A DNA stretch of 64,000 nucleotides from Prostheceraeus crozeri (taxonomy: Eukaryota > Platyhelminthes > Polycladida > Euryleptidae): contig CAJQUW010003163.1 of NCBI GenBank assembly GCA_907163375.1, positions 62,001-126,000 of the forward strand. The letters run 5' to 3'. A program made the translations under genes and the position numbers. The notes under the pieces were generated by a model, which was not told the DNA's origin, ran no database searches, and saw only the letters and a program-made list of their open reading frames with translations. Of the stretch, positions 1-64,000 are shown piece after piece; position 1 is the stretch's first letter; every line of letters begins with the position of its first letter.

Positions 1-220
1 TTAAAAGTGAATATAAACCGAAATCAGCCAAAATATTCCAAACAGTCAAATTTTGAAATAGTTCAAAGGCCAAATATATTGTGCCGAATCAATTTTTCTT
101 CTGTCAAAAGTTGCATAGTATGTAGAAAGTAAGCTGCTAGAAATCTGGTGGCCATAGCCTTCTTGGTTCAAAAGATATAAGAAATTCCCAAGCGGGGAAG
201 GGCGAGGGTTAGTAGATGAA
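1..220 (-). mobile_element. non-LTR retrotransposon fragment (copy of 17240-17425)
   Basis: About 200 bp match 17240-17425 closely by eye (shared stretches include gccgaaatcagccaaaatat and ggccaaatatatt). At the second site this block is continuous, on the minus strand, with reverse-transcriptase C-terminal coding sequence (16859-17164). The copy at the window start is presumably part of the same element, cut by the window edge; small indels break any frame. Confidence 0.55.
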
Positions 221-784
221 TGAATGTTATAGGCCTATCTTTAAACACTGAGAAAAACCGCAAAACCTGTAATAGAACTTGAAGGCGGTCTATTTTTCAG
301 CCCTCTCTCATGGGTGGTGTTCTATTATGGTGGCATTGTATTAGAGGGTGGCAATCTATTTTTTACCATCTCCGAGTTAAACAATTGAGGCATATTGCTT
401 TTATTTACGTGCATGTTCCTTCAATAAAACTCAAATATCTGAATGCTTAACTGAATATACGATGTACAGATGCTATGAAATCATTTCGACTTATTAGTGC
501 GACTTATTATTTTATGACTGAAACTTTATCTGATACCAAATGCATTTGTGACCGATGCTCAATGAATATTTGATGCAAAAATGCATATTAGATAAATCTT
601 CAATAAATTGATTTATAGGCATAATTGGCAACAAACATTTAAGACTATTTCACCCGTGTGCTATAGTAATGAAAACTCAATACTGAACCAGATGCGAAAT
701 GCAAATTAAGATCAATAGAGTCAGTTCAATAAGAAAAATGCAATGCACTATGAAACGCAGTGGAGAAAGTCAATCATGCAAAAC
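221..784. other. no recognisable feature
   Basis: AT-rich sequence with no splice-supported exon, tandem repeat or transposon end that I could identify. Confidence 0.4.
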
Positions 785-1889
785 CACAGAATTAGGTTAA
801 GTAGCGTCTTCTCCGTACCTGCGAGGTCTTCGGCGCATCCTCAAAAATATCAATTAGCAACATTTATAAAAATGAAAAGTGTTCATTTGATGAAATTATT
901 CATTGGATTTCATTTAAATTCGATAGCTTCTCGTGACAGCCGTGCACCTCTCCGTCTCAAAATCAGAAGCTCAACCTCAGAATGAACAGTTTTGCAGCAC
1001 CTGCTCGAATCACAGCTGTTTTCTTCGAACAATTAGACTCACACGCTTGTGGTGTGTTCAGACGGAGCATTGATGTTCAGACACAGCGAAAGAGAATTGT
1101 ACGCGTGTGAGGCAGTAAGTGCACGCGCCCGCGCCAATATTGGCCTTCCCGATAGACATAATGCTTTGCCTTCTCCAATTTTTGCAATGAAATTCTCCAT
1201 AATTCTTGATCGAGGAGCGGTACCTAAATATAGAAAGGGAAGCGCAACCCAATTGTTCCTGGCTTCGTTTGTTCTCAGAGAGACCACTGCGTCAACAATA
1301 GCAAATGATTGACGTTCAGACGAGACTGTGATCAGATGATAAGCGTTCGCCAATGAGTGCAGAGTGACTGCATCTGACTCGAACACCCAGATTCGGTAGA
1401 ATTCCATGATTTGTTTTTACGTGATTGATGTGACGCTATGTTTATTACTGTAGATAAGCTTATAACCACGCCGTTCGATTGTCCGAAGGGAATATTATGC
1501 TGGACAGATGACAGTCGTAAGGCAAGGTAGGACCTGATATAAAATTGAAAGTACTCACAGAGAAAAAAATAAGAAATACACAAGACATTTTAATGAATCA
1601 AAATTTCAAACATCTGAGATGGCTGACCGGCCGTGAGAAACGCAAGGAACTCCTTCGTTGGCCTTGCCTCCTTTTTTTCGAGAAAATGTGGTCTGGACAG
1701 AGAGAGGATATCCAAGAAATTTTCAAAATCAAAGTATTCTCTCCCGAAGTATTTATGCCACAATAATTACAAGCATACTATAATATATATTGAAGTGATT
1801 TATTTAGACACCGCTAGCCAGTAAGAAATTGTATGTAGGTTTACTAGACAAGACCTGATGTAGTCAGTCATGCAGTGAGATAATTAGCT

Positions 1890-4800
1890 TTAACCCATTT
1901 AGGACCGCATAAAGATAACATAGTTGAAATTATGTTTCCGCATGATGACTTGCTTGTTTTAGCCCAAATATCACTATCCCAGAGTTTTAGAATAATCGCA
2001 TCACCCAATTCCTGAAAAATGACCGTAACGTAAAAGTAACGCTGGTCCAAACCGTACTAAATAGTTTAAATTTCATATTTTATGAAAATTGTATCAAAAA
2101 TGTCAACTTGTCGTGCAGTTCATTATCTTAATGGCAAAAAACATATAAATATAATATAACAGTGGAAACAGGCACTGTTTTCACACTACCACAGAAGTCA
2201 TTCAGATGAATGTCTCGCAAAGCAACCGATGTGACACGGAATGTCACACGTTTCACACCGGTATATAACCGGACATCCTCCTTTTTCTGAACGGGTCGGA
2301 CATGAAATCACTTGGCAACGCCTGCGCCTCATCATTTTTACAATTTGGTGCTGGTGATGAACGGGATCAGGAAGACGTTTAAGGGTTCGAGCTGTTCGTC
2401 GGTGGGTCATTAGATGGCTGAAATAAATTTGTATCACTTTGTATCAAGAAACACATAGATTAGTGCTATACAGTAAATGATAACGTTTTCCATCAAGTAG
2501 AAAAATTCATTTGAAGCGTTTCCACACTTATTGAAGGTAGGTCTACCGCCATTTTATTAATACAATATGTATAAAAGCAATATATGTAAAGGTGTTATAT
2601 ATCAAACAAAAAGGAATATATTTATGAGATGTAATACTATAACACTATCTCAATAAAGAAGCTTTTATATGGTCACATACACTGTATGTATTCCTGTTAG
2701 AACTTAGAACACGATATACGAAATCATGTATGATAGAGGCCCAACAAATTATGAAAATGGCATTAAATTTATGTATTGAGCATACATTTATATTCCACAG
2801 GGTCACAGCTAGCGAACCAAATATCTGCTCAAACAGAAAAATATTCCTTACTCAACATCAGCGATCAGAAGGTGAATAGTTTCATGATGAAAGGACAATA
2901 ATATGCTTATTTCTAGTTTAATAATAGAAATATGCTCCCAAGCGGAAACCAAGGAAAACAGAAATATATATATATACATTTTGGCTTACCGAGTCACTTG
3001 TCTCCTGAAGTCCAATTGGTCCATCTTGCTGTTGTTCGCGGCTCGAAACAGTAGGTACGCGTTTGACATAAATCCCTCTAGGATCCACTTTACTAATGGC
3101 CAATACCATTTTCTGCCCTTAATCGAAATGTGATAAAGCTGAGCTCGTGCGTCAAATACATGTATGTCGACGCCAACCATGTGACTGTTATAACGCTGAA
3201 TTAGATGGGGCATGGGAACAGCGATCTTTTTCTTTTGAGTTCTGTTGTACCTTGGAGCATTTCTAAGAGGTTGAACACTATCAAAATTAGATAGTAGACC
3301 AACAACGCTGCTATCTTTCCACCATACCGCTAATATTCCATTCGACGATCTATAATCATATTATCCGCGTTCTATCAGTTTCGTCGCAGCAGCGGGACAG
3401 TTTTTGCTTCTGTTCGAACGAACAGTACCTGTGGCTTTGATTTCCCGATTTTTTACGTAAACCATCAAATCATACGACGTAAAAAAATTGTCAAAGAACA
3501 GTTCTACATCTTGCTTACCATAGACGTTAGCCATCCGGAGGAGGGAGTCAACAGTTCTTGAACCAAGAGGAATTTCTTTACTGTTATCATCTGAACCTTG
3601 GTATACGTCAAATCTCACAAGAAATCCATCACTACTGCACAAGCACCAGCATTTATAGCCAAATCTGATTGGTTTAGATCTTATGAATTGCTTTAGTCGA
3701 TTTCTGCCGAAATACTTGACCATCGACTCGTCGACTGAGAGTTTTTCGTCTTGTTTCAAAGCAATTTTTGTAGATGCGTTATTTGCAAACTCAATTAGTG
3801 GCCTAATTTTGAACAGTCTGTCCGTACTACCTTGGGCCAAGTTGTTGTCATTTAAATGAAAAATGCTCTTGATCATTTCAAAATCTCTCCTTGTCAAAGA
3901 TTCCCGAACTGCAGGAATCCCAACGTCATCATCATTACTCCACATCATTTTCATTCGAGGGACGTGATGGTAGCCGCTGAGATATAAAATTCCAAGAAAT
4001 GCATACTATCATGATTTACAGCAAAATTCGAATTCTTTTGAGACGCATATCGATTGCTTTCGCGGACAAGTAAATCGACCAAACCTTCGGTGTACTGCTG
4101 AAAAACTTGGAATGGTTCGATAAAAGGTGCTAATGCTTCTTGATGCCATTGGGGATTTTGACTTGAGGCAGGTGTTGCGTTGTCTTTCTTTGACCAAATT
4201 ATTTCATTTCCATTGTGCTTATGATATGTAGGGATGCTTTCAACATCACCAATACCGGTGCTTGCTGAGTCTTCTACACCATCGCTATCCTTGCATAAAG
4301 AATGATGTTCTTCAATCTCTGAAAGTCCTGCAACATCTTTCAAGTCGTCCGTTTCACCGATCAAGTCTTCATCAATTTCTTCCTCAACCGTGAGAGCATC
4401 AGCTTCTGGAGGCAAGATGGTGATAGTAGGCTCATCGTCACCGCTGCCGTCATTTTCTAAAACTTTTTGCACTGCCTCATCTACTGAGAAGAATTTGATT
4501 CTTAGAGGCATCACTATTCACTACAATACTTTTTGTCAACTGAAACACAGCGAATTTCTCACTGTCTATCAAGTTTGTTGATTCAAATATAATAGTTTTG
4601 CGTCGTAGGAGTGCTATTGATTTGCCAATGACTTACACAGCCATAGAAATGGAACAATAGCTAACATCATAGAAGTAGATTATAAAAATGCTTTATATGG
4701 TACTGTTAATTTCTATGGCTATCATCGACGTTGCTTGTAATTTTCTCGTCGTCGGTATATCTATTTATAACTTCTTACAAATCATGCACATAGAAATCTC

Positions 4801-5275
4801 AAATCATAACCGACTGCCTGCGCTCAAACGAAGACACACTATCATCTACCGAAATTACCAGTCATGACAAGTGCTATTCAGACTGACACAGTAACACCTA
4901 TGGAGAAGACCATTAGCGATATAGACACGTTTACCCTTAGATTGAACGACAAAACTAATCAAATTGAGTTCGATGATATTTTTTTAGTTTCAGGCATTTA
5001 GACCGCTTTGGACCAGCGTTCAATCAGATTTCAAAGGAAGTTGATCCTGAATAGGCGCGATGAAAATGAAAATTCGAAAAAATACTCCATATTGTGGAAT
5101 GTGTGAATCGAAGAAAGCGATTTTGTTGAAGTCCATAAATGCGTTTGTAAGACTCATCTTCATGAAAATATTCAATTCAGACATATGAAAGTTGAATAAT
5201 ATATATAGCTGACGTGCGAGATAACGTGAAAGGAACCGTTACGAGAAGGTAACGCTAGGGCTAAATGGGTTTTAA
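1890..5275 (-). mobile_element. piggyBac element with TTAA ends
   Basis: TTAA at 1890-1893 is followed by CCCATTTAGGACC. At the other end GGGCTAAATGGGTT is followed by TTAA (5272-5275), giving inverted repeats around CCCATTTAG and the TTAA target that is specific to piggyBac. The 3.4-kb element encloses a minus-strand transposase. The ends differ by two extra bases between the terminal GGG and TTAA on the right side. Confidence 0.85.
2198..4514 (-). pseudogene. piggyBac transposase, two lesions in an otherwise readable gene
   Basis: Reading down from 4514: an acidic N-terminal region, the piggyBac DDE domain, and a C-terminal zinc-binding tail (2204-2330: RCQVISCP, CETCDIPCHIGC) of the type that binds piggyBac inverted repeats. 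Catalytic positions visible are Asp in LSVDESMVKYFGR, Asp in LFFDNFFTSYDL and Asp in HMVGVDIHVFDA. In the last the usual V-D-x-x-D spacing is changed. The first lesion is a one-base loss near 3970 that shifts frame inside the FLGIL-like segment. The second is an in-frame stop at 3361-3363, just before the conserved WWKDSSVVGLLSN. Both are single events, so the copy died recently relative to its neighbours. Confidence 0.82.
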
Positions 5276-5859
5276 AGCTATAGATCCTATCCTATTTCGA
5301 ATGAGATATTGATTCTAGATAAATGCCCTAGGGGATACAGTGATCTCAGCTCCTTGAGTAAGGCGGTGAAGCGACATGAGCGATCAACCTCTCATTCACT
5401 TGACCTTAAAAAATGTTTGGTATAGAAATCGTATTCCAATGCCGAACGAAGGCCTATGGTCTGGGAGCACGCGACGCCACTGATCAGATTGCTTAAGCGT
5501 GTCACTTTGCTAGAAATGCAAATTGATTCAAAGCGTTGGCACAAGTACAGGAACTAACTAAATGCGTTATCACATCACCTACGTGTTACGTGTCCAAAGT
5601 CATGAATAGATGGTCAATAAAGTATTCATCTATGAAGAAATTTCGAACGCAAGAGGTAGCAGCCAAACACGTGCATGAATATGGAACATGTAATACGATA
5701 AAGGGACCGAAATGGCAAAGACTATTATGAAATGTGAATTTAATTGTCAAAACGAAGAAGCTGAAAATGTTCAACTAAAGACAATCTGATTGGATATGAC
5801 AGCAATGACCAGGAAGATCTATGAATACTATAATAAATAAGTCTTTATCATACTATTCA

Positions 5860-6310
5860 TACATGTAGATAATATCTTTCTTATGATGTTGCAATGCAGT
5901 AACTTCTTGTATGGCTAGTCTACATGCTTGCGTTTCTCACGACGCTCAGAACGCCCCACTTAACACGTACGTGATGTGATGCGGCCTGAAGTGGACAAAA
6001 ATAAATTTTTAGTGTCCTACAGAGATGGGAAAAGTAGTCGTGCGTCGCTTGTGGATTGCTGTGAATTCCTTCAAATGCTCCAATGGCCACGATTCCTTCA
6101 GATTCAAAGAATTCAGATAATTGTGTAAAATATCCTTCCGATCTTTATTAAAAGAGATAACGGGCGCACGAAAAACCGTTCACAAACTTGTCTGTAGAAC
6201 TTGATATCGTCTGCGTCTCTTTGCTGTGTGATCCGGTTGATAACAATCACTGAAACTTTGCACAATTTGGCGTGTTTAATGTTGAACAGGCTGCTCATTC
6301 TTCGACTGAT
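5860..6310. repeat. interior of a family B copy, shared with 44730-45160
   Basis: The block with gtcgtgcgtcgcttgtgg, attgctgtgaattccttc and ttgatatcgtctgcgtctct recurs at 44800-45070 and, more weakly, in 51640-51780 (reverse) and 57440-57620. It has no coding potential. It is the body of the host element described for 785-6375. Confidence 0.55.
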
Positions 6311-6744
6311 ATGATGTTATGTCGGCAGATTGTGCCATTTCATTAGCACTACATGTTCCAAGGACTACAATTACTATGCTTGACCATTATTCAAAGCTAC
6401 TTAGTGAAAATCAAGAATTTGTGTCAATTTATTACGAATCTATGCATTATAATCATTTGAAATTGCTGACAAAACATTTACAAAGTGCAAATGAAGTTAT
6501 AATTAACATGTCCATTCATCTACGAATGCATCTAATCGTTATAGGAATATTAGCCATATCAAATGAAGACTACTCACAATGCATTTACAAGTAGTTCTGT
6601 CAGCTTCATGCAATAAAAAGAGGATCTCAACAGGCTATGATGCATTTGTTCAATTCATTTGAATACGCAGCTTCTGTCATTCTTTCTATTCAAAGAATAG
6701 CAGAGAATCTAGCAGATATTTTATAATTCGCATAAAAAAATGAA

Positions 6745-6945
6745 GATTTAACGTTACTACTCCCCCTTACTGGGGGCTTGGACGGTGCTAACATAGTCAG
6801 ACATTTCTGGCACGTTGTGGTACTTTCAACCGTTCACACATGTCCTTCCTGCCGACTTCCGATGGCGCTTTCGGGGTTCGACATCTTGACCGAAAGATTG
6901 CTAGGCCAAGCGCTTAACTACTGCGCCACGGAGACCGCATCTATA
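6745..6945 (-). mobile_element. tRNA-derived SINE
   Basis: On the minus strand a tRNA-like head reads GGTCTCCGTGGCGCAGTAG then TTAAGCGC, an RNA polymerase III A box (TGGCGCAGTAG) with a pairing GCGC/GCGC D stem. A weak B box (GTCGAACCCC) follows about 40 nt later. The remaining 130 bp is an unrelated tail with no ORF. No second copy was recognised. It ends 31 bp before the first visible TRPA-like exon, so it contributes to the sequence around that 3' splice site. Confidence 0.6.
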
Positions 6946-6976
6946 TTTTTAACGATTGATAATACTTCGTTTTTAG

Positions 6977-7183
6977 AAATGTCCGGAGTTTTTGGATTTC
7001 ATTTGCTTTACGAATTCAATGGCCAATCCATCATCTCATACTTCGACTATTTCTAATCCGATGTTCCAGCAGAGCGAGGAAGAGATACGTATTCGGGCAT
7101 TGTGGTTGAATTATCTAAAAAATCGACACTTGAAATTGCTTGAACATACAATCCAAGAAAAAAGTGAGAATTATCATGTTCAG
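6977..7183 (+). CDS. TRPA-like exon 1 (visible): end of ankyrin region / pre-S1 linker
   Basis: The exon is 69 codons in phase 0-0, with acceptor cttcgtttttag and consensus donor CAG|gtaagt. It starts KCPEFLDFICF, which resembles the end of the last ankyrin repeat before the membrane domain of TRPA channels. A serine/threonine-rich stretch and a charged helix (EEEIRIRALWLNY) follow. Whether the exon could be a first exon with an internal ATG (about 7019) was considered. The open frame back to the acceptor, and a TRPA needing ankyrin repeats, favour an internal exon. A SINE ends 31 bp upstream. Confidence 0.75.
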
Positions 7184-9528
7184 GTAAGTTCACCTAACTT
7201 TGCATAGTGTTTTAATATCAATAGATATCAAATTAAGTTAGATCAACTTCCTGAGGACTGATGCGTTTTAAAGCAGATGAATGTTGAAAGTGCGGAGAGT
7301 TCTTCATCAAAAGTGTACTCTTGAGTGTCCCGGGTATACCTGTGAAACTTCATTTGCTTATAAACACTCGGAATCCCTCTTTTTCAGTTTGCTTACAAGC
7401 GCAGGTCTGACAGCACGTCTTGCCTTGTTGCCTTACGTTAATGCTATACATAACCAAGCTTTGGATCGTAAAGATCTTTCAGCTTTTGTCATGATTAACT
7501 ATGATTTCTCAAAGGCATTTGATACTACGAATCATAAAACTTTACTAATCAAACTTGTTAGCTCTTGCTTTCTTAGTGGTTTTATTTAATTAATTGAGTC
7601 GCATTTGAGTAGTACATTCCAGAATGTTGAAGTGGGAGAGTCTATCTGTTTGTATATACCAGCTACATGTGATGCTGCGCAAGGATCGATACTTGAATCT
7701 TTCCTTTCTGCCGTGTATAAAAGACCTACTCCTATACAGCACGCATATGAACCAAAATGCCAGCTTCTACGGGATTCAGATCAGGAGAACGAGCTGGCCA
7801 AGATAATGTCCTAAGCCCTAATTGAGACTTGCATAAGTTGACTCTACTACTCCTGTGACACGTAGCATTATCATCCATAAATAACCAAGTCGATGGATCA
7901 CCAAGTTGATCTGTCATTTGGCCAATGTTCATTCGTAAAACATTCACATAGCGTTCAGAATTCATGGTTCCTTGCTGTATGTGAAGTTCATAGCGGCCAT
8001 TGGTCCAAATGCCAGCCCAAATCAGTAGAGTCGCACCACCTTGTACCCGGGGACGATGTAAATGTCTCGGAATTTCCTGATCAGATTTTATCCATAATCT
8101 CAATCGACCATCACTGTCCTTCAGACGGACTGATGCCTCATCAGACCAGACAACCCGATCCCATTGATTTCGCCAGTGACAATGACTCATTGCCCATCTG
8201 AGACGTCTTTTTGTATGCTGATCTGATAATTCGATGAGAGGGCCTCTTACAGCTCTTGAAATTCGACTCAATAAGTCTTCTACGAATAGTCGACTTAGAA
8301 ATAGACGAGTCTAGTGCAGCCATCTCAGTTAACGAGAGACTTGGATCAACTTTAACAAATCTCAAAATTAGGCGGTCTCTACGTTTGGATGTTTTGCGTG
8401 GACGGCCAGAGCCCTCTTTACGACAGAGTCGAAAATCATCATTATGCCATCGATGCACATTTGTGTAAGGGACATTTAGTCGCTTGCTTGTAGCTCGCAA
8501 AGAAAACCCTAGTTTTAGCAAGGCTGACACTTTGCCTTTTGTGAATGCGATCTCGTTATTGTTCATTTGTGCTTTGTATTGTTTTCAACCGGTAAGAGAT
8601 AGATTTCTAGCTGAAAGCAATCAGGAGTGCTGCCAACACCACCGCAACGAAGTCAGGAAGCTATGGAACATGAAGTCCAGTTAATCACATGTAGCAGTTA
8701 CATTATTGTTGATGAATAATGGTGCTATACTGGCTCTGATTGACCGATTTTCTTTATTTTTGTTTTGCTTGATAGCTTTTGGCTTGTAGAACAACATATT
8801 AAATAACAAAGGAAACAAATGTAATTTTATAAGAGTGAGGTATGATTTTGTGTAACATTGCTAAATGAAGATCAAATTATCTACTACTTTTTTTATCTAT
8901 AACAGGAAAACAACTCAATATTCATGCTTGAAATTTCCAACAATGATATTAGTAAGCACAACTGACATATCTTCCAAATTTCAGAGAAATTCGTTCAAGT
9001 TTGGCGGAGTTAGACGAAGTTGAAGTTAAGGCGATGTTTAAGGGTGATCCATTTTTTATGAAACAATCTGTATAAATTCTCTATCTCTCTCTCTCTGCTG
9101 CCACTTAGCCATTGTTCTGATCGCGTTGCTGATACGATTTATGGCATTTGTTCAGGAATTACTAAAACTACGAGAGTCTTTAATAAACATAGAAATCTTA
9201 AACAACAGTTATCGAATAGATAATTCTGCCATTTAGCTTCATCATGCAAACTGCCAGTCACATTACCTCCATTGATTTTTCCTCATTTAGTGTAAGCCTG
9301 TGCATTAACATGTCAATCAATCATTGTAAATATTCTGAACATTTTTCATGTATAATTGCTCATTAGCATCTGCATCCATAACCATTCCATTTTTCATTCA
9401 ATAAATTTTCGATGATTGACAAAGACCTCGAAAACCGGGTATCCTCGAACTACAGAATTTATATATTTTTTTCTCTCATTGCCGACCACAGCACGAGTGG
9501 CACGAGGGAGGACGACAGTCAACCTTCT

Positions 9529-9568
<40 letters not shown>

Positions 9569-12500
9569 ATTGGAATACTTTCTATGAAAGACAAGGGATG
9601 CAGCGGTATTGTGATATTCTCTTTCCCCAATCCAAATTCCTGACCGGAAGGAGCTTATCAATAATTTCTTAATTTCCCCCTCGGAAAAATGGAGGCAAAC
9701 ATGTTCTCCTAGAAGGTATCCTAGCAGAGATTCAGATTTAATTAAGTCTCGTAGAAGCCACAAGCCTCGATATCTCAGTTTGTATCTTCAGTTTGAATCG
9801 TGTTAAACAATGTTTTCTAGATTAGAGGGGGATAGAATAACACACAAACTAAGAGTTAATTTCCAGGAATTGCAACTGTTTTTCTCCTGGAAATTCTAAA
9901 CTGCATCACACTTCTCGTCGGAAAATGAGAGAGAGTAAAAAGAGTAGCTTGGTATATCGTTCCAAGGATGTCGATATCTCTCATTTCAATTTTTTACTGT
10001 GGAAACGCCGGTAGTTGGTCATCATAAATGTCTTCATAAGAAAACGTCTGTTGATAGAAGGCAAATAGTCGGCTTGGTAACTGATGACATATTGGAGCAG
10101 TGAAAAGAGATGAACTTGCCGCCTGAAAGCATTCATTTTTATCTTAATAAAAGAAATATCTATAATGCAATTTTCAATGTCATGATTAAATATAGCTTGG
10201 GTTAGAAACCTGTCCAATCAACTGTGGATGTGCCCTTTGTTCTCAGAAACTACAACACAAAGATTTATAAGGAAGACGAAATTCTATGAAATGCAAATGT
10301 TGACCAATCAGTCCAGTTATAGTCCTACGTGTGGAAACGAATAATGATATCAATTTGTCATCTCAAAATGCTTCAAGTGATTCAAGATTCAGTGATAAAG
10401 AAGGTGAAGATCCCGAGTCCCAACGACAGTTTGAAAGAAGGTTGATACAGATCATCTTGGTTCATCGATAAGTTCAGCCAAAGATCTGCACCTATGACTC
10501 CTATTCTTACCGCAAGTCATCCGGTTTGGTGTTCAGTTTCTTGATCAGTCTGCCATAGAGGAAATGAGAGGCATCAAGAGGATGATCGAGAGGAAGACTG
10601 AGTGTTGTCTTGACAAGCGTGTCCGCGAGCACACTCCCAAGTGGTGTGAAGAGGTTAAACAAAGGCCAAGATCCAAGCAAGTGCCTTCATCGTCAATAAC
10701 TCAGCATCACCTGATCTGTAGCCAAATGCCATCAAGAGCCTCATTCAAGGTGCTGAGGCAATGCCGTAGCCAGTTGGAGCTCCGCATCTCTGAAGCAGTG
10801 GGTATAAGACTCGAGAATCCTTCTCTTTGTGTGCACAAAGAATTTGTTTATTGGTGTGACTTGATACCCTGACTCAACCTCTTTTTCTATTTCTCTATTT
10901 TATCATTACGTTTGACCTGTGCTTTCAATAGAGAGTTTGCTATACCTTTATTTATTGTGACCTTCATGTATTCCTTTTTGCGTTAGACAGACTGATCATG
11001 CCATTTTGATTTGTGTTCGCAAGCGCAATCCGTCCGTTGTGATTATAGTACGCAACTTTCCTTCTGTCGTTTACCCTGAGACAGCGTGCGCAGGGAATAA
11101 AGAATAATTGTATGAGCTTCCGGCTTTTCAGTACATGGTGCAGATCAGTTGTTACGAAGATGTCACGCACCGGCACTCAAAATGAACAATTATCATTGAG
11201 CAAGATGCTTACAATTGCTTCTACATGCTTCTACATGTTGGTATGATGAAAAGACGGAATTTATTGCAATCATTATCATAACGCGACTAGTGCAACAGAT
11301 TTAAGCAAGTTGATGTTCGCAAATGCATAGATTTAGGGAGTACTTATGCATCCGTATTAAAAGAAGTTCTTTAATTCTCCCGTAGAGATTTCAATGCACC
11401 GAAAAAACAACGCATGTAGCAGATTCAACTTAAATAGCGCGTGTGCCCCCCTCTAGCTCCAATACATTCAGTAATCCGAGATGGCATGGATTCACAAAGT
11501 TTCTGAATGAAGGATGTTTCAAGGAGAAGCCACTGCTCTGTCAGTCTTTCAGAGAGAATCTTCAGGGACACTGGTGGAAGTGAATAGCGGTCTCTCACTC
11601 GCCGCCCAAGCTCGTCCCATACTTGCTCAATGGGTGACAAGTCAGGTGAGCGTGCAGGCCAGTCAAGGGTTTGAATGTTCAATCTCCTAACAGTGGCAAT
11701 GACAGCCGAGGAGCGATGTGGTCTTGCGCTGTCGTCTTGGAAGACGATATCCTCCACCCTGACCACTGGGGCAACAACAGGAAGCACAGTTTCATTGAGA
11801 TACCTCTCTCCAGTCAATGTGCCTTTGATGATGACTGCTGTCGTTCGTCCGCCATGCCAAATGCCACCCCACAGCATAACACTTCCACCACCATATCTGT
11901 CGTGTTCTTTAATACAGCATGGGGCAAAGCGTTCACCTGGAAGACGATGCACTCTGACACGACCGTCATTGAAATCCAGAGTGAATCTCGATTCATCGGT
12001 CCACAAGACTTTCTGCCAGTGATGGTCATTCCATGAGCGATGGGCATCACACCAGGCAACTCGTCTTCTGCGGTGCTCAAAACTCAATGGAATTAGGACA
12101 GCTGGTCGTCGCGATTTAATTCCAGCTTCTCGCAATCTCGTTAAGCCGTTCGAACGCTACAGTCTATATTTGAGGCACTCTTCCAGTGTACGACTAGCTT
12201 TGGGACTGACACAAATCTATTCCTCTTTGCAGCTAAAACTAGACGTGCGTCTGTCCTTCCTGCAGACTTTCTTGGTCGACCAGATCCCTTCTTCTTTTTA
12301 ACATCTCCTTCTGCTTTCCATCGACACCACCACCTCCAAACAACGACTCTCGATAGTTGCAGCTCTTCGGCAACATTCACACAACTTCTACCACAACGAA
12401 TCATTCCAATAGCCATACCTCTGGTAAACTGATCGTGTGCCATTTTATTTTACAAAAGCTGGATTTCAGTTCACGTTCATGTTCAATTTGTAAAAGCAAT

Positions 12501-15500
12501 TGTGACAGTTGTATCGATATCAAAATTTGAAATTTGACCACCATAGATCTTTCTGTATTCTCTAATGTGTTGAATGGTAACACATAGAAAGCGAGATATT
12601 GCATCATACCTGAGAAAAAATGAAGCAAACTTCAATTCAAACCAATGATAGTTTGTTTCATTAATTATGTCAATGAGTATAGATATATGTTATATATATA
12701 CTAGATTATATAATCGCCAGTGTCTCGATAAGGATCATCAGTTGCAGTCGAAAAGCCTGCCATACATGAACATTCGCAAATTTGCATGCATCGGGTTCCT
12801 CGCATCTTAAAAGATTAAAGCATCTTTATTTCGAGCAGTCGCAGCAGCACTTATTCAGAGAAATGCGAGTGGTATTCTAACTCAATTTCTACTATGACAC
12901 TTCTAATTTTTCTATTTCTTCTTTCAGATGGAAGTCATTTATGATCATTTGGTTCATTGTCGAGGTGCAAACAAAGCAGATGAAATTGAAATTGCTGAAA
13001 TGGAATTTTCAGTGTTTGAGGAACCTAGGCACAACGCTGAATCTTTGGCGACTCAAAGAGCGAATCCAAGGCTATTAGCTAAAGTGGTGGAAACAAACTC
13101 TGAGTTAGAGAGACATCCTCTGGTGACTGAATATTTCCAGCATTTCTATTTGAGCGCATTCAGGATTTTCCTGTTTTACTTGCTCTTACACCTAATTTTC
13201 ATCATAATGCTGAACGGTGCCATCGTTTATGTCATCACACCCTCAACTAACTATGGAAATCTGTCATTGCCCATTTACCGGCCTGGTCATTACAATTGTT
13301 ACATCGACACGTGCGCTTACTCGAATTTGACAACAGTCGAGCAACGCTACATCAAATTCCAAGAAAATCGATCTTGCATTGGATCAGATGATTGTAACGA
13401 ATGTTTAGCCCATACTGTCAATATACGCCATTGTTCATCAATAATACTTCATCCGCCTCAGTACAATGCCTGTCCATACACATCCTTTCTGAAAAATTTT
13501 TGGATACAGCCGGGACTACTTCTTGTTCTTTTTTTTGGTATACTTGGTCTGCTGCGCGAGTTGTTGCAGTTCTGTTCAGATATGAAGAATTATTTTAAAA
13601 CTTTCGTTCAAAACCTAATGGAAGTGTCCATGTACATTTTTGCAATTCTCTTCTCCATCAACATATCATCATGTCCTCCAGAAGCTGGCTTCAGAACAGC
13701 CTGGCAATTTCAATTAGGAGCTGTCGCTGTTCTCAATTCATGGTATGAAATAGTATGTGAATCATGATCTTGAATGAACTTTTGCGATACGATTATGTCT
13801 AATCCTGGTTACATCCATAGAGTAGGTATATTAGGTAGAGTGGTAACTCCGCATTTATTAAATCCCCAATGTTTATACACTTTCGATTTTATTAAATGAA
13901 CTCAAGAGAGATACAGATGGTATATTGTCACCAAATGTGAGATATGCAAATTTTTGCAGTTCTGCAGAAATTACAGCGGAATTGAGTGATCATGATTGTA
14001 ATGCAGAAGGAATGATGGTAGTTCACAGATTCTCATGACAGCCTTGCAGATTTAACGCTTGCTAAATTAGCAATTCGATGGATTCCTATTACTTAATTCA
14101 TGCTCAACCTCAAGAGTATTTTTTTGAGCGTGATCATATCACAGGCAACCGTCCACTGGCACAGCAAAATCACATAATCAAAGACAATGACTTCATTTAA
14201 CTTTAAAAGATGTAAATGGTTCCACATCACTCTTCAGATACTAGAAATGAAACATGAATTTAGTGAATCATAAAATCCTGACGGTGAAAATTGAATTAAA
14301 AACTAGAAATTTCAGCCAACAAAGCAAAATCAGATCTCGACTTTTTCATGATGACTTCCATTATAATGCAGCTCATGAAATTCCCTTGATCATCAGCTTA
14401 ATTTCCGCTTAGTTAGGGTGCTTATTAGCAAATATTCATCCTTTTGATATCCAACTTGTTTCATACTACTTATATAGGAGAGTCATCTCGGTAGTATATA
14501 AATTGGCAAATTTTGACTTTTTTTCAAAAAGTGCTCAAATAAATTTTTTGGGACACGGGAACGTAATCTCCGCAAAAAACTGAATCTTTTCATATAAATT
14601 TATATTTATTTTTATATTTCTATATGTTATTACTTCAATCTATTCATGTGCAAACGAGACAAGTAATTATATATAATGTAGCCTACTGTACACGAACATA
14701 TGCAAAACTTCGCCTTAAATCAAATTATGCTCAGCATACATTTTGTATTGATGTAGGCCCGCTATATGCATGCACAACTGCACATATCAAAAACACTACA
14801 CATCAACAAATTGAAAAATTTTTCGAATCACATGTCCTATCAATTTTTTGTACGTCTTCAAGCACTCCAAACAATTTGAAATTTCACTCCAAAAGTTGTC
14901 AAAGTGTATCTGAATCAACTGAAAGTTGCCCTATTTCAGCAACACTATTCAAATTCCTTGGTTGAATAATGGATATGATGAGGCATCCTCAGCGGTTCTG
15001 CATTTGTCTCTGCATAACTGCGTATGATGCCATGATTACACGAATGATGGGAAAAACAGCTGCTGCCCAATTGCCCCGCATTCTCTATCCAGACAATGTT
15101 ATTCAGCCCATCAAGTTGAACAGTAGCCTCATGCTTGTAGCATTGAAGCTGATAATATAAGTGTTATTGTTGCTAAATGTTAGAAGAGACGTCCAAGAAA
15201 CAAGAAGTGGAATCAAAATTAACGCTGATTGATATCGTTGCTTAATACAATAGCTATTTCGTAATCAAGACGAATTGCTAAGCCGTAAAACAGTTTACTA
15301 ATTATCATAAAAATTGATGGAATCAATTCACAACTTTACACAGAAAATAAATAGGTATTCAGTGAATACTGTGAAGTGAATACTATACACGCTGTGCCAC
15401 TGATCGACACTCTACCTATATATCCTTACTCTATGGTTACATCTCTTTTCTATTTGTCATTCAACGGCTTGAGATGGGTGTATTATGATAACTAGGACGA

Positions 15501-18500
15501 TAATCGACAAAAATAAGCTTTCATAATTGACAATTATTTGTCATCGACTTATCACTGACATTTTGCGACATTTCGCCATCAAAAAATGTGATTCGGCAAT
15601 CCGGGGTCGAAGCGATCATGTCACAGTGAAACAGAGGCGGCCATATTTATTCATTTATTCAAATTTATAATGTGGATTAAGGTTTTTATTATTAGGACCT
15701 CCGCTACAGATCCTGAGACTCTCTGCCCACCATATCTGATAAACTGCATAGCCAGCACATGGACATCAGAAGCTGCCAGTGCTCTTACTAAGATTTGAAG
15801 ATGTATTAGTCACTTTACATAAATTTGAAAAAAGTCCTCTGGAATGCAAATAATAGCAGCAATTGCAGATATCTGTATCACTTTACAGCATTTAATGCAG
15901 ACTTTATTGGTTGATGTGTCCGTGAGCTAAAATGTTTAGACCTTTGAATTGATGCGACTAAGTTTATTGTATTTTCCGAATCGTCGAAAATAAACCTTAC
16001 AGCTTCACGTACTATATTGTGATTGCACCTCGAGTCAATGAGTTGGTTTCAAATCAACGGGCTGCCGTCATGTTTTAGTCATTAATGCAAAAATATCAAA
16101 AAAGTCCTCCATCAAATTCTGTTTCAAAAATGTATCGCTACCAGCCCGTCGAGTTGGGCTTACGGTGAGCACGACGATTTATTTTTCACTGGGGAGTTGT
16201 CACTGTCACTAGATACCTGCTGCCCTATGCGGAGCTATGTATATTGAAAATTAAAAGTTTTAGGACCCACTTCCTCTGCAATAAAAAAGTTCAGAACAAA
16301 TATTTGACCACAATATTTGACCAAAAAATTGGTTAAAAAACCACCAATTTTTAACAAATTTCCATTAGATCGCTATTTGAAATGGAAAATGACAATAAAG
16401 ACCATACACTAATCGAAAGGTCTGCTTAAGGTGGTTGATAGAACGATGAATATGAAAAGCTATGAGATTACATCATTTCATTAAATGAGGTCAAGGGTCA
16501 AATAATTCAAAAGCTTAGTTCATCTTAGATATCACTAAAATCGCATACATAATAAGCAGATAATTTTTATTTCAAAGATTTTGCATTTGTGAATATCTCT
16601 GTTAATAGTATAGAATAGAAGTATATATATTTGTGAATGAAAATCAAACTATACAGACACATTCAGAATGCTTCATAATAGTACAGAAGAAAAGATTCAA
16701 TTGTGTCAAAATGCAAGGAACATAATGCTGTGCAGTAGAAAAAAAGTTGTGAGTGAAGAGCGGTTATTGACAATGCAAAACAGAACAAATTACAAAACAA
16801 CGCTGAACTACGTATACAGCTACTTATAAATAAATGTGCAATTGGGTATGAAGGACCTTCAGCGACGTGTAGTTCTGCACAACGGCTGCATTAATTTCTG
16901 GGAATGGATCAAGCTGATTGGGGATAGATGGTAAAGTATATGATCAGCTTCCATGATGTTCTTAAAAACTTTGATTGCTTGGTATTGACGTCTAATAAAC
17001 AATGGAGTGAAGTTGTCACAGCCACAGGAACTACCACAGATGATTCGGTGGCATCTTCGACGTATCTTTTCCATCTTTTCAGCATTCAATTTATTGAGAC
17101 CAACGAAGAGAGGCGAATTGTGTTCCAAAATACCAAGGATGAATGCATTGTATACTTTTACCAAATCATTTTTACTTAATTTAAGAATTCTTTATGGATC
17201 TCAACGTATTTCGCCAAGAATTGATGCCGCAATAGACATTAGAAGTGAATATATGCCGAAATCAGCCAAAATATTCCAAACATTCAAATTTTGAAATAGC
17301 TCTAAGGCCAAATATATTGAGCCGAATCAATCTTCCTTCTGTCAAAAGTTGGTGGCCAAAGCTTGTATGGTTCAAAAGATATTCAAAAAATGCGCTACGG
17401 GGCGTCCCCCCAGTGGGGCGAGGGTTTGATTGAAGTCGTTTTCTTTTAGTCATCCGTACACACAATCTCGCAACATCTGTCAGAAAATTGCTTTGATTTT
17501 CAGGATTCTCATGTTTTGGTACATCAGCAAATTTCCCGTCTTCTCCATGTACGTTATCATGTACACGCATGCCGTGAAGTCTGGACTTGGCATTCTCGTA
17601 ACATTTTCATGGCTAATTCTGGGATTCGCTTTTGAGTTTCATCTGCTATTGGGGAATCAATACGTCTTCAGGTGAGGTGTTTTCTTGTGTCGGTTATACA
17701 CATTAATAAGATCGTTAATAGCCTTGTACGGGAGGAAATTCCTTTTTGCTGCCATTGAAATTGAAAATTGAAAACTCTCCCTTGTAATGGCGATGTTTCA
17801 AATTTTTAAGATAGATAAAATTACAATCTGTAAACCGCCCGACGTTTCGTCCGCCGCGGATTTATTCATGGACAAACTGGCATTGGCAAACGATGGTTTA
17901 AGTGTCAAAAATGACTTCTCAACAATTCGTGTTTCCTATTCATGGATGGACAATGGATCCTGATGTAATTCGCTTCAGCCACCCTAGTATGAATAGGGTT
18001 GCTGAGGCGATCAATGATATCGACATCAAAGTCGTCTATAGAAAAAGAACGATCAGAATGACGTAGTACAATATGATCTGAGATGGCACTCGCACTGTCT
18101 AGATTATCAATGCTTCTACGATGTTCAGCAAAACGGACGCCGAAGGGTCGATTCATAGAGTCCAATGTATACAGCATGCGCTATGTTGTATATCGTTTTA
18201 CGTGCAGATTATGCAATAAATGTTACATTGTATTACACAGTTTACAGTGCATATTAGACGTCTGTTTTGAACGTGCATGCGGCAGTGGTTGCAATCTATG
18301 GTAGTGGTATATTAACAGTAAGAATGAGTAGTGTCAGAAGTCCATTTTACCAGATATTGGGCCAAAGCTGATCAACTTTAATTCGTTGCCACGAGAAATC
18401 TCCAATGAGTTCTTTTAAGACAACTTTCCACATCCACCATGTGTAGTCTCAGATATAGTGTAGCATTAGTTCACTTGTAATCTGTGTAGTAGCATCATTG

Positions 18501-21500
18501 TCATTCTATGTTTACCTACTTTTTTTCATTTTTTATCCATAGATTTTCTGCTGTTTTATAATATCCATTTTCAATTTCCTTAATCTATGGTGACCATTGT
18601 CCTATTCTATTTCCACTACCATTATCTGCAGTCGGTACAGTATATTAGACGTCTGTTTTGAACGTGTATACGGCAGTTATACGACAGTGTTTGGAATCTA
18701 TGGTATTAGTATATTAACAGTAAAAATGAGTAGTGTAACAAGTCTTAAGATTTCCATTTTTACCAGATATTGGGCCAAAGCTGATCAATTATAATTTGTT
18801 GCCACGAGAAAGCTCCAATGAGTTCTTTTAAGAACTGATTAATCCAGTAGCATTGGTTACAATAGCATTGCATTTGCACACTTGCGGATTGGAGAACGCC
18901 ATCAGTCCTCATTAGGACTACTTCAATTAACAATTTAAATTAGTAAGCATTATATTCTATTATAAATGGCTAGTGAGATGATTTTCATCATCGTATGAGA
19001 ATTTATCAGTCAATACATGTGCATGTATGTACTTTCGTCTTTCATAAAGTAAAGTGGTTCAAAGACTTATTTGCTTTCCAGTCAAATTTCTTCTTCAATC
19101 CATAAAGTCTGGGTAATGATGACGGGAGAGCTAGATGCAAGTGGATTCACTGAGCAGTATCCAGCCAGCGGAGACAAACACGAAATGGTAATCCATAAAT
19201 TTCTCATTTTTGATAAAAATAATAGAGAATTGTAAACGTGTTCGTACACTTTTCTCAGTAGCCTCATTTTAAGTGGTTTTTAAGAAACCATTTGGTTTCA
19301 TAACTGTAGTTTGATTTTCGAAGAAGACCAAGGTTTATGCATGGGTTTTTCAAATAGTGTATTGTACATTAGTAGATAGCATGGATGATGTTACTATGCT
19401 TCCATCTAAGGGCTATGTAGCTCTACTCAAACCTGGGATAAGATGGCTATGGATGTCATGTCTGTTATCAATTAAACAACAGCCGGCAACTAAACACTAT
19501 CACGCCAGAGCAGTTTTGCCTGGTTATACGCAAGGGCTTATTAAGGGCAAATGAATTTTGTATTAGTATAATCAATTTCCCGCTATAATTTGTACATAAT
19601 TCAATTTCTTACTAGCCAAAGATAATTGACAATGAGTCAACCTGAATTTTCCATTGAAAATGGCAATTAATGTATTTGTATAAACTAAAGTTTACATGAA
19701 TTTTCGAGATGATTTCTAGGATAATATGCTAAATGTTGTATAGCACTAAAATCAAGCTATTCCTATATTCCTCCTATAAGGAGTAAGTGTTGTCTTAAAT
19801 ACGCCTTTGGATGCAGGTACTTCGATCTTAGGAGGTGCCAGGTTACAGTGATAATATACATTGTTATTCACAAAGTCCCAAATGAGTACTAGAAAGAGCA
19901 CGGAACTTGAGCATTAACTGCGACAAAGAAATGAGTCCCAGAATTTAGTACTCTTTGGGTTCGAAAATATCAGAACTCATTTTAGAGCTTATTTAATGAG
20001 TTGCATAGGACTAGCGCCTCCACTATCTCGAGACATGACATACGAACCCGCTGTATCAGATGCGCACATCCATGGAAGAACTGATTTGGCAATTAAACAC
20101 AAATGTATTTGGATCAATGGAACATGCACAAGAATCAATGCGCAGTCGGATAAGTGGATAAACGTTTGCATGTCGTAAAGCACTGTCGCGGAGGATGAAA
20201 AACGTTGGCAGGGCTCAAAACACTGTCGGTGAGGGTGAGGGTGTATATGATCCAAATTGATGTCTTAGGATCATTGAGAATATATCGATAAAATGTCACA
20301 GGTTGGTGTTTGTAGGATCATGTATTGTTTCATAGCAGCCACTTCGATATGCAGTAACACAGCAAACCGTCATTTCTGTGAACACTAGCCACCTGAGACA
20401 GAGGCGACCAGAGTGACGATTTCGGAGCAGGAACTATGAGTAACTGTGTTGAATATGATTGACGCCGTTTTCGGGGAACAAAAAGACTTATTCAGATCGT
20501 GTGCACCTTCATTACCAGCTGCATGCTGACTCACTGAATTTACTGATATTTCGCCATACTCAACCAGTATTTTAGTAGGCTACTTCTGTGAATTTCAGTT
20601 CGGTAATTCTAGTACTATTATGTCGAGAACTCAGATTCATTCTTAAATAGGACTTTATGATTTACAGTGTAGTTTCCAAGTTTCACATGAGTTAACAATC
20701 TTTATAGCCCTCGTACATCTCCCACTGTCTTTGTATGTGTGTTTCCACTTTCCACTGTATGTGGATTTTAAATAGTGTATTTGGTTTTCAATTTAAATTT
20801 GCCTTAATTTGGCAAAATAATAGGTTCATGAATTTTTGGTGATGACATGAACATCATAACAGCAGATTACGGAGTGTTAAAAAAAGTAACGCAAAATTTT
20901 CATCACACTCAGCAAACAACTGAATCGAGAACGACTGAAATAGAACTGATGGCATGGAAAGCTAACTACCATAGAAATGTTGCAACATCACCACCATTCA
21001 TGACTCATTAATTCTCCAAGGATGAAAAGCTGACACCCTAAATGATTTTTTAAAAGCCAACATTTTCAGGGTGTGATACGAAATTGTTGAAGAACACAAC
21101 CATCACGTCACATTAATAGTCCGGCAGCCAGAACGAGTTTCTGCAGGGAACGAGGCCGAAAGTGAGACTTTCACAGAATGATGTACACCCTACGAATCAG
21201 CCCGTCTGCCGAGTTCTCTCTAGTGTCTCTCTCTGTCAGACAGGATCAAAAGAAAAAAAAACATATATATATATCCAAGGATTGCAGGCATTGGTTTTTT
21301 AAAAAAAAAAATTTCTATGTTTTTCTCTGATGAAAATAAAAAACTACTAAGCCCAGAGTCATAGTTTTTGACATGGAATGTCCCGGCAGACGCGCAGATT
21401 CGTAGTAGGGTAGGATAGGGTATCACATCATAAGTCTCATTTTCATTTTCGGCCTCCCTGCCTGCACTCGTTCTGTGCGCTGAGGCCGAATAACATTATT

Positions 21501-24500
21501 GCATGCTTTCAGGTTCATTATGGAGCTTTGACTCATATCGTGTTGGCAGCCTTCATCCTTCTGATCGGCATTATTTTGATGAACTTGCTAATTGGCCTTA
21601 TAGTCGGCGATGTTCAAGAAATCAGCAACCAAGCTAAACTCGAAAAGTGGAAATCGAGCTTGAAGTTTGCTGGTGACATGGGTGAGGATAAGATTTTATT
21701 GATTTACGACAATCTCAAAGCGGTATTATTTCATTCCACCAATTACTGTGCGCTGTGAAAACATACTTTTAGTCCCAGATAATAATTATTCACAAGTTTT
21801 GTTATCAAAGAGCTCCTCTTGAATTTAAGAAATCAGATTGTGTCTGTAATACAGACCCGGAACCGATCTGAAAATTCTCAAAACCGTTCTGGACGCAAAG
21901 GCGGATCTGTTCAGTGAAACATGCAATAAAGTTTTCCAAATAAGTTTTCACAATGGCTTCTTGATGTTTCTTGATAGCACCTTTTCGAGAAAAGGACTTT
22001 GAATAGACACTGTTTAAACCTTTTAAACCTGCCATGCCTATTATGAGTTCTCGTGAAGAAAATTCGTTCGTATACGCAGTTACCACGAGTATGCTTTGTC
22101 ATATTACACTCGGTTCCTCGCTGCTTCAGCTTCTGTTTAGGACCGCCTGTCTAAAGCACTTTCTAGGTTCATCAAGTTTCTCTTTGCTGTCATTGAATAA
22201 TAATCATAGCTATACTGAAAAACTATAATACCAAAACTACTTACGAAAGCGATGTACAAAACGAGAATAACAAAATGTACGACAGCGCTATTGTTCGTGC
22301 TCATACACTGCGAAAGCGATTGGCTTTCCTATTGGATGATGGAGATAATCCATAGCGCTGTCGCACATTTTGTTATTCTCGCTTTGTACATGGCTTTCGT
22401 AGTCAAAATCAGCCACCTTTCGTAATCTACAGTTTACAGTATATTACTCAACTTTAGACCATTGCGGATGCCCGTATTAGTATTGATCTCCTTGACAACC
22501 TCAATAGAATGAAAGAGGAAGTGCAAAATCGTTTGGATGTTCGCATCTTGTCGCATCCATAGATTTAAGGGAATTCCCCTGAATAGATCAATATTTCATG
22601 CAAATATGAGCATCTGAATATTACAAACACGGACTTTTCTTCAGCATCCGGCAGTCATGAAGAAAATGTATCAGATGCTCCCAGAGAAAAATGCAGTCAA
22701 CCACAATTCTATCCACGATTGCATGGATCTCGATCTCTGTAGATGTGAGCTCCCTCTCTGTCATCAAATTATTGGGAATCTTGGCTATTGCATTTGGACT
22801 ATTCAAGACCGATGATTTCAATATTAGAACCGGTTTATTGAATATTGAAACACGAGTACATCCGAACGACCGATAATTGAATGTTTTGCAGGAATCAAAA
22901 CTTTTATCTTAAAATAAGCTATGTTTTTTGAAGAACAGTCATGCTTATCCGAAACAGAAGTAGGCCATATGTTCAGACAAAAAGTAATGTTTCTAGACGT
23001 CGCGTTGATTCATAGGCATGTATATAATTCATGGTTCAGATTGTTTTCAAAGACAGTATGCTTAATAAAGCTGTAATGCTATATTTGTTATCAGGTTTAT
23101 TTAATTGGACCTACCAGCATGACTTTCGTTTACAATGATGCCCATTGGTTAACGAAGATTCAAAACAATGGTCTAGTCAATTGAGGCGGCTGAACGGTGA
23201 CGCACAAACAAATAGAGAAAGCAAGTCTTTGTTCTCTAACATCGACTGCAGATTACGTACTTTGCAGGTTTGTGTACTATAGTGGTAATGGGGAGAATTT
23301 TGAAAGCGTTTGAAAAGTGCTATTGAATTTATTTGATGAAAGCGCGAATATTCGCATTCTGTGCATTGCATGGATTCTCAAGGTGTGCCAAACACAAGCA
23401 TCTTTGATGAAAAAGGGAGAAAATAATATTTGCTGTCATTTAAGTCATTTCGTTTTGCTACAGCTTCAGGATATTGCCATTTTTCCTAGCCCACAGATTT
23501 CGATGATCAGTATGTCAAAAGAAATCTCTGAAAATGCTCTCTCCTGATTCATTATCATGCGAGGATTTTGACCACTGCAAGCAAAACAACGGATGGAAGG
23601 TTATGATAGTCCATTTGAAAGCTGCTAATATCAGCTGTCGAATGATGTGTTGTTGTGCGAGACAAGATTGGAAAGCATGAGAGCAGAGTGAATTTCAGGG
23701 AAATGTAAGTGATCCGCTCTTTACAATCTTTTCTGTAATGGGCCTCGTCCTCATAATGGAATCTACGAGTACCTATTCGTCTTGGATGAAACTAATAGTT
23801 GTTTAAATAAATAGAATGAAGGATAAGACTATACAAGAAAGGTTGCCCTCGATAGAAAAGGACAAAATGGTAGAATGAAGGGGAGAGAGGAATACAGAGT
23901 GTAAAAAGACAATTAAGGTCTAGCTAACTTGAAACTGAAGTCATAGAGTAGGTATATTAGGTAGAGTGGTAACTCCGCATTTATTAAATCCCCAATGTTA
24001 CACTTTCGATTTTATTAAATGAACTCAAGAGAGATACAATTGTGTATTGTCATCAAATGTGAGATATGCACATTTATGCGGTTTTAAAGAAATTACAACG
24101 GAATTGACTGATCATGATAGCAAAGTAGAAGGAAATGATATTATTTTACAGATTGTGCGTGTCATGACAGCCTTGGAGAGGTATTATTTGTTAAATTGGC
24201 AACTCAGTGACCTGCTATTGCTTTCATGAATTAGAAATATGAAATTTCAGCCAAGAAAGCGGAATAAGATGTCGACTTTTCATGAAGACTTCCATCATAA
24301 CGCGGATCATGAAATTAACTTGATAATCAGCTTAATTTTCGCTTAGTTGGGATGCTTATTAGCAAGTATTCATTACTTTTGATATCCAACTTGTTTTATA
24401 CTACTTACATAGAGGAGTCATCTCGGTAGTATATAAATTGGCAAGATTTTGACTTTTTTAAAACTGCTCAAATAATTTTTTGGACCACGGGAACTCAATC

Positions 24501-27500
24501 TTCACAAGAAACTGAATCTTTTCATATAAAAATTTTCACTGTATGCAGATACGTTCTGGGGTCGACACTCTACCTATATATCCTTACTCTATGACTGAAG
24601 TGTGACTGTATAGGCTACTGAATTTTAATCAAGTAGAGATTATACAAATAAATATCAGAGTAAACTAAAAGTGACTATCAATATTCGCAAATCAATGCGC
24701 ACACTAATTAACAATTATTTGGCTTTCCCTTAAACATATTGTTCATTTACATATTGTTGAATTCCAAAATACACTACTCTGGTCACACATCTCTTTTTGA
24801 AACTTCTACGTTCAAAATTGAAGGATAAAAGATAATTTATCTGACGTATTTGCTCTCTACACTCTAAACCAGCACCTCCTAAATCACTCACTAAAGCCAG
24901 ACACTATTCGTAACTAATAAAAAAAAAAACCTAGCGCAAGCGCTTTAGCTTAGGAGCGGCGTAGGGTTATTGTTCTCTTCTCTATGTCATGTCAACATTC
25001 TCGCAACTCACTAAAATTCCTATGTGTTGGCGCTTTAGGATGCAGGTTCCTCGATTTTAATTATTTTAGGCTGGTTACAGTGTAAGATACAACACACGTG
25101 TTGGGAGACATTACATGAGCCTTCTACATGTATAAAGCCTGGATGAATTTCATCTGAGTCTGCATCTGATGACAGATTGATTCACAGCTTCTTCCTACAC
25201 TTCGTGTGGCTCATTCGATTATATTCCGTTGAGAGACAACTCGAGACTTGATATGCATAAAGAAACATGTACATGTAGAAGTATGAAGGTCTACATGAAA
25301 CCTGTAAGAGTAGGTGTCGCAAATAGCTTTTCAGATTGTGATAGAGACAATGATGGAATTACCAGTAACGTAAGGATTGTGAATGAATTCAATGAAATGG
25401 TCATTTAGCGGGAGGCATACACACATCTCAAGCAGTAAACAGTAGGCCTCACGCATGCACGCAGGTAGGCCACAACAAAACTACATAGTATATGACTACA
25501 TCTGAATTTGATACCTGGATTTTGTGGACATGCTGATACTTTCTGTTTTGGCGCAGTCGCTTCGCAGGAGTTTTTTACGACTAATATTTTTAAATTAAAT
25601 TCCAGATATTAAATATATATTTCAATATAGGCCTACACAATATTTCAATATCTTCAGAAACTGGCTGCGACAAGCTATCCTAAGACTGTGACCTTTTACC
25701 GTTAACTGTGAACTTCTTTTTCTATACTGTGTAATTGTTGTTGTATTTCATACGAATACATTGCTTTGCTTCAATAAAACAAGTGCTTCGAGGAATTAAA
25801 TTTCAGGATTTCAGGGATGTACTGGAGAAACTTCGCAAGCATGTCGTCAAATTTTATCTGAAAACTCAAAGAGAAAATGTTCGCTCACTTCATAATTGAT
25901 TTCAAATTATACAGCCTTTAAGACGGTTGTATACTTGAGATTTCACAAATATCGGGTTCTAAAGCTGCTTGTAGCTCTTTTAACACTTCAATTCACTTCA
26001 ATGAAAACTTGCAGACTTATTCAAAAGATCATGCTTTCATAGTGCGTGAAGAATTAATACTTCTTTTTGCACTGTATCGTACTCGAATTGCGCAATTCGA
26101 ATGTCAAAAGTTGCATGTCACTTTTACTGCGTTATAAGTAGTAAGATGTTAAATCTGCTTTATAGAAGAATGTGCATCATTCACCAATAATCAACCCTTT
26201 CTTTCAGTATACTAAGTCCGGTTAAAGTTTCTCCAAGAACTTTGAGCAAACTCCTGTTTTGATGATTTTTCAAGTAAAGCACGTTTCTGAATAGATTTCA
26301 CCAAATGTTTCAATTTTCGTCTCTGCAAGAGTTCATGCTGTCTTTTATTTGCTGTCAATGTGTGCTATTTTGTTCTGCAAACTCCATGCAAAATAATCAT
26401 TTTGTTCACGTGATGTCTGCGTTTCTCCCAGGGCAATTTAAAAAATGTCATTATACTTTCTTCGGCGATTATAATGTGACGCCGTAAGTGCACGTTTCCT
26501 CAGCATGGTACAATACTTAAGTGATTCGATAATTCAGGGTGCATGGTATTCAGATTTTCATTCTCAAACGTTCCTTTAATCCCTTATGAATTATCTTAAA
26601 CAAAGTACTATCAGCTCTCAGGAAGCAATACTTTTATCAGAGAACCTTCTATAGTCAATCCAAACTGCAAACTACAAACTGCGAAATTCAAACAAAGTAC
26701 GTGGTGGCGTCAATAAGTCCGTAGACTCGCAAAGATAAAAAACAACTGGCTTTTTCCACTTAAGGTATATTGAACCTATGGTAATGTAGGCAAAATAAAT
26801 CTGTATGGCAAATAAATCATGACATTGTGTATTTATAAAAATCACTTTTCTACCTAGGAACGATTATTGTCAATGCACAGTTTCCACCGTCTCACTAGCT
26901 CGTCGAAAGCCGTCGCAAACCAACCTTCTGGACGTCCGGAATAGAAGCTTGCAACGACCTCCTTCAGTTCTTCCTTGCTGGAAAACTTCTTACCCCTGAG
27001 GTGCTTTTTCTAATGTGAAAAGAGGAAAAAATCACTTGGGGCCAAGTCCGGATTGTAAGGCGGATGTGGGAGTTGGACGAATCCAGCACTTTGCAGGGAG
27101 GATTGAGCCCGTCTACTCGTGTGGATCGGAGCATTGTCATGCAACAGGTACAGATCCTGGCCAGAGGGCTTTCTTCTCAGTTTCCTGGATTCTGCAGCGA
27201 GCTGCGCGTAGTATTCTCCCGTTATCTTGGTGTTCTTGTCCGCGAAGTCCAACTTGATCACTCCTTTGTGGTCCCAGAAGATGGTCAGCATGAAGGCCCT
27301 TTTGTGTGAGGTTCCAGGCCTCAACTTCTGAGTCTTCATCCTCTGACGATGTTCTTCAGAAATCGATCACCAAGTTCTTCATGGAGCTCCACGTTTCTCG
27401 CGCAACATTCCAGCCTGCGCGAACACATTTCAGCACTGAGAAAATAAGGAACAAATCTGGAAGACAACTTCCTCAGACCAAGTTCTTTGAGCCTGTTGTG

Positions 27501-30500
27501 GACAGACCCGTAGCTGATGTTCAGCAGCTCCGACAGTCTATGCTTGGTTATTCGCCGCTCTTCCGTCACGATTGCTTTCAGCCTCACAAGAACTTGATCT
27601 CCGATTTCTGAGGGTCTGCCGGGTCGGTCTTCGTCTTCAATGGAAGTGCGGCCATTTCGGAATTCCTTGATCCACTTGTACACCGTTGACCGTGCTGGGG
27701 CTTCGTCCTGGTAGGCCTCATGCAGTTGCACCAGCATCTGTTCAGCTGGTATCCCTCGCAAATAAAGAAAGTGTATGACACTACGTTTTTCGACATCAGA
27801 AATCATTCTGCAACCAAGAAATGTGATGAGATAAGACAACAGATCTGTTGTTGCTTAAATGCCGCATGACAACTGCTCACTCAGTGATAATCGAAACATA
27901 CATGCACACGGCTTCCACTGACAGCAGTGATTTGATAAATGAACCATTATTTCATGTCGAGTCTACGGACTTATTGACGCCACCACGTAGGATACGATTT
28001 TATCGAAATATGCGATAGCATTTAGAAAAGATTTATGGAAACAAAGTTTTTGCAGGAATTGTCATTTACTCAAGAGGCAATTGGTTATACGCAGGATCAT
28101 TTTGATCATAGAGTAACTAGCCTATATTAGGTAGAGTGGTAACTCAGCATCTATTAAATCCCCAATGTGTATACACTTTCGATTTTATTAAATGAACTCA
28201 AGGGAGATACAGATGGTATATTGTCACCAAATGTGGGATATGCAAATTCTTGCAGTTTTTGCAGAAATTGCAACGAAATTGACGGATCGTGACAGTATTA
28301 TGCAGATGGAAATGATATTTTTCTACAGATCCCCCGTGTCATGACAGCCTTGGAGAGATATTTGTTGATTTAGCAACTCGATGACCTGCTATTGCTTTCA
28401 TGATCAACCTCAAGAGAATCTTCTTAAGCGAGATCATATCATTAGCAGCCTGTCACTGGTAGAGCAAAATAACAGAATCAAGGACAATGATTTCAATTAA
28501 CTTTAAAAGATGTTAATGGGTCCACATCACGATTCAGATTACAGAAATGAAACATGAATTTAGTGAATCACAAAATCATGCCGGTGAAAATTGAATTAAA
28601 AACTTGAAATTTCAGCCAAGAAAGCACGAATGATATCGCGACTTTTTCATGAAGACTTCCACTATAATACGGATCATGAAATTCTCTTGATAACCAGCTT
28701 GATTTCAGCTTAGTTGGGATGATTGTTAGCAAATATTAATACCTTTTGATATCCAACCTGCTATATACTACTTAAAACGGGGCGTCATCTCGGTAGTATA
28801 TAAATTGGCAAAAATTTAGCTTTTTCAAAACTGCTCAAATAATTTTTTGAACCACGTGAACGTTATCTCCGTAAAAACTGGATCTTTTCAACAAAAAAAT
28901 TTTCACTGTATACAGATACATTTTTGAGTCGACACTGTAGGCCTACCTACAGTTCCCTACTCTGTGATTTTGATATAGTCGTTTAAGCAGTTGTGTGGCC
29001 ATTCCGTTGGAATTTCGGTAACTGAAAAAACGCCTCTGGCATTATAATCCTCGGACAGCATTTTTTAAAATCATTTTTCCTATTTAATAATAAGTTAATT
29101 ATAATTTTCAATAAAATGAACTACGCTAACTATATTTCTGTTCTCAATTCGAGAAAACATCTTCAAAGGCAATATGTTAGGATCCATACTACATTTTTAA
29201 ACATACAGCATAGAGTCATGAGGTAAAGTCAATTAATAGGGGAGCAGTCTCGGAATGACCCAAACTTAAAATAATTAGAATGGTTGAATAAGCTGAAGGA
29301 ATGCTTGTTATGAATATCAGCCGCACGTCAAAGCCAGGATAAATAAACGCAGAGCAGCCGGCGGTGCAGTCCTTGAAGTTCAAATTTATGCCCGAATAGC
29401 AGCTTTTCTACAGACCTTGCTGGTCAAGTTACAGTCAATAACCTCTAAGAGGAAGTTAGGGATTCCGTGCCAAATTCTATGTTCCTGAGCCATGAGTACA
29501 GATACATGAAAAGACTCATGGTCGTCATCCTCAAAATGGCAAGAATGCCATCAACATGCCTTGCTTAGAAGTTAGAACTGCTAGTTCATACGATTCACCT
29601 GTCAACCCATGAACAGGTTACTGAGCGTGGGGACAAAACTCCATGCTAAGGCCATTACAGTGTTGTTAGAAAGTACCATCGAAAGTGAAAATACCTCCAG
29701 TCGTAAGTAACAGCAAGTTTTGAAAACATCCTTGCTGAAGAGAAGTATTTATACATTTGAGGTGTACACTTTTTTGCAACAAGTTCAATCGATGACCTCA
29801 TCAAGAGATATGTTAGCGAAAGGACTGGTGACATCGAAGCTAACAAGTTTCGAATTTTCAGTGACCTTATTTATACTTTACCTATTTAGCAGGTCGATAT
29901 TGCCTTCAAATGAGAAGTTGTTATGTTTTACCTTTGCAATGAATCATTCAGGTACTTCACTAGGTTGTATTTGGCCATCCCAAAGATTGCGACAATGGGT
30001 CGGAGAATGACATTCTCTTATTCTACTTTCTCGGAATCGTACAATTTGCTGCTGCTCGATCCATTCGTACACTATAAACTTTAGGGTACTAACTTAGAAC
30101 GAATCCGAAATTTCGTGCCAGTTAGCGCCTAGTTAGTGCCTTTGCAGTGCCTCTAGGCACCAGTAGGCGCCAGTAGGCGCCACTAGGCACTAATAGGCAC
30201 CAAACCAAATATTTGTTTATCCAATGAAATCGAAAGAAAATCAATGGGCACGAAGTCGGCACTATGAACTTCGTTCCTACTGGTGCCTTGTGTTGGTTAG
30301 AATTGATGCCTAAATTTCGTGCCCTAGAGTTTACAGTGTAGAGATAGAATGGAAGTATTGGGGTCAAGAACCCGATTGACTCACTCAAAAATATTATAAT
30401 TTACTGTGTTACTTGATAACAAGATGAATGATCCAATAAAGGATTATTTTGGTTACGATTGGAGTAAATTTGCTGATGTCCTCGAAGATAGCATTGATCT

Positions 30501-33500
30501 TGTCGGTAAGTAATCTTGAGAACTCGGTAAATAAACATGAAAATTGCGTTGTTTGCCATAAACTTTCTGCAATCACTTAATACCGCATCCGAGATTAAGG
30601 CGCTTCACGCCGGCGCTACTCATTACATGTTTAGACAAGTAACCTGGCATGTATTAAGTGATTTCAGAAAGCAGTCCGCCCTCCACATGCCTGCGTAAAA
30701 GCAGTGCCTTCCTGGCTAATTCACGCTCTCAACAGATGGTCCCGTGGCCTTGTGGTTAGAGGGCATGCTTGCACGTCCTCTAGCTCCAACGTCGTTGGTT
30801 CAAACCTACCCAAGACTGATGAGGCCCAACAGGCCGAAACATGTCTCGTGGTGGTTACATCTGTTGAGATTTGATAAATTTATCAATTGCCAGGTTACTT
30901 GTCTACTTTATCTAATTTGTTATTATTGTGGCATAAATACTTCGAGAGCGAATACTTTGGTTTTGAAAATTTCTTGAATCTTGAGAACTGATTATCGTTA
31001 CACCGCTGTCTTTGTCAAGAGGAACAATTTTGATTTAATCATTGTCTTTTAAAGACTTCAAAATATCAAGATTGGGTTTGACAAAGGCCGTCTGAGATTT
31101 TATGCTGTAATTTTGTTGTGAATTTCTAACTTCATTGTAAATCCTTTTGATGATTTTGTCTTTTAGATAATGGAAACCTTCTGATAGCCGGCAAGTCAAC
31201 TTTATAGAGTCCTCAGGATGAGTAGGGTGTTTAAATCATGTTTTCAAGATTTCAAGCTGGTCTTCGGCTCTGTTCACAATCGTAGTGGCAAAAATTTGAT
31301 TGTTGTGATTATTGAGAATCTAGATATTAGTGACTCAAACACAGCTCATAATATTTTTAAAAAATGAGCATGTTATTTTTTAGCTTGTCTTATCGAAACT
31401 TAATCTCATGAAATAATCGTGAACGTTTTGCACTAAAACTTTTGAAACACCCGGTATATTTTTTATGTGAGCAGCAATCTAACAAAGTGAATTTAGCAAT
31501 CACGAGGGTTGGTACACGCATGAGTTGGTGTATGAATTTGTGCTTCATGACATCACCAAATTTAAAGCGTGAAATATGAATTTGGTACACATCTCGATGA
31601 TAGAAGCGACCTCAATTCTCCTGTCATGTTGTTACTCTTTCAGAGGACCTTCGGAATCTTTATCGCTTTCTCAGGAAGAATGTGCAATATTTTTGCTCTT
31701 TACAAGTGTGCAGACAATATGTTCCCGCAATATTATTGGAGGACACTGTTAAAGAAAGTAAAATCTCGACTTATCTTCTGACAGAAAGTATTCAGTCAGT
31801 TCAAGAGTCAGAAAAAGCGGGATTGCATGTTGTCAAAATGAAGCGATTTTTTCTATGGGTAAGTTTCTATTAGCCCTGTTGACAATCCAAAATATGATGT
31901 TCAACATTTTTCTTGCCACGTTGACTGCCGTGTGGTACACACGCGTACCACAATAACGATTGCGAGTTATGCCGGGTTTTATATGATATTTTCCTATAGT
32001 GTGATGTGAGACGCGGGTGTACCACCAATAGGTGATATGCCACGCTCAATTACGCGTGATTACACATGACCAGTGGCGTCTTCTCCGTACCTGCGAGGCC
32101 TTCGGCGTATCCTCAAAAATAATTTTCCAACAATTATAAAAATGAAAACTGTCATCATTCATTAGAATTCGATAGCTTCTCATAATAGCTGTGCACATCT
32201 TTCCGTCTCAAAATCAGACGCTCAACCTCAGAACGAACAGTTTTGCAGCACGTGCTTGAATCACAGCTGTTTTCTTCGAACAATTAGACGCACAAGCTAG
32301 TCGTGTGTTCAGACGGAGCACTGGTGTTTAGACATCGAAAGTCGAGAGTTGTGTGCGTGTGAAGCAGTAAGCGCGCGCGCCCGCGACAGTATTGGCTTTC
32401 CCGATAGACATAATGCTTTAGCTTCTCCAATTTTTGCAATGAAATCCTAAGCAATTCTTGGTCAAGGCGCGGTATCTAAATATAGCAAGGGAAGCGCAAT
32501 CCAATTGTTCCTGGGATTCGTTTGATGTAAGAGAGGCCTCTACGTCGACAGTAGCAGATGGCTGACGTTCAGACAAGACTGCGATCAGATGATGAGCTTC
32601 CTCCAATGAATGCAGAGTAATGCATCTGACTCGAACACCCAGATTCGGTAGAATTCCATAATTTGTTTTTACGTGATTGATGTGACGCTATGTTTAGTAC
32701 TGCGGATGAGATCATAACCACGCATTTCGTCCGAAGGGACTATACTGAAAAGATGACAGTCGTCAAGCAAGGTAGGCCAACATCTGATATAAAATGTTGT
32801 ACTCACAGAGAAAGAAATAAGAAATACGCAAGGCATTTTAATGCATCAAAATTTCAAACATGTGAGTGGCTGACCGACCGTTAAAAACGCAAGAAACTGT
32901 TCGACTTGCCTCCTTTTTTCTCGAGAAAATGTGGTCTCAGCTACTTGAGTAAGGTGGTTAAGCGACATGAGCAATCACTTCTCATGTGCACATTCACTTG
33001 GCCTTAAAAATGTTCGGGATATTGTTATCAAAAATTCAGCTTTTATGAAAATTAATGTTGTAACATAAATGTGTTTGGTATAGAAATAGTATTCCAATGC
33101 CGAGTCAAGGCGTATGGTCTGGGAGCACGCGACGCCACTGCACATGACCCCAAACATCTGTCTGCAGACCTGTTACAAAGACTTTGCGTCTCATGTGTGT
33201 GCATGTATGAGAGGCTAAACAATGTGATAGGACCTCAATTTCATGCTCAGGGAAGACAGAACATGCTTAGCGGTTCATCCGTGGTTCAAGCGGCAACGCA
33301 GACAACCGCAGGCCGACGCGCAAACTATAAACGCTCGCCCTCGCGTATTCATAAACATTCCCCATGTTTTAACAGCATCAGATCACGTGATTTCTGACTC
33401 TTAGTGCAGCGCGTATGTGCGCGGGTAGAAGAACAGAATGTCCTTAACCGCGGATGTTTGGGGTGTTCCGTAATTACACGTGAATCAGGTGTGCAATGGC

Positions 33501-36500
33501 ACCTAGTGGTACAGCATAAGTTTCTGTCAGTGCGGTATGTACTGCCGGCTTGCCACATTCTTATTCTTTAAATGAATATTTCTATTCATAATTGAATATT
33601 TTAAGATTAATAAAAATACATTGCACGGTTACTTACTACCAACAAGTAAAATATTATGTCGGTGCAGCTATTCATTCAACAAAGATTTTTCGTTTAACGA
33701 CATTGCGAAATTTACACAGGCGGTCATTGGGAAGATCCGAGTCTTTAGTAAAGTGAATCATGCGCAGCAAAAGCTGAAATCTATTGCGCGACATGACATC
33801 CTCTGCAAGGTCATTTGAGAATATAATTATTTTGCTCCAATTGTCAGATATTTTTGGAAATTTCACTAGGCCCATGAAAAGAATCAGAACTTTTCAATTT
33901 CACTTTGATCTGTAGGTGAACAGTCATTTAGCCTTGAATTGCTTCCCACACATTCAGCATTCTCATTCGTCGATGAATAGCTTGCAAAAATCGATTGGTT
34001 GATATAGGTCGTTGAAAATGTCTGATTAGTCGCTGAAGAAAATGTCGAATTTTCGAAGTTTGTAGTTACCATCAATATCGACGAAGTCATCATCACAGAT
34101 ATTAGTTGATGAACAGATTGAACTTTCATCACCAGAGGAAGACCGCTCTTCCCACTCGAAAAAATAGAGTTCTCATCGCCTCTTTCCATAAGTGGGTCGA
34201 TTGAAAATGGTCTCTTGACTTCCAAAAATCAACAAATATTAGTTCTGAACTATTACGTGCGTATTGATCTTGTTCGACGCCATGTGTTTTATTCAAATAT
34301 GTTTAGTCGTTCACGAGGTGCCGTGTGAGCCACCGGCACGTCACAGCTAGGGATTCACCCTGAAGACCTACTATTTAGTTGTTCAGCTATTCATCAAAAG
34401 GATGACGTCGATAGATGACGTCAATTTACAGTCATTCTTTTGCCGTGGCATCGGAGAAACACCTCTGTTATCTTTCAATCGACTCTCATAGTCCGGCAGC
34501 CAGCACGAGTTTCTGCAGGGAACGAGGCCGAAAATTAGACTTTCACACAATGATGTACACCTCATAGTCCGGTAGCCAGACCGAGTTTCTTCTGCAAGGA
34601 GCGAGGCCAAAAATTAGACTTTCACAGAATGATGTACACCTCATAGTCCGGCAGCCAGCACGAGCTTCTGCAGGGAACGAGTCCGAAAATTAGACTTTCA
34701 CACAATGATGTACACCGGATAGTTTGGCAGCCAGACCGAGTTTCTGCAGGGAACGAGTCCGAAAATTAGACTTTCACACAATGATGTACACCGGATAGTT
34801 TGGCAGCCAGACCGAGTTTCTGCAGGGAGTGAGTCCGAAAATTAGACTTTCACAGAATGATGAAAAGCATATGCCGACTACGAATCTGCACATGTGCCGA
34901 GCTCTAGTTAGTTCCTCCTCGTCTGAAAGTCATTTTCTATCATGCTCATGAACATTGATCCATGGAGCTTAGCACATTGAGAGATCATGCTGGCCCAGTT
35001 TGTCGACATTGAACAATATTCTCACATGCATCTCCGATCAGAAGCATGATAATATCACACGCATGATTAGAATTGACCTGAAGACATGTCATTCCGAAAA
35101 TCGCAGCTCTAGATTTAATGCTTTTAAGTTGATAAGATAAAACATAGAAAATTTCATCAGTGGAAAAAAAACTGCAATCTACGTCCCATTGGATTTACAT
35201 GTGTTTTTCTTTGATCGCGTCTGACAAGAAGAGGAACTCACTAGAAGGCTCGTAGTAGGCATAGGGTGTACATCATTCTGTGAAAGTCTCATTGTCGGCC
35301 TCGTTCCCTGCAGAAACTCGTGCCGGCTACCGGACTATGAGGTGCACATCATTCTGTGAAAGTCTCATTGTCGGCCTCGTTCCCTGCAGAAACTCGCTCT
35401 AGCTGCCGGGCTATGTGGTGTACATTATTCTGTGAAAGTCTCATTGTCGGCCTCGTTCCCTGCAGAAACTCGTGCTGGCTGCCGGACTATGAGGTGTACA
35501 TCATTCTGTGAAAGTCTCATTGTCGGCCTCGTTCCCTGCAGAAACTCGTGCTGGCTGCCGGACTATGAGGTGTACATCATTCTGTGAAAGTCTCACTTTC
35601 GGCCTCGTTCCCTGCAGAAGCTCGTTCTGCCTGCCGGACTATGAGGTGTACATCATTCTGTGAAGTCTCACTTTCGGCCTCGTTCCCTGTAGAAACTCGT
35701 GCTGCCTGCCGGACTATGAGGTGTACATCATTCTGTGAAGTCTCACTGTCGGCCTCGTTCCTCGCAGAAACTCGTTCTGCCTGCCGGACTATGAGGTGTA
35801 CATCATTCTGTGAAAGTCTCACTGTCGGCCTCGTTCCCTGCAGAAACTCGTGCTGGCTGCCGGACTATGAGGTGTACATCATTCTGTGAAAGTCTCACTT
35901 TCGGCCTCGTTCCCTGCAGAAACTCGTGCTGCCTGCCGGACTATGAGGTGTACATCATTCTGTGAAAGTCTCACTTTCGGCCTCGTTCCGTGCAGAAACT
36001 CGTGTTGCCTGCCGGACTATGAGGTGTACATCATTCTGTGAAAGTCTCACTGTCGGCCTCGTTCCCTGCAGAAACTCGTGCTGGCTGCCGGACTATGAGG
36101 TGTACATCATTCTGTGAAAGTCTCACTGTCGGCCTCGTTCCCTGCAGAAACTCGTGCTGGCTGCCGGACTATGAGGTGTACATCATTCTGTGAAAGTCTC
36201 ATTGTCGGCCTCGTTCCCTGCACAAACTCGTGCTGGCTGCCGGACTATGAGGTGTACATCATTCTGTGAAAGTCTCACTTTCGGACTCGTTCCCTGCAGA
36301 AACTCGTGCTGGCTGCCGGACTATGAGGTGTACATCATTCTGTGAAAGTCTCATTGTCGGCCTCGTTCCCTGCAGAAACTCGTGCTGCCTGCCGGACTAT
36401 GAGGTGCACATCATTCTGTGAAAGTCTCATTGTCGGCCTCGTTCCCTGCACAAACTCGTTCTGGCTGCCGGACTATGAGGTGTACATCATTCTGTGAAAG

Positions 36501-39500
36501 TCTCATTGTCGGCCTCGTTCCATGCACAAACTCGTGCTGGCTGCCGGACTATGAGGTGTACATCATTCTGTGAAAGTCTCATTGTCGGCCTCGTTCCCTG
36601 CAGAAACTCGTGCTGGCTGCCGGACTATGAGGTGTACATCATTCTGTGAAAGTCTCATTGTCGGCCTCGTTCCCTGCAGAAACTCGTGCTGGCTGCCGGA
36701 CTATGAGGTGCACATCATTCTGTGAAAGTCTCATTGTCGGCCTCGTTCCCTGCAGAAACTCGTGCTGGCTGCCGGACTATGAGGTGTACATCATTCTGTG
36801 AAAGTCTCATTGTCGGCCTCGTTCCATGCACAAACTCGTGCTGGCTGCCGGACTATGAGGTGTGCATCATTCTGTGAAAGTCTCATTGTCGGCCTCGTTC
36901 CCTGCAGAAACTCGTGCTGGCTGCCGGACTATGAGGTGTACATCGTTCTGTGAAAGTCTCACTTTCGGCCTCGCTCCCTGCAGAAACTCGTGCTGGCTGC
37001 CGGACTATGAGGTGTACATCATTCTGTGAAAGTCTCACTTTCGGCCTCGTTCCGTGCAGAAACTCGTGCTGGCTGCCGGACTATGAGGTGTACATCATTC
37101 TGTGAAAGTCTCATTGTCGGCCTCGTTACCTGCAGAAACTCGTGCTGCCTGCCGGACTATGAGGTGCACATCATTCTGTGAAAGTCTCATTGTCGGCCTC
37201 GTTCCGTGCACAAACTCGTTCTGGCTGCCGGACTATGAGGTGTACATCATTCTGTGAAAGTCTCATTGTCGGTCTCGTTCCATGCACAAACTCGTGCTGG
37301 CTGCCGGACTATGAGGTGTTCATCATTCTGTGAAAGTCTCATTGTCGGCCTCGTTCCCTGCAGAAACTCGTGCTGGCTGCCGGACTATGAGGTGTACATC
37401 ATTCTGTGAAAGTCTCATTGTCGGCCTCGTTCCGTGCAGAAACTCGTGCTGGCTGCCGGACTATGAGGTGTACATCATTCTGTGAAAGTCTCATTGTCGG
37501 CCTCGTTCCCTGCAGAAACTCGTGCTGGCTGCCGGACTATGAGGTGCACATCATTCTGTGAAAGTCTCATTGTCGGTCTCGTTCCATGCACAAACTCGTG
37601 CTGGCTGCCGGACTATGAGGTGTGCATCATTCTGTGAAAGTCTCATTGTCGGCCTCGTTCCCTGCAGAAACTCGTGCTGCCTGCCGGACTATGAGGTGTA
37701 CATCATTCTGTGAAAGTCTCATTGTCGGCCTCGTTCCCTGCAGAAACTCGTGCTGGCTGCCGGACTATGAGGTGTACATCATTCTGTGAAAGTCTCACTT
37801 TCGGACTCGTTCCCTGCAGAAACTCGTGCTGGCTGCCGGACTATGAGGTGTACATCATTCTGTGAAAGTCTCATTGTCGGCCTCGTTCCCTGCAGAAACT
37901 CGTGCTGGCTGCCGGACTATGAGGTGCACATCATTCTGTGAAAGTCTCATTGTCGGCCTCGTTCCCTGCACAAACTCGTGCTGGCTGCCGGACTATGAGG
38001 TGTACATCATTCTGTGAAAGTCTCATTGTCGGCCTCGTTCCATGCACAAACTCGTGCTGGCTGCCGGACTATGAGGTGTGCATCATTCTGTGAAAGTCTC
38101 ATTGTCGGCCTCGTTCCCTGCAGAAACTCGTGCTGGCTGCCGGACTATGAGGTGTACATCATTCTGTGAAAGTCTCATTGTCGGCCTCGTTCCGTGCAGA
38201 AACTCGTGCTGGCTGCCGGACTATGAGGTGTACATCATTCTGTGAAAGTCTCATTGTCGGCCTCGTTCCGTGCAGAAACTCGTGCTGCCTGCCGGACTAT
38301 GAGATGTACATCATTCTGTGAAAGTCTCATTGTCGGCCTCGTTCCCTGCAGAAACTCGTGCTGGCTGCCGGACTATGAGGTGTACATCATTCTGTGAAAG
38401 TCTCACTTTCGGCCTCGTTCCCTGCAGAAACTCGTGCTGGCTGCCGGACTATGAGGTGTACATCATTCTGTGAAAGTCTCATTTCCGGCCTTGTTCCCTG
38501 CAGAAACTCGTTCTGGCTGCCGGACCATGAGCTGTACATCATTCTGTGAAAGTCTCATTGTCGGCCCCGTTCCCTGCAGAAACTCGTGCTGGCTGCCGGA
38601 ATATGAGGTGTACATCATTCTGTGAAAGTCTCATTGTCGGCCTCGTTCCTGCAGAAACTCGTGCTGGCTGCCGTACGATGAGGTGTATATCATTCTGTGA
38701 AAGTCTCATTGTCGGCCTCGTTCCCTGCAGAAACTCGTGCTGGCTGCCGGACTATGAGGTGTACATCATTCTGTGAAAGTCTCATTGTCGGCCTCGTTCC
38801 CTGCAGAAACTCGCTCTAGCTGCCGGACTATGAGGTGTACATCGTTCTGTGAAAGTCTCACTTTCGGCCTCGTTCCGTGCAGAAACTCGTGCTGCCTGCC
38901 GGACTATGAGGTGTACATCATTCTGTGAAAGTCTCATTGTCGGCCTCGTTCCCTGCAGAAACTCGTGCTGCCTGCCGGACTATGAGGTGTACATCATTCT
39001 GTGAAAGTCTCACTTTCGGCCTCGTTCCCTGCAGAAACTCGTGCTGGCTGCCGGACTATGAGGTGTACATCATTCTGTGAAAGTCTCACTTTCGGCCTCG
39101 TTCCCTGCAGAAACTCGTGCTGGCTGCCGGACTATGAGGTGTCCATCATTCTGTGAAAGTCTCATTTTCGGTCTCGCTCCCTGCAGAAACTCGTGCTGGC
39201 TGCCGGACTATGAGGTGTACATCATTCTGTGAAAGTCTCACTTTCGGCCTCGTTCCGTGCAGAAACTCGTGCTGCTTGCCGGACTATGAGGTGTACATCA
39301 TTCTGTGAAAGTCTCATTGTCGGCCTCGTTCCGTGCAGAAACTCGTGCTGGCTGCCGGACTATGAGATGTACATCATTCTGTGAAAGTCCCATTGTCGGC
39401 CTCGTTCCGTGCAGAAACTCGTGCTGCCTGCCGGACTATGAGATGTACATCATTCTGTGAAAGTCTCATTGTCGGTCTCGTTCCATGCACAAACTCGTGC

Positions 39501-42500
39501 TGGCTGCCGGACTATGAGGTGTGCATCATTCTGTGAAAGTCTCTTTGTCGGCCTCGTTCCCTGCAGAAACTCGTGCTGGCTGCCGGACTATGAGGTGTAC
39601 ATCATTCTGTGAAAGTCTCATTGTCGGCCTCGTTCCCTGCAGAAACTCGTGCTGGCTGCCGGACTATGAGGTGCACATCATTCTGTGAAAGTCTCATTGT
39701 CGGCCTCGTTCCCTGCAGAAACTCGTGCTGGCTGCCGGACTATGAGGTGTACATCATTCTGTGAAAGTCTCATTGTCGGCCTCGTTCCCTGCAGAAACTA
39801 GTGCTGGCTGCCGGACTATGAGGTGTACATCATTCTGTGAAAGTCTCATTGTCGGCCTCGTTCCCTGCACAAACTCGTTCTGGCTGCCGGACTATGAGGT
39901 GTACATCATTCTGTGAAAGTCTCATTGTCGGTCTCGTTCCATGCACAAACTCGTGCTGGCTGCCGGACTATGAGGTGTGCATCATTCTGTGAAAGTCTCT
40001 TTGTCGGCCTCGTTCCGTGCAGAAACTCGTGCTGGCTGCCGGACTATGAGATGTACATCATTCTGTGAAAGTCTCACTTTCGGACTCGTTCCCTGCAGAA
40101 ACTCGTGCTGGCTGCCGGACTATGAGGTGTACATCATTCTGTGAAAGTCTCATTGTCGGCCTCGTTCCCTGCAGAAACTCGTGCTGGCTGCCGGACTATG
40201 AGGTGTACATCATTCTGTGAAAGTCTCATTGTCGGCCTCGTTCCCTGCACAAACTCGTTCTGGCTGCCGGACTATGAGGTGTACATCATTCTGTGAAAGT
40301 CTCATTGTCGGTCTCGTTCCATGCACAAACTCGTGCTGGCTGCCGGACTATGAGGTGTGCATCATTCTGTGAAAGTCTCATTGTCGGCCTCGTTCCGTGC
40401 AGAAACTCGTGCTGGCTGCCGGACTATGAGATGTACATCATTCTGTGAAAGTCTCATTGTCGGCCTCGTTCCGTGCAGAAACTCGTGCTGCCTGCCGGAC
40501 TATGAGATGTACATCATTCTGTGAAAGTCTCATTGTCGGCCTCGTTCCCTGCAGAAACTCGTGCTGGCTGCCGGACTATGAGGTGTACATCATTCTGTGA
40601 AAGTCTCACTTTCGGCCTCGTTCCCTGCAGAAACTCGTTCTGGCTGCCGGACTATGAGGTGTACATCATTCTGTGAAAGTCTCATTGTCGGCCTCGTTCC
40701 CTGCAGAAACTCATGCTGACTGCCGGACTGTGAGGTGTACATCATTCTGTGAAAGTCTGATTGTCGGCCTCGTTTCCTGCAGAAACTCGTGCTGGCTGCC
40801 GGACTATGATGTGTACATCATTCTGTGAAAGTCTGATTGTCGGCCTCGTTCCCTGCACAAACTCGTGCTGGCTGCCGGACTATGAGGTGTACATCATTCT
40901 GTGAAAGTCTCATTGTCGGCCTCGTTCCCTGCAGAAACTCGTGCTGGCTGCCGGACTATGAGGTGTACATCATTCTGTGAAAGTCTCTTTGTCGGCCTCG
41001 TTCCGTGCAGAAACTCGTGCTGCTTGCCGGACTATGAGGTGTACATCATTCTGTGAAAGTCTCATTGTCGGCCTCGTTCCCTGCAGAAACTCGTGCTAGC
41101 TGCCGGACTATGAGGTGTACATCATTCTGTGAAAGTCTCACTTTCGGCCTCGTTCCGTGCAGAAACTCGTGCTGCCTGCCGGACTATGAGGTGTACATCA
41201 TTCTGTGAAAGTCTCACTTTTGGGCCTCGTTCCCTGCAGAAACTCGTGCTGGCTGCCGGACTATGAGGTGTCCATCATTCTGTGAAAGTCTCATTTTCGG
41301 TCTCGCTCCCTGCAGAAACTCGTGCTGGCTGCCGGACTATGAGGTGTACATCATTCTGTGAAAGTCTCACTTTCGGCCTCGTTCCGTGCAGAAACTCGTG
41401 CTGCCTGCCGGACTATGAGGTGTACATCATTCTGTGAAAGTCTCATTGTCGGCCTCGTTCCCTGCACAAACTCGTGCTGGCTGCCGGACTATGAGGTGTA
41501 CATCATTCTGTGAAAGTCTCATTGTCGGTCTCGTTCCATGCACAAACTCGTGCTGGCTGCCGGACTATGAGGTGTGCATCATTCTGTGAAAGTCTCTTTG
41601 TCGGCCTCGTTCCCTGCAGAAACTCGTGCTGGCTGCCGGACTATGAGGTGTACATCATTCTGTGAAAGTCTCACTTTCGGCCTCGTTCCGTGCAGAAACT
41701 CGTGCTGCCTGCCGGACTATGAGGTGTACATCATTCTGTGAAAGTCTCATTGTCGGCCTCGTTCCGTGCAGAAACTCGTGCTGGCTGCCGGACTATGAGG
41801 TGTACATCATTCTGTGAAAGTCTCATTGTCGGCCTCGTTCCCTGCAGAATCTCGTGCTGGCTGCCGGACTATGAGGTGTACATCATTCTGTGAAAGTCTC
41901 ACTTTCGGACTCGTTCCCTGCAGAAACTCGTGCTGGCTGCCGGACTATGAGGTGTACATCATTCTGTGAAAGTCTCATTGTCGGCCTCGCTCCCTGCAGA
42001 AACTCGTGCTGGCTGCCGGACTATGAGGTGTACATCATTCTGTGAAAGTCTCATTGTCGGCCTCGTTCCCTGCAGAAACTCGCTCTAGCTGCCGGACTAT
42101 GAGGTGTACATCGTTCTGTGAAAGTCTCATTGTCGGCCTCGTTCCCTGCAGAAACTCGCTCTAGCTGCCGGACTATGAGGTGCACATCATTCTGTGAAAG
42201 TCTCACTTTCGGCCTCGCTCCCTGCAGAAACTCGCTCTAGCTGCCGGACTAATAGATTCAAGTTTCAAAACAAATGAGTTAATTCGAAGTCGTTCTAATC
42301 ACACACTCGAACTTTCATTGTTATCATCTTTGTCTAGATCTAATGCGTGCAAGTGATGAGTCTTACGTCCGTCAGTTAATGATAAGAAATTTTCTATGCA
42401 TGTGTTGAAAAGTTGATATTAAAATAGCCCTCAGAGAGCATGAGTATTACTTTACAGTCCCTGGTAATCTTTTCAGTCTTTGCGGTCAATTGCGGTCAGT

Positions 42501-45500
42501 TCATCAGCTTTTGTGCTGCAAAGTGCATTTTCGTCATGATTTTATTTTCCCTATGCATTATTTTGATTGTAGTTATGTTGAATATCCTTGACAAGTCCCC
42601 AAATCTAGCATTTGAAACATAGAATTACAATGTGATCAACTGAATCATATCGACCTAATCCAGAATCAAAAAATTGGCAAACGATTTATTATTAACACAA
42701 TTATCAACATCACCGGTAATTTGGTCTTCTGTCAGATAGCTGACAATATTCGACAAAATTGACTCCTCGATCTTGGCATATTATCGACCTTTCTGTTATT
42801 TTCTTCATCATTTCTGCGGTTCTTTTCATTTTTGAGTCGCTATTTGGTTAATTAATAGAATGTGACAAATATTGGACACTATAAAGTATAATTCTGATCA
42901 AATTTAAATTCAAAAAGTCTTATTTTGTAGCCTATGTCTATTCCTAGTCCATGGATAGAAATATTGTGCATTATGTAAGCAAGTATGGCCATAGACTTTT
43001 TAATATCATAGTTTGGCCGACAAATATGACGCTGAGATATCTAACACATTCCAGATGGAGATTCATGCATAGAAATAAATTACCTTCACTCGATTAAAAA
43101 GTCCTTTTCAGTACTCTGAGCGATATCATTGTCTCGATTGCTGCGCTCTAGAAATAAATTAACTTCACTCGATTAAAAAGTCCTTTTCAGTACTCTGAGC
43201 GATATCATTGTCTCGATTGCTGCGCTCTAGAAATAAATTAACTTCACTCGATTAAAAAGTCCTTTTCAGTACTCTGAGCGATATCATTGTCTCGATCACT
43301 GCGCTCTCTTGACAACGATATCGCTCCTCGTGCTGAAAAGTTGACTTTTTAATCTTCGTGAAAATAATTAGAATGCATTGCATTGCATTACATAATAAAT
43401 TCCTCAGAAAGTGATAGGCATTGTCCAGGAACACACTGATTGGGTCACGGGCAGTCATCAGTTCCATTTAACTGTTGATTCAGTAAATATCCCATACCTG
43501 CATTCTGATACGCGTATCGTCATGTCTGTAATTGAGTAATGAACCGTCGACACAAGAACTCATTCTCTGCAGGCACGTGCACTACACCCCTTCATTTTAG
43601 TATATACCAATGTTTCTGAAAACTACTCTGTGATTTGCCACTTATCAACTGTTTTGATTGATTAATGACTAAATGTTTTTTTTAGAGACCATTGACGGCT
43701 TTCATGGGCTTTGTTCCTGTGAAAGAACTGCATCGGAGGTTACTGAACTTAGAGAAACGCAACGACAAATTATTTAGACGGTTTTGTCAGCAACAGAAGC
43801 TGAATTCCATGGATGTTACAGGTAATTTGATTTATCTGATATATTTTCTTCACTTATCATTAGTTTTTATATTTTCTGAACAGATTTTTCAATTTAGCCA
43901 ACTGCGAGTATACTCGTTAGTGGTAGTAAATTCATTTGTGAAGTCAAACAGGTGCAGGTATTTTAGCGATAGCTATCGTAGCAAGTTGAATGTAAAATTC
44001 TCAGGTCTATCCACAGAGCTGAGAATTGGAGAATTGTTGAACGCAATTTACGCCATCCAAATTTTAGGCGCTTAGTAGAGGCTTTACACATTACGTTCGA
44101 TACAAAGCAATTTTGATGAGATGGGGTGCCTTGGGCGAGAGTTAGGACATATGTAATTGAATCTGTAGACCTTCCTGTTCTTTTTTGTTTTTTTTTTTGT
44201 TGTTCCTGTGTTTTATTCCCTTTTATATTGTTGATTATTAGTATCATTTTTTTTTATTTTATTTTTTTTTCATATTTATCTTCATTATTTTTTGTGTTTA
44301 TTTATCTATTGATTTATTGTTGTGTATGTTTTTTCATATTTGATTAAGTTTATTTAAATATGGTTTTGTAAATATTGTCATAGTTGTACATTGTTTATTC
44401 CGTTTCTTTCTGCATTTTGGCATTGGCATTTTATCTTTCATACTGTGGACAATGCCAGTGTGTCTTTGTGTATTAATTCAGATAGTGAATGCCAGTATCA
44501 ATATCTATTCCATACGATTCACACCGGTGGACTCTCTGTATATGATAATGTTTACGATCTTTTGACATGGGCAGCCATTTATTCAGAATTTTATGCACCT
44601 GATGAAGGCTTTCGGGCGAAAACTTTGTGCGATACTTCTATAAGATTTATATTCGAGTTCCGCATTTTCTCTATCCACAGAATTAGATTGTTTAAACGTA
44701 TCACTCTGCTAGAAGTGCAAACTGATTAAAAAATGGCACATGTAGGAGCTTACTAAGTAAACAAAAAGGTATTCTAATGCCTTGCAGGGATAGGAAAATA
44801 GTCCTGCGTCGCTTTCGGATTGCTGTGAATTCCTTCTAAATGCTCCGATCGCCACAATTCTTCAGATTCGAAAAATTCAGATCATTGTGCAAAAGTTTTC
44901 TCGATAATGTTGGGCCGTCATTAGGCCTCTCATTATTAAAAAAAGTTAGCAGGTGCACAAAAATAAGTTCACAAACTTCTGTGTAGAGCTTGATATCGTC
45001 TGTGTCTCTTAGTTGTGTGATCGTGTTGATAACAGTCACTGAAACTTCGCACAATGTGACGTGTTTAGTGTTGAACTGGCTGCTCATTGTTCGATTGCTA
45101 TGGTATTTAGTCAGGAGATTGTGCCATTTCATTTACGTTGCATGTTCCAATGTTTCCCTTCTAGTCAAACAGAAGAAGAGACGAATTGGCTAATTCTGTG
45201 GGTCTATCAACTGCTTACAGCTACTGTAAAATAACACGCGCATCGGACTTCCAAGTATAGTACTGACATCATTCCTGCCCTTTGTGCTGATGACTGTCCT
45301 TTGAAGTTTCATAAATGCAGCAATGAATGCTTCTAAATCTGCTTGCTGGGTGATAAAGATGCTGCTACTGGAGCTGCTATGAGTGGAAATAGCTTGTTGG
45401 AAAGACACGTTATTCATCATCAACATATTTTATATTGGCGAATCTGGCAGCGCAATGACAATAGAGGTGAATGAGGCCATTCCTTGGCGGTCGTAGACAC

Positions 45501-48500
45501 TGCGTTTCGACCTACAAGGACTCTTCAGTAAACCTTGGAATGGCCCAAGCAAGCTTGAAATATCTAGAATGGCTTTATGACTGTCGGCTGCTCGGCAAAG
45601 CCAGGATGCACAGACGTAAAGCATCCTGTTGTACAGTCCTTCAGCTTGTTCAACTGTTCTAGATATTTCAAGCCATTCCAAGCCGTACTGACGAGCCCTT
45701 GTACGGCAAAACGCAGCGTCTACAGCTACCAAGGAATTATTGTGCATAAATTGTTCAAGTCTGAGGTTCAAGTCTCATATCTTTCTAAAATTCGATGCAT
45801 TTCTGATGTCCAGGCAACTTATTTTCAACAGCTATGTCACATGAGATTTTTCTAAATTATGTTTCTAAAAGTTTCTTCATTTCTATGTTATTTTTTTCAG
45901 ACGCTGTGATTAGATCCCATGAACGTTTGCCAGCGTATGGGAAGCCGTGGAAAGCTGGAGAATTGTCGGACTCATCCTCTGAAGATTCTTCGGAGGAGTA
46001 TTCAACGATTGACGAAAGCTTGTTACACTTTTATCCCTCTTACGTGCACGAGCGAGTAAGTCATTCTTTGCAAATGATCATGATTCATGATACTAAACCT
46101 TAGCTTTTATAATAATGATATCAGGCACTAAAATATCGATATTTCAGTGATTATTTAGTATTCTCAGCAAATACCTCATATTAGTGTCTAGGTGAGAGCA
46201 ATTTTGGTGTACTATTAAACTTATCTTACTATTTTAAAACTTAAAAGTTTTTCCGTAACATTTGAATTTCCCATCCTCTATTCGCTGTCTATGGTACAAT
46301 GGGTGGAACAGGAGTATTCAGGAGCCCATACCTTTCCGACGTCTTGTGTTATTTTCAATCCAAAGTATAAATCATGCGCCGTTGCTAAATTATCGTTGAG
46401 GGCAATATAATAACGTCGCGATGTTTTACTCAAATATTGACCACAAATGTAGCAGAACTGGTTCTTATCATGTTTGCAAGAGCGCCCTGACATGATGCAG
46501 TCAAGTTCTTTTGCAGTAGCTACTCTGCTGTTGTGTTCCGCGCCTAATCCTCAAGTTTTGCATGCACCGATCAAGAGTGCTCCCATGACATCAACTCGTA
46601 GAGCCAAACCGTTCGTTTCCATGTGTCAAAGTTTACTACAAAGTACAGTGAGTGAGATAACTTAGAGATACGAAAAACAGTTTCAAACTTCTACAAAATT
46701 GACGACCTGGAAAGTGGTTCACTATGTTGATATGAATACATATCAACACAATATTAGTAATTCCACTGCATTTTATGAATTTTGTTAACTAAGAGAGCTT
46801 TGTATACACCTTTATTGAATACAGCACGATATGCTGATCGGCCCTAAATTTGCGTGTTTTTATTATTTTCGATATGACAAAACTTCAAAATAAGAATTGA
46901 AGAATCCAAAATAATAAAAAATAAGTATCATTTTCGTAATCTACGACCTCAAATATGGTACTAACAGTTGTTTTTCTTTTGCTAACAGAAAAAAAGTTGA
47001 AAATGCACAAACAGTGTAATGATATCAGGCACTAAAATATCGATATTTCAGCGATTATTTAGCATTCTCAGCTAATACCGCATATTAGTGTATTATATTA
47101 GTGTACATCATTTGGTGTACAGTTAAACTTATTTTACTATTTTAAAACTTAAAAGTTTTTCTGCAACATTTGAAATTCCCATCTATTCGATGTCTATGGT
47201 ACAATGAGTGGTCATGATATGATTAATAGAACCGCACTCATATTGAAAATTGTGGCGGTTCATTGAAGGCTTTCACACAATGTGACAAGATCGGTCGAGC
47301 GGTTAAGCTTCACGAGGCCTACAGCAAAAATGCGGCAGGGAGCGAATCACTGCCCGTATGGATGCGTCACATAGTCATTGCCTGTCAGTGTAAGGAATGG
47401 AAGAAATTTGCTTTGGAGGTGGATGTCGTAGCGCAAGCAATAAAGGTTTTTGCCGCTTCCTTGAAATGCATGAAACCTTCGTGACAATTCGATTTTTCAT
47501 GGACTTGTTTATAATGCAGGTAATTCAAGATAAGGCATGGATAAAGGCATCGTTAATTGACTTGCCCGGGGGAAATTCCTTTTTGTTCCTTTTTTTCTTT
47601 TTCGTTTTGTCCCCCGTGGACGTATTTATATCAAACAAATCACAGACAAACTGGCATTGACAAACGATGGTTTAAATATGAAAAATGACTTCTCAACAAT
47701 TCGTGTTTCCTTTTCATGGATGGACAATGGATTCTGATGTAATTTGCTTCAGCCATTCTTGTGTGCATATGGTTGCTGAGGCGATAGATGATATCGACAT
47801 CAAAGTCGTCTATAGAAAAAGGACGATCAGGATGACGTAGGACAATATGATCTGAGATGGCACTCGCACTGTCTAGATTATCAATGCTTCTACGATGCTC
47901 AGCAAAACAGACGCCGAAGGACGTGCTTCAACAACCCTATTCATACTAGGGTGGCTGAAGCGAATTGCATCAGGATCCATCGTCCACCCATGAATAGGAA
48001 ACACGGACTGATCGGAGGTCATTTTTGATATATAAATCATCGCTTGCCAATGCTAGATTGTCCATGAATAAGTCCTCGGCGGACGAAGCGTCGGGTGGTT
48101 TAGACATTGTATTTTTTTGTCATATAAATCAGAAACATCGCCATTACAAGGGAGAATTTTCAATTTTCGCTTAAAAGGAAAACAACAAAAAAATGAATAA
48201 GGCAGTCTATTTCAAAGAGACGTCATAGATTTCAATGTTAGGTCGCACATGTCCGCGATAATGCATGCAAACTAGTGAATACCAAGTGATAGACCCATCA
48301 GAGAAGATTTTCAAACGCATGACAATGATGAGGATGTGAGTTCAGCAAATGCAGATGTATACGCTCAGCAAAAGTCATACATTATCCATCGTAGAAGTGA
48401 GCGTGTGAGGAGGTGTCTTGCGTGGATGAATGACTACGTGTGTTGACAGCATCTTGTATGTTATTTTAGTTCTTAAGACCTGTGGGGCGTGTAGGTGCTT

Positions 48501-50442
48501 TGAGCTTTGCCGCCGTTGTCTCGTTTGTGTGGGTAGGGTTCTCTACATTGTTACTTTACATCAGTCTCCCATGTATGACGTCACCATCAGTCAAAATGTG
48601 ACTTCGAATTGATTCTGAAGAAACTTTTGTGTGTATATAACACAGAGGTGTTAAGCTGTCAATAAAGAGTGAAAAATGACACTAGACGCTGGTCTTCTCA
48701 ATTTCCTATCAGACAAGACCAATCATTCCTCAGTAATTTTGTGATATTGAATATTGAAGCTGTTTGCCTACTCTTGAACATGAATACCTGAACACGAACT
48801 TGTGTGCATTTGCATGAAATATTAGATAGAGCACTGATTTCGAATTCTGTAAGAGGATAAAGCACATCATCTGATTTAAATAATGTTTGCCACTTGAAAG
48901 CAGTTCTACATTTTCTATTGGAAAAACAAGGATCTGTGAGGAAAATAAAGTTCAGTTATCCTAGACATCTCCATAATCTGTCTCAAGTTATCCCAAATAT
49001 TTGATTTACGGCGTCTCAGGCTAGAAATAAATAAAACATTTCTTCGAAAAATAGAGTGCAATAATGGGAATTAAGCATGATTGAAGCTCAGATGATGTAT
49101 GACTGAAATTGGTTCCGACATCCATGATCTTTCAAATTGCATGATAGTCCGGGAGCTAGCGTGAAGTTGTGCAGGGAACGAGGTAGTACCTAAAACTTTC
49201 ACATAGCATAGTACACCTCTAACCTACTGCAAAATTTTGCGTCTGCCGGATCAGATCATTTGCTTTTCAGAAATAGAGAGGATAACACAATCCTATGTAT
49301 TTCCAGTGGTAAAATTGTGACATTTAAGGTGTTGACTCCATTTTTTCGAATTTTTGCTCATAAAAGTTACACAAATTGGTATTTTGTTGAACTGGTCATT
49401 ATAGAAATCATCTACAGATCATGATCTTTCAAATGAGTTATCATTCAGTGACAGAGGATGAAGTAAAGTGTACAAACAGACACTTTTCGTTAAAGTATAT
49501 CAACAATTTTCCTGAAATTTCTATGTTAAAATTTGCAGTTACACCAACGAAAAGTGTCTGCTTGCACACTTTACTTCGTCCTCTGTCACTGAATGATAGC
49601 TGATTTGAAAGATCATGATCTGTAGATGATTTCTATAATAACCAATTCAACAAAATACCAATTTGTGTAACTTTTATGAGCAAAAACTCGAAAAAATGGA
49701 GTCAGCACCTTAAATGTCACAATTTTACCACTGGAAATACATAGGATTTTGTTATCGTCTCTATTTCTGAAAAGCAAATGATCTGATCCGGCAGACGCGA
49801 AGTTTTGCAGTAGGTCAGAGGTGTACTATGCTATGTGAAAGTTTTATGTACTACCTTGTTCCCTGCACAACTTCACGCTAGCTCCCGGACTATGAGTTGC
49901 CTTGAACTTAAATACTCAGTAAAAATTATGGAAGAGCAATCCAAATGTAGAATGCTTCAAAAACAGTTATTTAGTCAACTGATCATGACTATTTTCATCC
50001 ATTTCAGATATCGAAGAATCCGAATGAAAGGAAACCAAAACCTGGTCAATTCGTGTCGCGTCAAAATCGTCCTGACAATAATACGGAACGTGAACAGAAC
50101 GCGCATGTGATAGATGAGCGTGGAGATCGGATGTTTGCAATAAGCAGAAGTGTTGCACCTGAAGTACAGTATGGAAGTCAATCTAGCTTGCAGGAAAGAA
50201 GTCATTCTTTATCACTACGCGAACAGAGAACCTCCGAACTGTCCCCACGTGCCTATCAAGATATCCTTTTCAATCCACCAGTTCCCAGACATCCCAGAAA
50301 ATTCAGACCACTGCCCAAGGCCGCTAGAAACAACGAAGCAAAGAATGAGTTTGACGCTCTTGGAAGAATGGTCCAACGTTCACCAGCCAAATACATTCAT
50401 CGCATTGGACAGGAACCGTCAGCTTATTGGTCTCGACGCTGA
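6977..50442 (+). CDS. TRPA-type cation channel gene, 9 visible exons, N terminus missing
   Basis: Joined exons 6977-7183, 12928-13742, 17504-17671, 19082-19187, 21513-21681, 31644-31858, 43686-43821, 45901-46055 and 50008-50442 give 2406 nt, or 801 residues plus stop. Every exon-exon junction fits in phase (0, 2, 2, 0, 1, 0, 1, 0) and every intron is GT-AG. The order of parts is a pre-membrane linker, six membrane segments with a pore loop holding MMTGELD, an S6 ending MNLLIGLIVGDV, and a cytoplasmic tail. This matches the transient receptor potential A family, which forms tetrameric Ca2+-permeable channels of the plasma membrane used in chemical, heat or mechanical sensing. TRPA proteins normally begin with many ankyrin repeats; none could be placed in 1-6976, so the 5' exons are probably outside the window. 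Painless/Pyrexia-like versus TRPA1-like cannot be decided by eye. Introns are packed with mobile elements but no exon is broken. Confidence 0.9.
7281..7735 (+). pseudogene. non-LTR retrotransposon reverse transcriptase fragment
   Basis: One frame contains VMINYDFSKAFDTTNHKTLL, the RT motif A region (F-S-K-A-F-D) of LINE-type reverse transcriptases. After a stop at about 7588 another frame has TCDAAQGSILESFL, matching the motif B P-Q-G-S-x-L-G-P-x-L with changes. The catalytic YADD segment is absent because the sequence ends where the Tc1-like fragment begins (about 7735). It is a dead 5'- and 3'-truncated copy. Confidence 0.7.
7732..8566 (-). pseudogene. Tc1-like transposase, frameshifted and C-terminally truncated
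   Basis: The first part (8566-8141) has the N-terminal paired-type DNA-binding region with the GSGRPRKTSKR hook. A frameshift near 8210-8270 leads into the catalytic part: VVWSDEASVRL (first Asp), LFMDDNATCHRSS (second Asp), SWPARSPDLNPVE (Glu). Spacing from the second Asp of DDN to Glu is 34, the DD34E layout of Tc1. The protein stops about 9 residues after that Glu, where the sequence abuts the reverse-transcriptase fragment; Tc1 proteins normally continue 50-60 residues. No terminal inverted repeats were found. Confidence 0.8.
9520..9567. repeat. CT/GA microsatellite
   Basis: A pyrimidine tract made mostly of CT dinucleotides (about 20 units) after cttctccctcc. It sits inside intron 1 with ordinary single-copy sequence on both sides. 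Confidence 0.95.
10564..10872 (+). pseudogene. GIY-YIG endonuclease C-terminal fragment (Penelope-like or LINE-associated)
   Basis: The frame reads CLDKRVREHTPKW, then SSSITQHHLI, then FKVLRQCRSQLELRISEAVG and NPSLCVHKEFV, ending at a stop. This is the order of conserved blocks in retroelement-linked GIY-YIG domains (K/R-x-R-x-x-E-H, S-x-I-x-x-H, E-A-x-x-I-x-x-x-x-P-x-L-x-x). The GIY and YIG strands themselves and the reverse transcriptase are not present upstream. It is a 5'-truncated insertion in intron 1. Family assignment to Penelope-like elements is an inference. Confidence 0.6.
11405..12443 (-). pseudogene. Tc1-like transposase, complete but for one frameshift
   Basis: 12443-12141 encodes the helix-turn-helix region (MAHDQFTRGMAIGMIRCGRS) and GSGRPRKSAGRTDARL. 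After a 1-2 base indel near 12140, 12135-11425 encodes REAGIKSRRPAV and the catalytic core: WTDESRFTLDF, VFQDDSARPHRSS, DWPARSPDLSPIEQVWDELG. Counting from the second Asp of QDDS gives DD34E. The C terminus (CIGARGGHTRY) is full length. Two overlapping plus-strand frames across this region are shadows of the transposase. A truncated twin is at 55303-55881. Confidence 0.87.
12928..13742 (+). CDS. TRPA-like exon 2: pre-S1, S1 to S4
   Basis: This is the largest exon (271 codons plus 2 nt). The acceptor has a strong pyrimidine tract (ttctatttcttctttcag) and the donor is TG|gtatga. Residues 1-70 form the cytoplasmic lead with EMEFSVFEEP, a position where TRPA channels have a conserved V/I-D/E-F-S-F-L type motif. 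S1 is about residues 78-103, S2 about 190-215, S3 about 228-248 and S4 about 260-272 onward. The S1-S2 segment (about residues 104-186) is unusually long. It holds seven cysteines (in CYIDTC, SC, DDCNEC, HC, AC) and N-glycosylation sequons NLS, NLT and NRS, so an extracellular disulfide-bonded cap is likely. The LLRELLQFC stretch after S2 is typical of the family. Confidence 0.92.
13816..15435. mobile_element. family A hAT-like non-autonomous element, copy 1 (long form)
   Basis: Terminal inverted repeats start CATAGAGTAGG and end CCTTACTCTATG, flanked on both sides by GTTACATC, a perfect 8-bp target duplication (13808-13815 and 15436-15443). The outer parts match copies at 23942-24593 and 28107-28966. 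This copy has about 780 bp extra (roughly 14605-15385) near the right end, including a 113-codon open frame (14624-14965) that I do not recognise. The 8-bp duplication is the hAT-superfamily signature; no hAT transposase is encoded. Confidence 0.85.
16859..17425 (-). pseudogene. non-LTR reverse transcriptase C-terminal fragment
   Basis: Minus-strand frame: KVYNAFILGILEHNSPLFVG, then KLNAEKMEKIRRRCHRIICG. This is the C-terminal 'thumb' region that follows the RT domain in LINE elements (S-x-I-x-P-x-L-E-Y-x-x-P-V-W ... I-E-x-V-Q-R-R). Upstream (17165-17425) related sequence continues with frame breaks. The same block recurs at 1-220. No RT active site is present. It lies 80 bp from TRPA-like exon 3. 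Confidence 0.65.
17504..17671 (+). CDS. TRPA-like exon 3: S4-S5 linker and S5
   Basis: The exon completes a split Trp codon with its first base and ends with AG of a split Ser codon (donor AG|gtgagg). It encodes ILMFWYISKFPVFSMYVIMY followed by a hydrophobic S5 (ILVTFSWLILGFAFEFHLLL). The F-P-x-F-x-M-Y-V-x-M pattern and the F-x-F-H-L-L-L end are characteristic of TRPA S4-S5 and S5. The polypyrimidine tract (gctttgattttcag) is good. A fragment of a non-LTR retrotransposon, on the other strand, ends about 80 bp upstream. Confidence 0.93.
17750..18245 (-). pseudogene. GIY-YIG fragment of a Penelope-like element, split in two orientations
   Basis: On the minus strand, 18177-17905 reads MNRPFGVRFAEHRRSID, then SAISDHIVLRHSDRSFSIDD, DIIDRLSNP and VAEANYIRIHCPSMNRKHEL. 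This is the middle and C-terminal part of a retroelement GIY-YIG nuclease. On the plus strand, just beyond the break at about 18178, RYVVYRFTCRLCNKCYI (about 18178-18235) is the start of the same kind of domain, with C-x-x-C and the first strand. The two halves therefore lie head to head. Related copies, one of each orientation, occupy 47640-48180. Confidence 0.6.
18253..18833. repeat. direct repeat pair, about 170-190 bp, spaced 391 bp
   Basis: 18253-18418 and 18644-18833 share attagacgtctgttttgaac, taacagta.gaatgagtagtg and ccagatattgggccaaagct with small indels. The region between them is unrelated. The first copy is joined directly to the GIY-YIG fragment, so these may be repeats of that retroelement. 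Confidence 0.75.
19082..19187 (+). CDS. TRPA-like exon 4: pore helix and selectivity filter
   Basis: The exon is short (106 nt), entering in phase 2 and leaving in phase 0, with acceptor tttgctttccag and donor ATG|gtaatc. It encodes SSIHKVWVMMTGELD, the pore helix and filter. M-[TL]-G-[ED] is the TRPA filter pattern; the acidic residue (E413 of the partial protein) would line the pore and set divalent permeability. The segment after it (ASGFTEQYPASGDKHEM) would be the outer vestibule leading to S6. The exon is too short to be found as an open reading frame and was placed by motif and phase. Confidence 0.92.
19188..21512 (+). other. intron 4 of the TRPA-like gene: contents
   Basis: GT-AG intron of 2.3 kb. 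19188-21114 shows no exon-like or transposon-coding signal. A short stretch at 19795-19860 resembles 25020-25085 (aggatgcaggt ... ggttacagtg). The last 400 bp is a foldback element (21115-21492). Confidence 0.6.
21115..21492. mobile_element. small foldback element F1, ends related to the 76-bp satellite unit
   Basis: The left arm begins atagtccggcagccag and contains gagtttctgcagggaacgag and tgatgtacaccctacgaatc. The right arm is its imperfect inverted copy (gattcgtagtaggg ... ctcgttctgtgcg). The first 76 bp of the left arm are one unit of the satellite found at 34487-42252. The inner part (ctacgaatc ... gccgag) matches the sequence next to the satellite arms. There is no ORF. Confidence 0.75.
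21513..21681 (+). CDS. TRPA-like exon 5: S6 and TRP-box-like helix
   Basis: The exon runs from acceptor gcatgctttcag to donor ATGG|gtgagg (phase 0 in, 1 out). It encodes S6, VLAAFILLIGIILMNLLIGL, followed by IVGDVQEISNQAKLEKW. The M-N-L-L-I-G-L-x-V-G-D string is the clearest TRPA signature in the window. The reading frame stays open past the donor (EDKILLIYDNLKA), so a retained-intron form is possible, but only the gtgagg donor gives phase agreement with the next strong exon. The right end of a foldback element lies only about 20 bp upstream of this exon. Confidence 0.93.
22242..22401. mobile_element. 160-bp hairpin (MITE-like)
   Basis: Arms of about 50 bp pair almost perfectly: tacgaaagcgatgtacaaaa through gacagcgctat on the left, atagcgctgtcgcacatttt through ggctttcgta on the right. 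The loop is about 60 bp. No ORF and no clear target duplication. A foldback MITE or a hairpin transcript source are the options. Confidence 0.75.
23942..24593. mobile_element. family A hAT-like non-autonomous element, copy 2 (short form)
   Basis: A 652-bp copy with CATAGAGTAGGTATATTAGG at the left and ATATCCTTACTCTATG at the right, flanked by perfect 8-bp duplications ACTGAAGT (23934-23941, 24594-24601). It is colinear with the outer parts of copy 1 and lacks the 780-bp extra segment. Confidence 0.9.
26700..27987 (-). mobile_element. mariner element with perfect 30-bp inverted repeats
   Basis: The element is 1288 bp, the usual mariner length. The first 30 bases (CGTGGTGGCGTCAATAAGTC plus 10 more) are an exact inverted copy of the last 30, and TA flanks both ends (26698-26699, 27988-27989), the mariner target duplication. 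Identical ends imply a relatively young insertion. The transposase inside is broken. Confidence 0.93.
26862..27806 (-). pseudogene. mariner transposase, broken (DD34D type)
   Basis: 27806-27336 encodes the N-terminal helix-turn-helix domains (MISDVEKRSVIHFLYLRG, TVYKWIKEFRNGRTSIED, DRPGRP). Around 27335-27345 the frame breaks and the segment that should carry the first catalytic Asp is shortened. 27339-27010 carries MLTIFWDHKGV, LLHDNAPIHTS (second Asp) and PPYNPDLAPSDFFLF (third Asp), spaced DD34D. A stop right after FLFSH interrupts the C-terminal part, which otherwise continues KKHLRGKKFSS to a stop near 26862. Two lesions make it non-autonomous, but the ends are intact. Confidence 0.87.
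28107..28966. mobile_element. family A hAT-like non-autonomous element, copy 3
   Basis: An 860-bp copy with left end CATAGAGTAACTAGCCTATA and right end CCCTACTCTGTG, flanked by perfect 8-bp duplications ATTTTGAT (28099-28106, 28967-28974). The interior matches copies 1 and 2, and includes about 200 bp that copy 2 lacks but copy 1 shares (cattagcagcctgtcactgg region). Confidence 0.9.
30068..30340. mobile_element. 273-bp MITE flanked by TA
   Basis: Inverted ends CACTATAAACTTTAGGGTAC and GTGCCCTAGAGTTTACAGTG (about 80 percent pairing) with TA at each boundary. The interior has multiple short repeats of taggcgcc, taggcacc and tagtgcc (30128-30205) and two copies of aaatttcgtgcc. No ORF. TA flanks suggest mobilisation by a Tc1/mariner-type transposase. 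Confidence 0.55.
30654..30879 (+). mobile_element. tRNA-derived SINE, copy 1
   Basis: The order is a leader (ccctccacatgcctgcg), a tRNA-like head (ggtcccgtggccttgtgg ttagagggc) with a degenerate A box, a B box (GGTTCAAACC at about 30798), and a conserved downstream domain (aggcccaacaggccgaaaca, tgtctcgtggtgg). A second copy, reversed, is at 56876-57067. It is immediately preceded by an inverted repeat of aatcacttaatac (30574-30586) and gtattaagtgatt (30651-30663). Confidence 0.7.
31644..31858 (+). CDS. TRPA-like exon 6: proximal C-terminal tail
   Basis: 215 nt, acceptor gttactctttcag, donor TGG|gtaagt, phase 1 in and 0 out. Joined to exon 5 the split codon is Glu, followed by DLRNLYRFLRKNVQYF. 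The exon ends VVKMKRFFLW. It was recognised by splice signals, open frame and exact phase match on both sides, not by homology; the TRPA tail is poorly conserved. It probably forms a cytoplasmic helix after S6. The next intron is 11.8 kb and carries the foldback/satellite block. Confidence 0.85.
32025..33508. mobile_element. family D element, interrupted by family C
   Basis: The outer parts (32025-32070 and 33149-33508) match the uninterrupted copy at 59438-59865: ccacgctcaattacgcg and attacaca at the left, gtgatttctgactcttagtg and ggatgtttggggtg at the right. The ends are inverted around CACTAGGTG. No transposase is visible. Confidence 0.75.
32071..33140. mobile_element. family C hAT-like element, complete 1070-bp copy
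   Basis: Ends CAGTGGCGTC ... GACGCCACTG with perfect 8-bp duplications CACATGAC (32063-32070, 33141-33148). The related empty site at 59470 reads CACATTAC, directly showing the insertion. A partner copy interrupted by piggyBac is at 799-5482. No coding potential, so it is non-autonomous. Confidence 0.88.
33672..34225 (-). pseudogene. piggyBac-like (PGBD4-type) transposase N-terminal relic
   Basis: 33875-33672 reads MGLVKFPKISDNWSK, then MSRNRFQLLLRMIHFTKDSD and LPNDRLCKFRNVV. This matches the start of the piggyBac DDE domain (M-G-x-x-x-x-P-x-x-x-x-Y/W-W-S, M-x-R-x-R-F-x-x-L-x-R-x-x-H-F). The upstream frame 34225-33884 is acidic/serine-rich, like a piggyBac N terminus, and lies in another frame. 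None of the catalytic Asp residues is present. It differs clearly from the piggyBac at 1890-5275. Confidence 0.65.
34487..34862 (-). repeat. 76-bp satellite, inverted left arm, about 5 units
   Basis: Units begin catagtccggcagccagcac and end acaatgatgtacacc. The second unit has a 3-base insertion (gtttcttctgc). Units 4 and 5 share private changes (ggatagtttggcagccagac), so this arm was amplified separately from the right arm. Confidence 0.93.
35264..42252 (+). repeat. 76-bp satellite array, about 92 units, with 760-bp higher-order repeat
   Basis: The unit contains ggtgtacatcattctgtgaa, agtctcattgtcggcctcgt, tccctgcagaaactcgtgct and ggctgccggactatga (76 bp). The length 6989 bp divided by 76 gives 92. 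Common variants are cactttcgg for cattgtcgg, gtgcctgcc for ggctgcc, catgcacaaac for ctgcagaaac, and gtgtgcatc for gtgtacatc. The catgcacaaac variant falls at 36521, 36825, 37281, 37585 and 38041, alternating 304 and 456 bp. Since 76 is not a multiple of 3 and frames close quickly, the array is not coding. Confidence 0.97.
43073..43365. repeat. three 79-bp tandem units ending in a hairpin
   Basis: Units start at 43073, 43152 and 43231 (aaataaatta ... ctgcgctctag), almost identical. Part of the last unit (tcgattaaaaagtccttttc ... gcgatatcattgtc) pairs with an inverted copy (gacaacgatatcgctc ... gaaaagttgactttttaatc) up to 43365. This repeats, on a small scale, the plan of F2: tandem units on one inverted arm and a single unit on the other. 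Confidence 0.9.
43686..43821 (+). CDS. TRPA-like exon 7: C-terminal helix
   Basis: 136 nt after a T-rich acceptor (aatgttttttttag), ending at ACAG|gtaatt. It encodes RPLTAFMGFVPVKELHRRLL, then NLEKRNDKLFRRFCQQQKLN. This charged heptad-like helix could be the C-terminal coiled coil that holds TRPA tetramers together, which is an inference. Its leftover G joins AC of the next exon to give Asp, so the phase is exact. The 92-copy satellite arm ends 1.4 kb upstream. Confidence 0.85.
44175..44350. repeat. T-rich low-complexity tract
   Basis: About 175 bp of mostly T with scattered A, G and C (tttttttttttgttg, tttttttattttattttttt). It gives spurious hydrophobic open frames on the plus strand. It may be a diverged poly(A) tail of a minus-strand retrocopy, but no retrocopy body is recognised next to it. 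Confidence 0.7.
44686..45200. mobile_element. family B hAT-like element, older copy
   Basis: Left end CACAGAATTAGATTG, right end CTAATTCTGTG, flanks TCTCTATC (44678-44685) and GGTCTATC (45201-45208), 6 of 8 matching. The interior shares long blocks with 5483-6375. Divergence from 51292 and 57327 copies is greater, so it is an older subfamily. Confidence 0.75.
45494..45722. mobile_element. 229-bp foldback (MITE-like)
   Basis: The arms pair: tagacactgcgtttcg ... ccttggaatggc ... ttgaaatatctagaa against ttctagatatttcaa gccattccaag ... aaaacgcagcgtcta, with a centre around gccaggatgcacagacg. Overlapping open frames on both strands are consequences of the palindrome. It lies 180 bp upstream of exon 8. 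Confidence 0.75.
45901..46055 (+). CDS. TRPA-like exon 8: acidic-serine tail
   Basis: 155 nt with acceptor ttatttttttcag and donor CGA|gtaagt (phase 1 in, 0 out). It encodes AVIRSHERLPAYGKPWKAGE, then a Ser/Asp/Glu cluster (LSDSSSEDSSEEYSTIDES) that looks like a casein kinase 2 substrate, and SLLHFYPSYVHER. No domain is recognised. It is supported by the splice signals and the phase match on both sides. Confidence 0.84.
46114..46306. repeat. 193-bp direct repeat, left copy
   Basis: Matches 47019-47211 closely (aatgatatcaggcactaaaa, tcttactattttaaaactta, ctgtctatggtacaatg.gtgg). Together they flank about 710 bp, like LTRs of a small element, but there is no TG...CA end, primer site or target duplication. 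Confidence 0.85.
46278..46493 (-). pseudogene. CxxC zinc-binding module fragment
   Basis: Reads MSGRSCKHDKNQFCYICG, then LNDNLATAHDLYFGLKITQD, VGKVWAPEYSCSTHC and a stop. This order (C-x-x-x-x-x-x-F-C-Y-I-C-G ... Y-F-G-x-x-x-x-D ... W-A-P-x-x-x-C-x-x-C) resembles an uncharacterised cysteine module seen in many transposon-rich invertebrate genomes; that is recalled, not searched. The last pair is C-x3-C here instead of C-x2-C, and the protein ends early inside the 193-bp repeat. It is probably a dead copy or a single exon. Confidence 0.5.
47019..47211. repeat. 193-bp direct repeat, right copy
   Basis: Pair of 46114-46306, with the same length and order of blocks and a few substitutions. The sequence after the repeat is not shared. 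Confidence 0.85.
47640..48180. mobile_element. head-to-head GIY-YIG retroelement 3' ends
   Basis: 47640-47930 matches 17865-18155 in direct orientation (gacaaactggcattg, ggatggacaatgga, gcactcgcactgtctagatt). From about 47936 the sequence turns around: 47940-48180 is the inverse of 17765-17985 (gggtggctgaagcgaattgc, tccatgaataagtcctcggc, ttacaagggagaattttcaa). Two truncated minus- and plus-strand ends thus meet near 47935. Coding fragments of the nuclease are recognisable only in part. Confidence 0.65.
49144..49893. mobile_element. foldback element F3, 750-bp near-perfect palindrome
   Basis: Arms of about 347 bp (49144-49490 and 49547-49893) are nearly identical inverted copies around a loop of about 55 bp. 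The outermost 75 bp (atagtccgggagctagcg, gtgcagggaacgagg, actttcac, tagtacacctc) are a diverged 76-bp satellite unit. The interior (gatcagatcatttgc, agaaatcatctacag) is not shared with F1 or F2. It is 114 bp upstream of the last TRPA-like exon. A transcript through it would form a very long hairpin. Confidence 0.88.
50008..50442 (+). CDS. TRPA-like terminal exon 9, stop TGA 50440-50442
   Basis: The exon begins in phase 0 after tttcatccatttcag with ISKNPNERKPKPG and stays open for 144 codons to TGA. It is polar, rich in Arg, Pro, Ser and Gln, with no predicted membrane segment, ending PSAYWSRR. This is a low-complexity cytoplasmic tail with no recognised domain. A 750-bp near-palindrome ends 114 bp upstream of its acceptor. 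Confidence 0.82.
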   Translation: MSKNPNERKPKPGQFVSRQNRPDNNTEREQNAHVIDERGDRMFAISRSVAPEVQYGSQSSLQERSHSLSLREQRTSELSPRAYQDILFNPPVPRHPRKFRPLPKAARNNEAKNEFDALGRMVQRSPAKYIHRIGQEPSAYWSRR

Positions 50443-50990
50443 CATTTTTGATGAAGCTGATCAGCAGTAGTTGTCCTAAGGCCGCTGTTACACAGGAAAA
50501 GGAGTCTTCCATCTTCCATGTCACTCGCCTATTTGTACATTCTTCATAAGGCGTCTTCCATAAGGCGTGATGAGACGATTTTCATCTGCCATCTTCCACC
50601 TACCGCAGTCACACTAGGGAAATCCATCTCCTATTCAGTCAGCGCTATTTTTTACCATCAACCGTTGCTATGACAACTGTCTAAGCTCTTCTCTTCCTCA
50701 TCCTTGTCCTCGTCCGACATGGTGAACAAAGGCTGTTATCTGATTGCTTCTCTTCGGAAATGACAGCTTCTTATATCTTCCCTCAGACGTCAGATCACGT
50801 TCTTCTAATTTTAGAACAGTCGCGGCTGATGGAAATGAAGTTCATCAGCCGTATAATTTCGTGCCTTATGACTTTTCCTGTGTGACGCCGACCTTAATGT
50901 CTATAAATGTAAGAATCTTTTAGACGCTTAGATACATTTATTAGCATACATGGTGTGTGATGTCAATAAAATTACTAAAGAACTAGTATG
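50443..50990 (+). terminator. 3' UTR and polyadenylation signal of the TRPA-like gene
   Basis: After the TGA there is no long open frame. A canonical AATAAA occurs at 50965-50970, about 520 bp downstream of the stop; cleavage would fall shortly after it. The region 50500-50890 is rich in CTTC and includes short direct repeats (ataaggcgt, about 50547-50567). The exact 3' end is inferred. Confidence 0.5.
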
Positions 50991-51283
50991 GTGAGATTTT
51001 ATGACAAATCAAAACGGAACACTTATTATGTGAGAGACAGAGAAGACTGTGATAAGTTTTGTAAAAAATGTTTCGTATTTCCAAAGTCATCTAAAAATAT
51101 TAAGTGCCTAATACTCAATACTTCGTCGAAAACAAATTTCTTTAGTGCTAAGTCGCTGGATCACAAGAACTATACCTCTGACTGACAATCATTCCATAAA
51201 ATGTCCAATGGTACTTTTTTCGTAGGAATTGTGGTAGTGTAAGTCAAGAATTATCGGAGTCAAGCATCAGTTTTTGATTAAAT
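50990..51283. other. intergenic, no feature recognised
   Basis: Between the polyadenylation signal and the next transposon. A 65-codon open frame (50988-51185) has no recognised motif and no supporting splice or promoter signal. Confidence 0.4.
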
Positions 51284-51291
51284 ATTACACA

Positions 51292-51897
51292 CACAGAATT
51301 AGATTCATCTGCGCGCGCTTTGGTTTCCTAGAAAGGAAGAATTGTATGTAACCTTAATATCGAAATGGCAGATCACAGATTTAGACAACTTGCTCCTTCT
51401 CGAATGGATAATTCGTGTTTCGCTTGCTATTGGAAAAGGCAAACAATAAGCTGTCAGCAGAGGACATCAGAGTCAGTGAGAGATGCGTGCGTGCTGTGAT
51501 ATCACTTCGCACACACCAAAACACACATCGATGCCTGGTTTCGATTCAATGTATGCACTATACAGTGAGCAATGCCGAGGAGAGGATGTGAAAACATCAG
51601 GTGAACTAATTTTCGTACGCCTGCTACTTTTTTTAATAATGATCGGAAGGGCCAACATTATGGAGAAAACTTGTGCGCAATGATCTGAATTCTTCGAATC
51701 TGAAGGAATTGTGGCAATCGAAGCACTTTGCTTGAACTCACATTAATCCGCAAGCGACGCACGACTTTTTTCCTATCTCTGTAAGGTATTAGGAGTTCCT
51801 TTTTGCCCACTTAATAGGTTCCTCGATGTGCCGGCAATTTCGTATTAATCACACTTCTAGCAAACCGAAGCAGATAAACAAAATATTTAATTTTGTG
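51292..51897 (-). mobile_element. family B hAT-like element, copy
   Basis: Left end CACAGAATTAGATTCATCTG, right end AATATTTAATTTTGTG, flanked by perfect 8-bp duplications ATTACACA (51284-51291, 51898-51905). 606 bp, an inverted copy of 57327-57935. Ends pair imperfectly over about 40 bp (cagaatta ... atctgc ... tttggtttcctaga). No transposase. Confidence 0.9.
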
Positions 51898-51905
51898 ATT
51901 ACACA

Positions 51906-54362
51906 TAACCAGAGAAAATGATGCGCCTTAAAAGTCACATGTTTTATTACACCTTGTCAGCTCTAAGCTTTGATTTCTTTCTAATTACCTTGTTTGGAAT
52001 CATTCATTCATTCCCAAAAATTGAGATCAGAATTTTCCAGATGGGAATATTGGAATGAAATGGGTCAAAAGTATTAGCACTCGTCCTACGTGGGTGTTTT
52101 GACAGACGCGCCCTGCTGGAGGCGTTTCCGAAACTAAAGATCCAAATTCAAAGCAAAATGCACCAAATGAAAGCTCTCGTTATGACGAGTCAGAACATCA
52201 TCATTGTCTTGATATTCAAGGTCATTGTGGAGGTCAAATGTAAGGTCAAAAAGATGATTTTTTGCTATGATTCACAAGTTGATTTCACAATTTTGAATTC
52301 TAAGCGTCGAAGTCGAAATAGAATCTACAAGGAAATTATGAATTTTCTATTCAAATAGACACGAGAACACTTTCTTTTATAAATTCGAATATTTTGATAT
52401 ATTAAAAGGACACCTGAAAGCGAAAATAGTGCAAAATTCGACAAATCTGTCCTACATTCAAATTTTTGAAATCTCATGGTGACTAAAGTATCAGGCCGAT
52501 GTTATCAAAAATTGGTGAAAAGCTTTAAAATACGTAGAAAATAAGTTATCTAAACTTTGGCGTTCATAAATTACTTCGTTCAGGGCCTAGATAAAATCTT
52601 CGGAAGGAGGGGCGAAGGTTTTGTTGGATATTCTTCCTGTCGAACAAATTGCAAAAGCTACTTAATTGCTTTGAATATGTTGATTGATATGTGCAGCGTA
52701 CCGAAGAAATTCTCATGTGTTGAGAGTTCATACGTACAATGGTACTCTTCCTACATTTTACTTTCTTTCACTACCAAAGTATTTTCATTACCGAGGCAAG
52801 TTCACTGACGTCAACGATTGCCAGCGTGGCGTCACTATTCCATGGTAATCGAGGACGAAGTTAAACGCTCGATTCAACGTTCACTCTATTTATCTTCTGC
52901 CCTGCATGCGGTGACTCTCTCACTCTCCTCACGTATTCTGTCTCACAACATGGACACGCCAAGACGGCAACGCCCAGAAGAGCAAGGAAGTCTACGCGAC
53001 CCAGAGAGAGAAGAGTCCTACGCAAATCAAGTGAACAATAACTGTGATAGAATCACGAACTGTCGGTGTGATTCTGGAAGAACCTAAAGACTCTGATTCA
53101 CCACGTCATACGTGAACGCTCAAATCGGTCCTCTTAAGGGCTACCTGTCGATAGCCTTTGATTAAGATTATAAAGTTGCAATATTCCTTTTTTTCACTTC
53201 TTGACTTTTTTGTTTGGGAATAAAACTAACTCATAACACTTGGAATATTTTGCTTGGTTTTGATATCGTGGAAAATTTCATAGAAGTATCATCATATTTG
53301 TGGTTCCACCAAAATGGAATGGAAAGGTTATCGATCTTCTTATATATGGCATAGCTACCATGTCAGCATCACTCAACATCATTGAGTGATGTTCTCAACA
53401 TGCCATGAGAGAATCAGATTATCATAGCTTTCACAATATAGAGCATTACAATGTTTGCCAGAAACACATCAAGAAACTGCTCCCGGCTTAGCTTGTAGAA
53501 GCATAAAAACAAAATAGTATTGCTCACTTGCAAGCATGTTGCTTGCCTCGTCAAGTTACGCATAATCTGTAGAATTATTGGAATTTCTTCTATTTTGGGC
53601 TGATGAAAACGTCGCCGACAATTGCATTGCATTTGTGTAGCTTTCTAAAATTTTTCAGACTGATGTCTTTGTTAGAGAGATATAAGCTACTACTACCCTT
53701 ATGAAAATTCCTGATGATTTTTCATGAGATTTTTTTCATATAGGTCTCATGAAATTTCATTCGGATTTGAAACGTTTCCGCATAATATATCTCATCAAAT
53801 TTCATGAGTTTCTCATAAAAATCTCATTGATAAATTAACAGTTGCTCTTTCAAACTACTGAATATATTATTCTGGCATTTATGTATTGAGGCTTTCTTAG
53901 CCCCAGTGCATTCCCACGCCATGTCCTCAATGTATTCGCAATGATGAACCGTTAATGTTATTGGGATAAGATATTGAAATTTGATTGGATATATTTCAAT
54001 TTTCAATATCTTGCATTCAACATCTGGTTGTAAAGTCAAACTACAAATGCATCATTTCGAGAAGGCTGTCGCAGATCGCTATGTTATATTCTACATTGCT
54101 GCTTTTTATCTTCTGTAGACTAAACTTGGAGATTCTTATCGATTGAATAAGCGTTTGTGTGGCTCTTTACTTTCGCGGCTAGCATGCATACCTTACTGCC
54201 TAGTAACTTATTTTCACAAAAACCTCATGAATGCTCATGATTTTCCCATGAGCGCTTCATGAGACAAGACACGAAGATGGTGATGTAGTATTTAGCAAAT
54301 TCTGTTATCTGAGCCTGGGCTACATTGAGAAATATGGCCCATCCTAAGGTTGGGCAAAGACG
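51906..54362. other. intergenic, mostly unrecognised
   Basis: No exon, RNA gene or transposase is recognised. 52965-53087 has an open arginine/glutamate-rich frame after an ATG (MDTPRRQRPEEQG) that could be the start of a small gene or a retroelement ORF; it ends within 45 codons and no continuation was found. 53700-53830 is a cluster of tcatgaaatttcat-like short inverted motifs. Confidence 0.4.
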
Positions 54363-54384
54363 TGTATTGGGTATACCCAATACA
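54363..54384. repeat. 22-bp perfect palindrome
   Basis: Centre GGGTATACCC, extended by ATT/AAT and TGT/ACA. No neighbouring gene makes a regulatory role likely; it may be the centre of a small decayed foldback. Confidence 0.7.
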
Positions 54385-55302
54385 AGTTTTGGGCCAAAGC
54401 TTGAGTCAAAAACCAAAACCCAATGCCAAGTTTCAATAAATGAGTAGTATGGAGTAAAAGAAGTGCATTCCTTGTATTCTGCGCTGACTTAGAGGTTCTG
54501 CTATAGGCCAAAATTCTTGATTTTATATAATTTCATCACATTATTGCTGTATTGCTGTTGAATTAGAGTCGGCAGTTGAAAGAGCACTTTCGAGGCAAAC
54601 CCTTGTCTATATAAATTTGCGTTGAAAGATAATGCAAGACACAACAGATGCTCAACTGTTCATATTAATGAACTTTGACCAAATTACACATGCCGAACCT
54701 CAGAAACGTAAAGCTAATGCTATCACTACTTGAAAGAAGTCAGCAAAATTAATACTTTGATGTTGCAGTTTTCTGAGATCACACAGGATGCTGATTCTGT
54801 TGTAAGAAGTCCTTCCGCACGTGTTTGAGGTGTTGTTTTGTAATTTGTGGGCCCATGAGAAGTGTGGTATTAGTGGGAAGCGATTTTTTATTTCAAAAAC
54901 TGTAATTTACTAGTAGCCTAGGCACTAGCATGTTTTGCGTTATAAAGCTTTCCTTTAGTTCATCTAATAGTGATATGCTGCTATTTTGATTCAATAGTGA
55001 CTGAATTAAACATTGTTCCTAACAAACGAATTGTTTCCATTTTGTAATGGATCGTAATACATAGTATAGCATTGTAGTGAATGCAAGGTATAACTACAGA
55101 ATACAAAATTGGAATGAATTCATTTTCAAATAAATGTCTGTTGTCTCACATATTTTAGGGGTGCGAAGATATGAAATATATACTCATTGACAAAATTTTT
55201 GAAATATTTACTTCTTTAACTTCTTTCTTTTTGACTGGTATATATACATGTATGTATGATACCTCGATAATTTAGTCGCAATCTCCACCAAGTCGCTAGC
55301 AC
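54385..55302. other. intergenic, no feature recognised
   Basis: AT-rich sequence without splice-supported exons, repeats or transposon ends that I can identify. Confidence 0.4.
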
Positions 55303-55881
55303 AGAAAAACAACGCATGTAGCAGATTCAACTTTAATAGCGCGTGTGCCCCCCTCTAGCTCCAATACATTCAGTAATCCGAGATGGCATGGATTCACAAA
55401 GTTTCTGAATGAAGGATGTTTCAAGGAGAAGCCACTGCTCTGTCAGTCTTTCAGAGAGAATCTTCAGGGACACTGGTGGAAGTGAATAGCGGTCTCTCAC
55501 TCGCCGCCCAAGCTCGTCCCATACTTGTTCAATGGGTGATAAGTCAGGTGAGCGTGCAGGTCAGTCAAGGGTTTGAATGTTCAATCTCCTAACAGTGGCA
55601 ATGACAGCCGAGGAGCGATGTGGTCTTGCGTTGTCGTTTTGGAAGACGAGATCCTCCACCCTGGCCACTGGGGCAACAACAGGAAGCACAATTTCATTGA
55701 GATACCTCTCTCCAGTCAACGTGCCTTTGATGATGACTGCTGTCGTTCGTCCGCCATGCCAAATGCCACCCCACAGCATAAGACTTCCACCACCATATCT
55801 GTCGTGTTCTTTAATACAGCATGGGGCAAAGTGTTCACCTGGAAGACGATGCACTCTGACACGACCGTCATCGAAATCCAG
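55303..55881 (-). pseudogene. Tc1-like transposase, C-terminal half, twin of 11405-12443
   Basis: Nearly identical by eye to 11404-11982 (shared DWPARSP-type end, MLWGGIWHGG, VVAPV.RVED). Catalytic Asp in VFQNDNARPH and the downstream region are present, but frames are broken after LNIQTLD by a stop (tcagtcaaggg). The copy ends abruptly at 55881, where a T-run begins; the first catalytic Asp and the DNA-binding half are gone. Confidence 0.88.
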
Positions 55882-56013
55882 ATTTTTTTGTTGTTTTTTC
55901 CATGTTTTTTTTATAATCCAATTGTGATTTTCAACTCAAGAGTAATTTAATTCAAGTAATTTAACAACAATGAAATTAAATATACGGTAGATCAAATTGC
56001 CATGCAAAAGATG

Positions 56014-56086
56014 TGTGGCTGGTAGGATTCGAGCCTACGAGCAAGATTGACTAGACCTGTGCTCTACCAACTGAGCTACGAGCCAC
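56014..56086 (-). tRNA. tRNA-like sequence, anticodon loop CTAGTCA (Thr AGT by position)
   Basis: Minus strand: GTGGCTC at the acceptor pairs with AGCCAC (6 of 7). The D stem is GCTC/GAGC with loop AGTTGGTA, the T stem is GTAGG/CCTAC with loop CTCGAAT. A box TAGCTCAGTTGG and B box GGCTCGAATCC are good, and a TTTT terminator follows about 8 nt later. Faults: an extra base between acceptor and D stem, C at position 37, and a weak anticodon stem with one mismatch and one G-T pair. It may be a tRNA pseudogene or the head of a SINE. Confidence 0.45.
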
Positions 56087-56099
56087 TTATGCGACTGTG

Positions 56100-56870
56100 T
56101 CAATTGGCAGGATCAAACCCTTACCACCATATGAAATGCATAGAATATCAATATGCAGAAAGGCAACAAATTGCATGCAAGCTTACAGGAAATACAATAT
56201 GTACAAACTTTCAATGCATGGCATTGACAAACACAAAATATAATAGCTAATGACCACAAAATACTCTGTGAATTGAGTGGAATTTTGATAAAAAATCAGA
56301 ACTTCATGCTCATATGCTTTTCCTGCTTTCAATGATACGGCTTGTGAATGCTGGGATAAGACCATAGCCTTCAGCCAGCTTTGTGTTGTTACTGATGCTG
56401 CAAGACTATGATCTATGATACATGATTTTGTTTTGCTGTTTTTTCTTGTTTATTATTTAATTCTGTGTATCTCTCGTGTTCACTTTCTGGTTTTCTCTTC
56501 ACGATTTTCAATATTGAGGTTTATGATTTCAAATAAACGCATTATTATCTCCTAAATTCAATTCAAAATATTAATTTTTAATTCAGAGTAGGAAAAATTT
56601 GATATTCCTCCAACCTGGTAGCTTGCCCAATTTGCTGATAAAGATATTGAAAACGTCATGACAACAGATGCTGTTGTTGCAGATGAACAAACAGACTGTC
56701 CTGTTCGGAAAATGATATTCACAGAATTTCTTTTGGGTACAAGATGGTTTCAGGAAGTTTTTCCTTCTTAAGATCTGTGTAGCAACATTTACCTAGATCG
56801 GTGTCTGATCGGGCAGCTCAAAAGTTCCAAAGCCTCCATGTCTCTTTCAAGTTGAATCCCAAACATTTCC
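56100..56870. other. intergenic, no feature recognised
   Basis: No coding or repeat structure seen apart from short AT-rich stretches. Confidence 0.4.
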
Positions 56871-56875
56871 TTTTA

Positions 56876-57067
56876 TTTATCAAATCTCAGCAGATGCAAC
56901 CACCACGAGACATGTTTCGGCCTGTTGGGCCGTTGGAGCTAGAAGACGTGTAAGCATGCCCTCTAACCACTAGGCCACCGGACCATCTGTTAAGAGTGTG
57001 AATTAACCAGGAAGCCACTGCTTTAACGCAGGCACGTGGAGGGGGAATGCATTCTGCAATCACTTAA
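56876..57067 (-). mobile_element. tRNA-derived SINE, copy 2 with internal deletion
   Basis: Reverse of 30654-30879. It keeps the leader (ccctccacgtgcctgcg), A box (TGGCCTAGTGG) and conserved tail (gcccaacaggccgaaacatg, tctcgtggtgg). About 30 bp between ctccaacg and gcccaac, including the B box, is deleted, so it should not be transcribed from its own promoter. Confidence 0.75.
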
Positions 57068-57326
57068 TCACCATTGTTGCAAATGGGGTTTTATTTCAAT
57101 CATCCAACACTGAATCGATTTGTTGAATCATCTTTAAGGGATGATATCTTTCATATGAAAATCAATACCCACAGCATCATGTGGCATCACTCACGAGAAA
57201 GCAATGCAACTTTCATATCTATGAATAATCAGCAAATTTGAATAAAAAAATTGAATGAGAAGTGATTACAGTTGGGCATATAGCTCAAATTCGTTGTGCG
57301 ATTTATTCACTGAATTATGTTACAAC

Positions 57327-57935
57327 CACAGAATTAAATATTTTGTTTATCTGCTTCGGTTTGCTAGAAGTGTGATTAATACGAAATTGCCGGCACATCG
57401 AGGAACCTATTAAGTGGGCAAAAAGGAATTCCTAATACCTTACAGAGATAGGAAAAAAGTCGTGCGTTGCTTGCGGATTAATGTGATTTCCAGCAAAGTG
57501 CTTCGATTGCCAAAATTCCTTCAGATTCGAAGAATTCAGATCATTGCCCACAAGTTTTCTCCATAATGTTGGCCTTTCCGATCATTATTAAAGAAAGTAG
57601 CAGGCGTACGAAAATTAGTTCACCTGATGATTTCACATCCTCTCATCGGTATTTCTCACTGCATAGTGCATACAATCGAATGTTAACCAAGACAGCGTTG
57701 TGTGTTTTGGTGTGTGCGAAGTGATATCACAGCACGCACGCATCTCTCACTGGCTCTGGTGTCCTCTGTTGACATTATTGTTTGTCATTTCCAATAGCAA
57801 GCGATACACGAATTATCCATTCGAGATCAAAGAGCAAGTTGTCTAATTCTGTGATGTGTCATTTCGAAATTAAGGTTAGATACAATCCTTCCATTCTAGG
57901 AAACCGAAGCGCGCGCAGATGAATCTAATTCTGTG
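57327..57935 (+). mobile_element. family B hAT-like element, copy
   Basis: Left end CACAGAATTAAATATTTTG, right end GATGAATCTAATTCTGTG, flanked by perfect 8-bp duplications GTTACAAC (57319-57326, 57936-57943). 609 bp, inverse of 51292-51897. No ORF of note. Confidence 0.9.
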
Positions 57936-57943
57936 GTTACAAC

Positions 57944-59437
57944 TATAACTAGAGAGTAAAACAGCCTACCAAACGATGTGTAAAATGTCTGCATCACTTG
58001 CATCCCTTATAAGATTGTCCGCGATGAAGAGTTGAATGGTCGAAGATGAGCAGATTGAATGGTGTCTAATGGTCAAATGTAAGAGCGATGACATGTTTCT
58101 GAATGAAAATGTTCGGAGTTGAGCTTGGCGGAGATGTGGAGACTTTGGAAGAAATAAAACAGGAAAATGTGATTTTTTGGCGTTCTATTACAAAGCGTGA
58201 TTGCTGAAGGTTGATCCAGTTATCACCCAGTTGATGTTGTATGATCATCTGCAGCAGAAAGACTTCGCCATGATGATTATCACTTGAAGAGAAGAATTGG
58301 AAGTAGACTACCTTTTCCATTCAATCGTTGATCTTTTCATCTATTTTTTTTGGATTTCGAGCTCTTCTGCTTTGTATGAGCATTTCACTATCATTCTCAA
58401 AGGCAATCATTGCAATGTTGATTTTGTTAATAAAGAAGTCTATTGGCTTCAAAATGAGACATTATTTGCTAATTTCTGCTGTACTATTTGAAAGTTTTTT
58501 GAAAATTTAGTCCCATTTTTTATGCCGCACCGTGTAATTAGCGTTGATCTGACGAGATAAAATGACTCGCTAGAGATTGAAGCAATCAGCAAATATGGAT
58601 GCAATCAGATAGTTTTGGATACCATCTACACTTGTCGGAATACGTTGTTGAAATGAAGAGGAAATAAGAGCAGTCTAACTCAATTCAAAATGTTCTGCTA
58701 AAATTCTATAAAATAATTTGCTCGACATTCAGAATTAAGCAATTTACAAATAAGCGATGCATTCTGATGAACACTTTTATTGATAAATGCAGTTACGGAT
58801 ATTTTTGCACTCATCAATCATCAAAATGATTAAAAACGGAACATTAACAACTGAATTAATAAACACTTTAGATTTTCATGATCTCAGCTTTGCATGTGCA
58901 CGAAATTCTCTTACTTTCTGCTGTGATGTAAAAGTCGCAAATCTCCTCTCTCATTTCAAACGCTTTCGAGTGGACGTTTCATTTGACTATCAAAATTAGC
59001 AAATAGCACAGCAATTCCCTTTTGATATGTGAATCCTTTTGAGCTTGCTGACATCCCAGTTGGGTGTTGCCGTTTCGAATTCTTATAGGCGAATATCTTA
59101 TTTGATACCTAGACTTTGATTTCAATAAAATGAGTTTAAGAAAACCGACTCGACAGAGAAGGAAAAAAATCTGTCAATTTGATCACAGCCGCTTCATTGC
59201 TATTGTTTTCATTTATTTGACAACAAGTAATCAGCATTTGTTGAAGTATAAAATACAATCCAGGACAATGGATAATCTATTGGGAAAATTTTTCATTTGA
59301 TCAGCAAATTATCTCACTATTCAATATTTTTGCGAGCATTTTCATTATTTGGAATTGTGCTTTTCAAGGAATTATTCTGTAAGTTATTCATCTCATTTCG
59401 GTACCTTCAGAAAAACTCGAAGAAAGTAAACAGTATT
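57944..59437. other. intergenic, no feature recognised
   Basis: Open frames here (58066-58320 minus, 58297-58491 plus, 58787-58999 plus) lack recognisable motifs or splice sites. No repeat copies were seen elsewhere in the window. Confidence 0.4.
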
Positions 59438-59865
59438 CACTAGGTGACCTGCCACGCTCAATTACGCGTAATTACACATTACCCTAAACATCCGTGGCTA
59501 TGCGGGACATTACTGCAACATATATCGACAGTTCTGTTATAAAGGCTTTGCGTCCGTCTCATGCGTCTGCATGTATCAGAGGCTAAACAATGTGATAGAA
59601 CCTCAATTTCATGCTCAGGGAAGACAGAACATACTTAGCGGCTCACCTGTGGTTCAAGCGACAGCGCAGACAACCGTAGACGACATGCAAACTATAAACG
59701 CTCGTCCGCGCGTAATCATAAACATTCCCCATGTTTTGACAGTATCAGATCAAGTGATTTCTGACTCTTAGTGCAGCGCGTATGTACGCGGGTAGAAGAA
59801 TAGAATGTCCTTAAGCACGGATGTTTGGGGTGCTCCGTCATTAGGCTTTGCAATGTCAACTAGTG
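59438..59865. mobile_element. family D element, uninterrupted copy
   Basis: 428 bp with inverted ends CACTAGGTGACCTGCCA and TTTGCAATGTCAACTAGTG. It is colinear with 32025-33508 minus the 1070-bp family C insertion. At the insertion point it reads acacattaccctaaacatc, the unoccupied site. Its own target duplication is unclear. Confidence 0.75.
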
Positions 59866-61272
59866 TTACAGTAACTTGTTTTGAAGATTTTAATGTAGAG
59901 AGGCCCATCTGATGAGCTTTGCTAATCATCTGCTTGATATGATTCGTTGCTAACAGGTGAATTTCGAGATAGGGGCATGTAGGCCCTACTTGTAGTAATC
60001 GCGAAGCTTGTCTGCATACATGAAACTTGAAAGTAAGCCTAATGATGTAAACTTAATAAATTCTTCTTCAGCTTAGTCACAGATGATCAGCCTTCTCAAA
60101 GCAAGATATTTTTTCCTAGAAAATGTTACTCTTTCAGATCTGTGCAAGAAATAGTTTCAAATTCATTACCTTAGCTAAAGATCAATAATTTCTAAACACA
60201 TCTCAGTGCAATTTATTTACGAATTTTAGAACATTCATGTTGCATGCTGTATGTTGCAGTTCTTCTGTCACTGTGGATAGGATTTCCGGTCGCATCTAAC
60301 CGAAAAGAACCCAAAATTTTGCTCAAATTAGCAAAACTAAGCAAGAGTGAATTGCGTTATTTCCATCATGTAACACCTCGTTCGATGGTCAAGTTTTGCA
60401 TGTAATCTACATGTACATGTAAGACTGTTTTATTTACCTTTCCTTGACATATTCCCACACACTTTAGGTTAAGGAAAGTAGTTCTAGCGATCTTTGATGA
60501 GTGGTTCAGAGATTCATTACATCATCTTTCACATCAGAAGCCACTCTCATGGGCTCTCTTCGATTGCAAGCGATGATGCAATGAATTTCTATGCAATTCA
60601 TCATAGATGGCTGGAGTCGCTTTCCCAGAACATCAGCTCCCTACATCTGCACTTAGTATCTTGGCATACACACCAATAACATCATAGGTACATGCTGCAT
60701 ACATACGTGTGTAACATACATACACAGAAATGACTGTTGATGCTCTTTAGTTCGTTCATCGATGGCTCTGCTAGTCTCACCGATACAGGGTCATCTACAA
60801 TTATTTTTCATTTTTTTGTGGGAGTGAAAAGATATCTCCTCTATGCAAACTGCCGGGAGGAAAAATTTATTTTTCAGTCCAACGGGATCACAAAGTTATC
60901 TTTGCCTCCCACAATTAACTTTTCTTGTGTAAGATCCAGTGTAAAAAAATCATAGAAGTCTGTCAACAAGCTATGATTAGCCAAGACTACCAAGATATCG
61001 ATATAGTCCCTGGATTACCTTATTCATAGATTTCGCGATACAACCATCAATTTCATAATGAACAATAGACATCTAAAAGTCACAAAATGAAAAGCTACAT
61101 TCTTTCGAGAGGAAATAAACGTTTCCTCCCTTAGCTATCTGTCCCTCCATCCCTGCGCTCGGACTGTACAACATAGCTGCGGAGGGAAAAGTTGATATTT
61201 CCTCTCTCAAGAAAATAGCTATTCTTCATTCTAACCCGATGAAGATGAAATTGCTATGGATTTCTCTATCAT
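59866..61272. other. intergenic, no feature recognised
   Basis: No exon or transposon end identified. Short runs of acatacatac at 60695-60725 and cctcccttagc / ctcccttag-like motifs at 61120-61150 are low complexity. Confidence 0.4.
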
Positions 61273-61318
61273 TCAGCGGGCAATAAGGCAGTAGTTGGCA
61301 TTATTGCCCGCTGAATTT
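61273..61318. repeat. perfect 16-bp inverted repeat with 14-bp loop
   Basis: attcagcgggcaataa and ttattgcccgctgaat flank ggcagtagttggca. A third partial copy (attattgcccgc) follows at about 61351. This is a likely remnant of a small foldback element. Confidence 0.85.
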
Positions 61319-61599
61319 CCATTGAAATTACATTGGAAAAAAAACTGCATTATTGCCCGCACGTAAATTTTATGCCAATTATACATAGAAATGATGCAAA
61401 TATCACTATTTTGGGAAGATTCATGCATACACATTAGCAGTAATATCTAGGTCACGGTGTCCCCGAACAAGGTTGAACCCTCAAAAAATTGTACACAACT
61501 TTTGTCAATGGTTTTAGGGACAGTTTTGCATCCTGTTTAAAGTTATGTAATTTTTAAAATATTCTATTGAGGGCTTTTCGAGAAAAATCGATTTTTCGA

Positions 61600-62000
61600 A
61601 ATTCAACTTCCATATATGGAAGGTAGAGGTGAAATAAACGCTAATTTACACATCTGTCATTGTATAAATCAAATTCCATCTTTTCTAAGGTTATTGGAAC
61701 CATTTTATATAAATGTTGCAAAAAAGTAGGCTATCACTGAGGTTTCTAGTTTGAAATTCAAATTCAACTTCCATATATGGAAAATAAATATGAAATAAAC
61801 ATTTTTTCGTGTACCTGACATTGTATCAGCATATTTTTATACTTTTTAAGTTGAATGAAATCGGTTGTTCTTAACCATATATGCAAGAAAAATAAAATCA
61901 ATCACAGAGGCATGAAATTTGAAACTTATATCCAACTTCCATATACGGAAAGTACAATTATCAATTGATTATCAGCTGTCATTCAGTCAGCATCACATCA
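61600..62000. promoter_or_regulatory. diverged 160-bp repeats each with a CArG-like box
   Basis: Three diverged units begin aacttccatat.tgga and continue gaaataaac, about 161 and 168 bp apart. They contain CCATATATGG at 61610-61619 and 61771-61780 and CCATATACGG at 61939-61948. CC(A/T)6GG is the binding site of SRF/MADS factors; the first two are perfect. They lie 0.3-0.65 kb upstream of the start at 62259. A promoter role is inferred. Confidence 0.4.
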
Positions 62001-62117
62001 TTATTAGTTGTTGTCAAATGTCCTTTCTCAAATCTTCAGCGTGGTTAATGAATAGTATGAGTAAAAGATTTTCTCAAACAAATTGTGTTCGATTCAGCAT
62101 TTTCTTTCAACGGCATC

Positions 62118-62223
62118 TCGTCTGTATCCTGTTAACACTCTTTCAATATCTATGGAATTTTTGAATCCTCGTTCTCTATATCCTGTTAACACTCTTTCAA
62201 TATCTATGGAATTTTTGAATACT
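62118..62223. repeat. two 53-bp tandem units
   Basis: tatcctgttaacactctttc followed by aatatctatggaatttttga occurs twice in a row with one or two differences. It lies just upstream of the CxxC gene start. Confidence 0.9.
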
Positions 62224-62258
62224 CGTTCTCTTTTGTGACGTATGTATGATTTGAAAAT

Positions 62259-62830
62259 ATGACCATTGTATGTGCGTCTCATTTTGCTCGAGACGTTGTA
62301 TGTATTTTGTGCTTCAAAAAGTCATCGACTGTTAGGAAACTTACGGAGGAACACCATCAAGCTATTCAGGAGCATTTCATAGATGGACTTGAATTTTATT
62401 CCGATCATCGTTTACCTCGAGTTATTTGTGGTACATGTTTGTTGACGCTTAACGAATACAAAAGAGGAATTTTTGTAATTCAACGTAGCAAAGTGCGTCA
62501 AGGTAACAAAATTAAAAAAAACAAAACAAGCTAATGACTAGTTAATTTTCAATAGGTACAAAATATGATTTAAAAGAAAATTTTTATATCCTAAAAAGTC
62601 AAAAAAATTTAAAAAATGCTTACTAGAAGGACAAACAACGCTTCTCCTCTCCTCATGTGTAATGAATTGGCGAGTAAGTCGTTCTGTTCAAAATTATGTT
62701 TATCACTTATATATTGAAAAGATCCTATTTAACAGTCTGCCCATTCAGATGATAAGAGGACAAGTCTGTTTCCAATCAAAATACCAGATCTAGCTAACAC
62801 AGCGGGATTACGCTATCTAAAATCTACCAG
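62259..62830 (+). CDS. CxxC-module protein gene, first two exons (partial)
   Basis: Exon 1 (62259-62502) starts at ATG with MTIVCASHFARDVVCILCF and ends CAAG|gtaaca. C-I-L-C and C-G-T-C lie about 40 residues apart around EEHHQAIQEHFIDGLEFYSD and RLPRVIC, suggesting one zinc-binding fold. Exon 2 (62749-62830, acceptor cccattcag, donor CCAG|gtgtgt) fits in phase and adds DDKRTSLFPIKIPDLANTAG, then LRYLKST. An alternative upstream acceptor at 62735 would not fit exon 1's phase. The layout C-x-x-C ... L-P-x-x-I-C-x-x-C ... P-x-I ... S-T-R resembles uncharacterised cysteine-rich proteins of invertebrate repeats; this is recalled, not searched. The rest lies beyond the window or in the duplicated copies. 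Function unknown. Confidence 0.55.
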
Positions 62831-64000
62831 GTGTGTAAGAGAATTAATGTTAGTTCCTTAAGCTAAAACGTGAAATAAAATTCTACAAAATATGCATACA
62901 AATTATTTGACTATTTTTAATGAGGTCATCAACAGGAACTTGGTCAGGACGATCGCGTTTTCGACCGCTTCATACTGGTCTCTCATACCCGACCTAGCGC
63001 GGTCCTGTACATTTAGGATGCACAGCCTCAAAAGTTATATTTATAATAGGGAAAGATTAGCATCTATCAAAAAAAATAGTCACTATTGATTGAAATGTAC
63101 CTCAGGCACTTGAAGAAGGACAGAGTCCAGCCAGTAGAGGTCAAGAGGCGGGGACATAGTCCACCTTCAACTCAAGGGACGTGCTGCAAAAACAATTCAA
63201 CGTAGCAAAGTGCGTCAAGGTAACAAAATTAAAAAAACAAAACAAGCTAATGACTAGTTAATTTTCAATAGGTACAAAATATGATTTAAAAGAAAATTTT
63301 TATATCCTAAAATGTCAAAAAAAAATTTAAAAAATGCTTACTAGAAGGACAAACAACGCTTTTCCTCTCCTCATGTGTAATGAATTGGCGAGTAAGTCGT
63401 TCTGTTCAAAATTATGTTTATCACTTATATATTGAAAAGATCCTATTTAACAGTCTGCCCATTCAAATGATAAGAGGACAAGTCTGTTTCCAATCAAAAT
63501 ACCAGATCTAGCTAACACAGCGGGATTACGCTATCTAAAATCTACCAGGTGTGTAAGAGAATTAATGTTAGTTCCTTAAGCTAAAACGTGAAATGAAATT
63601 CTACAAAATATGCATACAAATTATTTGACTATTTTTAATGAGGTCATCAACAGGAACTTGGTCAGGACGATCGCGTTTCGACCGCTTCATCCTGGACGCT
63701 CAAACCCGACCAAGCGCGGTCCTGTACATTTAGGATGCACAGCCTCAAAAGTTATATTTATAATAGGGAAAGATTAGCATCTATCAAAAAAAATAGTCAC
63801 TATTGATTGAAATGTACCTCAGGCACTTGAAAGAAGGACAGAGTCCAGCCAGTAGAGGTCAAGAGGCGGGGACATAGTCCACCTTCAACTCAAGACGTGC
63901 TGCAAAAACAATTCAACGTAGCAAAGTGCGTCAAGGTAACAAAATTAAAAAAAACAAAACAAGCTAATGACTAGTTAATTTTCAATAGGTACAAAATATG
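62477..64000 (+). repeat. 716-717 bp tandem duplication, at least 2.1 copies, truncated by window end
   Basis: Copies begin with aattcaacgtagcaaagtgc at 62477, 63194 and 63910, i.e. periods of 717 and 716 bp. They are nearly identical, with differences such as t/a runs and ttcagatga versus ttcaaatga. The repeat begins inside exon 1 of the CxxC gene, so each copy carries the exon's last 26 bp, the donor, the intron and exon 2. The third copy leaves the window. Confidence 0.96.
63454..63548 (+). CDS. duplicated copy of CxxC gene exon 2
   Basis: Second copy of the exon within the tandem unit. It stays open in the frame SAHSNDKRTSLFPIKIPDLA from the upstream acceptor (aacag at 63449-63453) to the donor CCAG|gtgtgt. 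The inner acceptor used in copy 1 is destroyed (cag to caa at 63464-63466 region). With the upstream acceptor its entry phase is 0, not 1, so it cannot simply replace exon 2; it may be skipped or non-functional. Confidence 0.4.

Follow-up and report, generated by a model that had tools for sequence, protein, structure and literature searches.

The closest precedent for the locus described here, judging from the portions of its description drawn on, is Tetris of Drosophila virilis (PMC4079207). As presented there, Tetris is a non-autonomous, foldback-like element with tandem repeats in both inverted arms, for which those portions report no autonomous partner. The repeat number varies, even between allelic copies (3 versus 4), and the unit also occurs in satellite-like arrays of up to 66 copies. 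The same text names the foldbacks of fly and sea urchin. For the Xstir/Xmix MITE of Xenopus, the table of one review gives the terminal inverted repeat as the source, and the relevant part of another has the repeats possibly deriving from internal MITE sequence (PMC12628747, PMC9659126). The origin of satellite DNA is an open question because intermediates are seldom found together.

The window, a 64,000-nucleotide stretch of Prostheceraeus crozeri DNA, contains an element in which a 76-bp unit lies in inverted orientation on both sides of a core (Table 1). Tandem Repeats Finder reported a period of 76 for both arms, with 4.9 copies on the left and 92.0 copies at 95% matches on the right, in agreement with the original count of about five units before the core and 92 after it. 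The element had been placed at 34487 to 42252; it is present, with corrected coordinates of 34485-42251 and its terminus (TAGTCC) at 34489. The core is flanked by inverted units as proposed, and measures 402 bp rather than 401 bp. The arms are mutually inverted, segments I1-I8 being 82-94% complementary; between left-arm and outer right-arm segments the reverse identity is 85-92%, except for a 28-bp stretch at 100%. The inversion reaches about 50-60 bp into the core on both sides, as had been noticed, with positions 39-61 pairing with 369-393 and 11-24 with 391-404 (counted from 34860); the left inner repeat beyond its positions 2-49 is mostly gone. Allowing one mismatch, the window has 89 matches to the terminal 15-mer TAGTCCGGCAGCCAG, of which 88 are in the element and one is at 21117; 100 shuffles gave none. 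Of the 92 right-arm units, 63 have the exact terminal 13-mer, and 87 have it with at most one mismatch. Folded as single-stranded DNA, the stretch from the left arm through the core to the second right unit gave z = -16 (20 shuffles). The trinucleotides flanking the element differ, TCA on the left and ATA on the right, so that it is without a 3-bp target duplication.

Table 1. Coordinates, within the window, of the expanded element and of neighbouring features
Feature	Positions	Strand	Remarks
Second copy of the MITE family, single-unit, one-armed	21116..21409	+	terminal 15-mer at 21117
Left flank: separate dispersed repeat, outside the element	33511..34477	+	matches in 7 other contigs
Left arm, 4.9 copies of the 76-bp unit	34485..34862	-	inward from terminus: TAGTCCGGCAGCC...ACACCTCA
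Remnant of left inner inverted repeat	34870..34917	+	positions 2-49 of the 197-bp inner repeat
MITE centre, diverged	34929..35080	.	centre 4-57 and 104-187 = core 67-120 and 137-218
Right inner inverted repeat of MITE	35081..35264	-	inner 34-197 and 1-15 = core 384-219 and 402-388
Right arm, 92 copies of the 76-bp unit	35265..42251	+	end GGACTA at 42251
Right flank, common to contig C9425	42252..46112	+	same array end in C9425, on an array of at least 150 units

The core is that of a numerous family of inverted-repeat elements (MITEs) of about 727 bp with 3-bp target-site duplications, estimated at roughly 5,000-9,000 copies; in ordinary members each arm has a single 73-bp terminal unit. Querying with just the core, we retrieved 28 single-unit elements, each with one inverted unit per arm; these measured 717-733 bp and had terminal inverted repeats of about 270 bp. 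No array was present in any of these 28, or in any of 10 copies sampled by their inner edge. Identical 3-bp flanks were found in 24 of the 28, and in all six measurable expanded elements (TGC, TTC, AAT, AAT, AGG and TGA), a count that leaves out L030, which is without a right unit, L001 and L006, and in which L009 is the same place as L004. On the evidence of its copies, the family appears to be a mobile, non-autonomous cut-and-paste transposon.

The 76-bp unit consists of the outer 73 bp of an ordinary single-unit MITE plus TCA, and starts at the transposon terminus. The three extra bases equal the length of the family's target duplication. In the right arm, 90 of the 91 junctions found by pattern end in TCA, 82 of them as CCTCA (three further matches on that strand were unrelated); the left-arm junctions read TCA (two) and GGA (two). 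At other loci (L002-L008 and L039, of which L006 and L039 overlap), 74 of 83 junction matches read CCTCA. Exact copies of the junction string number 8,954 in the assembly, compared with 0 for the reversed control; the window, with 97 units, has 46. The TCA shared by most junctions thus points to a single founding event in which the terminus and 3 bp beyond it were duplicated; as the duplicated stretch takes in the terminus, every unit carries a transposon end.

In a minority of MITE copies, the inverted arms contain between two and more than 20 units. The test set beforehand was whether the core occurs with inverted units elsewhere: it is joined to inverted 76-bp units at all seven other loci (L002-L008), on both sides in six, in a search whose first core query contained unit sequence and so favours expanded copies. 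Elements with the same core and varying arm lengths were sought and found, with 4/1, 13/7, 10/3, 3/1, 6/13 and 2/1 units, and a foldback-type structure, with inverted arms of a variable number of tandem repeats, is therefore upheld. In the L039 stretch, which overlaps L006, no right arm was found within 8 kb of the L006 core. Among 15 arrays sampled by contig order, five were two-armed, four were one-armed with a partial core, and six were without a core in the fetched stretch, including the longest, with 89 units (C15, flanked on both sides), and C336 with at least 58. The arrays of 92, 89 and at least 150 units are long and homogeneous, as those of satellite DNA are.

The largest of these, in contig C9425, has the same end as the window's array and is probably its allele. 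In the right flank the two differ by 29 substitutions and 26 gap columns in 905 (about 3% substitutions). Compared by position, the 30 outermost units resembled each other no more than random pairs did, with 4.50 mismatches (random pairs 4.66, sd 0.32); one of 21 array offsets (offset 10) was closer than random, at 3.77, so some unit order may be shared. Unit lengths are irregular in the first ~4.5 kb of C9425.

Within the window array, the similarity of adjacent units exceeds that in all 2000 permutations, and nearest-neighbour units lie in their own array with a weight of 0.70 (0.88 in C15), the size-expected values being 0.21 and 0.22. Counting against this, the array is not clearly set apart: its mean internal distance is 4.06 mismatches per unit, and its units are equally close or closer to small arrays (L053+ 3.38, L051 3.83, L006 4.05). 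Units inside C336 and C14 (7.65 and 7.40) are no more alike than they are to those of other arrays. Higher-order structure in the window array is at best faint: the highest z, 3.43, falls short of 3.71, the 95% level from permutation, and hints of it at lags 1 and 45 were non-significant once corrected over lags. The longest multi-unit segment common to two arrays at 98.5% identity or more was 226 bp among 24 array stretches compared, and therefore no two of these are recent copies of each other.

We consider it likely that the window element is an expanded MITE, one arm of which has grown into a satellite. A single ancestor would have acquired a tandem duplication of the terminal 73 bp of one arm together with the flanking TCA, an event of conjectural cause whose junction is present in the arrays. 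Expanded elements, to judge from their diverse target duplications, would have transposed with arms of a few to about 20 units, presumably in that order. At some loci, here in the right arm, local unit similarity and the second contig suggest in-place growth of the array through replication slippage or unequal exchange, which would alter its length and the order of its units but leave the outermost unit with its diagnostic bases. Growth before the last transposition and growth after it are indistinguishable from the target duplications. Loss of the core would be the presumed route to the satellite-like arrays observed without a recognised transposon trace. The varied arm lengths, the coreless arrays and the different array length in C9425 all fit the satellite growing from a transposon end that was originally predicted.

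Lacking a 3-bp target duplication, the window element may be a recombinant of two elements. Ectopic recombination that joined the arms of two elements would account for both the missing duplication and the 5:92 asymmetry, with no need for one-sided growth of one element. The flanks differ here while those of 30 of the 34 other measured elements match, the GGA junction of the left arm is absent from other loci in the junction survey, and the dispersed repeat to the left, whose matches in the other contigs end near the same point, stops 11 bp short of the foldback terminus. Such a chimera is possible, though unlikely: four of the 28 single-unit elements are also without a perfect flank match, so that loss is not rare, and the core is continuous into both arms.

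That repeat collapse or mis-joining in the assembly made the asymmetry is highly improbable. Arrays do reach contig ends in C14 and C9425, and the irregular unit lengths of the latter would be in keeping with such an artefact, but 59 distinct unit sequences occur among the 92, the array end and flank are common to two contigs, and the C15 array is flanked on both sides. It is also very doubtful that a satellite older than the arms entered a MITE by capture or recombination, the origin proposed for miDNA4 of Xenopus. Although six of the 15 sampled arrays had no core in the fetched stretch, the composition of the unit, which begins at the terminus of a single-unit MITE, and the ordinary copies without an array speak against it.

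Further duplications were found near the MITE terminus. In contig C8054, another element has grown about 83 units of 37/39 bp on one side, separately but from the same terminus, and all 30 exact matches to one junction-spanning string lie there. Smaller duplications (37 bp x 2 in L077 and 36 bp x 2 in L078) were also present, and all three start within ~4 bp of the terminus. Duplication-like strings in C10385 and C4378, judged from the matched strings only, were rejected as terminal, since they resemble the product of 17-bp slippage between two copies of ACGAG, off the terminus. The reach of the main unit exactly 3 bp, one target-duplication length, past the end, together with the three other duplications, raises the idea that the terminus is a hotspot nucleating satellites: end cuts would provoke tandem re-copying of the last 36-76 bp, and new units would add cuttable ends, making the array self-feeding. 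At least two duplication-like strings starting elsewhere weaken this proposal, which we regard as unlikely to hold.

An autonomous partner was sought with three exclusion patterns (end, mid-unit and inner repeat, plus non-MITE bases), giving 63, 112 and 20 matches. In the 63, 100 and 20 listed, we saw by eye no second family sharing the end; most of these matches were derivatives by deletion or duplication, or isolated odd strings. As each pattern passes only an estimated 18-42% of unrelated sequences, a partner may still exist. A repeated string in C1908 and C11563 was discarded as a candidate, being a 16-bp match inside another duplicated segment. Other strings among the 100 matches listed of the 112 are also repeated, for instance one at two places in C10423. 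The papers listed for 3-bp target duplications gave no diagnosis of the superfamily. PIF/Harbinger elements make a 3-bp TWA target duplication, unlike this family, in which four of the 30 matched duplications are TTA or TAA. CACTA elements have CACTA/CACTG termini, again unlike those here, TAGTCC...GGACTA. The family also departs from the Mutator-type foldbacks (FB, Tetris) in its target duplication of 3 bp, not 8-10 bp.

The element had also been placed in an intron. On the + strand, an ORF at 21414-21758 matches Pfam Ion_trans, and the ORF at 12907-13767, which matched no Pfam family and nothing in the PDB, looks by eye like part of the same channel. That the site is an intron is a conjecture, no exon past 42 kb being assigned to that gene. 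COX1 and COX2 in this genome read with the invertebrate mitochondrial code.

The birth of a satellite from a transposon end is a known kind of event, and its steps are unusually clear here. One genome shows, side by side, single-unit transposons, arms of a few units, one exploded arm still on its core, a probable second allele of another length, coreless arrays and an independent second explosion with another unit; step order and mutation mechanism are thereby directly testable. Drosophila FB and sea urchin TU have inverted arms of tandem repeats, and resemble the window element in this structure. Their repeats are much shorter and their target duplications longer than here, and the 3-bp duplication argues against kinship with Mutator-type foldbacks. 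The miDNA4 MITE of Xenopus tropicalis, as the reviews summarise it, likewise has a variable-length array that gives rise to satellite DNA, but that array is internal and proposed to be captured, and the element is Tc1/mariner (PMC12628747, PMC9659126). In the Galileo F subfamily of Drosophila mojavensis, terminal inverted repeats are also lengthened by direct tandem repeats in unequal numbers per arm; these are 2-3 internal repeats of ~210 bp in a P superfamily element, and the relevant portions of the paper describe no satellite (PMC3573991). Tetris, on the portions cited, shares with the present family the foldback-like form, tandem inverted arms, variable repeat number and satellite-like arrays of the same unit. 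Its repeats of ~220 bp lie inside an outer flanking domain, whereas the 76-bp unit here is the terminus itself, and its target duplications are 8-10 bp rather than 3 bp (PMC4079207). Compared with Tetris, the present family has a single-unit form in thousands of copies, and arrays of 92 and at least 150 units.

The two 76-bp arrays and the core between them were recovered as the original prediction had described them, and sequence comparison bore out that the arms are inverted relative to each other. The terminal 15-mer occurs 89 times in the window, with 88 copies inside the foldback element, and 0 times in 100 shuffles; the arm-core-arm segment folds with a z score of -16 (20 shuffles). The element has TCA next to its left end and ATA next to its right, and therefore shows no visible target duplication. 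A different dispersed repeat lies at 33511-34477, and its matches in seven other contigs stop 11 bp short of the foldback terminus, at about 34477.

Features of the window and of a second contig
Feature	Position	Strand	Details
Left array, 76-bp unit	window 34485-34862		4.9 copies
Core	window 34863-35264		between the two arrays
Right array, 76-bp unit	window 35265-42251		92.0 copies, 95% matches
One-armed MITE copy, same family	window 21116-21409		directly upstream of ORF 21414-21758 (Pfam Ion_trans match)
Transposase ORF	window 3361-4005	-	family match
Transposase ORF	window 8141-8584	-	family match
Transposase ORF	window 11425-12156	-	family match
Transposase ORF	window 27336-27854	-	family match
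37/39-bp array	L076 (C8054:55700-60700), 877-4083		about 83 units, from one end of one MITE

The assembly holding the window (G000; 2.05 Gb, 14,165 contigs) was searched with window 35000-35400, a core query containing nearly two units, which gave 71 matches among the best 40 scored of 3,749 first-look candidates. Joining of the core to inverted 76-bp units elsewhere, on which the original prediction had made its reading depend, was found in all seven other loci returned (L002-L008), on both sides in six. In one of these, L006, one side carries at least 22 units, and stretch L039 shows no right arm within 8 kb of the core. A second query, the symmetric core in full length but with no units, found a match at each of the 40 scored candidates (the best 40 of 7,738 first-look candidates) and returned 30 loci, comprising L009, the same place as L004, and 29 others (L010-L038). 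All 28 measurable elements among the 29 had one unit per arm and a length of 717-733 bp. The ordinary form is therefore a MITE in which a centre of about 187 bp is bounded on either side by a 197-bp inner inverted repeat and a 73-bp outer part. It starts with TAGTCCGGCAGCC and ends with the same sequence in reverse complement; each end that was measured departs from this by 0-1 mismatch. Matching 3-bp flanks were present in 24 of 28 single-unit elements (the exceptions being L017, L027, L031 and L035) and in 6 of 6 expanded ones, a count that leaves out L030 (right unit not found), L006 and the window. The window core is the MITE core lacking the greater part of the left inner repeat, which is why the inversion had been seen to continue only about 50 bp into it. 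Two weak unit-like fragments at window 49144-49895 are possibly an old MITE copy.

An inner-edge string has 3,953 exact occurrences in the genome (reversed control, 0). Inner edges were exact in 22 of 58 cases in the 29 loci L010-L038, a rough correction giving an estimated 10,400 edges or 5,200 elements. By hand count, 22 of the first 100 inner-edge places listed face each other as 11 pairs, spaced about 440-590 bp; this correction, also rough, puts the estimate at about 18,000 edges, or 9,000 elements. When the first ten unpaired edges in the list were fetched, all proved to have single units or to be truncated; expanded forms are therefore a minority. The unit-unit junction string has 8,954 exact occurrences (control, 0). 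Scaling by the window, where 46 exact strings were found among 97 units, we estimate some 19,000 units in the genome, or close to 1.4 Mb.

The 15 arrays on contigs C14-C336 that contain the first 100 listed junction places were all fetched; the sample covers arrays with at least one exact junction. Five arrays were two-armed (1/2, 12/11, 1/2, 2/4 and 5/6 units per arm), and four had a single arm, of 14, 17, 10 and 3 units, and part of the core. In the other six no core was found in the fetched stretch: four had 89, 7, 3 and 9 units (the last with a single opposite fragment at a distance of 190 bp), one at a contig end had at least 25, and one that ran off the stretch had at least 58. Arm lengths correlate across 11 two-armed elements, six picked for likeness to the window and five from the sample, with the window and C8054 left out (Spearman 0.63, p = 0.04; ratios between 1.1 and 4). 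With arms of 5 and 92 units, the window element is an outlier.

In single-unit copies the inner end of the unit mostly reads ...GTACACC-CTATGCC. In arrays, the ACACC of the inner end is followed by TCA and then by the terminus, TAGTCC. TCA was present at 90 of the 91 junctions found in the window right arm (82 CCTCA, 6 TCTCA, 1 CATCA, 1 GCTCA), the remaining one being CCACA; the pattern had three further, unrelated matches on that strand. The left-arm junctions are split between TCA and GGA, two of each. Of 83 junction matches in L002-L008 and L039, 74 have CCTCA, the others including TGA in L003 (one) and L007 (two). The TCA common to most junctions makes a single founding duplication of the unit likely. 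The three added bases equal the target duplication in length, and TCA may be that of the founder.

Nearest relatives fell mainly within the same array, with weights of 0.70 for window units (expected 0.21; 85 of 92 right-arm units passed the filter) and 0.88 for C15 units (expected 0.22). Likeness between adjacent window units exceeded that in any of 2,000 permutations; no lag of higher-order periodicity stood out in the window array after correction. Mean distances give a weaker picture and count against local growth: the mean inside the window array is 4.06, three small arrays are as close or closer to window units, and in C336 and C14 internal diversity equals that against the outside.

The right flank of the window had one other full-length match among 40 scored candidates, on contig C9425. 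There the same array end, GGACTA-ATAGATTC, adjoins an array of 150 unit matches, which comes within 8 bases of the contig start and has a single break at 773-1332. Differences between the flanks amount to 29 substitutions plus 26 gap columns in 905, and farther out to 78 substitutions plus 190 gap columns in 2,990. Judged from these sequences, the C9425 copy is probably a second allele; it is possible that it is instead a recent duplicate. The outermost unit keeps its three diagnostic bases in both copies. With the units paired off from the outer end, agreement in order over the 30 outermost was at chance level (4.50 mismatches versus 4.66 at random, sd 0.32), and one of 21 offsets was closer than random (3.77); the comparison set 92 window units against those C9425 units, 104 in all, that lie beyond position 4500 and met a length filter. 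Nearest neighbours lay largely in their own array (weights 0.74 and 0.70). Unit lengths are irregular in the first 4.5 kb of C9425, which may be poorly polished. The part of the right flank at window 42391-43060, which starts about 140 bp into the flank, has matches at dozens of dispersed places, most of them 77-83% identical, and belongs to another repeat family. At 43070-43307 a 79-bp unit stands three times in tandem; C9425 has no tandem repeat at the corresponding place, and its alignment fits a single copy.

The same terminus has also been amplified on C8054. This element has a truncated single left unit and a right arm of units mostly 37 or 39 bp long, made of roughly the final 36 bp of the terminus; the outer end of the array is without GGACTA. 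One variant of a junction-spanning string had 30 of 30 exact genome matches on C8054. The array is a second case, independent of the first, of growth from this transposon end. Two smaller duplications that begin close to the terminus were seen in the sequences of L077, itself an expanded arm, and L078; two further duplication-like strings, on C10385 and C4378, are not at the terminus.

The transposase families matched by the four window ORFs are DDE_Tnp_1_7 (piggyBac-like), HTH_Tnp_Tc3_2, DDE_3 and HTH_48 of Mos1. Neighbouring ORFs at 2986-3360, 7732-8310, 27010-27366 and 55561-55935, judged by eye, resemble continuations or relatives of these four. Elsewhere in the assembly, L054 (C6227:14436-18782, on a 100.7-kb contig) carries mitochondrial COX2 and COX1, both on one strand and readable with the invertebrate code; by eye, COX1 has a long N-terminal extension of its ORF.

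The main point of the original prediction, a satellite arising from a transposon end, holds, and the finding is real. A limited literature survey (foldback and satellite, bivalve MITE and satellite, terminus duplication; titles and abstract starts) found no description of a satellite whose unit is the terminus itself. The nearest known parallel is Tetris of Drosophila virilis (PMC4079207), a foldback-like element with tandem repeats in both inverted arms. Arm repeats unequal in number between arms are described for the Galileo F subfamily (PMC3573991), and Xstir and miDNA4 are listed in reviews as arrays derived from MITEs (PMC12628747, PMC9659126). The route from transposon to satellite is already known, and the window case is a variant of it, unusual in its complete series of forms, in a unit that is the transposon end itself, in the probable allelic length difference and in the fact that this end has exploded a second time, independently.
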